From the NCBI GenBank assembly GCA_016281925.1, contig JAEEJP010000061.1, positions 1-45,451 on the forward strand: a DNA stretch of 45,451 bases, written 5' to 3'. Under the pieces are notes generated by a model that saw nothing but the letters and a program-made list of their open reading frames with translations, was not told the origin of the DNA and did not search any database. The translations under genes and the position numbers were made by a program. Positions within the stretch are counted from its first letter, which is position 1. Every line of letters begins with the position of its first letter. This DNA comes from Methanomassiliicoccaceae archaeon. Its GTDB lineage: Archaea; Thermoplasmatota; Thermoplasmata; Methanomassiliicoccales; Methanomethylophilaceae. Shown here in pieces: positions 1-45,451 of this stretch.

Positions 1-683
1 CCCGAACGGGATGTTCTCCCAGGTATGCGGGTGCGCCGAGAGGCTGGGGATCCGGCTGAGGCTGGGGCACGACGTCCCGGCCCTCGAGAACCTGTCGATG
101 CGCCCGAACGATAGGACATGCAGGTCCTGCCTGAGGAGTAGACGCTCCAGCTGGAGGGAGACGGGCCCCTGCTGGGAAAGGGAGCAATGCGGAGGGTGCT
201 TCGGCGGGTACGTGTGGGACAGGAGGTCCGCGTCGAGGAGGTGGCGATGCGGCGGTCCCGGGAGAGGGCGAACCTGTTTTATCCTGACGACGCGTGGCAT
301 TCTCGGATACAATGAATAAAGACGGAGAATCGATTGAGAACATGGCGGCGCTCCGCCTGGGAGGGCTCGCCGCGAAGGCCGCACTGGCCGCGGCCCTCAT
401 GGCCGTCATCGAGGCCGCTGCCGTCCCGGCATCCTCGGACGGGGCAGCGTCGGGGAGGGACTGACGGCGGTGGCCCTCGTCTTCTTGGCCAGGCGCAGCA
501 GGCCATCCGTCCCTTCGCGTCCGGAAGAACCGCTGGAAAACAGCGAGACTATTCAGGAAAGCCGCGAAAATGGGCGATCCCACAGCTTCCCTGAACGCAA
601 AACAGCTGAAACTGCAAAGTATACCGGGGCACCCCCGAAGCTCAGATCCTGATTGACGGCGATGAACCAGAGATGAAAGAATT

Positions 684-755
684 ATGGTCTCCATATACGC
701 CTGCGTGTCCACGAGGAAGCAGGACGAGGCGAACCAGCTCCCCAGGATCAGACAG
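684..755 (+). pseudogene. Truncated N-terminal remnant of a serine recombinase/resolvase (IS607-like)
   Basis: ORF 684..890 begins MVSIYACVSTRKQDEANQLPRI, resembling the resolvase N-terminal Y-A-R-V-S-T motif. Similarity is lost after about 25 aa and the ORF then runs antisense into the 3' end of the next ATPase. Confidence 0.5.
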
Positions 756-792
756 AAAGACCGGGGAGCAGAACTTCCGCTCCCCTGTGTTT

Positions 793-1578
793 TCACCTCA
801 GAACTCCCTGAAGTATCACATGCGGGGTTCCGTGGTCATCGACGATTTCTGAATCGACATTGTAAACATCGTGGATCATCTGCTTGTTGATGACATCATT
901 CGGATCCCCTATGGCGTAGATTTTCCCTGGCTTTTGGAGTACGATGACTTTGGTGGCGTACTTGGCGGCTAAGTTCAGATCGTGGCTGACGGTGAAGCAG
1001 GTCATCCCTGCCTTGTCGGAAAGCCTCCTCAGAAACGCCGAGACATAGATCTGATGTCTTATGTCCAGATTCGCCGTAGGCTCGTCGAGCATCAGAATCT
1101 TGGGCTCCTGGACCAGGCCTCTGGCTATGGAGACCTTCTGGTGCTGCCCTGCGGAAAGCTCGTTGAAATTCCTCTCCGCCAGGTCCTCGATCTCCATCGC
1201 TTTGAGGGCTTTGACCGCGACGGCTATGTCTTCCTTGGAAGTCCTCCATTTCTGGCGGGAATATCTTCCTATCAGAACGGTGTCCAGAACGGACATCACA
1301 TTGAAATCGGAAGAAATCACGGGGACATATCCTATGATCTTCGAAAGATCGCGGAGATCGTATTCCTCCACGGATCTCCCGAACACGGAGACCGTGCCGG
1401 ATTTCGGTTTGATGAGACCGTCCACGACCCTTATGAGCGTGGATTTCCCGACGCCGTTGGGCCCGATGATGCACACATACTCGGGTTTGTCTATCTGGAA
1501 CGATATGTCTTCGAGCACTGTGCGCCCGTCTCCGTATCCGCACACGACATTGTCAAGACTGATTATGGACATCGCCAC
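793..1578 (-). CDS. FecE/BtuD-type ABC transporter ATP-binding protein
   Basis: 261 aa with Walker A GPNGVGKST, signature LSAGQHQKVSIARGL and Walker B ILMLDEPTANLD; stop TGA. Confidence 0.93.
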   Translation of the reverse strand: MAMSIISLDNVVCGYGDGRTVLEDISFQIDKPEYVCIIGPNGVGKSTLIRVVDGLIKPKSGTVSVFGRSVEEYDLRDLSKIIGYVPVISSDFNVMSVLDTVLIGRYSRQKWRTSKEDIAVAVKALKAMEIEDLAERNFNELSAGQHQKVSIARGLVQEPKILMLDEPTANLDIRHQIYVSAFLRRLSDKAGMTCFTVSHDLNLAAKYATKVIVLQKPGKIYAIGDPNDVINKQMIHDVYNVDSEIVDDHGTPHVILQGVLR

Positions 1579-2687
1579 GCCTCTTTCTTCTGTTTGAGTA
1601 TGAGATACAGGAACATCGGACCTCCGATGAACGCGGTTATGACTCCGACCTGGATGACGGCGGGGGCTATGACGGTCCTTCCGACGACATCCGCGATGGT
1701 GAGAAGCGCGGCTCCGAATGCGGCGGATGCAGGTATTAGGAATCTGTTGTCAGACCCTATCACCAGCCTGGAGATGTGAGGGGAAACAAGGCCTATGAAT
1801 CCGATGAGCCCTGTGAAACTGACGACTCCTGCGGCAAGAAGGGAAACTATCAGCATGCAGACGATCCTGAGCGAATTGGCGTTCACTCCGATCGAGCGGG
1901 AGCTTTCATCCCCCGTGGAAAGGACATTGAGCTTGCGCGACATCAGCTGAAGGATGAAGTACCCGACGATGACGACTCCGGCCATGAAATAGACCTGCAC
2001 CCAGGTAGCTCCGTCTATCGATCCCACCTGCCATGCGAATATCGCAGACAGCTTGTCCGGATCCGCCCACAGCTTTATCATCGTGGTGCATGCGTTGAAA
2101 ATATACATGACTGCGATTCCGGCCATGATCATGGTGGTCGGGGAAGCACCTTTCATCTTCGATACCACGATGATCACGGCGGTCGGTATGAGGGCGAATA
2201 TGAATGCGTTGGTTACGATCCCATAAGCCCCGTTGGCCACCGTGAATCCGAGCGCGATGGCGATGGTGGCTCCGAAACCGGCTCCCGATGATATCCCAGT
2301 GGTATAAGGGTCGGCAAGAGGGTTGCGGAGGATGCTCTGCATCACGGCCCCTGCGGCGCCCAACCCTGCTCCGGCGAGGATTCCGGTGCATATCCTCGGA
2401 AGCCTCCAGCCCCATATAAGATAGTCTGCTGTCTCATCGGCCTCCGGGACGTTGCCCATCAGGTGTTCGAACACTACCTCGTATGTATGCCAGAATCCGA
2501 CCTGATAATCCCCGACAGTCATGGCATACCCTGCGGCCAGCAGAGCGACGATTAGGCACAGTACGATGAACGTGATTTTTTTGACCGTGTTTTTATGGTA
2601 GTTCGTCACGGTCTCTTCGATTCTGACATCATCGGCCATCCATGCGTCCACAGCATCGTCGATGATTTTTTCGCTGGTCTCCAACAT
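1563..2687 (-). CDS. FecCD/BtuC-type ABC transporter permease
   Basis: Contains GAVMQSILRNPLADPYTTGISSGAGFGA and GFIGLVSPHISRLVIGSDNRFLIPASAAFGA. Start at MLETSEK preferred over the ORF-maximal start (2756). Overlaps the ATPase start. Confidence 0.92.
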   Translation of the reverse strand: MLETSEKIIDDAVDAWMADDVRIEETVTNYHKNTVKKITFIVLCLIVALLAAGYAMTVGDYQVGFWHTYEVVFEHLMGNVPEADETADYLIWGWRLPRICTGILAGAGLGAAGAVMQSILRNPLADPYTTGISSGAGFGATIAIALGFTVANGAYGIVTNAFIFALIPTAVIIVVSKMKGASPTTMIMAGIAVMYIFNACTTMIKLWADPDKLSAIFAWQVGSIDGATWVQVYFMAGVVIVGYFILQLMSRKLNVLSTGDESSRSIGVNANSLRIVCMLIVSLLAAGVVSFTGLIGFIGLVSPHISRLVIGSDNRFLIPASAAFGAALLTIADVVGRTVIAPAVIQVGVITAFIGGPMFLYLILKQKKEAWRCP

Positions 2688-2781
2688 ATCGCTGCCTCCT
2701 TCGGAACTGGGCGGGTCCCTGCGGCGGGATCCGCCAGTAAAGGCGGGAACGGGCATCTGCGCCCGGACCCAGCAGTTTCGA

Positions 2782-5700
2782 TCAGATACCCATCTGAGGA
2801 TAGCTGACTTTGTATTCGGTTCCGGTGTAGGAGATGGCCCCGTCCTTGTTTACGTCAAGGCTGACCACATTGTAGCTGTCGAACCATTCCTGGAGGTCTG
2901 CGAGAGCGTCTTCCAATGTGAACTCGTCGGGATAGATCTGCGCGGCGATGACCTTCATCAGAGGGTAGGCGGAATAGCCGAAGGTGTTCGGATACTCGCT
3001 TCCGACTATGTTGCCGTTCTTGTATGCGCCGGTCTTCTCGAAGTAGGAGACGGCGGTCTCGAAGGCTTTGTTGTAGGTTTCGTGCGTATAATATGTGCCG
3101 GTGGACTGGTCATCGGCATATCCGGAGTTCCCTGACATGCAGAAGACGATATAATCGAACTTGCTGCTGTTGGCGACGAGCCACTCCACGTTATGGTAGA
3201 CGAACCCGAACTGGTTGGTTCCGTCCTCGTAGTAGCAGTTTCCGAGGTACTTATTTATGAGCACATAGCTTCCGTGCCTCTCGTTGGCCAGGATCGAGAT
3301 CTGGTCTTTCGCGGCATCATACCCGCTGATGACGAGAATTCTCTTGTCCTTATTGGCATCGCCGATCTTGGATTTGAGCTCGTCTCCGATGCCGTTGCAG
3401 TAGTCCATATAAGCTCTGGATTTGTCTTCCTTGTCCATCAGGATGCCCATGGTCTGGATGGTCGAAAGGCAGTAGTTCCCGTTGTACCAGAGCTGTATGA
3501 AATCGATGTTCTGCTCGCTGTGGAGGCGCACCGCGAGATCGTGGTTCTCGGTCCTGGGCGTGCAGACCACGAGAGAAACATCGTTTGCGATGAATTTCTC
3601 CACCGCATCATCGGTTATGGCGCTGGAGCCGGTCGTCCCCCATTCCACGGTGTCTCCGTCGGAGAGGGTAGGCCACATGGTCCCGTAAACGGTGGCAGCC
3701 TTCGACGCGACCTTGATATCGTCCAGAACCCCGAGTATGGCGCAGGCTTCGGCCTGCTGGTAGTAGGTTACGGCGATGTTCCTGTTGGTCAGCGGGAAGT
3801 TGACCGGGGTGGCGTCGCCGTAATAGTCCTGGTAGAAGACCTCGCAGGGCGTCCTGCTGATTATGTTGCGCACTATCCCGACATCCTTCGAGTCGATGGC
3901 GCCGTCGAGGTTCGCGTCTGCGAAGGGCATGTTGGTGCTGTCGTATTTGGTGGTGCCGGCGATGATGGAATTCAGCATGCTGACATCGGTGCTGTCTATG
4001 AACAGATCGTTGTTCGCGTTCCCGTATATGGGCACATACGTTCCGATGCCTCCGAGAGTGACATCGTCATAGCTGACGGTGTTGAGCTTAGGATAGCTGG
4101 TCTGGTAGGCGCTGCCGGTGTATGAGACCGCGCCCTGCGTGGTCACATCTATGTCGACGACGTTGTAATTGTCGAACCATTCCTGGAGAAGATCTCTGGC
4201 GTCGTCGATCGATATGAGATCGGGATAGACCTGTGCGGCGATCAGAGGAAGGATGGCGTATGCGGAATACCCGAATATGTTCGGATATGAGCTTCCGACG
4301 ATGTTTCCGTTTTTGTATGCCTTCACTTTGGTGAAAGGCTCAATCTGACTCTCGAAATCGGCGTTGTAGGCTTCCTGGGTGTAATATGTTCCTGTCGTCT
4401 GATCGTCGGCATATCCGGAAATCCCTGACTTGGCGAACAGGATGTAATCGAATTTGTCGCTGTTGGCGACGAGCCATTCGAGATTGTGGCTGACGAATCC
4501 GAACTGGTTGGTTCCGTCCTCGTAATATGCGTTCCCGAGATATCTGTCGACGAGCACATAGCTTCCGTGCCTCTCGTTGGCCATCAGCTCGAGCTTGTCG
4601 GAATCCACATAATACTTGTCCATGACCAAGAAGTTCTTGGAAGTCGTATCGGTGATTTTGCTGGTGAGAAGATCGGACACCTTGTTGCAGTAGTCCATGT
4701 AAGCTCTGGATTTGTCTTCCTTGTCCATCAGGATGCCCATGGTCTGGATGGTCGAAAGGCAATAGTTCCCGTTGTACCACAGCTGTATGAAATCGATGTT
4801 GCGTTCGCTGTGGAGACGCACAGCGAGATCATGGTTCTCGGTCCTGGGCGTGCAGACCACGAGAGAAACATCGTTTGCGATGAATTTCTCCACCGCATCA
4901 TCGGTGATGGCGCTGGAGCCGGTCGTCCCCCATTCCACGGTGTCTCCGTCGGAGAGGGTAGGCCACATGGTCCCGTAAACGGTGGCAGCCTTCGACGCGA
5001 CTTTGACGTCATCCAGTACGCCGAGTACGGCGCAGGCTTCGGCCTGCTGGTAGTATGTTACGGCGATGTTCCTGTTGGTCAGCGGGAAGTTGACCGGAGT
5101 GGCGTCGCCGTAATAGTCCTGGTAGAAGACCTCGCAGGGCGTCCTGCTGATTATGTTGCGCACTATCCCGACATCCTTCGAGTCGATGGCGCCGTCAAGG
5201 TTCGCGTCTGCGAAAGGCATTTTGGCCGCGTCATATTTGGTGGTTCCGGCGATGATGGAACTGATCATCTCGACATCGGTGCCATCTACGTACAGGTCGT
5301 TGTTCGCGTTCCCGTATATCGGCACATAAGTCCCTATGTCGCCGAGAACGACGCCGCTGTAGTCTTTGTTGACTGTGACGTTGCATGTCGCGGTTTTTGC
5401 CCCGTCGACAGTCGTGACGGTTATGACGGCAGTCCCTTCAGAAACGCCGGTTACAGTTCCGTTAAAAACCGTAGCTACAGATGTATTGCTGGATTTCCAA
5501 GTGACGTTCTTATTGGTGGCATTGGATGGCAAAACATTGGCTGTCAGCGATGATGAAGAACCTTTCGCAATTACCATTGTGGATTTGTCAAGTTCTACGC
5601 CGGTTACAGCGACCGTCGTAGTCGGAGTGCTGACGGTGACATTGCATGTCGCAGTCTTACCTCCGTCGCTCGTAGTCACAGTTATGGTCGCGCTGCCTGC

Positions 5701-5976
5701 TGAAACAGCTTTGACAACGCCGTCGGATACCGTGGCTACAGATGTGTTGCTGGATTTCCAAGTGACTTTCTTATTGGTGGCGTCAGACGGGGAAACAGTC
5801 GGCGTGAGCGTCGCTTCTGAGCCCGTATCCAAAGCAAGGGAGGTCTTGTCAAGCGAAACCCCTGTGACTTTGATATCTTTGCTTCCGTTTCCAGAAGTAA
5901 GCACCACCGCTGCCGCAATAGCCGCTACAGCGACTATCAGGACAGCAACGATAGCTATGATCTTGTTTTTTTCCAT
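2782..5976 (-). CDS. Secreted/membrane-anchored protein: N-terminal TM, two Big_2 domains, tandem [dockerin-like + periplasmic-binding-protein-like] units
   Basis: 1064 aa. N-terminal hydrophobic helix. Two Ig-like repeats (VTGVSLDKTSLAL...ATCNVTV and VTGVELDKSTMVI...ATCNVTV). Two dockerin-like EF-loop pairs (GNANNDLYVDGTDV...ADANLDGAIDSKDVGIVRNII). Two SBP-like domains. Upstream of permease/ATPase on the same strand. Confidence 0.9.
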   Translation of the reverse strand: MEKNKIIAIVAVLIVAVAAIAAAVVLTSGNGSKDIKVTGVSLDKTSLALDTGSEATLTPTVSPSDATNKKVTWKSSNTSVATVSDGVVKAVSAGSATITVTTSDGGKTATCNVTVSTPTTTVAVTGVELDKSTMVIAKGSSSSLTANVLPSNATNKNVTWKSSNTSVATVFNGTVTGVSEGTAVITVTTVDGAKTATCNVTVNKDYSGVVLGDIGTYVPIYGNANNDLYVDGTDVEMISSIIAGTTKYDAAKMPFADANLDGAIDSKDVGIVRNIISRTPCEVFYQDYYGDATPVNFPLTNRNIAVTYYQQAEACAVLGVLDDVKVASKAATVYGTMWPTLSDGDTVEWGTTGSSAITDDAVEKFIANDVSLVVCTPRTENHDLAVRLHSERNIDFIQLWYNGNYCLSTIQTMGILMDKEDKSRAYMDYCNKVSDLLTSKITDTTSKNFLVMDKYYVDSDKLELMANERHGSYVLVDRYLGNAYYEDGTNQFGFVSHNLEWLVANSDKFDYILFAKSGISGYADDQTTGTYYTQEAYNADFESQIEPFTKVKAYKNGNIVGSSYPNIFGYSAYAILPLIAAQVYPDLISIDDARDLLQEWFDNYNVVDIDVTTQGAVSYTGSAYQTSYPKLNTVSYDDVTLGGIGTYVPIYGNANNDLFIDSTDVSMLNSIIAGTTKYDSTNMPFADANLDGAIDSKDVGIVRNIISRTPCEVFYQDYYGDATPVNFPLTNRNIAVTYYQQAEACAILGVLDDIKVASKAATVYGTMWPTLSDGDTVEWGTTGSSAITDDAVEKFIANDVSLVVCTPRTENHDLAVRLHSEQNIDFIQLWYNGNYCLSTIQTMGILMDKEDKSRAYMDYCNGIGDELKSKIGDANKDKRILVISGYDAAKDQISILANERHGSYVLINKYLGNCYYEDGTNQFGFVYHNVEWLVANSSKFDYIVFCMSGNSGYADDQSTGTYYTHETYNKAFETAVSYFEKTGAYKNGNIVGSEYPNTFGYSAYPLMKVIAAQIYPDEFTLEDALADLQEWFDSYNVVSLDVNKDGAISYTGTEYKVSYPQMGI
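2790..4070 (-). repeat. Intragenic tandem duplication, unit 2 (dockerin + SBP)
   Basis: Same protein string as 4085..5360 at an offset of about 1290 nt; near-identical core around 3395-3935 vs 4685-5225. Confidence 0.85.
4085..5360 (-). repeat. Intragenic tandem duplication, unit 1 (dockerin + SBP)
   Basis: See unit 2; for example tttgtcttccttgtccatcaggatgcccatggtctggatggtcgaaaggc occurs at 3421 and 4711. Confidence 0.85.
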
Positions 5977-6454
5977 TTTAATACCGCCTGCTAGTTGAAC
6001 TTCAGGTCATACTTTTTAACAAAAATAAGGATTTAATGATATTCATCATCCAACAATATTAATGGGATTTTTTAATTTGTATATCTCATTTTTATGAGCG
6101 ATATGAATGAATCCAAATGCAGTCGCTTCACTGCAGCCAGAAGGTAGAGCAAAGCAGATCGAAAAGGGAACAATGAAAAACAGCCGCAAGAATAAGAATC
6201 GACAAGCATACAATCCTGCGGGACAATGCCGGAGCGCCTGCTGGAAGATGCGCGGCGGGATTCCGGCATGCCGAGGGCACAGCGTCAGGAAACAGATGAA
6301 CGCATCCACGGCATGCTCTAAGGAAACAAGAGAGCCTCCAAGCGCAGAGACATCCCGGCGGCATCAGGAATCCGGTCCCTCTTAGCCTTCCTGGAAAATC
6401 TCATATCCTATGATGCGGCAATCATCCTAAGACCGCTCCGGATCTATTTTTACT

Positions 6455-6541
6455 TCAGATAGTAGGCTTCTTCGATCTCTTGATGAGCATGTAAAGGAAC
6501 AGCGGGCTGCCTATGGCCGCCGTCAGAACTCCGACAGGCAC
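6455..6541 (-). pseudogene. C-terminal remnant of a FecCD-type permease
   Basis: Minus strand reads VPVGVLTAAIGSPLFLYMLIKRSKKPTI*, the canonical FecCD C-terminus (compare ELPVGTVTSVIGAPFFLWIL at 8330-8390 +). No upstream permease body is present. Confidence 0.75.
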
Positions 6542-7355
6542 CCTCACCGTGAAGACCTTCGACAACACCAGCCTCGGCACGAGCGCGGCGTTCGCCGACA
6601 AGAAGATCAACTTCACTCCGACCAAAATCCTGTGCTACACCGACGCCTACGTCGATACTATATACATGATACTCTGCGACTACTACGGCGAAACCGCGCA
6701 CTCCGGCAGCACCCCCAAAGCCGATGCGAAGCTCTGGGAGCTCATCGATGCGATCCCGTCGAGCGTCAAGAGCGGCGTCGAGAGCAAATACGGCCTCACC
6801 GTCCCCGATTCCGTCAAGGTCATCGGAGGAGCCCAGGAAGACCTCCTGAGCTACTGTGGAACCGTCCCCGGAGACGAGAAGCTTATCGTCTTCATGTCCG
6901 AATACAACATCAGGTCGACCAACAAGTCCTCCTGGTGGGGTACCAACACCGCCATCGAAAGCAAGGCCAGCAACATCCAGTTCATCTACCTGCTTTCCAA
7001 CTCCCCTGCCATGGTCCTCTCGACCATGGAGATGATCGGAAAGGTCATAGGGTACGACAACACCGATGCCATGATGACCTCCGTCCTGGCCAAGATCTAC
7101 GTCATGCAGAAGGCCATCGACGGCTCCGAAGCCAAGAAGACGTTCTACGTCGAGACCGCCTCCGGAAATTCCGTGGGATCCAACACCCTCATGGGAGGCA
7201 TCTTCGCATCCGTCCTCAAGCTGGACAACGTCTTCGACGGAAGCCTCATGGGAAACAAGATGTCGGACGAGGACATCGTGAAGGCCCAGCCGCAGGTAAT
7301 CGGATTCTACAAGGCAGACTCCAGGTCCATGGCCGAGAAGATGAGGGCCGCCTGA
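6513..7355 (+). CDS. 5'-truncated ABC transporter substrate-binding protein (no signal peptide; possible pseudogene)
   Basis: 280 aa, upstream of and co-oriented with permease and ATPase genes. SBP-like composition, but the N-terminus comes from antisense permease sequence up to about 6541. Confidence 0.6.
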   Translation: MAAVRTPTGTLTVKTFDNTSLGTSAAFADKKINFTPTKILCYTDAYVDTIYMILCDYYGETAHSGSTPKADAKLWELIDAIPSSVKSGVESKYGLTVPDSVKVIGGAQEDLLSYCGTVPGDEKLIVFMSEYNIRSTNKSSWWGTNTAIESKASNIQFIYLLSNSPAMVLSTMEMIGKVIGYDNTDAMMTSVLAKIYVMQKAIDGSEAKKTFYVETASGNSVGSNTLMGGIFASVLKLDNVFDGSLMGNKMSDEDIVKAQPQVIGFYKADSRSMAEKMRAA

Positions 7356-7366
7356 AACCCGATACC

Positions 7367-8425
7367 ATGCAGAGCACGGGGCTGAAAGAGAGGGCAGTAG
7401 CCCTGGACAGGAAACGCCGCCGCAGAGCTGCCGTATCCGTATTGATCCTGGCTGCGGCCCTTTCGGCAGGCTATGTGCTCTGCATAACCATAGGGTCGGC
7501 CCGCATTCCTCTGGGGGATGTCTGGGCCGCCCTGACCGGCCATGGAGACTGGGCGACCGAGATGATCGTCTGCGACATGCGCGCTCCGAGGGTGGCATGC
7601 GCGGCTCTCGTCGGCGCGGCCCTGTCCCTCAGCGGGCTAGCCATGCAGGCGCTGTTCCGCAACCCCATGGCCTCGCCGTCCGTGCTGGGGATCTCCTCGG
7701 GAGCATCCTTCGGCGCGACTTTCTACATAGCTTACGGATCCGCCATAATCATGAGCTCCTGGGGCACGATACTCAGCGCTTTCGGGATGGCTATGATGAC
7801 GATGCTGCTAGTCTATGCCCTGGCGTACAAAAGAGCGGGCGGCGTCCAGACCACCATGCTCCTTCTCGCGGGAATGGCGGTCAGCGCTCTTTTCAGCGGA
7901 TTCACTTCGATGATAGAATTCTTCTCTGATGCGGACACGGTCACATCGATCGTGTTCTGGATGCTGGGGAGCTTCGACGGATGCGGATGGAGCGACCTGC
8001 GTCTCATGGCCGGCCCGATAGCTTTGGGAGCCGCGCTGATCGCCCTGAACGCACGCGCGCTCAACCTCATGACCGCGGGGGAATCCAAAGCCCGCGCCCT
8101 CGGAGTCAACGTGAAGAGGGTGCGCCTGATGGTTCTGCTGGGATCGTCGATACTCGTCGCGACCTGCGTCTCCATCTGCGGCGTGATTGGTTTCGTCGGC
8201 CTCATCGTGCCCCATATGTTCAGATCCCTCCTGGGGCCCGACCATAAAAAACTGGTCCCGATCTGCATGCTCGGAGGAGCTGTTTTCCTCATGCTGGTCG
8301 ACACGTTCGCCAGAGGGGCCCTGCCTCCTTACGAGCTTCCCGTGGGGACGGTGACTTCGGTGATCGGAGCGCCGTTCTTCCTGTGGATCCTCCGCTCTAG
8401 AAAGAACGAAGTATGGAGGAGCTGA
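7367..8425 (+). CDS. FecCD/BtuC-type ABC transporter permease
   Basis: MQSTGLKERAVALD...; LSLSGLAMQALFRNPMASPSVLGISSGASFGA; GFVGLIVPHMFRSLLGPDHKKLVPICMLGGA. Confidence 0.92.
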   Translation: MQSTGLKERAVALDRKRRRRAAVSVLILAAALSAGYVLCITIGSARIPLGDVWAALTGHGDWATEMIVCDMRAPRVACAALVGAALSLSGLAMQALFRNPMASPSVLGISSGASFGATFYIAYGSAIIMSSWGTILSAFGMAMMTMLLVYALAYKRAGGVQTTMLLLAGMAVSALFSGFTSMIEFFSDADTVTSIVFWMLGSFDGCGWSDLRLMAGPIALGAALIALNARALNLMTAGESKARALGVNVKRVRLMVLLGSSILVATCVSICGVIGFVGLIVPHMFRSLLGPDHKKLVPICMLGGAVFLMLVDTFARGALPPYELPVGTVTSVIGAPFFLWILRSRKNEVWRS

Positions 8426-8426
8426 C

Positions 8427-9266
8427 ATGGCAGTCCTGGATATCGACGGCGTTAGCTTCTCGCACGGATCCAAGAAAATCCTGGACGGGCTTGCTTTCAA
8501 AGCGAGAAAAGGGGAAGTCGTGGGGATTCTGGGGCAGAACGGATCTGGAAAGACCACGCTTCTAAACTGCATCAACGCAGAATACAGACCGCAGAAAGGC
8601 GCGGTCAGGCTGCTGAACTTCTCCGAAGAGTCTATGGATCCCAGCCATCGCAAATGCGGTTCGATCGATGTCAGGGAACTGTCCGAACACGAGAGATCGA
8701 GGGTCATGGCCACTGTGGAGCAGAACTCCCACATGAATTTCCCGTTCTCCGTGATGGAGGTCGTCAGGATGGGCAGGTATTCCCGCGCGGGGATGCTGGA
8801 CGAGAACACCGATGCTGAGATGGACATCGTATGCTCCGCCATGGAATCCACCGGCGTGCTGGGATTCAGCGACCGCGACGTCAGCGAGCTTTCCGGAGGG
8901 GAATGGAGGAGGGTCATGATCGCCCAGGCGCTTGCCCAGGAGCCGGAGGTCCTTCTTCTGGACGAACCGACGCTCCATCTGGACATCAACCACCAGTTCG
9001 ACCTCATGGACCTGTGCCGCACCATAGTCTCCGAGAGGGATATCCTGATAATCATCGTGACGCACGACCTGCAGCTGGCCGCCAGATACTGCGACCGCAT
9101 TATAGTGATGCAGAACGGCAGGATCGTGTCCATGGGCACTGCCGAGGAAGTGATCACGGCAGAAATGATACGCGAAGTCTTCGGAATGAAGGCCCGTGTC
9201 GGATACGACGAGGAGATCGGAGGCATGTCGGTATTCCTGATCGGACGCGACAGGGGCGGGACATGA
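8427..9266 (+). CDS. FecE/BtuD-type ABC transporter ATP-binding protein
   Basis: 279 aa with GQNGSGKTTLL, LSGGEWRRVMIAQAL and VLLLDEPTLHLD. Confidence 0.93.
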   Translation: MAVLDIDGVSFSHGSKKILDGLAFKARKGEVVGILGQNGSGKTTLLNCINAEYRPQKGAVRLLNFSEESMDPSHRKCGSIDVRELSEHERSRVMATVEQNSHMNFPFSVMEVVRMGRYSRAGMLDENTDAEMDIVCSAMESTGVLGFSDRDVSELSGGEWRRVMIAQALAQEPEVLLLDEPTLHLDINHQFDLMDLCRTIVSERDILIIIVTHDLQLAARYCDRIIVMQNGRIVSMGTAEEVITAEMIREVFGMKARVGYDEEIGGMSVFLIGRDRGGT

Positions 9267-10435
9267 CCGGGGACATAGTGAGGCGTTCGGTGGACGCTTG
9301 GATGGACGAGAGCGAAGAGTTCGAAGAAGAGATTTCGGACTTCAGAAAGGGGACGCTCCGCAGGCTGGCATTCATTGCCGCATGCATAGCCGCTGCGTTC
9401 ATTGCCGCCGGGATCGGAATGAACATCGGCGACTACCGCATCGATTTCTTCGAGACATACAGGGTCGTTTGGGCCCACCTCACTGGGAATGTCTATGACG
9501 AGACGGCCGACTGGATAATGTTCCAGTGGAGGCTGCCCCGCATCTGCTGCGACGTTCTGGCGGGAGTCGGGCTCGCGGCCGCCGGTGCCGTCATGCAGAG
9601 CATACTCCGCAACCCTCTGGCCGATCCCTATACCACCGGGATATCGTCGGGGGCCGCGTTCGGAGCGACTGTAGCGATGGCTTTGGGGCTGTCGCTGACC
9701 GCATCCGGGTTTGCGGTGGTAGCCAATGCCTTCTTCTTCGCTCTGATACCCACGGCCGTCATTCTTGCCGTCTCCAAGCTCAGATCGGCATCCCCGGCCA
9801 CGATGATCATGACCGGCATCGCCATAATGTACATGTTCAACGCGACGTCGACGCTGATACGCCTCTATGCGGACCCGGACACGCAGGCAGCAATATTCGC
9901 CTGGACCGTCGGCACCACCGACATCCGCGAATGGAGCCATGTGCTCATGATGACGGCGTTCGTCATAGCCGGGACCTTTGCATGCCAGCTGATGGCCCGC
10001 AGGCTCAATGTCATAGCGGCCGGCGACGAATCCGCGCGCTCGATCGGAGTAAACGCCGAGCGCCTCAGAGTCATCGCTCTGCTGGTGGTTTCGCTTCTGG
10101 CCGCCGGCATCGTGAGCTTCACCGGCCTGATAGGTTTCGTCGGATTGGTGTGCCCCCATATCGCCCGCCTCATCGTAGGATCGGACAGCCGCTATCTGAT
10201 CCCCGCATCCGCCGCGTTCGGAGCCCTCCTTCTGCTGGCGGCGGACATCATCGGCCATGTCGTGGTATACGGGCATTCCATCCAGGTCGGAGTCATAACT
10301 GCGTTCCTCGGGGCGCCGATACTCCTGTACCTCATAATCAAACAAGGGAAGGAGGTATGGCGATGGAACCCGTCATCGAAGTCGAAGGGATGTCGTGCGG
10401 GTACAGGGGACGCCCGAACGTGCTCGAAAGCATAG
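9263..10435 (+). CDS. FecCD/BtuC-type ABC transporter permease
   Basis: MTGDIVRRSVDAWMDESEEFEEE..., close paralog of the 1563..2687 permease. ATGA overlap with the upstream ATPase stop. C-terminus runs 79 nt into the next ATPase and ends in TAG. Confidence 0.9.
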   Translation: MTGDIVRRSVDAWMDESEEFEEEISDFRKGTLRRLAFIAACIAAAFIAAGIGMNIGDYRIDFFETYRVVWAHLTGNVYDETADWIMFQWRLPRICCDVLAGVGLAAAGAVMQSILRNPLADPYTTGISSGAAFGATVAMALGLSLTASGFAVVANAFFFALIPTAVILAVSKLRSASPATMIMTGIAIMYMFNATSTLIRLYADPDTQAAIFAWTVGTTDIREWSHVLMMTAFVIAGTFACQLMARRLNVIAAGDESARSIGVNAERLRVIALLVVSLLAAGIVSFTGLIGFVGLVCPHIARLIVGSDSRYLIPASAAFGALLLLAADIIGHVVVYGHSIQVGVITAFLGAPILLYLIIKQGKEVWRWNPSSKSKGCRAGTGDARTCSKA

Positions 10436-11190
10436 ATCTGGCTCTGGACGGCCCGGGGCTGACATGCATAATCGGCCCTAACGGAGTGGGCAAATCAACC
10501 TTGGTGAAATGCCTGACGGGAAGCGTGAAGCCGTCCGCGGGAGAAGTCAGGATACTCGGCAGGAAAGTATCCGAATACAGGCTGAAAGACCTGGCAAAGA
10601 TCGTCGGATACGTTCCGGTGACATCTTCGGACATGAACAGGCTCACCGTCGTGGAGACCGTCCTTGTGGGCCGCTTCGCGCATCAGAGCCGCCGCACCGC
10701 TTCCAAAGACCTCCAAGCCACATATCGCGCCCTGAGAGCGATGGAGATAGAGGATCTGGCCGGCAGGGAATTCAGCGAGCTGTCTGCAGGCCAGCACCAG
10801 AAGGTCGCCATAGCCAGGGGTCTGGTCCAGCAGACGCGCATACTCATTCTGGACGAGCCGACCTCGAATCTGGACGTCAGGCACCAGGTTTACGTTACAT
10901 CATTCCTCAAAGAGCTCTCGCACAGGACGGGCATGACCGTCGTGATGATAAGCCACGACCTCAACCTGGCCGCGAAATTCGCCGATGTGGTTGTGCTCAT
11001 GGAAAAACCGGGGAGGATCCATTCGGTCGGCGCCCCGAAGGACGTCATCGTGCCGGATGCGATAAGGGACGTGTATGGCGTCGACTGCGACGTCGTGGAC
11101 GACCAGGGGTCCCCGCATGTGATGCTTCATGACGTGCTGCGACGGAGCTTGGGAAAGGATGTCGCCATCTCCGTCGGGCATGGCGCCTGA
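10357..11190 (+). CDS. FecE/BtuD-type ABC transporter ATP-binding protein
   Basis: MAMEPVIEVEGMSCGYRGRPNVLESI...; GPNGVGKSTLVKC; LSAGQHQKVAIARGL; ILILDEPTSNLD. Close paralog of the 793..1578 ATPase. Confidence 0.93.
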   Translation: MAMEPVIEVEGMSCGYRGRPNVLESIDLALDGPGLTCIIGPNGVGKSTLVKCLTGSVKPSAGEVRILGRKVSEYRLKDLAKIVGYVPVTSSDMNRLTVVETVLVGRFAHQSRRTASKDLQATYRALRAMEIEDLAGREFSELSAGQHQKVAIARGLVQQTRILILDEPTSNLDVRHQVYVTSFLKELSHRTGMTVVMISHDLNLAAKFADVVVLMEKPGRIHSVGAPKDVIVPDAIRDVYGVDCDVVDDQGSPHVMLHDVLRRSLGKDVAISVGHGA

Positions 11191-11208
11191 TCCCTCCCTC
11201 GGGACGGC

Positions 11209-11433
11209 TCATCCTGTGGTGATTTTGTCTCCGACGTATTCCACGGCATCAAATAATTCGTCATCGTCTTCCGGTTCCCGGTGAGCATCGCTCTCGTCGA
11301 TGAGGATCCTGAGGAAGAATCCCTCATCGCCGTAGAGACGCAGATATCTTTTGCCGCCGGATTCCTCTATAGAAATGCGCTCCGTCATCTTCCTGCGCCG
11401 CATCGGCCGATCTCTCATCGGCCATTGAAACAT
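11209..11433 (-). CDS. Small hypothetical protein (74 aa), possibly the 3' part of a frameshifted secreted protein
   Basis: Acidic ORF ending in TGA. An overlapping out-of-frame ORF from 11488 encodes a signal-peptide-like sequence. Confidence 0.35.
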   Translation of the reverse strand: MFQWPMRDRPMRRRKMTERISIEESGGKRYLRLYGDEGFFLRILIDESDAHREPEDDDELFDAVEYVGDKITTG

Positions 11434-11587
11434 ACGACAGCGATATCGACACGGCCAGCGCGATCGCCAGCACCATTATCGGCCTCATCCGGCAGCCTCC
11501 GACGTTTTTCGGACCTAACTGGCCCTGAACATCGGTAATAAGATTCGCTATTTAATTAATAAATGCACAGATTTCACTGCGCCTGCT

Positions 11588-11884
11588 TCACTCTATCTTC
11601 AGAAGGCCGGAGAAGTTGGTCATATCCAGCACGGCTTTGACCTCCTTGTTGACGTTCACCAGCTTTATCCCGTTCTTTTCCTCCATGAGCTCGTCCGCAT
11701 TCAGCAGAGACCTGAGCCCGGCAGACGAGATGTACGAAACGTGGGTCATGTCGAACACGAGCGAAGCCGCGGATGCGGATTCCCTCTCCACGACTTCGTC
11801 CAGCTCGGGCGCGGTAACATAGTCGATGTTCCCTTTGGGCGATATGGTCGTCACTCCGTCTTTCTTCTCTATCCCTATTTCCAT
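11588..11884 (-). CDS. STAS-domain anti-sigma-factor-antagonist-like protein (RsbV/SpoIIAA type)
   Basis: MEIGIEKKDGVTTISPKGNIDYVTAPELDEVV...VFDMTHVSYISSAGLRSLLNADELM; conserved phosphoacceptor-type SSAGLR motif. Confidence 0.9.
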   Translation of the reverse strand: MEIGIEKKDGVTTISPKGNIDYVTAPELDEVVERESASAASLVFDMTHVSYISSAGLRSLLNADELMEEKNGIKLVNVNKEVKAVLDMTNFSGLLKIE

Positions 11885-11889
11885 GAGAA

Positions 11890-13704
11890 TCACATCTCCT
11901 TCTCCAACTTCAATATATTGCGGCCATCCTCGCGGGAATAGGATACTTCGTCGCATATCTTCTTCACGAGCATTATCCCCAATCCTCCGCGCCGGCGCTC
12001 CTTGAAACTGTTTATCGGATCGGGGTCCTTGCGCGCCAGCGGATTGAACGGCACACCCCAATCCGTGAATGTGACGCGGACGGCGCCGTTGACCACGTCG
12101 GTTGTCACCAGGACGTCCCCTTTCTCCTCCCTGCCGGCATAGGCATACATGTCTATGTTGGCGAATATCTCGGAGCATGCGGTCTCCATCTCGGTCACCG
12201 TACGCGGGGAGCACCCGGCATCGGCCATCCTCTGCCTGATGCGCTCCATCACCTGCGCATAACCCTGCCTGTCGGCGCGGACCTTTATCCCTTCGTCCGG
12301 CCGGATGTCATATGGGCGGATGTATGTTAGGCCCAGCATGGTCATGTCGTCGCTCTGCCTGGCGCTCCCGACGAATTCCGCCACGTCCGACCTCACCTTC
12401 TCCAGAACTCTGTCCGGGGATTCGCCGGCTACGGAGGAAAGGGATCCCAGAAGGCGCTCCTCCCCGAACGTGCCCCCGTCGGTTCTCGCGGCCTCCGTGA
12501 CGCCGTCGGTATAAAGGAAGATGCCGTCCCCGATGTCCAGGTGGAAATACTGCCTGTTATAGCTTATCCTCTTCTTCCTCCCGAAGACGAAGTCGGGCTG
12601 GCACTTAAGCATCTCGTATTTCCCGCCTTTGCATATGAAAGGAGGGTTGTGGCCGGCGTTGACGAAGCAGACGTCCCCGGTCCTGAGGTCTATGACCCCG
12701 ATCCAGACGGTGACGAAGTATTTCATGGAATTCGTCGCGGAAAGCTCCCGGTTGGCTTTCTCCATCGCCTTGTCCAGATCCCCGCCCGCCTGCACGTTGG
12801 ACCTTATCAGGGTCATCGAAGTGGCCATGAACAGCGACGCGGGAAGGCCTTTCCCGGAAACGTCGGCCACAACTATGGCAAGGCGGTCGTCACCTACCGT
12901 GAAGCAGTCGTAGAAGTCTCCCCCCACATCCATCGCGGCCGACATCGACGAGGACACGTCGCAGTAGGGCTTGCAGGGGAAATCCGTGATGAGGAGGCCC
13001 TGCTGTATCCCCCTGGCATTGGACATCTCCTTCTCGACCCCGATTTTCTCTTTCCTCAGGTCGGACTGCTTTCTGATGTCGTCGATTCCGATCTTGACGG
13101 CATAATAAGAGGGTATGCAGACCAGAAGATAGATGAGGAGATCGACGATGTAGTACACCCGTATCAGAGAAATCGCCCTGTCAAATCTTGTCATTCCCTG
13201 GTACATCCCGATCATGAGGGGCGACAGGTAGTCGTTTATCAGGAGCCCTGCGAGCATCAGGACGGCGCCGATGACTATGGTTGCTTTGATGAAATTGTTG
13301 CGGTAATATATGCCGCATGATATCACAGGGAGCAGCATCAGAATCATCATCGAGTAGTCCACGGCAGCTATTATGATGAATGAATTGAACATTATCGATC
13401 CGATCAGGACGAATTTGGTCCACCACCGGCTCCCTATGAAAAAGCAGCCCGCAGCGCTGAGCGCCATGACGGTCAGAGAAGCATAGACCATATCCAGGGA
13501 CCCTTCTATGTCGCGGATCTTGGCTTCGCCGAGGTATATCCAGGCTATGTTCATGATGATGACCGCGATTATTATGGTCTCGACTATCCTGTCGGCGCGG
13601 CGGTCCCTGTATTGGACGATCTCGTCCAGGACGTCGTTGGCAGGGCGCTTTCTGAACATGAAGAAGGTATGCCGCCCCTCCGCCCCATCCTTGGTGCCTG
13701 CCAT
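11890..13704 (-). CDS. Multi-TM SpoIIE/RsbU-type PP2C phosphatase fused to a C-terminal RsbW-like HATPase
   Basis: Hydrophobic N-terminal half; MDVGGDFYDCF, VADVSGKGLPASLFMA, LYTDGVTEA, DDMTMLGL (PP2C); then ACSEIFANIDMYAY, FTDWGVPFNP, GGLGIMLVKKICDEV (HATPase). Alternative start MFRKRPANDV at 13659. Confidence 0.9.
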   Translation of the reverse strand: MAGTKDGAEGRHTFFMFRKRPANDVLDEIVQYRDRRADRIVETIIIAVIIMNIAWIYLGEAKIRDIEGSLDMVYASLTVMALSAAGCFFIGSRWWTKFVLIGSIMFNSFIIIAAVDYSMMILMLLPVISCGIYYRNNFIKATIVIGAVLMLAGLLINDYLSPLMIGMYQGMTRFDRAISLIRVYYIVDLLIYLLVCIPSYYAVKIGIDDIRKQSDLRKEKIGVEKEMSNARGIQQGLLITDFPCKPYCDVSSSMSAAMDVGGDFYDCFTVGDDRLAIVVADVSGKGLPASLFMATSMTLIRSNVQAGGDLDKAMEKANRELSATNSMKYFVTVWIGVIDLRTGDVCFVNAGHNPPFICKGGKYEMLKCQPDFVFGRKKRISYNRQYFHLDIGDGIFLYTDGVTEAARTDGGTFGEERLLGSLSSVAGESPDRVLEKVRSDVAEFVGSARQSDDMTMLGLTYIRPYDIRPDEGIKVRADRQGYAQVMERIRQRMADAGCSPRTVTEMETACSEIFANIDMYAYAGREEKGDVLVTTDVVNGAVRVTFTDWGVPFNPLARKDPDPINSFKERRRGGLGIMLVKKICDEVSYSREDGRNILKLEKEM

Positions 13705-14435
13705 ATCTCATCCCCCTGCGGATACGGCTCCGATATCTCCGTGATTCGATAAATAGGACGGCATCGGATCAGCCCGGATAGGTCGACGGCTCTCAGAGAA
13801 GGCTCGAACCCTTCCCCCGCGGAGCATACGGCGCAGCGATATCCGTCGCGCGGATCGTATTCCTTGAAGCGGTACTCCCGGGAATCGACTTTCTGATCCA
13901 CGCGTATCGGGTCCCCCAGATCTATGCGGAAGGAATCCAGCGGCAGGGACATCCCCAGCCCAGTGGCTTTCATGAAGCTCTCCTTCAGGGTCCAGTAGCG
14001 GCAGAACAGGGCAGGCATATCTCCGGTGCCCTCCGCGGCCGCTATGTCTTCGTATTCCGAGCCGTGGAAGAACCTCCCGGCGATGTCCAGGCCGGCATAC
14101 TTCACCATCTCCACGTCGCAGCCCACATCGGAATCGGATACGGCGCACGCCACGCGCTCCTCCGAGTGGGACATGTTGAATCTGACCCGGGAATCCCTCA
14201 GGAACGGCTTCCCGTTCTTTCCGGTTCCGATCTCGGCGGAATCCGGGTTCTCCCCCAGATCCTCCAATGCTTCGCGGAGGAGGGCCCATACGCCTACGCA
14301 GAGGCGTCTGTCCTTGCCGAAAAGGAACCTGTCCGCTTTCCTCCTGCGGCATTCCGGCATCCGGCTGTACAAAGCGGAATATACCGATGGATCCTCCAGA
14401 GCATAGGTCTCCGAATAGTACGTCCTGACCTTCAT
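13584..14435 (-). CDS. Sfp-type 4'-phosphopantetheinyl transferase
   Basis: GKNGKPFLRDSRVRFNMSHSEERVACAVSDSDVGCDVE and FCRYWTLKESFMKATGLGMSLPLDSF, the hallmark Sfp motifs. C-terminus overlaps the phosphatase gene. Confidence 0.93.
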   Translation of the reverse strand: MKVRTYYSETYALEDPSVYSALYSRMPECRRRKADRFLFGKDRRLCVGVWALLREALEDLGENPDSAEIGTGKNGKPFLRDSRVRFNMSHSEERVACAVSDSDVGCDVEMVKYAGLDIAGRFFHGSEYEDIAAAEGTGDMPALFCRYWTLKESFMKATGLGMSLPLDSFRIDLGDPIRVDQKVDSREYRFKEYDPRDGYRCAVCSAGEGFEPSLRAVDLSGLIRCRPIYRITEISEPYPQGDEIWQAPRMGRRGGIPSSCSESALPTTSWTRSSNTGTAAPTG

Positions 14436-14505
14436 GCCGCCTCCTGCCGCCGTTTCCGTCCGGTTCCGGGCGGCAAGGCAGGGGATGGCCTGACCTGCCC
14501 CGGCT

Positions 14506-15610
14506 TCATCTGAAGAACCTCAGTGATTTCAGCGTCTTGAACGCCTTGTCGATGTATCCGTCGGAGATTATGGGCCACGAGAATCCCAGCCTGTACAGCG
14601 CTTTCACGGTGTACGCGTCGTCCGCCGCGACGAACCTGCGGGTCTCTCCTGCGTTGCCCAGATAGCTTATCAGGCCGGATACGAACTCTTCGTTGGCCTC
14701 GTCCTTCATGGCTTCCGTGAACCTCCTGTCGAACTCCTTCCTGGAAACCACTTCCACCGGCATGCCGTTGTCCCTCATGACCTTCAAGACGTTCGCCATG
14801 TGCACCTTGTGGCAGTTGTTGACATGGAACGCGGTGAACTGTTCCGGGGTGCCGGCCAGGATTACGACGGCCTTGGCGACCATGTCGATGGGCGAGAATT
14901 CCACTTCCGTGTCCATGTCTGTGACCGGGAAGAATCCCAGCTTCACATAGGACCTCATCTGCTTCATGAAAGCGTTGGTGCCGAAATTGATCTGGAACTC
15001 CCCGTCGCTGTCGCGGCTCATGAGGTTCCCGACGCGGATGATCTTCGCCTTCAGGCCTCCCGGGATCGCCTTTATTATCTCCTCCTCGGCCATGAACTTG
15101 GAGCGGGCGTACTTGTTGTCCAGGTTCTGCCCGAAGTCGAGCTCGCTCTCCTTCAGCTTCCTGTCGGCGGGTATGCTTCCGTTGACGGATTCCCCGGCGA
15201 CGCTCTCAGTGGATATCTGGACAAGCAAGGATCCGGTGCTCTCGGCCAGGCCGATCAGATTCCTGACCCCGCCCACGTTCACCTTTTCGATGGAGTCGTC
15301 GGCCGCGAAGTGCTTGACCACCGCCGCGCAGTTTATGATCGTGTCGAAACTGCGCCCCTCCAGCTTCTCCTTGAGGTTCTTGTCCGTGATGTCCCCGTCT
15401 ATCACTTCCACGCTCTTCAGCGGATCGTCGGGAGCCATCCCTCCGAAGTAATACATGAAAACAGTCTTCAGCCTCTCCTCGGATGTCTGGCCCTTGCCGC
15501 TCCTCACCAGACAGGCCACATGCTTGGCGTTCCTCCTGAGGAGCTCCCAGAGCACGTGGGCGCCCAGATATCCGGTCGCCCCTGTCAGCAGGATCCTGCG
15601 GGGGCTGTGC
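14506..15610 (-). other. NRPS terminal NAD(P)-dependent thioester reductase domain
   Basis: RILLTGATGYLGAHVLWELLRRNAKHVACLVRSGKGQTSEERL... with DNKYARSKFMAEE, the extended-SDR Y-x-x-x-K pattern (YARSK). Confidence 0.88.
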
Positions 15611-18600
15611 GAGCTTATGGAGTCCAGGCTGCCTTCGACGTTGGCCGCCAGCGGACTCTCGTCGATCGCCGCCCTCTTCTCCTCCTCCCCGGCCTTTCCG
15701 AGGGTGCCCATGAATCTGGCCAGGGCTTCCGGGGAGGGGTTGTCGAAGACGTTCTTGTAGACTATTGGGAACCCGGCGTTCATGCAGCTAAGCACCAGCT
15801 TCGATGCCGAGATGGATGTCCCGCCGATCTCGAAGAAATCGTCGTCCGCGTAGACCTTCTTCAGGCCGAGGACGCCGGCAAATATCTCGCACAGCTTGGT
15901 CTCCGTCGGACCCGAAGGCTCCCTGCCGGCCTTCCTGGGCTCGGAAGACGGCTCCGGGAGCTTCCTCCTGTCCACCTTCCCGTTGACCGTCATGGGGATG
16001 GAATCCAGCTGGACGAAGTGGGCGGGGACCATGTACGGAGGCTTGGAGCTTCTGATGAAATCGGCCAGGCCTCTGAAATCCACCTGCGAATCCGAGACTA
16101 CGTAAGCTGTGATCGACTTCCCTCCGGCAGGGTCGTCGAATGCCTTCACGGTGGCGTCTTTTATGCCCGGATATCCGCGCACCGCGCCTTCCACCTCGGC
16201 CAGCTCTATCCTGAACCCGCGCACCTTGACCATCCCGTCGCGGCGCCCTATATAATCGATGTTCCCGTCCGGGAGCATGCGGACCACATCCCCGGTCCTG
16301 TAAAGGCGGCCGAAGCCCGGCCCGTCGGAGAACGGACTTCTGGTGACGGTCTTGGCGGTCTTCTCCGGATTGTTGAGGTATTCCCTGAAAACCTGCGGGC
16401 CGCTTATGCAGAGCTCGCCGCAGCATCCCACCGGGACGATCCTGTCGCTCCTGTCCAGGACATACAGCTTGACATTGGTGTTCGGCCTGCCTATCGGGAG
16501 CAGCGGGCTGTCGTCCCTGACTTTGAATGTGGTCACGTTGACCGTGCATTCCGTAGGCCCGTAGATGTTGTAGAAATCGACCCAGCCGGGCGGGTTCAGC
16601 GGCACCAGCCTCTCCCCTCCCGCCATGAAGGCTTTCAGAGACCTGCATTGGGTGGCCTCCATGAACATCCTTCCCATCTGGGTGGTCATGAAGCCGTGGG
16701 TGATCCCGCTGCTGATGAAGTACCTGTCGATCTCAGCGAGATCCTTGCGCATCTCCTCCGGGATGATGTGGACTGCGGCTCCTGCGGAGAGGGAGGAATG
16801 GATGTCCATCATGCACGCGTCGAACCCGTAGCTCGCATACGATGCGTATCTGGACGTGCTGGGGTGGCCGACCTCCGGGATCATCCATTTGAGGAAGCTG
16901 ACGATGTTCCTGTGCTCCAGGACGCATCCCTTGGGGGTCCCGGTGGTCCCTGAAGTATACAGGATTATGAATGCGTCCTCCGGGGACGGGGCCAGAGAGG
17001 CCACGTCGGGGCGCCGGCCGGAGCACAGGCCGTCGATCTCGTCGGTATACAGGACATCGCCGCCGTAGCCGGAGACCAGCCCGCGGAGGGACCTGTCGGC
17101 TATCAGGAGCCTGGTCCCGGAATCCTGCATCATGAACAGGAGGCGCTCCTCAGGATAGGTCGGATCCAGAGGCTGATACGCGGCCCCGGATTTTATCACG
17201 CCTTCTGCTGCTATTACCATGAATAAAGACCTGGGCACCAGAACTGCGACGTACTCGTCCTTCCCGATGCCTTTGGAATGGATGTAGTCGGCGATGTAAT
17301 CGGTCTTCTCGTCCAGCTCCCCGTAGGTCAGGCTGTCGCCCATATAGACGGCGGCGATATTGCCCGGGCGCTCCCTGGCATTCCTTCTGAACATGTCCAC
17401 AACCGTGGCGGACATGTCGAACGGGACGGCGGTATCGTTCATCCTGGCGACCGCCTCCAAGGTCTTCCCTTCCGTCAGGTCGACCTCCCTCAGCATCGTG
17501 CAGGCCGGGAACTCCGAGACGGCCCTGTCGAACGACTTGGCGAAGAACTCCATGAACTCCGGGGTGAATCTGTTCCTGTCGAATTCCACCATATACGCCA
17601 GCTCGTCGCCGTCCATGGCCACCTGGAACAGTATCGGCTCCTTCTCTCCGGACAGGCTCACCTGGACCGATTCGGAGGGCTTCCCGCAGAATCTGTCGAA
17701 CCTGAACCCGTCTCCCTGGTAGACGAACATCACGTCGGCTTTGACCTCGAGTTCGCGGCTGATCTCCGCGAAAGAATAGATGTCGTTGGCCATGCTGTCC
17801 AGAATCTGGTCCCCTATCCTCTCCGACAGGCGCAGAGGCGACATGGAATCGTCGGACACGTCGCAGAGAACAGGGAGGGTCTTGACGTACATCGACACCG
17901 ATCCCATCGTTCTGGAATCGCTCCTTCCGTTGTAGATCGTGGCGAATATGGAGTGCTCGCTGCCGCTGTATCTGGCCAGGACGTATCCGAAAGCCGCGCA
18001 GAGCAGGCCGTTCATGGTGATCCCGGCCCTCTCGCAGCGCTCGGCCAGCTTCCTCCCCAGACCTCCGCCGCTCTTCATCATCAGTGTGCCGGCGGCGCCG
18101 GGATCCGGACGGTATCTGTCGCCTCTGGGCAGGGAATCCCTGTCGTACCCGGCCAGCAGGTCTTCATAATACTTCTTGGCGGCGGCGAGGGCCTCCGGCG
18201 TCCTCTCATCGGCCTCTTTCAGCGAAGCTTCGAATCCGCTGAACCTCTCCGGCTCAGGCTTCTCCCCGGAATAAGCCTTGGAGATGTCGTCCAAGAGGAC
18301 CTTCATGGAAGTTCCGTCGCTGATTATATGGTGCATCTCGACGAACAGATGATCCCCGCCGGCATGGACGAGCTTTATGCGGAACAGCCTCGAGCCTATG
18401 AGCCGGAACGGCTGGGCCAGACCGGGCAGGACCGCATCCAGGGAGTCCGCCGAGATCTCCTCTATCTCGTCCGGGAAGAATGTCGGCAGGCCTTTCCTGA
18501 CCAGGCGGATGTCCCCGGAATCATTTGCTGCCAGCGTGGCCATCATGAACGGGTGGGCGTTGACCGCATCGGCGATGGCGGCCTTCAGCCTGTCCCCGTC

Positions 18601-21600
18601 CAAGGAGCTGTCATATCTGATGAGCAGAGGTATGTTGTAGATGGTGCTGTCCGGCCTGGCCATGCATTCCACGAACACGCCCTCCTGGGATTTGGTGAGC
18701 GGATAATCGTCCTGGATCTCGTACGTCCTGGCCGGGGCGGAGCTCTCGATTAGCTTCTCCAGCTTGGCGACGGTGCTGTTCTCCTTGATGTCCTTGGATC
18801 TGAACGGGATCCCGAACTCGTCCGAGAGCAGAACGTTGAAACGGATTCCGCTGATGGAAGTCAGCCCCGCCCGGAACAGATCGGTGTCGATCCCGAACCT
18901 GTCGGTTCCCAGGACCTCCGAGGCTATCCTGAATATGCGCTTCTGGATGTCGGTCTGCGGAGGCGAGACCTCGCCCATATCGATGGACGGGACGGGCAGC
19001 TTCCTCCTGTCCACCTTGCTGTTGACGGTCAGCGGTATGCTGTCCAGCTGCATGATCACGGCCGGGACCATATACGGGGGCTTTGTCTGCAGGATGAAGC
19101 TCTCCAAAGCCCTGACGTCCACCTTGCCGTCGGAAACGACGTAGGCCGCTATCTGCTTGCCTCCCGAGGGGGCGTCGAACGCCTGGACGGTCGCGTCTCT
19201 GATCCCTTCGAATGCGCGTATGGCCCTCTCCACCTCGGTGAGCTCGATCCTGAATCCGCGCACCTTGACCATGCCGTCGCGGCGCCCTATGTAATCCACG
19301 TTTCCGTCGGGGAGAAGGCGCACGATGTCCCCGGTCCTGTACATCCTGTCATGCTCGGGGCAGTCGGAGTAAGGGTTGTCCACCAGCACGGCGGCGGTCT
19401 TCTCCGGGTTGTTCAGATAACCTCTGAAAACCTGCGGGCCGCTTATGCACAGCTCCCCGCAGGCGCCGGTCGGGACGATCCTGCGGTCCCCGTCCAGCAC
19501 GTAAACCCTCACGTTCGTGTTGGGCTTCCCAATGGGCAGAAGCGGGCTGTCGTCTTTCACCAGGAACGAAGTCACGCTCACGGTGGTCTCGGTGGGTCCG
19601 TAGAGGTTGTAGAAGTCCAGCCATTCCGGCGGTTTCAGGGGGACCAGGGCCTCCCCTCCGGTGAAGAAATGCTTCAGAGTCCTGCATCCTGCGGTCTCCA
19701 TGAACATCCGCCCCATCTGGGTGGTCATGAACCCGTGGGTGATCCCGTTCTCCGAGAAGAACCTGTCCAGAGCGCCCAGATCGCTGCGTATCCCGTCCGG
19801 TATGACCGCTATGCATGCGCCGCGGGAAAGGGATACCATGACGTCCATCATGCAGGCATCGAATCCGAAGCTGGCGTAGGTCGCATATCTGGATCCTGGG
19901 CCCAGCTCCGCCTTCTTGCCGTACCAGTCTGCGAATGCCGCTATGTTCCCGTTCTCCAGGACGCAGCCTTTGGGCGTTCCGGTGGTCCCCGACGTGTAAA
20001 GGATTACGAAAGCGTCTTCCGGCGAGGGGGACAGGGCGCTCGCATCGGGCGCTCTCCCTGCGAATCTGCTCCCGAATTCGTCGGTATAGAGGATTTCGCA
20101 TTCGTATCCGCGTACCAGGCCGGCCAGCGATCTGTCCGCTATCATCAGCCTGACCCCCGAATCGCGCATCATGAACAGCAGACGCTCCTCCGGATATGTC
20201 GGGTCCAGAGGCTGGTATGCCGCGCCGGATTTCACCACTCCGAGCGCTGCGACAACCATAGCGGCGGATCTCGGCACCAGGATGGATACGAACTGGTCTT
20301 TCCCGATCCCCTTCGAAGAGATGTATGAGGCTATGTGGTCGGTGATCCGGTCCAGTTCGGAATATGACACTATAGTCTTATCAAACAGCACCGCATCATC
20401 GTCCGGGCGCTCCGCGGCTCTGGCTCTGAACATGTCGACTATAGTCTTACTTCTGTCATATTCGCTGTCGGTCGAATTCACTTCCCTGAGCAGGGCGGCA
20501 TCTTCTTCCCCGGACACCTCCACGTCCCTGAGCGTCGGAGCGCCGACGAATCCCAAGGCGCATCTTCCGAATGTCGCCAGGAAACTCCTCATGAGCCCTT
20601 CGGAATACATGGATGCGTCGTATTCGAGGTCCGCGAGGAACCCGTCCTTCATCGGATACACCTGGACCGTCAGAGAGTTCTTGATGTCCCTGATCTCCAT
20701 CTGGGAATCCAGTACGCTCTCGTCATCCAGGATGCCCTGGTATGCGAACAGCACGTCTGAAGTCACGCCGAAGCGGGCGCTGATCTCGGAGAACGGGAAT
20801 ATATCGTTCTGCATCGAGGATACCAGCTGATCGCCGGTGCGCCTGACCAATGCTCCGGGGCTCTCGTCCGGATCGAACCTCTGCACGACCGGAAGGGTCC
20901 TGACCAGCATCCCTACGAGGCGCGAGGTCCTGCCGCCTTTCCTCCCGGCATATACGGTCGCATGGCAGGAATCGTCTGTGCAGTTGAATCTCGAGAGCGC
21001 AAATCCCATCGCGGATTGGAAGAACGCGTTCTCCGTCGCCCCGGCCGACTCCGCGAACGCCTTCAGCTTCCCGGGGTCGAGATCCAGCTTCGCTCTGAGA
21101 TGCCCCTTCACCCTGGCCTCGCCGTAGACATCCCTCTGTATGACGGATGTGCCGTCCGCATCGGACAGCAGCTCAGAATAGTATTTCTCGGAACGGCTAT
21201 AGTCTCCCGAAGACATGCGCCCGGATTCCTCGTCCGAGAGATCGAACATGGTGAAAGTCTCGGCGGCAGGTTCCCTCCCGGAAAGGGCGGCCCTCAGATC
21301 GTCCATGAAGATGAGGCTGGACGAGCCGTCGAACATTATGTGGCTGAAATCCATGAGAAGCGTCTCCGCATCCCCTGTATCGAAGATCGCGGCTCTGTAC
21401 AGCCCTTCGGACATGTCGAACGGCCTGACGAACGATCCGCGGTATTCTTCCAGATCCGATTCTGAGCCTTCGATGCGCTCTATCCTGACCTCCGCGTCAG
21501 GGTGCGGGACCATGCACATCTCGCCTCTGCCGTCCGGCTCTATGGTGCACTTCAGCCCCGGGTGCGCCTCTATAGCTTTCCTGACGGCGCCTTCCAGATC

Positions 21601-23430
21601 CCTGCCGGCCAGCTGCTCCTTGGCGAACCTGGCCTGCATCGGAAGGTTGTACATCACGGTCTCCGGATCGGCGTAGCACGCCTGGTATACCCCCATCTGC
21701 GGCTTCGTAAGAGGATATCTGTCTCTGAGGGCCTTCTTTTCCGCGGGAGCGGAAACGGCCTTCTCAACGAGCTTGGCTATTATCTCACCGGAAACGGAAG
21801 CTATGGAGCATCCCCCGAGCATCGAAGACACGTCCAGATCCACACCGAACCTTCCCATGGCCTCGGAAGCGAACTTGATGGCAGTCAGGGAGCTCAGCCC
21901 GCAATACACGAGATTCTCGTCGAAGCGGAAATCGTCCCTTCCCGTGAGCTCCTTCAGTATCTCCCTCACGCCTTTGGTGACGGCGTTCTCCTCGAAATCG
22001 GTGGGCCCGGCCGTCACCGCCGACCCGCTGCCGGGCGCGGTGGGATCCGGAAGGGAATGCCTGTCGATCTTCCCGCTTTGGTTCAGCGGGAGCCTGTCCA
22101 TACGGACGAGATACGCAGGCACCATGTATCCGGGCAGCTTGCTCCTGAGGAAGTCGCGGACCGAATCCTCCCGGATATCCCCCGATGCGGCATAGTATGC
22201 GCACAGGAACGTCTGGCCGTCGGTCCCTTTGAAATCTTTGACGGCGGCCTGGATGATCCCGGGCATCGTCATCATGACCCCAGAGATCTCCCCAGGCTCG
22301 ACGCGCTGGCCGTTTATGTTGACCATCCAGTCGTTGCGCTCCAGATAAAGCAGGCTGCCGTCCTCCAGGCGCCTTCCTATATCCCCGGTGCGGATCATGA
22401 TGTCATATCCGTCGCGGTCCCTGAACGGATTGGCGACGAACGCCTTCGCCGTGGCTTCCGGGAGGTTCAGATATCCGTCAGAGAAATGCCCGGTGAAGCA
22501 TATCTCCCCCTCCTCCGCCTCTCTGCCGTTCCCGTCCAGGACATAGGCGCAGACCCCTTTGAGCGGCTTTCCCAGCGGAGTCCTGTCGTAAGCTCTGTCC
22601 AGAAAGAAGCCGGTCGCCATGCCGCATGTCTCTGACGACCCGTATAGGTTGACTATAGTGAAATCGTCCGACCAGACCTTGACCGCGCGCTCCCCTCCGA
22701 TGAAGACCATGCGGAGGGTCTTCGTTTTCTGGCGATAATAAGGGAGCATCGCGGGCGCCATGAACATTATGGTGATCCCATGGTCGGAATTGAATTCGGA
22801 GAGCTTGTTCAGGTTTATGCGGACGTCGGCGGGGACGATGTAATCGGGGCATCCGCAAGCCAGAAGAGCGATGTTATTGGCGGTGCCCACTACGAACGTG
22901 AAAGCGGAGAGATTCGCGAATCTGTCCGTATCCCTGACCTCTACGAGATCGCTGACCCTGTCGACCATGGCGGAGACCGAGCGATGGGAATGGATGACCC
23001 CTTTGGGCTTCCCGGTGGATCCAGATGTGTAGACGATGAATGCCTTGTCTTCGGGACGGAGATCTTCCGGATCGCAGTCCAGCGTCTCGGGGCCCATCTT
23101 CTCCAGAAATTCGGGCGTCACGCGGACCTTCGCCTTGCAATCGCCTGCGATATAGTCCTTCCTGTCTTTCGGATAGCCGCTGTCGGAAGGGACGAAGAAT
23201 CCCCCCAGCATCCAAGCTCCCAGCATGAATCCGACATATTCCTTGCATCTCGGAAGCTCTATGGTGACTCCGTCCCCTCTGCGGAGCCCTTCCTTCTTCA
23301 GGGCGGCGGCCGCGCGGTATGAGAAATCGCAAAGCTCTTCGTATGTGAAGGCCCCTTTGTCAGTCCATATGGCTGTCTTTCCCGGCGTAGACTCCGCCCT
23401 GTCCAAAATCATCTCGAGTATCTTCCGCAT
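14506..23430 (-). CDS. Three-module non-ribosomal peptide synthetase, A-PCP-C-A-PCP-C-A-PCP-thioester reductase
   Basis: About 2974 aa from MRKILEMILDRAEST. Three adenylation cores (YTSGSTGKPKG, YTSGTTGTPKG x2), three PCP sites (CGLSSL, AGLTSIS, IGGTSIS), two condensation domains (SHIMFDG, HHIISDG) and a terminal Rossmann reductase (ILLTGATGYLGAHVLWELL). Confidence 0.95.
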   Translation of the reverse strand: MRKILEMILDRAESTPGKTAIWTDKGAFTYEELCDFSYRAAAALKKEGLRRGDGVTIELPRCKEYVGFMLGAWMLGGFFVPSDSGYPKDRKDYIAGDCKAKVRVTPEFLEKMGPETLDCDPEDLRPEDKAFIVYTSGSTGKPKGVIHSHRSVSAMVDRVSDLVEVRDTDRFANLSAFTFVVGTANNIALLACGCPDYIVPADVRINLNKLSEFNSDHGITIMFMAPAMLPYYRQKTKTLRMVFIGGERAVKVWSDDFTIVNLYGSSETCGMATGFFLDRAYDRTPLGKPLKGVCAYVLDGNGREAEEGEICFTGHFSDGYLNLPEATAKAFVANPFRDRDGYDIMIRTGDIGRRLEDGSLLYLERNDWMVNINGQRVEPGEISGVMMTMPGIIQAAVKDFKGTDGQTFLCAYYAASGDIREDSVRDFLRSKLPGYMVPAYLVRMDRLPLNQSGKIDRHSLPDPTAPGSGSAVTAGPTDFEENAVTKGVREILKELTGRDDFRFDENLVYCGLSSLTAIKFASEAMGRFGVDLDVSSMLGGCSIASVSGEIIAKLVEKAVSAPAEKKALRDRYPLTKPQMGVYQACYADPETVMYNLPMQARFAKEQLAGRDLEGAVRKAIEAHPGLKCTIEPDGRGEMCMVPHPDAEVRIERIEGSESDLEEYRGSFVRPFDMSEGLYRAAIFDTGDAETLLMDFSHIMFDGSSSLIFMDDLRAALSGREPAAETFTMFDLSDEESGRMSSGDYSRSEKYYSELLSDADGTSVIQRDVYGEARVKGHLRAKLDLDPGKLKAFAESAGATENAFFQSAMGFALSRFNCTDDSCHATVYAGRKGGRTSRLVGMLVRTLPVVQRFDPDESPGALVRRTGDQLVSSMQNDIFPFSEISARFGVTSDVLFAYQGILDDESVLDSQMEIRDIKNSLTVQVYPMKDGFLADLEYDASMYSEGLMRSFLATFGRCALGFVGAPTLRDVEVSGEEDAALLREVNSTDSEYDRSKTIVDMFRARAAERPDDDAVLFDKTIVSYSELDRITDHIASYISSKGIGKDQFVSILVPRSAAMVVAALGVVKSGAAYQPLDPTYPEERLLFMMRDSGVRLMIADRSLAGLVRGYECEILYTDEFGSRFAGRAPDASALSPSPEDAFVILYTSGTTGTPKGCVLENGNIAAFADWYGKKAELGPGSRYATYASFGFDACMMDVMVSLSRGACIAVIPDGIRSDLGALDRFFSENGITHGFMTTQMGRMFMETAGCRTLKHFFTGGEALVPLKPPEWLDFYNLYGPTETTVSVTSFLVKDDSPLLPIGKPNTNVRVYVLDGDRRIVPTGACGELCISGPQVFRGYLNNPEKTAAVLVDNPYSDCPEHDRMYRTGDIVRLLPDGNVDYIGRRDGMVKVRGFRIELTEVERAIRAFEGIRDATVQAFDAPSGGKQIAAYVVSDGKVDVRALESFILQTKPPYMVPAVIMQLDSIPLTVNSKVDRRKLPVPSIDMGEVSPPQTDIQKRIFRIASEVLGTDRFGIDTDLFRAGLTSISGIRFNVLLSDEFGIPFRSKDIKENSTVAKLEKLIESSAPARTYEIQDDYPLTKSQEGVFVECMARPDSTIYNIPLLIRYDSSLDGDRLKAAIADAVNAHPFMMATLAANDSGDIRLVRKGLPTFFPDEIEEISADSLDAVLPGLAQPFRLIGSRLFRIKLVHAGGDHLFVEMHHIISDGTSMKVLLDDISKAYSGEKPEPERFSGFEASLKEADERTPEALAAAKKYYEDLLAGYDRDSLPRGDRYRPDPGAAGTLMMKSGGGLGRKLAERCERAGITMNGLLCAAFGYVLARYSGSEHSIFATIYNGRSDSRTMGSVSMYVKTLPVLCDVSDDSMSPLRLSERIGDQILDSMANDIYSFAEISRELEVKADVMFVYQGDGFRFDRFCGKPSESVQVSLSGEKEPILFQVAMDGDELAYMVEFDRNRFTPEFMEFFAKSFDRAVSEFPACTMLREVDLTEGKTLEAVARMNDTAVPFDMSATVVDMFRRNARERPGNIAAVYMGDSLTYGELDEKTDYIADYIHSKGIGKDEYVAVLVPRSLFMVIAAEGVIKSGAAYQPLDPTYPEERLLFMMQDSGTRLLIADRSLRGLVSGYGGDVLYTDEIDGLCSGRRPDVASLAPSPEDAFIILYTSGTTGTPKGCVLEHRNIVSFLKWMIPEVGHPSTSRYASYASYGFDACMMDIHSSLSAGAAVHIIPEEMRKDLAEIDRYFISSGITHGFMTTQMGRMFMEATQCRSLKAFMAGGERLVPLNPPGWVDFYNIYGPTECTVNVTTFKVRDDSPLLPIGRPNTNVKLYVLDRSDRIVPVGCCGELCISGPQVFREYLNNPEKTAKTVTRSPFSDGPGFGRLYRTGDVVRMLPDGNIDYIGRRDGMVKVRGFRIELAEVEGAVRGYPGIKDATVKAFDDPAGGKSITAYVVSDSQVDFRGLADFIRSSKPPYMVPAHFVQLDSIPMTVNGKVDRRKLPEPSSEPRKAGREPSGPTETKLCEIFAGVLGLKKVYADDDFFEIGGTSISASKLVLSCMNAGFPIVYKNVFDNPSPEALARFMGTLGKAGEEEKRAAIDESPLAANVEGSLDSISSHSPRRILLTGATGYLGAHVLWELLRRNAKHVACLVRSGKGQTSEERLKTVFMYYFGGMAPDDPLKSVEVIDGDITDKNLKEKLEGRSFDTIINCAAVVKHFAADDSIEKVNVGGVRNLIGLAESTGSLLVQISTESVAGESVNGSIPADRKLKESELDFGQNLDNKYARSKFMAEEEIIKAIPGGLKAKIIRVGNLMSRDSDGEFQINFGTNAFMKQMRSYVKLGFFPVTDMDTEVEFSPIDMVAKAVVILAGTPEQFTAFHVNNCHKVHMANVLKVMRDNGMPVEVVSRKEFDRRFTEAMKDEANEEFVSGLISYLGNAGETRRFVAADDAYTVKALYRLGFSWPIISDGYIDKAFKTLKSLRFFR
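15803..15835 (-). other. NRPS PCP3 phosphopantetheine attachment motif (FFEIGGTSISA)
   Basis: Canonical F-F-x-x-G-G-T-S motif following adenylation domain 3. Confidence 0.85.
18852..18880 (-). other. NRPS PCP2 phosphopantetheine attachment motif (FRAGLTSIS)
   Basis: Minus-strand translation RAGLTSIS following adenylation domain 2. Confidence 0.75.
21882..21903 (-). other. NRPS PCP1 phosphopantetheine attachment motif (CGLSSLTA)
   Basis: Minus-strand translation CGLSSLTA following adenylation domain 1. Confidence 0.8.
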
Positions 23431-23787
23431 AAGCCTGCTCTCCTGCACGTCATGCCGATTCCGAACGGCCGGACTCCGATCCACCGCCCGTTTATGTTCA
23501 GAAAACCGTATTGTTCTGCATCGGATATATCTGTTAATGACCGTCTGCATCCGCAGAAGCGAGACTGCTGCCCGGTCCGGTGCGGCCGCTGGCATCCCCT
23601 TCCGCCGCTGCCGGACGCTATTTCCCGGAAAACCCATGGGCCCGGCCAGTATCGACTAACAGGTATTTATCCGATGGCTTCCGCCGGGATCGTGCCCGGA
23701 CCGAAAATCAGGATTGGCATACAGCGCCTACGCGGATACGTCTCTGACCTTTATTCAGAATATTATTGCTTATTATGATATGATGGA

Positions 23788-23796
23788 TTATATATC
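23788..23796 (+). promoter_or_regulatory. Candidate archaeal TATA box upstream of the UspA gene
   Basis: TTATATATC in an AT-rich stretch about 40 nt before the ATG. Confidence 0.4.
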
Positions 23797-23835
23797 TATC
23801 AAATCATGTACCTTATTTTATAAGGAGATTGGACG

Positions 23836-24642
23836 ATGACCGAGAAACAGATGAAATTCGACAAGGTTCTGATGCCGATAGACGGGAGCGCATCCTCCAA
23901 TGCGGCTATCGATCTCGCTCTGCATTCCGCCATGGAATTCTCGGCGACCCTTGTCTTTGTCTTTGTGATTGATATGCCTGGCCTCAACAAATTCGGGACC
24001 GTGGACCCGACGCAGGACTACTACAAAGCCAAAATCGAAGGGACCATGCTCCTGGAGAACGCGGCAAAGCTTGCGGAAAGGAAAGGGGCCAAACACGAGG
24101 AAGTGCTCGCCGAGGGGATCCCGTGGGAAATCCTTAACGAAATGTCCAAGGAAGCGGATCTGATGATAATGTCCATCACCGGCAAGAGCGGGATGAGATC
24201 CGGACGCATAGGATCCACGGCAAAAAAAGTCATAGAAGGAAGCTACTGCCCCGTCCTTACGCTAAAATCCGCTTCCTCCCGCCTGGAGAAGGTTCTTCTG
24301 CCTGTCTATGAGGAGAACAGGCCGGCAATAGATTACGCCGTTCAGACCGCCAAACGCTCCGGAACCAGCATCACGGTCCTCAGCGTCAAAGAGAAAGGCA
24401 ACGACCCGCAGCCCATGGTGGACAGGATAGCCGCCGAAATCCGGGGCGCCGGAGTGGAATGCGATGGAACGGTGCTCGAGGGGGACCCGGTGGAGACAAT
24501 CCTCGGCCTATCGGGCAAATATGACCTCATCATCGTGGGGGTGGACAAGCGCAGCAGCCTACAGTCCATACTCCACGGAGGGGCTACGGAACGCATCATA
24601 ACGATGGCGTCGTGCCCGGTGACGGTCATAAGGGACGCATGA
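23836..24642 (+). CDS. Universal stress protein, two UspA domains
   Basis: KVLMPIDGSASSNAAIDLAL...GRIGSTAKKVIEGSYCPVLTL and a second domain ending SILHGGATERIITMASCPVTVIRD. Confidence 0.92.
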   Translation: MTEKQMKFDKVLMPIDGSASSNAAIDLALHSAMEFSATLVFVFVIDMPGLNKFGTVDPTQDYYKAKIEGTMLLENAAKLAERKGAKHEEVLAEGIPWEILNEMSKEADLMIMSITGKSGMRSGRIGSTAKKVIEGSYCPVLTLKSASSRLEKVLLPVYEENRPAIDYAVQTAKRSGTSITVLSVKEKGNDPQPMVDRIAAEIRGAGVECDGTVLEGDPVETILGLSGKYDLIIVGVDKRSSLQSILHGGATERIITMASCPVTVIRDA

Positions 24643-24748
24643 AACAGGACGGGACCTGCCCGCGGCAATCTGATTGCTTTCCGCGAGGGGCAGGCCCCAT
24701 CCATTTCCGCTTCGGCCGCGCCCGTTTGCCGCCGGAACTAGGGCAGCT

Positions 24749-26194
24749 TTACGGCTTGGTGCCCGCTACCTCGAACTTCATCGCCGAGCCGTGGCCGCTG
24801 AACACCGACCACTTCCCCGGGCCCAGGCGCTGCATGATCGCTTCGCGCTCCTCTTTGCAGGACTTGGGATCCGTGTCCACGGAAGTCATCAGAATCGGGG
24901 CGTACTTGTTGTATTCCGCCTGCTCTGCGGTCATGCCGTGGACATTGACGTAGATATCCCCTGTGAAAGCGGCCTTCATCCCGTAATCGATCAGGACGAT
25001 CTCCCCTTTCAGATGCCCGCCGCGCCCCTCGTACACTTCGAATGCGAACTCCCCCACACCAAGATATCCGACAGGATACAGCGGGACCTGGCTTTCCGGG
25101 CGGGCCTTCCACATCGCCCTCACCTTCTCGGTCCGGACCGGCTCATAGGAGGTCAGTATCTTGCAGATGCTGATGTACGGCTTATGAAGCGGGTTGGATT
25201 CCCTGAAGCCGTCCCTCCCCTCGTATTCCTCGCGCATGCATGCGGCGCTGTTCTCGCTGGCCAGAACCTCGTCGAAAATGTTGCAGAGCCCGATATGGTC
25301 CAGATCTGCGTGGGTGACCAGGATCCTCTTCCTCATCCCGTCGAACCCGGGGACGGATTCCCTTACGAACCTGAGGGTCTCCTCCCTGTAGCAGGCATAG
25401 CCGGAATCCACGAACAGCATCTCACCTTCCGATTCTATGATGGTTATGTTGCTCCCGCAGGGCGGCTCGATCACCGTGATGACTGATCTCTCCGACATTC
25501 TGTGGCGGGTAACCCTGGGCGAAAAAGCCTCTCCTTTGCATTTGATCAGGAGCTCCGCGAGCTTCCCTATCGAATCGAAAGTGCGGTACGGCGACAGGCC
25601 CCTCTCGTCGAGAAGCTGCATCGCTCTGTTGCAGTTTACGAGAAGCTCTTCCTTCCTCTCCGGCGGCAGGACCATGCTGCCCGAGATGGCGGAGACGAAC
25701 GAGCTGTAAAATATCGCGTTGTCATACACTGTATTGGAGCTGTTGTAATCGAGGATGTTCACCGCGCACAGCTCAGATACCCTGGCGATGAAGCTGGATA
25801 CTTTCTCGGTATCATCGACGAAAAGCCCCATCTTGAACCTCTGGTAAGGCGTTCCGTCCTCCTGCGACGAAATATAGGAGATGTTGAACCCAAATTCTGT
25901 GATGAGCTCCAGAACCTCGGTGACGCTGCCCGGCTCGTCGCGCAGGATGAACTCCATCAGCATCACAGTGCGCTCCCCGTCGGACGACTGTATGTAGCCT
26001 ATGTCGCGGAGCTCCACGTCCGCCTCTGCCAGCTGCTCAGGCGTACCCTCGGCGTCTATGAAGAGAGTATGCATATCCACGGCCTTGTTGTAGCTGACCC
26101 TGGTGATATTGATGCCGAGCGAGGCGAAACATCTGCTTGCTTTCAGGAACGCGCCTATGTTGTCTGGCATCGTGGTGACATACGACTTCTTCAT
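24749..26194 (-). CDS. Two N-terminal ACT-like domains fused to a metallo-beta-lactamase-fold hydrolase
   Basis: MKKSYVTTMPDNIGAFLKASRCFASLGINITRVSY and VMLMEFILRDEPGSVTEVLELITEFGFNISYIS (ACT-like), then ITIIESEGEMLFVDSGYACYREE...ILVTHADLDHIGLCNIFDEV (MBL fold). Confidence 0.85.
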   Translation of the reverse strand: MKKSYVTTMPDNIGAFLKASRCFASLGINITRVSYNKAVDMHTLFIDAEGTPEQLAEADVELRDIGYIQSSDGERTVMLMEFILRDEPGSVTEVLELITEFGFNISYISSQEDGTPYQRFKMGLFVDDTEKVSSFIARVSELCAVNILDYNSSNTVYDNAIFYSSFVSAISGSMVLPPERKEELLVNCNRAMQLLDERGLSPYRTFDSIGKLAELLIKCKGEAFSPRVTRHRMSERSVITVIEPPCGSNITIIESEGEMLFVDSGYACYREETLRFVRESVPGFDGMRKRILVTHADLDHIGLCNIFDEVLASENSAACMREEYEGRDGFRESNPLHKPYISICKILTSYEPVRTEKVRAMWKARPESQVPLYPVGYLGVGEFAFEVYEGRGGHLKGEIVLIDYGMKAAFTGDIYVNVHGMTAEQAEYNKYAPILMTSVDTDPKSCKEEREAIMQRLGPGKWSVFSGHGSAMKFEVAGTKP

Positions 26195-26295
26195 CGGCGG
26201 CGTATCCCGCTTTCAGGGATAAAACTGCATGCCTCCTGATGCATGAGACGCCCTTGCGCCGATATCTTTTATCCTTCCAACGGATACACCGTTCC

Positions 26296-27159
26296 ATGGA
26301 GCCCGCTTCCAAGCCCTATGCTGTGCTCGCCGTACTGGTTCCGATCGCAGTGCTCGCCTTCGGACTTCTGAGGGGCTGGAGCTGGTTTTCGCTCCTGTTC
26401 TCCGCCTTAATCCTGGTATGCTGCTTCCCGCTTCTGTGCGCGATGCTGTGCATGTGGCTCCATGGCAGCGGATACAGATTCCTCAACGTGGGGATAGATT
26501 GGAGATCGATGGACGACAAGAAAAGCAGGGAAGTGGCATCCAGATGGGGGCTATGGCTGTCCATCGGGACCGCAGTCCTGCTGCTGGGCATGGCCCTGAT
26601 CACGACGAACCTCATCATAGGCCTGGTCCTGACCGTAGCCAGCGTAGGGCTGATGCTACTTCCTTTTGCCAAAGGCGCGACCAAAGGATCTCGTCTTCCT
26701 GCCTGGCCAAGAAGCAAACGCATCGCCGCCGTGGCTGTTTTCACGCTGCTGACGATCGTCCCGTTCGCATTCGTCATGGACGGAGGCGCAGGATCCATGA
26801 GCAATTCGGTGGAAGTCTCAATGGACGAGGAGGGGTTCACAGTGAAAGCCCCGTTCTTCGACCACAGGTTCTCCTATGATGAAGTGGACGACTGCCAGTA
26901 TTTCGAGGATTTTCCCAAAGGGAAGCGCGTCATGGGTTATTACGACGGAACCATATCCAGCGGGAAGTATGAGAACGACCTGTTCGGAAGATACGAGCTC
27001 GCATCCTACTCCAAGATCAGGCCGTGCATAGCGATCTCGATCGGAGGGGAGATGTATGCTTTCAACCAGAATTCCGACGGATCTACGGAGCTTCTGTATG
27101 AATCCCTGAAAGAAAGATTGCCCCGATGCCGAAGGAATCAACGGCACGCCTGGAACTAA
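26296..27159 (+). CDS. Membrane protein with four predicted TM segments and a C-terminal soluble PH-like domain
   Basis: MEPASKPYAVLAVLVPIAVLAFGLL...; hydrophobic helices, then GFTVKAPFFDHRFSYDEVDDCQY. ORF-maximal start is 26239. Confidence 0.65.
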   Translation: MEPASKPYAVLAVLVPIAVLAFGLLRGWSWFSLLFSALILVCCFPLLCAMLCMWLHGSGYRFLNVGIDWRSMDDKKSREVASRWGLWLSIGTAVLLLGMALITTNLIIGLVLTVASVGLMLLPFAKGATKGSRLPAWPRSKRIAAVAVFTLLTIVPFAFVMDGGAGSMSNSVEVSMDEEGFTVKAPFFDHRFSYDEVDDCQYFEDFPKGKRVMGYYDGTISSGKYENDLFGRYELASYSKIRPCIAISIGGEMYAFNQNSDGSTELLYESLKERLPRCRRNQRHAWN

Positions 27160-27269
27160 TGTGAACGGGAATGGACCCGGATCCGTCCGCACTTCCAGGT
27201 TTTATTATTCCCTTGATGTTCCTATAGATGACATGGCTGCAGTCGACAGCATGCGTCTGACAGAAAGGT

Positions 27270-28664
27270 TCAGTACACCGAGAACAGGCCGAACATGTCC
27301 GCCAGACCGAACACCAGTATCGCCAGCAGGCATATCGGGCACACATAGCGGATCATTATCCTGAACAGACCTTTGGATCTGAACCCGTTTCCGCAGGCCT
27401 CCACTTCATCCTCGATAGGTTCGGTCTTTATCACATAGCCGATAAAAGCGCAGGTGAGGATGGCCACTATCGGCATCAGCAGAGAGTTGGTGACCGTATC
27501 GAAAATGCCGAGCCACCCTGCGCCCTGATCGAACGGAGCCAGATCGGTCATCAGCGGCCCGAATCCGAGGATGCATAGGGCCCCCAGACCGGCGACCACC
27601 AAAGCGGATACGGCCAGAGACTTCCGGCGCCCGGAACCGAACCTATCCACGAATCCGGATACCGCCGCCTCGAGAAGCGAAATCGCCGATGTCATAGCGG
27701 CGAACAGCACCATCAGATAGAAAACCGGCGCCACTATGGAGCCGCCCGGCATCTGGGCGAACACCTGCGGCAGCGAGACGAACATCAGCCCCATCGACTG
27801 GCTGTCCCCGAACCCGAACATGAACGCCGACGGCACTATCAGCAGGCCGGCCAATATTGCCACGACGGTGTCGATCATGCTGATGTTGCGCACGGACTTC
27901 TCGATGCTGTCCTCTTTCCTCATGTATGAGCCGTACGTTATCATGATGCCCATAGCCAAGGACATAGAATAGAATATCTGGCTGGTGGCGCCGAGGAACG
28001 TGCCCATGCTGAGTTTGGAAACGTCGGGATTGAGATAGAAGGCCACTCCGTCCCAGATCCCGGGAAGGGTCAGCTCGTACGCCGTGATGATGACTATCAT
28101 AGCTAGGAGCGCAGGCATCAGTATCTTGCTCATTTTCTCGATGCCTTTCTCGACGCCGGCGGCTATGCATACCGTGCACATCAGAGCGAAAAGGCCGAAC
28201 CAGACGAACGGATCGCCCAGTCCTTCCGCCCCTCCCGTGATGTAATCCCACCAGAAGCCGCCGCCGTCCGAAGCCAGCACCGATAAGCCTCCGGATGCCG
28301 ATTCAGCGAACCATTTGAAGACCCATCCGCCGATGACGCAATAATACGGGACTATCAGGACGGGCACGATGCCGGCGAGGGCTCCGATCCACCCATGCTT
28401 TTCCGACAGGTCGCGGAAAGCTCTGGTGCATGATCTGCCTGTCTTCCTTCCGATGGCGATCTCGGCGGCCATGAGGGAGAAACCGAACGTAAGCGCCATT
28501 ATGATGTATACGACGACGAAAATGCCTCCGCCATAATGCGAAGTCAGATATGGGAATCTCCAAAGATTCCCGAGCCCGACTGCGGACGCGGCGGCGGCGA
28601 TGACGAAACCGATCCTGCCGCTGAAAGACGCACGCTCAGATTCGGTTCCGCCGGACATGAGCAT
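27270..28664 (-). CDS. Sodium:neurotransmitter symporter (SNF/NSS) family transporter
   Basis: RIGFVIAAAASAVGLGNLWRFPYLTSHYGGGIFVVVYI, the NSS TM1 signature; about 12 TM segments. Confidence 0.93.
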   Translation of the reverse strand: MLMSGGTESERASFSGRIGFVIAAAASAVGLGNLWRFPYLTSHYGGGIFVVVYIIMALTFGFSLMAAEIAIGRKTGRSCTRAFRDLSEKHGWIGALAGIVPVLIVPYYCVIGGWVFKWFAESASGGLSVLASDGGGFWWDYITGGAEGLGDPFVWFGLFALMCTVCIAAGVEKGIEKMSKILMPALLAMIVIITAYELTLPGIWDGVAFYLNPDVSKLSMGTFLGATSQIFYSMSLAMGIMITYGSYMRKEDSIEKSVRNISMIDTVVAILAGLLIVPSAFMFGFGDSQSMGLMFVSLPQVFAQMPGGSIVAPVFYLMVLFAAMTSAISLLEAAVSGFVDRFGSGRRKSLAVSALVVAGLGALCILGFGPLMTDLAPFDQGAGWLGIFDTVTNSLLMPIVAILTCAFIGYVIKTEPIEDEVEACGNGFRSKGLFRIMIRYVCPICLLAILVFGLADMFGLFSVY

Positions 28665-28831
28665 ACAAAGGCTGTTTTCCTATAAACGTGGCTCGGCATT
28701 TCCGATGCGCCCAGCCTCCGGTCCGATCCGCAAGACTGATGCCGATTGTTATTAACCGGGATGCCGTCTGTTAATGATTAATTAATAACTTAATGCATAA
28801 TTATTAATAGCCATAATCATCGGGCAGAATT

Positions 28832-29770
28832 ATGAATAAGATAGCCGTTGCAGCCATCATCGCAGCAGCTTTGATATGCATCGGAGCGGCCGCGGCATTC
28901 GTTCTGACCCAGAGCGACGATGAGAAGGCCAAAATCGCAGTCACCATGCCATGGGAAAAGACCATAGTGGAATCCATCGCAGGAGACGATTACAGGGTGG
29001 TTTCCATGGTAGGCGAAGGGTTCGACCCCCATTCCTCTTACAGCACCCCCAGCAACATCGCCGATCTCTACAGCTCGAAGATATATTTCGAGATAGGGTC
29101 CGGCGTGGAATGGGAGACCGCCTTCCTGGAGAGCGTGAAATCGGATATCCCGGCATCTGTGAGAATCGTCGATCTGGCCGGTTCCATCGAATACGATCCC
29201 ATAGCTTCCGGGCATCACCACCACGAGGACGGGGAAGAAGAGAAGGAAGACGGAGAAATGGATGCCCACATATGGACTTCCCCCGCCATACTGAAGAAGA
29301 TCGCGTCTGCCATCGCCGATGCGCTCAGAGACCTCAATCCCGGCCGTTCCTCCGAATACGCCAGGAATCTCTCCGATTTCGAGTCGAAGGTCGGACTCCT
29401 TGACGCGAAGGCGGAAAAAATCGCGGACGCCTACGGAAGCAAGGAAACCGAAATCATGGTATGGCATCCCGCCTGGGGATACATGCTCGGACAATACATG
29501 GGATCTTTGGGCATGGACCTCGACATGGTTTCCATCGAAGCTAACGGGGAAGTGGAATCGGCTGCGGATGCGGCCGCCATACTGTCCGGCGAGAACGCCA
29601 AATCAATGATTGTGTCGCCCCTCGACGACGGGTATGCCTTCCGCGACGCGCTGACGAGCACATACGGGATCAGAGTCTATGCCGTGAACCCTACCGCAAC
29701 CGACATCCTGAAAGAGCTCGGCCTCTTCCTAGACGATCTCGCGGAGATCCTGGGAATCTCTTTGAAGTGA
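28832..29770 (+). CDS. znuA: ZnuA-type metal ABC transporter substrate-binding protein
   Basis: Signal peptide, GFDPHSSYSTPSNIADLYSSKIYFEIG, His-rich HHHHEDGEEEKED loop, DAHIWTSP, MVWHPAWGYM. Confidence 0.9.
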   Translation: MNKIAVAAIIAAALICIGAAAAFVLTQSDDEKAKIAVTMPWEKTIVESIAGDDYRVVSMVGEGFDPHSSYSTPSNIADLYSSKIYFEIGSGVEWETAFLESVKSDIPASVRIVDLAGSIEYDPIASGHHHHEDGEEEKEDGEMDAHIWTSPAILKKIASAIADALRDLNPGRSSEYARNLSDFESKVGLLDAKAEKIADAYGSKETEIMVWHPAWGYMLGQYMGSLGMDLDMVSIEANGEVESAADAAAILSGENAKSMIVSPLDDGYAFRDALTSTYGIRVYAVNPTATDILKELGLFLDDLAEILGISLK

Positions 29771-29774
29771 GACC

Positions 29775-30503
29775 ATGTCGGAGGTCCCAGTATCATTCAG
29801 CGGCGTGACCGCAGGGTACGGAGGCGCCCCGGTCCTGCGGGACATATCATTGGAACTCCGGGACGGCGACTTCCTTGCCGTCATCGGGCCCAACGGCGGA
29901 GGCAAAACAACTCTTCTGCGCGTAGCGCTGGGCCTTCTGGAGCCTATGGAAGGCGAGACGAAAGTATTCGGCGAAAGCCCGGCAAAAGGAGCGCACCGCC
30001 TGGGATACGTGCCGCAGCACGGGACTTTCGACCGCCGCTATCCAATTAAAGCGGAGGAGGCGGTCATGACCGGGCTCAGAGACGCCAGCCGCGGATTCCA
30101 GCTCAGATATACCGAAGAAGAGAAGGAATCCGCGGAAAGGGCGATCGAAATGGCCGGCATCGGGCCTTTCCGCGGAAAACGCATAGGGGACCTCTCTGGA
30201 GGGCAGCTGCAGCGCGTCCTCATCGCCAGGGCTCTGGCCGGAAGCCCTGAGGCAATCCTTCTGGATGAGCCCACTGCGAGCCTGGATCCGGAGATGTCCT
30301 CAAAGGTCTATGAGATCCTCCGGAACATCAATTCGAAAGGCATCGCGGTGATGCTCGTCACCCACGATCTGGACGCCATGTCGCAGGGGGTGAAAAGGGT
30401 GGCCTGCGTGAACGGCCGCGCTATCATAGGGGAAAGCCCGGAGATCACCCCGGAGATGTTCGAGCTCGGATACGGGATCCGCTTGGGGAGGGAATCCAGA
30501 TGA
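29775..30503 (+). CDS. znuC: ZnuC-type ABC ATPase
   Basis: GPNGGGKTTLLRV; DLSGGQLQRVLIARAL; ILLDEPTASLD; adjacent to znuA/znuB. Confidence 0.92.
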   Translation: MSEVPVSFSGVTAGYGGAPVLRDISLELRDGDFLAVIGPNGGGKTTLLRVALGLLEPMEGETKVFGESPAKGAHRLGYVPQHGTFDRRYPIKAEEAVMTGLRDASRGFQLRYTEEEKESAERAIEMAGIGPFRGKRIGDLSGGQLQRVLIARALAGSPEAILLDEPTASLDPEMSSKVYEILRNINSKGIAVMLVTHDLDAMSQGVKRVACVNGRAIIGESPEITPEMFELGYGIRLGRESR

Positions 30504-31384
30504 CGTCTATCATAGAGTATCTGTCCATCCCTCTGATACAGAACATGTTCATGGCCACCGCAGCAGTCTGCGTCCTCTGCGGCATAATCGGCGCGTATGT
30601 CGTTGTGAACCGCATGGTCTCGGTCACGGGCGGCGTTGCCCATACCGTGTTCGGAGGCGTAGGATTCGCCTATTATGTCAGCTCGGTGTTCATGGTGAGC
30701 TGGCTGACCCCGATGATCGGGGCCCTGCTGTTCGCGGTCGCCGCGGCGGTCATCATGACGCTTCTGAAGCGCGCGAAGGACATCAGGCAGGACACGGCGA
30801 TCGGAGTGATATGGGCCGTCGGGATGGCGCTGGGAGTGATCTTCATGTGCTTCGTGGACCGCACGAAAATCATACCCGCATCCTTCGAGTCCATACTCTT
30901 CGGAGACGTCCTCTATGTGAGCACCCAGATGCTGATCGTCATGGCGGTCTGCGCAGCGATCATCGTCGCGATCGTGGCCGTCCTCTACAGAGATTTCCTC
31001 ATACTGACGTTCGACGAAACCCAGGCCAAGATCTCCGGGCTCCGCACCGGCCTTCTGGATCTGATCCTGTATCTGCTCATAGCGATAACCTGCGTCATGG
31101 TCTCGAACATCGTGGGGATAATCATGATCATAGCCCTCGTCACCATGCCGGCGGCCATAGCGAACCTGTTCGCGGACAGCCTGAAAGAAATGATGGCCAT
31201 AGGGACGATACTGTCGCTCGGGCTTTCCATCTTCGGCCTGTTCATGGCGCTCGCTCTGAACACCCCTCCCGGTTCCACCGTGGTTCTGGTGATCGGCATA
31301 GCGTTCGTCATAGCGCTGGCCTTCGACCGCGTCAGAAAGAGGAGGAAATCTGCGGCACGATCCTTCCATGATAATTCGGAATGA
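30500..31384 (+). CDS. znuB: ZnuB-type (ABC-3) permease
   Basis: MTSIIEYLSIPLIQNMFMATAAVCVLCGIIGAYVVVNRMVSVTGGVAHTVFGGVG; ATGA overlap with znuC. Confidence 0.92.
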   Translation: MTSIIEYLSIPLIQNMFMATAAVCVLCGIIGAYVVVNRMVSVTGGVAHTVFGGVGFAYYVSSVFMVSWLTPMIGALLFAVAAAVIMTLLKRAKDIRQDTAIGVIWAVGMALGVIFMCFVDRTKIIPASFESILFGDVLYVSTQMLIVMAVCAAIIVAIVAVLYRDFLILTFDETQAKISGLRTGLLDLILYLLIAITCVMVSNIVGIIMIIALVTMPAAIANLFADSLKEMMAIGTILSLGLSIFGLFMALALNTPPGSTVVLVIGIAFVIALAFDRVRKRRKSAARSFHDNSE

Positions 31385-31483
31385 TCCGCGGCCGGCGTAA
31401 ACGATGGGAGAACCGTTCAAATCCTCTTATTCCATTCCCCTTATGAAAGAGAGGCGGAACGCACCTCTCAGGAAGGAAACCCC

Positions 31484-32212
31484 ATGAGGAAAATGATCGT
31501 CGCAGCGGCGATTGCGGCCGCCGTCATAGCGGCTTCGATATTGTGCGTCTGCTACATAGGCGGCAAAGAATCTCAGGAAGAAGGGCAATCAGAAATCCAG
31601 GGAGGCAACGGAGAAATGAACGGCGGAGCATACAGGATGGAAGTGAACGATGGAACCCACAGAGTTGTCTTCGTTCTGAACGATACGCCGGCTTCCAGAT
31701 CACTGATCAGGATGCTGCCTTTCACCGCCGAATTATCTGATTACGGATCCAACGAGAAGATATTCGATCCTCCGGAACCCCTATCCAAAGACGGAGGCCT
31801 GGAAAGAGACTGCCCGGAAGGCAGCATCGCATTCTTCTCGCCTTGGGGGAACATAGCGATGTATTGCGGGGATGCCCCGGAATACCCCGGCCTCTATTAC
31901 ATGGGATTCGCCGAGGAAGGGAAGGACAAGATAAAAGAGCTGAGCGGAACCGCCGAATTCAGGCTTCTCCGACCGCAGAACCGATTTGGATGCGGATCGC
32001 CCGCAAAAATCATATCGGCGCAAGGGCAGTCCGCACCATGGAGATCTCCGGGACGGTCTTGGAAACGGACAGGCGCGGCTTCCGCTAGTGGCTCGAGGAG
32101 AACCACGGCACCGCCGAATTCTGCTGGGCCGTCTGCCCCAGGAAAAAACCTGCTGACGGAGAATTCTGCTATCTCGACGCCGTCGAAGAGGCCTTATGCT
32201 TCGGATGGATAG
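31484..32212 (+). CDS. Secreted cyclophilin-like domain protein; last ~75 aa probably spurious overrun
   Basis: Signal peptide MRKMIVAAAIAAAVIAASILCVC; VVFVLNDTPASRSLIRMLPFTAELSDYG...EGSIAFFSPWGNIAMYCGD. The domain should end near 31970; the ORF runs on over the next gene and ends in TAG. Confidence 0.7.
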   Translation: MRKMIVAAAIAAAVIAASILCVCYIGGKESQEEGQSEIQGGNGEMNGGAYRMEVNDGTHRVVFVLNDTPASRSLIRMLPFTAELSDYGSNEKIFDPPEPLSKDGGLERDCPEGSIAFFSPWGNIAMYCGDAPEYPGLYYMGFAEEGKDKIKELSGTAEFRLLRPQNRFGCGSPAKIISAQGQSAPWRSPGRSWKRTGAASASGSRRTTAPPNSAGPSAPGKNLLTENSAISTPSKRPYASDG

Positions 32213-32610
32213 ACTCCACCCGGAAAAACATCGGCGGAAAATCATACAGCCGTTTCTCGCCCCGTAAGAAAGACAGCCACTGGACCGAGCTGAACAAGGA
32301 GAGAGCCAGAAGACTGGAAAGTCTCGGCCTGATGACCGATGCGGGAAGAGAAGCCTTCCCGGACATGGATGCCGCGCCCAGGATGGACCCGAACATCAGG
32401 AGATGGTTCCGCAAAAATCCGGAGATGGAGGCGAGATTCATGTCATATCCCGAGCTCTACCGCAGAATCCAGCTCTCGAACCTGGAATTCTTCAGGTCCA
32501 GAGGCGGAGAGGAATACCGCCGCAGGCTGAAATCATTCAGGAAACGCGTGGAACAGGATTCGATGCTGCCTGGTTGGGACGATTACGGCAGGCTCTCCGA
32601 GGAGCCGGGA
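32038..32610 (+). CDS. YdeI/OmpD-associated-like protein containing one in-frame TAG (32086-32088)
   Basis: Frame 1: MEISGTVLETDRRGFR[TAG]WLEENHGTAEFCWAVCPRKKPADGEFCYLDAVEEALCFGWIDSTRKNIGGKSYSRFSPRKKDSHWTELN...MLPGWDDYGRL. No stop follows the domain, so the true 3' end is uncertain. Confidence 0.7.
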
Positions 32611-33645
32611 TCGCGATCCGATTTTTCGCTGGATGGAGCTCAGCTTCCTGTATTTCTCGAAGAGAGCCATGGCGGTGCCTTCGTCCAGGATGTTCCCGGC
32701 GATCTCAGCCCCTTCGGCCAGGCTTCCGGCTTTCCCGGCGCAGTATATCCCAGCGGCAGCGTTCATGACGGTGATATCGCGTCTGGCGCCTTTCTTCCCG
32801 GACAGTATCCCTATGATTATGCCCGCATTCTCTTCGGGCGTGCCTCCGACTATCTCGGATCTGGATGCCTTCCGGAAGCCGAAATCCTCGGGGGACACCG
32901 TGTACGTCTCGGCCTTTCTTCCGCCGAATTCGCACACGGAAGTCGCGTCGGAGACGGATATCTCGTCGATGCGGTCCTTTCCGAAGACGGTCATGCCTTT
33001 CTCGACGCCGAGGCTCCCCATCACGCGGGCCAGAGGCTCCAGAAGCGACGGATCGTATACGCCGAGCACGCCGTATGCGGGCCCGGACGGGTTCGTCAGA
33101 GGCCCCAGAACGTTGAACACCGTCCTGATGCCCAGATGCTTCCTTATGCTCCCGACGAAGCGCAGGGACGGATGGTATCTCTGGGAATTCAGGAAACAGA
33201 ACCCGGCCTCATCGAGAAGGCCGGCGGCTTTGTCCGGGCTCTGGTCGATTTCCGTCCCGAGAGCCTCCATAACATCGGCGGAACCGCAGCGGGATGATAC
33301 GGCGCGGTTTCCGCTCTTTGCTACCGGTATTCCGGATGCAGCGGCGACAAGAGAAGCTGCCGTAGAGACGTTGAAGCTTCCGGATCCGTCCCCTCCGGTC
33401 CCGGCTATGTCGAGGGCCTTGGCGTCGGAAGGAAACGCAAGAGCGTGGGCCCTCATCGCCGCGGCGCTTCCGGCGATCTCGTCCGTAGTGCCGGCGGTAG
33501 TGCTCTTTGTGGACAGCGCAGACAGATATGCGGCATTCTGGATCGGCGAAGTCTCGCCCGAGAGCATCTCGTCCATCACCTGGTATGCCTCGTCGTAGGT
33601 GAGATTCTGCTTGTCCACGATCTTGATTATGGCCTCTTTTATCAT
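32533..33645 (-). CDS. trpD: Anthranilate phosphoribosyltransferase (TrpD), C-terminus possibly altered
   Basis: DIAGTGGDGSGSFNVSTAASLVAAASGIPVAKSGNRAVSSRCGSADVMEALG; NVLGPLTNPSGP. Start MIKEAIIKIV overlaps the glnK stop (ATGA). Confidence 0.9.
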   Translation of the reverse strand: MIKEAIIKIVDKQNLTYDEAYQVMDEMLSGETSPIQNAAYLSALSTKSTTAGTTDEIAGSAAAMRAHALAFPSDAKALDIAGTGGDGSGSFNVSTAASLVAAASGIPVAKSGNRAVSSRCGSADVMEALGTEIDQSPDKAAGLLDEAGFCFLNSQRYHPSLRFVGSIRKHLGIRTVFNVLGPLTNPSGPAYGVLGVYDPSLLEPLARVMGSLGVEKGMTVFGKDRIDEISVSDATSVCEFGGRKAETYTVSPEDFGFRKASRSEIVGGTPEENAGIIIGILSGKKGARRDITVMNAAAGIYCAGKAGSLAEGAEIAGNILDEGTAMALFEKYRKLSSIQRKIGSRSRLLGEPAVIVPTRQHRILFHAFPE

Positions 33646-34112
33646 CGGAATCCCTCGCAGCCTCGGTTCCCGCATATGAAAGGAATCCATCGGGCAGACC
33701 GGGAAAGGATGCCCGACATTAAATTGTCTGCGGGAAGGGGACGCGGCACCGTCCGCCGGGATCGCTTTCCCTCCCCGGATTTCTTCGCGTCTCCCATCTC
33801 CCTGATGCGGACGAACGTCTCGATAGGTGTGACCAAGATTATTCCGTCCCCGTTTTTTCCGGTATAGGCGGCGTCTGCTATGGCTTCAGCGAGACGCCGG
33901 ACCGCAGAATCATCCTCGACGACCACATCGATCCTCGTCTTCTCGATCTCATCGACGAGTATCTCCCCCACCCTGGTGGTGAAGCGTATGCCGGCCTGGG
34001 TCCCCCTGCCGTGGACCTGCGAGATCGTTATCCCGTTCTGGCCCTCGCGCTTGAGGGCATCCTTCACCGCCTGGCACATGTCAGGCCTTATGACAGCGGT
34101 AATCAGCTTCAT
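33642..34112 (-). CDS. glnK: PII-family nitrogen regulatory protein (GlnK-like) with an unusual ~45-aa C-terminal extension
   Basis: MKLITAVIRPDMCQAVKDALKREGQNGITISQVHGRGTQAG...RIDVVVEDDSAVRRLAEAIADAAYTGKNGDGIILVTPIETFVRIR; directly downstream of amt. Confidence 0.9.
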   Translation of the reverse strand: MKLITAVIRPDMCQAVKDALKREGQNGITISQVHGRGTQAGIRFTTRVGEILVDEIEKTRIDVVVEDDSAVRRLAEAIADAAYTGKNGDGIILVTPIETFVRIREMGDAKKSGEGKRSRRTVPRPLPADNLMSGILSRSARWIPFICGNRGCEGFR

Positions 34113-34116
34113 ACCA

Positions 34117-35382
34117 TCACATCGTGTAAGCCGGTTCGGCGTTCTCGGCCAGATCCTGCCCGATCATCTCTTCCTCCGGCGTCAGCCTGACCCTCATGAG
34201 CTTCGACAGAGCCCAGATTATAGCGTAAGAAACGGAGAAGCAGAATGCCAGAGTGACCGCGGCCGCCGCTATCTGCCCGAAGAAAAGGTCTGTCCCCCCG
34301 TAGACCAGCCCTCTTATCCCACCGGAGAGTGCCGGATCGGCGAATATCCCTGTGGCGATTGCCCCCCATATTCCTCCTGTCCCGTGGACGGCGAAGACGT
34401 CAAGCGCATCGTCCAACGGCACCTTCGCGCGGAACAGACGCACCGCGAAGAAGCATATGGCGCCTCCGGCGATGCCCACCAGAAGAGACTCTCCGTATCC
34501 GAGGTATGGCGCCCCGGGGGTTATGGCCACAAGGCCGGCTACTGCCCCGGTGATCATCCCGATGGTCCCGACGCGCCCGACCTTCATGTATTGCGCGGCT
34601 GTCCAGGAAAGCAGGCCCCCTGCTGCGCTTATCTGCGTAGCCATCACGGCATGCACGGAAATCCCGTCTGCGGACAGCCCGGACCCTCCGTTGAACCCGA
34701 ACCATCCGAACCAGAGCAGTATGCCTCCGATGAATGCAAAAGGAACATTGTGCGCTCTGGATGCCTTGACATGCTCGCTTCTGCTGCCCGCGAACGCCGC
34801 CAAAGCAAGACCCGTGGCTCCGGCGCAGATATGCACCACGGTTCCCCCCGCGAAATCGAGGACGGTCAGATAAGCGTCGAAAAGACCTCCGCCCCAGACC
34901 CAGTGGGCCATGGGCGCGTAAACGGCCGTCGACCATATCGCGAGGAACCATATCATGGCGCTGTAGCGTATCCTCTCGGCGCATGCCCCGATCACGATTG
35001 CCGCCGTTATCATCGCGAACATCATCTGGAACAGAGCGAACTGCATCTCGGAAATGCCTCCGGCCGCTTCCTCGGACACACCGTGGAGAAGGACGCTGTC
35101 GAAAGATCCGATCAATATGCCGTCCCCGCAGAACGACAGAGAATAGCCGACGAGGAACCATTGCACCGTCATCACGCCCATGGCGGCGAGGGTCTGGGTC
35201 ATCATCGATGTCATGCTCTGCTTCCGGAGCATCCCTCCGTAGAACAGGGCGACGCCGGGGACCATGATGAATACCAGGGCGGAGCAGACCAGAATCCAGG
35301 ATATCTCGCCGGGATCCGCGGAAGAGCCCGCGGAGGATATCGCGCCCGCTGCCGACACTATTGCTTCGCTGATTCCGTTCAT
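34117..35382 (-). CDS. amt: Ammonium transporter (Amt/AmtB)
   Basis: SWILVCSALVFIMVPGVALFYGGMLRKQSMTSMMTQTLAAMGVMTVQWFLVGYSLSF; DFAGGTVVHICAGATGLALA. Confidence 0.96.
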   Translation of the reverse strand: MNGISEAIVSAAGAISSAGSSADPGEISWILVCSALVFIMVPGVALFYGGMLRKQSMTSMMTQTLAAMGVMTVQWFLVGYSLSFCGDGILIGSFDSVLLHGVSEEAAGGISEMQFALFQMMFAMITAAIVIGACAERIRYSAMIWFLAIWSTAVYAPMAHWVWGGGLFDAYLTVLDFAGGTVVHICAGATGLALAAFAGSRSEHVKASRAHNVPFAFIGGILLWFGWFGFNGGSGLSADGISVHAVMATQISAAGGLLSWTAAQYMKVGRVGTIGMITGAVAGLVAITPGAPYLGYGESLLVGIAGGAICFFAVRLFRAKVPLDDALDVFAVHGTGGIWGAIATGIFADPALSGGIRGLVYGGTDLFFGQIAAAAVTLAFCFSVSYAIIWALSKLMRVRLTPEEEMIGQDLAENAEPAYTM

Positions 35383-35662
35383 TTGAACACCTATTCGATT
35401 ATGAACTTAGTGATTAGACAAATATCTAATTATATTTGAATATATGCCGTTAATCGTCTATTAAATTAGAATAATATCGCCATATGTCTTCCATTGAAAA
35501 AGCGCGTCCGCCCCATGCGAAGCAGAAATGAACCTCCGATACGGCGAAAACAATGATGCGCCTGATGCCGGAATGAAAAGAGATGCGGGGGAATTGCTTG
35601 GTTTGGGCCGCAATCCCCGCGCATCATTGGAAAAGACCGCTTAGAAGCGGCCGGATCTGAGG

Positions 35663-36940
35663 TCAGGCGGCTGCCTGATCGGTGAACGCGAGGGTTCCGT
35701 CATCGGAGACCGTTATCTTCCCGTGCGTGGCGTTGCCTCTGAAGGCATCGAACACGGCGGACATGTCGTCATAGATGGAGGCGCCGCCGGGAAGAGGCAC
35801 ATCCTTGGACGTCAGCTCGGAACGGTTGGATATCTGGCTCCCGAGGAATTTCTTGTTCAGATCGTCGATTTTACTCTTGAGCTCGGCATCGCTGAGAAGC
35901 CCGTATGCATCGTGGAGGATCTGATATGCACACGCAAGGACGTTCTCGTAGTTGATTCCGGTCCAGATGTAAGGATAGGAGATGAAGGCGTCGTGTCCGG
36001 CGAACAGCTTCAGAATGCCGACGGAGGTGTTGTCGTTGGCCTTGTAGATGCCGGTCGCATCCAGGAACAGGATAGTGTCGTCCTTCATCTTCTGGCTGAT
36101 GACATCCGCGGAATAGACCTTGACGCCGGAATCCACGTAATCCATCGTATCGTAGGACATGATGTTGTCGACGTTGGCCAGCGCGAAGGGTATGAAATAA
36201 GGTATGGAAGAGTCCGCGCCGTGGGCGCCGTTGTACGCCAGACATCCGATGTACCCGGTCTTCTTGGACGTGACCTTGGAACCGATGCTTCTGATGTCGT
36301 CCACGGTCGTCTTGAACGCATCCCTGATCTCGTCGGCGCGCTTCTGGGCTTTGAAAGTCTTGGCGAGTATGTCGAGCTGCTTCTCGACCGCATCGGTTAT
36401 CTTGAAGGTCTTGGCGTCCAGGAATGTGTATACATATCCGATGTGGACGATGTGGAGCCCTCCGGAGCGCAGAGCGTCCATCTGTTTCTTGCAGTCGGAT
36501 TCGAATCCTTCGGGGACGACCACGACGGACGGCCTGAGATCCAGGATCGTCTTGACGTCCTCGTCCGTAACGGAGCAGTTGGCCGTGGTGAAAGCAAGAT
36601 CCTGGCCGCTTATGGGCTTGGCGCCGTTCAATGCCAGGGTTTTGCCCTGGTACATGAACGCCTTGCCGAGATAGTTGGTCTTGTCGTTCATGTCGACCAT
36701 CACGCATTTGTCGGCGAGGCCGAAGTAGGTGACCCATCTGAAAGAGTCCTGGCCGACGGCGACGATCCCGCGGTCCAGATTCTCCACGGGCGTGACCTCG
36801 TATCCGGAGAAATCTCTGAGCGGATCGTCAGTTTTGCTGTCGTCGCCGCTGCCTCCGTTGTTCGTAAGCACATATATGCATATTCCTGCCACTGCGATGA
36901 TGGCGACGGCCAAAACCGCATACATTATGGATTTTTGCAT
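35663..36940 (-). CDS. ABC transporter substrate-binding protein (FecB/BtuF-like)
   Basis: Lipoprotein/TM-like N-terminus; LDLRPSVVVVPEGFESDCKKQMDALRSGGLHIVHIGYVYTFLDAKTF; divergent from a FecCD permease at 37272. Confidence 0.8.
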   Translation of the reverse strand: MQKSIMYAVLAVAIIAVAGICIYVLTNNGGSGDDSKTDDPLRDFSGYEVTPVENLDRGIVAVGQDSFRWVTYFGLADKCVMVDMNDKTNYLGKAFMYQGKTLALNGAKPISGQDLAFTTANCSVTDEDVKTILDLRPSVVVVPEGFESDCKKQMDALRSGGLHIVHIGYVYTFLDAKTFKITDAVEKQLDILAKTFKAQKRADEIRDAFKTTVDDIRSIGSKVTSKKTGYIGCLAYNGAHGADSSIPYFIPFALANVDNIMSYDTMDYVDSGVKVYSADVISQKMKDDTILFLDATGIYKANDNTSVGILKLFAGHDAFISYPYIWTGINYENVLACAYQILHDAYGLLSDAELKSKIDDLNKKFLGSQISNRSELTSKDVPLPGGASIYDDMSAVFDAFRGNATHGKITVSDDGTLAFTDQAAA

Positions 36941-37271
36941 GCATGCTCATGTCCATAGTAATATTTATTTTGAATTAGTATTACGACGTAATAATATTGA
37001 TGGATTGTTATGCTTAGCGATATAATAATACACGTTAAGTTAATAAATTCCCGATAAAAAGCGATGGATGCATTGCAGAATCCCGGAACCCGAATGCCGG
37101 ATTCCCTGGCTTGCGCACCGTATGCTTCGGGCGGCCGCGGCCTTGCCGCCGATAGGAAAGAAAGGAGATTGATTCTCCGATGACATACGCATTGCACATC
37201 CATTTCAATTGATTATACTGCAAATAATAATAAATTAAATATTAGTATTATCATGGACAGCCAGAAATCTG

Positions 37272-38360
37272 ATGGCCAGAATGGAAACCGAAAGCGAAAA
37301 CGAATACATCCGCGCATCCAGACTCAAGATTTTTGCCGTCATATTCCTTGCGGTGTCAGCCGTCGCTTCGGCTCTGGTCACCCTGACCGTAGATCTGGGG
37401 TCGATGTCGTTCTTCGACGTCATCAGAGTGATATTCGACAAGGGCAGCCCTGAAAACACACGCTCCCAGGTGATTCTTGTGTGGGACATCTACCTGCCGC
37501 GCATCGCCAGCGGGATAATAGCAGGATTCGCCCTCGGAGTGACGGGAGCCGTCATGCAGTGCGTCCTCCGCAATCCCATCGGATCCCCTTATACGCTGGG
37601 GATATCGAACGCCGCCGCCTTCGGGGCCTCGCTGGGGATAGTCATGCGCGGAGGGGAAGTGGTCGGCCAGAGCCATGCGTCCATCGTCATAAGCAACCCC
37701 TACATAGTCACCGGAAGCGCATTCCTGTGGGCGATGATCGGCACCGGGATAATCATCGCTCTGGTCAAGATAACCAAAGTCGACGCCAACACCATGGTGC
37801 TGGCCGGAGTGGCCATAAGCTCCATTTTCGCCGCCGGGATCAGCGCGCTCCAGTATATCTACAACGATTATGCCCTGTCCGCGATAGTGTTCTGGCAGTT
37901 CGGTTCGCTGGGGAAGGCCACCTGGAGCGAGCTGGCTCTGACCGCGATCGTCGTCATACCGGCCATAGCATATTTCTTCTGGAGAAGATGGGACTTCAAC
38001 GCCCTGGACAGCGGCCCGGATGTGGCGCGTTCCCTGGGAGTCAACGTGGAGCGCCTCCGCTTGGTGTCGATGGTCCTTTCCGCCGTCATTACTGCTGTGG
38101 TGGTCTCTTTCATGGGAATAATAGCCTTCGTCGGGCTGCTCGGGCCCCATATAGTCCGCCTGATCGTAGGGAACGACCACCGCTATCTGATCCCCGGATC
38201 CATGATGCTGGGGGCCATCATCCTCCTGGTAGCCGATTGCGTCGGGCAGAGCGCCTTCGATTTCACGCTTCCGGTAGGCATAATAACGTCGTTCCTCGGA
38301 GGACCGCTGTTCCTGTTCCTGCTGATAAGAGGGTACAGAAGAAGGGGCGTGCTGACATGA
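37272..38360 (+). CDS. FecCD/BtuC-type ABC transporter permease
   Basis: GVTGAVMQCVLRNPIGSPYTLGISNAAAFGASLG; GIIAFVGLLGPHIVRLIVGNDHRYLIPGSMMLGA. Confidence 0.93.
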   Translation: MARMETESENEYIRASRLKIFAVIFLAVSAVASALVTLTVDLGSMSFFDVIRVIFDKGSPENTRSQVILVWDIYLPRIASGIIAGFALGVTGAVMQCVLRNPIGSPYTLGISNAAAFGASLGIVMRGGEVVGQSHASIVISNPYIVTGSAFLWAMIGTGIIIALVKITKVDANTMVLAGVAISSIFAAGISALQYIYNDYALSAIVFWQFGSLGKATWSELALTAIVVIPAIAYFFWRRWDFNALDSGPDVARSLGVNVERLRLVSMVLSAVITAVVVSFMGIIAFVGLLGPHIVRLIVGNDHRYLIPGSMMLGAIILLVADCVGQSAFDFTLPVGIITSFLGGPLFLFLLIRGYRRRGVLT

Positions 38361-39133
38361 GCCTGCATCCTTTCGAAGGAGAAGGCTTCGACCGCGGCCG
38401 CGCGCTGAAGTTCTGGGACGACATAGCCTTGGATTATGAGGGATGCGCCATGCAGGGCGCCATCCCCGGAAAAATAGTGCAGAGGCTGTGCGATATGGAG
38501 GTGCTAGGGCCCGACACAGATGCCATAGAGTTCGGATGCGGTCCCGGAACCTATTCCGTCCCCATGTCGGAGAGGGTCCGCTCCCTCACCTGCGTCGACG
38601 CCTCCGAGAAGATGCTTTCCATCCTTTCGGACTAGATTCCAGAGGGAAGCATAGATCTGAGGCTCGGGGATTTCATGCTCTTCGATCCTGGGCGGAAGTA
38701 TGATGCGGCGATCATGTCCCTGTGCCCCGGGACAGGCTCGGCGGAAGGCATCCTCCGCGCCAACGGATATTCCCGCGGATGGTGTGCCCACATAATGTGG
38801 ATCGAGAATTCCTGGGACAACCTCGTCTCCGGCGTGTGGAAAGCACTGGGCAAAGACTATTCATACGAAGGCCGCAGGAACGGTCTGCTGGAATCCAATC
38901 TCGATTCCCTCGGCCTGGATTATTCGAGGGAAGTCTTCGAGGACGATGTTTCCTGGGAGATGCCTTTCGAAGACATCGTGGCCAGGGAGACCCGCATATT
39001 CGAAGCATACGGCATCCAGAATGCAGAAAAGGCCGTCAGAGAAGTGCTCATGCCTTATTCCGACGGCGACGATTTCTCGTTCAGATGCAGGAACTCCATG
39101 AAACTGGTCGTCTGGAGGGCAGAACGATGCTGA
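38357..39133 (+). CDS. Class I SAM-dependent methyltransferase with one in-frame TAG (38633-38635)
   Basis: MSLHPFEGEGFDRGRALKFWDDIA...DAIEFGCGPGTYSVPMSERVRSLTCVDASEKMLSILSD[TAG]IPEGSIDLRLGDFMLFDPGRKYDAAIMSLCPGTGSAEG...WRAERC. Both halves are in the same frame. ATGA overlap with the upstream permease; ends just after the next ATPase start. Confidence 0.85.
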
Positions 39134-40005
39134 GCGTCAGAGACCTGTCCTTCGGATACGGCGGCAGAAAGGTCCTGGACGGGATTTCGTTCGATGCGGA
39201 AAGCAATTCGGTCGTATCCATATTGGGACCCAACGGAGTCGGAAAGACCACCCTTCTGAAATGCCTGTGCAAGATGCACCCGCCGAATTCCGGGACGGTC
39301 GAGCTCAACGGGGAGGACGTCCTATCCATGTCCAGCCGCGAGGCGGCCAAGCACATAGGGTTCGTGCCCCAGAGCACGCCTCCGTCGGGAACCAGCGTTT
39401 TCGATGCCGCTCTGATCGGCCGCAGGCCGCATATCGAATGGGCGATGGGAAAAGAGGACATAAGAATTACGTGGGAAGCGCTGAGAGCGCTGAAGATCGA
39501 CGGCCTTGCCCTCAAGCGCACGGACGAGATCAGCGGGGGAGAATACCAGAAAGTGCAGATTGCCAGGGCGATGGTCCAGCAGCCCGACGTCCTCATCCTG
39601 GATGAGCCTACCAACAACCTCGACATAGCCAACCAGCACATCGCCATGCGCACGATCTCCGAAGCCGTCTCCTCCAGAGGGATGTGCACAATCATGACCA
39701 TGCACGACATAAATCTGGCCGTCGGGTACTCGGACAGATTCCTTTTCATCAGGGACGGAAAGGTGGCAGCCTACGGAGAGGCCGACATAATCACTTCGGA
39801 TCTGATAAAGGACGTATACGGGATCGAAGCGGACGTCCTCATGCATAAAGGGAGACCTTACGTCATTCCCGATCTGGGATCGGAGCAAAACCGATATCAA
39901 AAATGGCTGCGGACCGCGCAAACGGACGGAAAAAGGTTTTCCCGATGCCGGAATCCTGCCTCCGAAGGCTCCGTCCGGCATCGGGCCAGACCTGTGCGGT
40001 CATAG
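39127..40005 (+). CDS. FecE/BtuD-type ABC ATPase
   Basis: MLSVRDLSFGYGGRKVLDGISF; GPNGVGKTTLLKC; ISGGEYQKVQIARAM; LILDEPTNNLD. C-terminus probably overextended; ends TAG, overlapping the convergent gene. Confidence 0.92.
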   Translation: MLSVRDLSFGYGGRKVLDGISFDAESNSVVSILGPNGVGKTTLLKCLCKMHPPNSGTVELNGEDVLSMSSREAAKHIGFVPQSTPPSGTSVFDAALIGRRPHIEWAMGKEDIRITWEALRALKIDGLALKRTDEISGGEYQKVQIARAMVQQPDVLILDEPTNNLDIANQHIAMRTISEAVSSRGMCTIMTMHDINLAVGYSDRFLFIRDGKVAAYGEADIITSDLIKDVYGIEADVLMHKGRPYVIPDLGSEQNRYQKWLRTAQTDGKRFSRCRNPASEGSVRHRARPVRS

Positions 40006-40533
40006 GAAAGACAGATTTGACATGAGCTCGTCGTCATCATAGTCCGTTACGAACCTGTATACGATCCCATGGTCTCCGATGTAGATCGATAGGTTCTGGG
40101 ATATTTCGGACCCCAGTATCTTCCCGGTCGCGGTCCCGCTGTAGACTTTGCATGGGATCATTCCGAAGTATGTTTCAATCGTCTCCGTGCCTTTGTACTT
40201 CAGAGAATAATCTATTTTGAAGCCGTCGGTCCACAGTTCGAGCTGCTTCTTCGATGTAAGAAGGCTGAAGAATTCTTTCTTTGACATGGATTTGTTGGTG
40301 GTGCTGTATCCCTTGGTCACTTCGACGATGCAATCGTTCCCGTCGACGCTCTTGATTTCATATGTGACATCATCCATCTCGATCCAGTCGCCGACCTTCA
40401 CATCATGAGACAGTATCCAATCGTCAGGAGTGGTCTCCCACTCCTTATCGCCGCCTCCCATCAGGAAGAAAGCCGCTACCGCCACGACGGCGACGATTCC
40501 GACCGCCGTCAAGGCAATGACAAGTTTGTTCAT
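40000..40533 (-). CDS. Hypothetical membrane-anchored extracytoplasmic protein (177 aa)
   Basis: N-terminal TM MNKLVIALTAVGIVAVVAVAAFFLMGGGDKEW, then a beta-rich sequence. Confidence 0.7.
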   Translation of the reverse strand: MNKLVIALTAVGIVAVVAVAAFFLMGGGDKEWETTPDDWILSHDVKVGDWIEMDDVTYEIKSVDGNDCIVEVTKGYSTTNKSMSKKEFFSLLTSKKQLELWTDGFKIDYSLKYKGTETIETYFGMIPCKVYSGTATGKILGSEISQNLSIYIGDHGIVYRFVTDYDDDELMSNLSFL

Positions 40534-40740
40534 AAAACTCCCATGCAGAAACGCTAATAACAGATTCAGTTTTGATGCCTAAAATCTTTATATATAAGAT
40601 TCTGCGGAACCGGTCTGGATGCGGCCGTATGCCGCCGATTCTTTGCAGTTTCTCCGGAAAAGCGATGCGACGACGCGATTTGCGCTGGACACCGCACCCG
40701 CTGATTCCAGCATTCGGACCATGTGCGGATTCTCGCCTCG

Positions 40741-40769
40741 GAACCTCATCCTGAGGCATACGGCGCCTT
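40741..40769. repeat. 29-nt exact repeat of the GNAT 3' end
   Basis: GAACCTCATCCTGAGGCATACGGCGCCTT at 40741-40769 and 42521-42549. Confidence 0.9.
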
Positions 40770-40783
40770 GAAAACCAGCACAT

Positions 40784-40925
40784 TCATCAGAGACGGGATG
40801 GTGGCGGCCTACGGAGAGGCCGATATAATCACTCCGGATCTGATAAGGGACGTATACGGGATCGAAGCGGACGTCCTCACACATAAAGGCAAGCTTATGT
40901 AATTCCCGATCTGGGATCGGAACGA
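40784..40925 (+). pseudogene. Duplicated 3' fragment of the 39127..40005 ATPase
   Basis: MVAAYGEADIITPDLIRDVYGIEADVLTHKGKLM* nearly matches KVAAYGEADIITSDLIKDVYGIEADVLMHKGRPYVIPDLGSE (39747-39890), including downstream ATTCCCGATCTGGGATCGGA. Confidence 0.88.
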
Positions 40926-42413
40926 AGCCGTCTGCCTGCCCATCTTCACATCCGATTCGGTGATGGTTCCCAGCTCCTGGAGATACATCCACAGGGCCAT
41001 GGCATTGTCTCCGACGCCAGTATAGGCATATCCGGTGAGAGCCGCTATGCCGTCCCCGCCTTTGGCCAGATAGTCGGTGGCACAGATGGAATAGATGCTG
41101 TCTGGGACGACTTCGGAGCCGCCCACATATATGGACACTACCCTGGAACCAACTTCGGCGGCCGGATCGTACGTCACGGTCATCCCGGAAATCTGAAGCA
41201 GTCCCCCGCTGCCCGTTCCGAGATGCGCATAGGACCCTTCCATCAACTCGTACAGGCTGCGCCCTTCAACCTCCATGCGGACCAGATCGTCCTGGAATGG
41301 CAGCACGGCATATACATCGTTCAGGGTGATCTCTCCGGCCTGGATGCTGGAGCGGATGGTCCCGGAATTGATTGCGGCCACGTAGCTCCTGCCGTACCAG
41401 CGCATCGCATCGGCCACAAGGTCCCCCATGCTCGTCTCTTTGGAACGGATGTCGTTTCTTTCCCCGTTGAGGAACGTCTCTGACGTAGCTATGCTGGTCT
41501 CCAGCACGGCGGAGCATTCCTCCCTGACTTTCCTGACGGCTTCGTCCACCTGCTCATCGCGCAGAGGCTCGCCGGCGTACAGGCTCGCTTCCGTCTTTCC
41601 GCCGTCCATCCTGACTATTCCGAACGAGGTGCAATGGCCTCCGGTGCTGGCGATGACTGTATCGGTCGGGATGAGGTCGATGCCTTCGGCCTTTCCGCCC
41701 TCCATGGCGGTGTGGCTGTGGCCGTCTATGAACAGGTCAATACCCCGGACGCGATCGCATATTTCGTCGGATGTGACCGTCACCCCCTCCACGCCTATGT
41801 GGCCAATAGCGATCACCTTGTCTGCGCCCATGCCGCGGAGCAGCGGGACCATGCGGGACGCCGCTTCCACGGGATCGGTGACGATAGCTTCCCCCATACT
41901 GCCGGCTTTGACGGTTGACATCGAATCCGGTGTCAGCAGCCCGAAGAACCCGACCTTCATGCCGCTCTTCTCGAGGAGGACGCATTCCGAAAATACGCTG
42001 CTCCCGTCGGGATAGATGAGATTGGCGCATATGAGAGGATAATTGAGCGAGGCAGCCCTTTCCAGCAGCACCGGGAAACCGAAATCGAACTCATGGTTCC
42101 CAGGGACCCCGACATCGTACCCCACGCTGTTCATCACATCCACGGAAGCCTTGCCCTGCGTGATCGTGCCGAACGGCGCGCCCTGCAGGAAATCGCCGGC
42201 ATCGACTGTGAAGACGGTGTTCCCCTCGGATTCCATGGAATCCTTGAGGGCCCCGAGAGTGGACAGGCCCAGCCCGTCATCGTAATAGCAGTGCGTATCA
42301 TTGGAATGCAGTATGACGAGGGATCCGCTGTCATCGTCATGCATGACGTATGTGAGCGCCAGTATGGCGATGATGGCGATCGCCGCGGCTGCGGCCAGGC
42401 GTATGGAACGCAT
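40809..42413 (-). CDS. UshA-like 5'-nucleotidase / 2',3'-cyclic phosphodiesterase, membrane-anchored; C-terminus altered
   Basis: MRSIRLAAAAAIAIIAILALTYVMHDDDSGSLVILHSNDTHCYYDD...VDAGDFLQGAPFG...VGVPGNHEFDFG. Last ~35 aa are antisense to the duplicated ATPase fragment. Confidence 0.92.
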   Translation of the reverse strand: MRSIRLAAAAAIAIIAILALTYVMHDDDSGSLVILHSNDTHCYYDDGLGLSTLGALKDSMESEGNTVFTVDAGDFLQGAPFGTITQGKASVDVMNSVGYDVGVPGNHEFDFGFPVLLERAASLNYPLICANLIYPDGSSVFSECVLLEKSGMKVGFFGLLTPDSMSTVKAGSMGEAIVTDPVEAASRMVPLLRGMGADKVIAIGHIGVEGVTVTSDEICDRVRGIDLFIDGHSHTAMEGGKAEGIDLIPTDTVIASTGGHCTSFGIVRMDGGKTEASLYAGEPLRDEQVDEAVRKVREECSAVLETSIATSETFLNGERNDIRSKETSMGDLVADAMRWYGRSYVAAINSGTIRSSIQAGEITLNDVYAVLPFQDDLVRMEVEGRSLYELMEGSYAHLGTGSGGLLQISGMTVTYDPAAEVGSRVVSIYVGGSEVVPDSIYSICATDYLAKGGDGIAALTGYAYTGVGDNAMALWMYLQELGTITESDVKMGRQTASFRSQIGNYISLPLCVRTSASIPYTSLIRSGVIISASP

Positions 42414-42517
42414 AAAAAAGCGACGTGCCTGTACAATATAAACGATGCCCTGTCTGCTCCGGAAGTTTCGGGAGCATCTGAACCGATGCTGAGATCAGTC
42501 CCGGCCGGTCATCGGCC

Positions 42518-43000
42518 TCAGAACCTCATCCTGAGGCATACGGCGCCTTCCCTCTGGCAGCAGGGGCATATCCCGTCCTCGGTGAAGCCCATCCTCCTGC
42601 AGAGCCTGTCGAACGTCCCTCTGCTGTCCAGCGAATGGACGGACAGGGAATCCCTGCCCTCATTTATCTTCATGGACATGACCGCTTTTAGAAGACGTTC
42701 GCCGGCCTCTTCCAGAGCGCCGTCGGCAGCATAGATGAAATCGATCCTATCGGAGCGGTAGCCCGCGAAACCGACGGCTTCCGCACCGTCGAGCGCGAGA
42801 AGCACCGTGCCCGCATACTCCGCAGGTTCCGGGAGGCCGTTCTCCTCCCTGTACTCCCGCATTATGGAATCCCTGAGCTCCGGAAAAGCATCCCCTCTGC
42901 ATATTCTGAGCATTTCCGATGCGGAATACGGTCCGGGAGATAATAACTGCGGCCCGGATCCCCGGCGGATCGGCATGCCTCCCACGAGCATGCAGGACAT
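42518..43000 (-). CDS. GNAT-like N-acetyltransferase
   Basis: 160 aa; MLRICRGDAFPELRDSIMREYREENGL...LLALDGAEAVGFAGYRSDRIDFIYAADGALEEAGERLLKAVM...RLCRRMGFTEDG. Confidence 0.65.
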   Translation of the reverse strand: MSCMLVGGMPIRRGSGPQLLSPGPYSASEMLRICRGDAFPELRDSIMREYREENGLPEPAEYAGTVLLALDGAEAVGFAGYRSDRIDFIYAADGALEEAGERLLKAVMSMKINEGRDSLSVHSLDSRGTFDRLCRRMGFTEDGICPCCQREGAVCLRMRF

Positions 43001-43755
43001 CGGAGAGGAACGACCACTTTATGCCCGCCCACCTCGGCGATTTCCGCATCCACCCCGTAGACGTCTTTGATGGCGGCAGCGGTGATCGTCTCCATCCCTC
43101 CCATCGAATAGATCCTGCGGTCCTTGACCATCAGGAACTTGTCCGAGAAGCGGAGGGCCAGATTGAGGTCGTGCATCGTCACCACCGCGGCGACGTTGCG
43201 CCTCCTGACCTCCTCGCGGACGATTCTCATGACTTCCAGCTGGTTCTTCAGATCCAGTGCGGATGTCGGTTCGTCCAGAAGCATCACGTCCGTCTGCTGC
43301 ACGATCGTCCTGGCGAGAGCGACCTTCTGGGATTCCCCTCCGGACATCTCCGTGACGTTCCTCAGGGCGTAGTCTTCCAGGCCCAGCCTGCAGATGGAAT
43401 CCTTGACGATCTCGTAGTCCCTCTTCGTCGCGTCCCATTCGATGTACGGCTTCCTTCCGAGGAGGATGGCGTCGAATACGGAAGTGGAGGAGAACCGGCC
43501 TCCCTGGATGACGAAGCTCATCTTCTGCGCCAGCTCTCTGGCAGACAGGCATGAGATATCGCATCCCGAGACCGAGACGCTGCCGGAGGACATCCTGAGG
43601 ATCCTGTTTATGCATTTGAGCAGCGTGGATTTCCCTGCTCCGTTCACTCCCAGAATGGAGACGACCTCCCCCGGCATGACCTCGAATGACACGTCCTTTA
43701 TCACATCCAGGGAGGGATAACTGAAGCTCAGTCCGCTGACGGTCAGTATCGACAT
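42862..43755 (-). CDS. FecE/BtuD-type ABC ATPase
   Basis: MSILTVSGLSFSYPSLDVIKDVSFEV; GVNGAGKSTLLKC; MSGGESQKVALARTI; MLLDEPTSALD. C-terminus overlaps the GNAT gene by ~139 nt. Confidence 0.92.
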   Translation of the reverse strand: MSILTVSGLSFSYPSLDVIKDVSFEVMPGEVVSILGVNGAGKSTLLKCINRILRMSSGSVSVSGCDISCLSARELAQKMSFVIQGGRFSSTSVFDAILLGRKPYIEWDATKRDYEIVKDSICRLGLEDYALRNVTEMSGGESQKVALARTIVQQTDVMLLDEPTSALDLKNQLEVMRIVREEVRRRNVAAVVTMHDLNLALRFSDKFLMVKDRRIYSMGGMETITAAAIKDVYGVDAEIAEVGGHKVVVPLRCPACSWEACRSAGDPGRSYYLPDRIPHRKCSEYAEGMLFRSSGIP

Positions 43756-44819
43756 TCCCTGGCGCCTCCTTTTCTCCTCAGAAGCAGCCATAGGAACAGC
43801 GGGCCTCCCAGAAGCGAGGTGACCGCGCCTACGGGGATCACTATCGGCGACAGAACCACATTGGCGGCCAGGTCCGAAGCCATCATGACCACTGAACCTG
43901 CCAGCATTGAAGCCGGGATAAGGTAGCGATGGTCGTCGCCGACCACCAGGCGCATCATCTGGGGCCCGATCAGCCCGATGAAACCGATCATCCCCATGAA
44001 CGAGACGTCCACGGCCGTGATCAGGGATGCGAGGATCATCCCCAGAGCTATCAGCTTTCCCGTGTTCACCCCCAGGCTTCTGGCGAGCTCGTCTCCGTTG
44101 GCCAAAGCATTATAGTTCCACCTCATCAGATAGAAATAGACGGCGCAGACTGCGGTTACTGCTGCGATGATCTCCAGCTCATCGACGGAGACCCTGGACA
44201 GATCGCCGAATGACCAGAAGACGGCGGTGCCCAGAGCCGTGTCGTTGGCGAAATACTGAAGGATGGTCGTCCCCGCGGTGAATATCGAGCCCACTGCGAC
44301 CCCTGCCAAGACTATGGACGGCGGCGAGAAGCTGGTCCTTTTCGATAAGAGAACGATCAGGAACACTGTCAGCATGGAGAACGCGAATGCCAGCATGGTG
44401 ACTATGTAGGGGTTGGTCACCGTCGAGGCATAAGCTCCGGTAGCCGCGCCGGCCCCCAATATTATGATCCCGAAATTGGCTCCGAACACGGCGGCGTTGG
44501 TGACTCCGAGCGTGGAAGGCGATGCCAGCGGGTTCTTGAGATTGTTCTGCATCACGCATCCGGCCATGGACAGGCCGGCTCCGGCGACCATGGCGGTGGC
44601 CACCCTGGGCATACGCTGCTCCCATATTATGCGCGAGAAGGGGTCGTCCCCGCGGTTCATGATCGCGGTTATGACCTGGTCTGCCGTGAGGCTCACCGAC
44701 CCCGCGAAAATCTCCACGACAGCCAGAAGGGCGACGAGAGCCAGCAGCGCTGCGAGCGCCAGACGCTTGCGCCCGACATGAGCCTCGTACTGCGCTATGC
44801 CCTCGTCGTCGCGTTTCAT
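43743..44819 (-). CDS. FecCD/BtuC-type ABC transporter permease
   Basis: MKRDDEGIAQYEAHVGRKRLALAALL...; SMAGCVMQNNLKNPLASPSTLGVTNAAVFGANFG; GFIGLIGPQMMRLVVGDDHRYLIPASMLAG. Confidence 0.93.
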   Translation of the reverse strand: MKRDDEGIAQYEAHVGRKRLALAALLALVALLAVVEIFAGSVSLTADQVITAIMNRGDDPFSRIIWEQRMPRVATAMVAGAGLSMAGCVMQNNLKNPLASPSTLGVTNAAVFGANFGIIILGAGAATGAYASTVTNPYIVTMLAFAFSMLTVFLIVLLSKRTSFSPPSIVLAGVAVGSIFTAGTTILQYFANDTALGTAVFWSFGDLSRVSVDELEIIAAVTAVCAVYFYLMRWNYNALANGDELARSLGVNTGKLIALGMILASLITAVDVSFMGMIGFIGLIGPQMMRLVVGDDHRYLIPASMLAGSVVMMASDLAANVVLSPIVIPVGAVTSLLGGPLFLWLLLRRKGGARECRY

Positions 44820-45451
44820 GCCTTGGACCTCGAATCCCAATATACTGTGGTGAAATCCGATCTGAAGCCGGAATCCACTTCGCCTCCCTCGGATATGGAA
44901 TCCACGAACCTCCTCGCCAGCGCGTCCGGATCGTCCTCTCCAGATCTGGCGAGCATCCCTCTGACGCGGTCTAGAGCTTCGTCGGAGGGCATCCTTCCGG
45001 CCACCGAGACATCGCGCTCGTAATGCATCATGGGGTAGTATCCCATGTCCCACAGAACCTGGAACGCATAGGCCGGGATGTCGTCTCCGTGCGCGTTCCT
45101 GAACTCTTTTCCGGTGAAATCCGCGAGCTTCCTGTCGATGACGTCCACCCGGCGGGTGCAGAATGTGACGAATCCCCAGCCCCTGACCACCGATGCGAGC
45201 TTTCTGAGCGAATCGGCGGAACCGATGGCCGGGGTGCAATGCGCTATCGCCACGTCGAACCCGCCGGAATAATCCGGCCCGGAAATATCCTGCACCCTCC
45301 AGTCGGATCTTGCGAAGGACGCATTGTCCGCGTCCTCGCGTCCGGCCAGGATCCTGGCGTGGGCCACCATGGATTCCGAGAAATCGGTGCCGAGAACCCT
45401 GCCTGCCAGACGCGAGAGCGCGATGCTGTACTGTCCGGCGCCGCATCCCAC
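44816..45451 (-). CDS. Class I SAM-dependent methyltransferase (partial at window edge)
   Basis: MGCGAGQYSIALSRLAGRVLGTDFSESMVAHARILAG...DVAIAHCTPAIGSADSLRKLASVVRGWGFVTFCTRRVD. ATGA overlap with the downstream permease. Confidence 0.85.
   Translation of the reverse strand: MGCGAGQYSIALSRLAGRVLGTDFSESMVAHARILAGREDADNASFARSDWRVQDISGPDYSGGFDVAIAHCTPAIGSADSLRKLASVVRGWGFVTFCTRRVDVIDRKLADFTGKEFRNAHGDDIPAYAFQVLWDMGYYPMMHYERDVSVAGRMPSDEALDRVRGMLARSGEDDPDALARRFVDSISEGGEVDSGFRSDFTTVYWDSRSKA

Follow-up and report, generated by a model that had tools for sequence, protein, structure and literature searches.

Organization of the locus

The window, the whole 45,451-nucleotide stretch of DNA that was analysed, is one of the 122 contigs of a 1.96-Mb archaeal genome that is 86% complete. 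A preliminary description had placed four consecutive, co-oriented minus-strand genes at 11588-23430, and all four are present there: in the direction of reading, an NRPS gene is followed by genes for an Sfp-type PPTase, a SpoIIE/HATPase fusion protein, and a STAS protein (Table 1). About 70 bases separate the NRPS and PPTase genes, and the STAS gene begins 5 bases after the fusion gene. An Rfam search of the window returned no match.

Table 1. Genes and domains of the locus, with positions counted from the first letter of the window
Feature	Coordinates	Strand	Evidence or remarks
NRPS, A1-T1-C1-A2-T2-C2-A3-T3-R	14506..23430	-	Pfam/NCBIfam domains, motifs
Likely NRPS start, MRKILEMILDRAEST	23430	-	Agrees with relatives of 2974 aa
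A1, probable loading adenylation domain, V replacing Asp235	22039..23397	-	
C1, condensation domain, motif SHIMFDG	20548..21723	-	
A2, adenylation domain, ten-residue code DAMFFGLVSK	18979..20418	-	
C2, condensation domain, motif HHIISDG	17509..18711	-	
A3, adenylation domain, code DAMFMGIVNK, almost invariant among relatives	15943..17379	-	
Thioester reductase at the C terminus, with TGATGYLG and YARSK motifs	14509..15627	-	
Sfp-type PPTase, ATG at 14435	13584..14435	-	PF01648, 4.7e-16
Fusion of a membrane PP2C (SpoIIE) phosphatase with an RsbW-like HATPase kinase	11890..13704	-	Alternative start 13659
RsbV/SpoIIAA-like STAS protein, YISSAGLR with phosphoacceptor Ser54	11588..11884	-	PF01740, 3e-15

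The PPTase frame continues into the first part of the fusion gene as far as 13584; its conserved part stops at about 13770, and close homologues end at 223-237 aa. The extension may reflect the loss of a stop codon or an error in the sequence. The view that this NRPS locus has a PPTase of its own stands, and a single Sfp-type PPTase was found in the host genome. One such enzyme also occurs per NRPS genome, including G036, which is of the window's genus and has a different NRPS, and G083, where the PPTase gene is on a separate contig. None was found in eight genomes without an NRPS, and this restriction to NRPS genomes ties the PPTase to NRPS use, in which it would prime the synthetase. The position of the PPTase gene differs between loci, and either this gene or one small gene may separate the NRPS from the fusion gene.

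The NRPS and its predicted product

Pfam searches of the NRPS returned three AMP-binding, two Condensation, and three PP-binding matches together with a terminal NAD_binding_4 reductase, and the active-site motifs found include the carrier serines as well as the condensation and reductase motifs listed in Table 1. The enzyme had been introduced as a three-module NRPS, but the domains follow the order A-T-C-A-T-C-A-T-R and the first A domain, lacking Asp235, is probably part of a loading module rather than an ordinary amino-acid module, which leaves two modules for amino acids. The same account had overlooked the C-terminal thioester reductase, a domain associated with release of an aldehyde.

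Asp235, the residue that binds the alpha-amine, is missing from A1 in all seven A-first NRPSs and is retained in their later A domains, with A2 of L061 as the sole exception. The substrate of an A1 domain without this residue is probably not an alpha-amino acid but a carboxylic acid or a beta-amino acid. The A-domain codes look like codes for hydrophobic residues. The combination of a loading A1 with a terminal reductase makes an N-capped dipeptide aldehyde, or a cyclised or reduced form of one, the likely product as predicted from the domain sequences. Some gut methanogens would, on this prediction, produce capped peptide aldehydes, compounds already known from gut Clostridia, where they are protease inhibitors.

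Of two more specific assignments that were considered, one was rejected and the other not adopted. The top NCBIfam match of the NRPS is the AusA equivalog, with 1565.8 bits against a cut-off of 2500, a score that rules out orthology and leaves the enzyme AusA-like. The window's numerous FecCD/BtuCD importers had suggested a siderophore role; such importers are not recurrent beside the NRPS genes of relatives.

The phosphatase/kinase fusion and the STAS protein

The fusion protein matches SpoIIE (PF07228, 7.5e-45) and HATPase_c_2 (PF13581, 7.2e-20), and no receiver domain was found in it. The PP2C aspartates D248, D266, D385, and D438 and the kinase N-box residues E497 and N501 are invariant among 11 homologues of the protein. 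Its predicted structure (mean pLDDT 82, pTM 0.53) comprises a helical part for the membrane, a long helix as linker, the PP2C domain, and the HATPase domain. Among solved structures it is closest to the RsbU-RsbW part of Rv1364c, SpoIIE, RssB, and SiaA. In the STAS protein, Ser54 is aligned with Ser58 of SpoIIAA, the phosphoacceptor, and is invariant among homologues. The earlier reading of these two genes as an RsbU-RsbW fusion with an RsbV partner is thus borne out at the level of residues, those needed for catalysis in the PP2C and kinase domains and for phosphoacceptance in the STAS protein all being present.

Conservation among archaeal genomes

The genes for the NRPS, the SpoIIE/HATPase fusion, and the STAS protein lie on one strand and in the same order in 13 of 13 archaeal loci with enough flanking sequence, namely the window, L061-L069, L074, L086, and L217; outside this set, the contig of L070 breaks off within the fusion gene and that of L072 does not reach it. 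The proposed gene order therefore recurs in 12 further genomes, with the PPTase as its variable element, and one of these genomes consists of a single contig. Confinement of the order to this contig, the outcome that the preliminary description had named as counting against its proposal, is thereby contradicted. Recurrence on this scale rules out an assembly chimera as the source of the arrangement.

The NRPS stop overlaps the start of the fusion gene by 4 bases at two loci (L065 and L074), and the fusion and STAS genes overlap by 4 bases at five (L062, L063, L064, L068, and L069), overlaps that point to co-transcription. Distances between reductase domains correlate with those between PP2C domains (r=0.80), a value equalled in none of 5000 permutations.

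A family sample of 100 genomes includes 19 with Condensation domains and 29 with SpoIIE domains. The reductase was found in 4 of 293 genomes of a phylum-wide sample, all from the genus of the window, and the family sample adds two other genera. The NRPSs take two forms, one A-first with three A domains, as in the window, and the other C-first with two. No linkage of the switch to giant NRPSs (frames of 5225 and 5768 aa) was seen, and beyond the genes described here no gene family recurs beside the archaeal loci.

A proposed phosphorylation switch without a sigma factor

Sigma factors, which archaea lack according to the preliminary description, were indeed not found in the host genome. Searches with Sigma70_r2 (PF04542) gave no match in 10 archaeal genomes versus six in a bacterial control, and the absence covers eight near-complete archaeal genomes. 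According to Pfam searches of genomes that are partly incomplete, the sole HATPase_c_2 protein and the sole STAS protein both lie at the NRPS in 7 of 9 NRPS genomes; in the other two, the nearly identical G026 and G043, a further HATPase_c_2 and STAS set lies beside an NHLP-type exporter. Judged by this gene content, the switch looks closed and dedicated, its own parts being the only partners recognised. Since these genomes have no sigma factor and in most cases no second HATPase or STAS partner, the STAS protein would be the output of the switch and not an anti-anti-sigma factor, and that output must differ from the textbook one. These archaea appear to have kept a bacterial-type kinase/phosphatase-STAS switch without a sigma factor and usually without any other partner domain, and the compact, mostly single-copy form of the locus makes the sigma-free STAS target directly testable.

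On balance, the locus is somewhat better read as a biosynthetic operon of probable bacterial origin with a phosphorylation switch of its own than in any other way, the STAS protein being the output and gating of NRPS production at the protein level the preferred guess. The kinase and phosphatase would adjust how far Ser54 is phosphorylated in response to a cue perceived at or within the membrane, and the STAS protein would act downstream of them much as SypA does under SypE. In its dephosphorylated state it might turn production on by binding to the NRPS, to the PPTase, or at a step of export. Action on the assembly line or on export is encouraged by fusions of such domains to metabolic machinery elsewhere: MATE-HATPase fusions are found in L084, L085, and L216 and STAS-APH fusions in L099 and L112, and in L140 an AMP-binding enzyme shows a weak match to HATPase at its C terminus. 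A narrower version, offered tentatively, is a sigma-free switch in which the STAS protein directly gates the NRPS or its activation by the PPTase, giving control at the protein level by serine phosphorylation.

The same wiring could instead end in gene expression, with the STAS protein controlling transcription through an archaeal regulator such as TFB, TBP, or a MarR/Lrp-type protein. Canonical relatives of the switch do end in transcription control, and the STAS proteins RbaV and HmpV alter gene expression via unidentified downstream targets (PMC10120452), but the lack of a sigma factor, of a recurring neighbour family beyond those described, and, in most genomes, of a second HATPase that could serve as the transcription-factor partner leaves this alternative rather doubtful.

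A further reading turns on the membrane part of the fusion protein, which has the greatest mean distance of the parts compared (0.71, with 0.30 for the STAS protein and 0.27, the least, for the reductase). For a production switch, a diverged membrane sensor and a conserved STAS protein would mean variable input and constant output. Fast divergence is also expected of a sensor that tracks a varying ligand, and the membrane protein might accordingly sense the peptide product or its target, the switch then serving self-protection or quorum-like feedback and not the turning on and off of synthesis. Such a role is unlikely, given that no resistance, efflux, or target gene recurs at the archaeal loci and that fast divergence of membrane domains is common.

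Bacterial relatives and origin

Related fusion or phosphatase proteins were found at 80 bacterial loci, chiefly in gut and rumen Clostridia, with Condensation domains nearby at 2 of the 80. The same phosphatase/kinase and STAS cassette adjoins NRPSs in gut Firmicutes, and it also adjoins NHLP exporters and LuxE/LuxC clusters, which marks it as generic and not NRPS-specific. Four close reductase NRPSs were present among 394 genomes of one bacterial order: at L212 the NRPS, STAS, and fusion genes lie in a row; L216 has a MATE-HATPase and an NRPS together with a divergent STAS and fusion gene; and at L213 and L214 only a PPTase lies beside the NRPS within the stretches examined.

In a quick tree of the fusion proteins, which has some long branches, the archaeal NRPS-linked proteins form one clade (SH-aLRT 99) to which the bacterial NRPS-linked ones are not sisters, and descent of the archaeal and bacterial switches as one unit is not supported by it. 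Transfer of the operon from bacteria is plausible. It is highly improbable that the archaeal switch is only a generic gut-bacterial signalling cassette co-travelling with the NRPS without a functional tie, since its abundance in gut Clostridia, mostly without a nearby NRPS, and the separate placement of the bacterial NRPS-linked copies are set against linkage at all 13 of the adequately flanked archaeal loci, tight gene overlaps, correlated divergence, and mostly single-copy occurrence.

Comparison with known systems

The notion that NRPSs are rare in archaea is overstated as regards rumen methanogens: a rumen survey tallied 687 NRPS clusters across 125 archaeal genomes, those of its near-complete set being in Methanobrevibacter only (PMC8241843). 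Serine phosphatases and an anti-sigma antagonist were reported around the NRPS of Methanobrevibacter ruminantium by Leahy et al. in 2010, who already suggested that such neighbours might take part in sensing and in regulating the NRPS (PMC2812497). Going by that published description, strain M1 (mru0068; mru0512-0516) resembles the window in having an archaeal NRPS with serine phosphatases and an anti-sigma antagonist, and its second cluster contains a PPTase, a phosphatase, an antagonist, and an RsbW-type kinase. A thioester reductase domain is ascribed to the M. ruminantium NRPS in the supplementary legend, as found here (PMC2812497). M. ruminantium belongs to another methanogen order, however, and has a C-first NRPS, a MatE exporter, and a PPTase and separate kinase gene in another cluster, whereas the locus in the window has a fused kinase/phosphatase, an A-first NRPS, no exporter, and a single run of genes.

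Predicted reductase release and a dedicated PPTase are shared with AusA/AusB of Staphylococcus aureus (PMC12153313) and with the NRPSs behind the dipeptide aldehydes already known from gut bacteria (PMC12327764). The AusA dipeptide is set free by its reductase in the mode predicted here, and that account mentions no phosphorylation switch for ausAB (PMC12153313). AusA has the order A-T-C-A-T-R, unlike the longer NRPS of the window.

Rv1364c of Mycobacterium tuberculosis has a PAS-domain sensor and also an RsbV-like domain within the same chain. It is the best match of the fusion protein in both sequence and fold (PDB 3ke6) and likewise joins a phosphatase and a kinase in one chain; it differs in being bacterial and without NRPS linkage. 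A serine kinase and a PP2C phosphatase are also united in SypE of Vibrio fischeri, which controls the downstream component SypA (PMC10120452). As a single-domain STAS protein that serves as downstream output with no known sigma target, SypA is the proposed parallel for the STAS protein of the window, although SypE has a receiver domain and another domain order and governs biofilm rather than an NRPS (PMC10120452). Set beside these systems, what is new in the present locus is its occurrence in a second lineage, its compact fused form, its strict conservation, the lack of a sigma factor and of any further partner, and the feature of its loading domain.

Gene clusters with the same kind of switch

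The LuxE/LuxC-type loci are a second aldehyde-type cluster under a switch of the same kind as that of the NRPS locus. Their SpoIIE phosphatase is mostly fused to a HATPase, STAS is usually present, and the MATE transporter carries a fused HATPase domain (L080, L082, L083, L084, and L218, all loci of relatives). In L084 (7571-16405) the phosphatase is accompanied by LuxE, a LuxC/PaaK-like enzyme, the MATE transporter fusion and a HATPase protein, and the other four loci have a similar arrangement.

In archaeal loci L081:1600-8153 and L088, an NHLP-type bacteriocin exporter pair is directly followed by STAS and SpoIIE/HATPase genes. Among bacteria, a Blautia AMP-binding enzyme (L140:5315-7321) lies near such genes, its C-terminal HATPase_c_2 match being weak (1e-4) and below the cut-off, and a STAS-APH-type phosphotransferase fusion adjoins SpoIIE/HATPase in gut Clostridia (L099:11210-12388 and L112:7960-9105).

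Importers

The 45 kb window carries four FecCD/BtuCD-type importer sets and one ZnuABC-like set.

Importer regions and large protein of the window
Feature	Position	Domains
Importer regions	796-2756, 8831-11190, 37272-40005, 42865-45446	
1064-aa protein	2782-5976	Big_2, dockerin, weak periplasmic-binding

In-frame stop codons and giant NRPS frames

In the archaeal NRPS locus of G123, a single TAG breaks the phosphatase/kinase frame (L217:6344-8086) inside the PP2C domain; TAG is decoded as pyrrolysine in the methanogen group to which this genome belongs (PMC4824259). Giant NRPS frames of 5225 aa occur in two further genomes (G043:C1:777040-790788 and G026:C3), with a TGA reported within the last matches and without a link to the switch. 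These frames resemble the pyrrolysine-containing NRPS reported from the methanogenic archaeon ISO4-G1 (PMC4824259).
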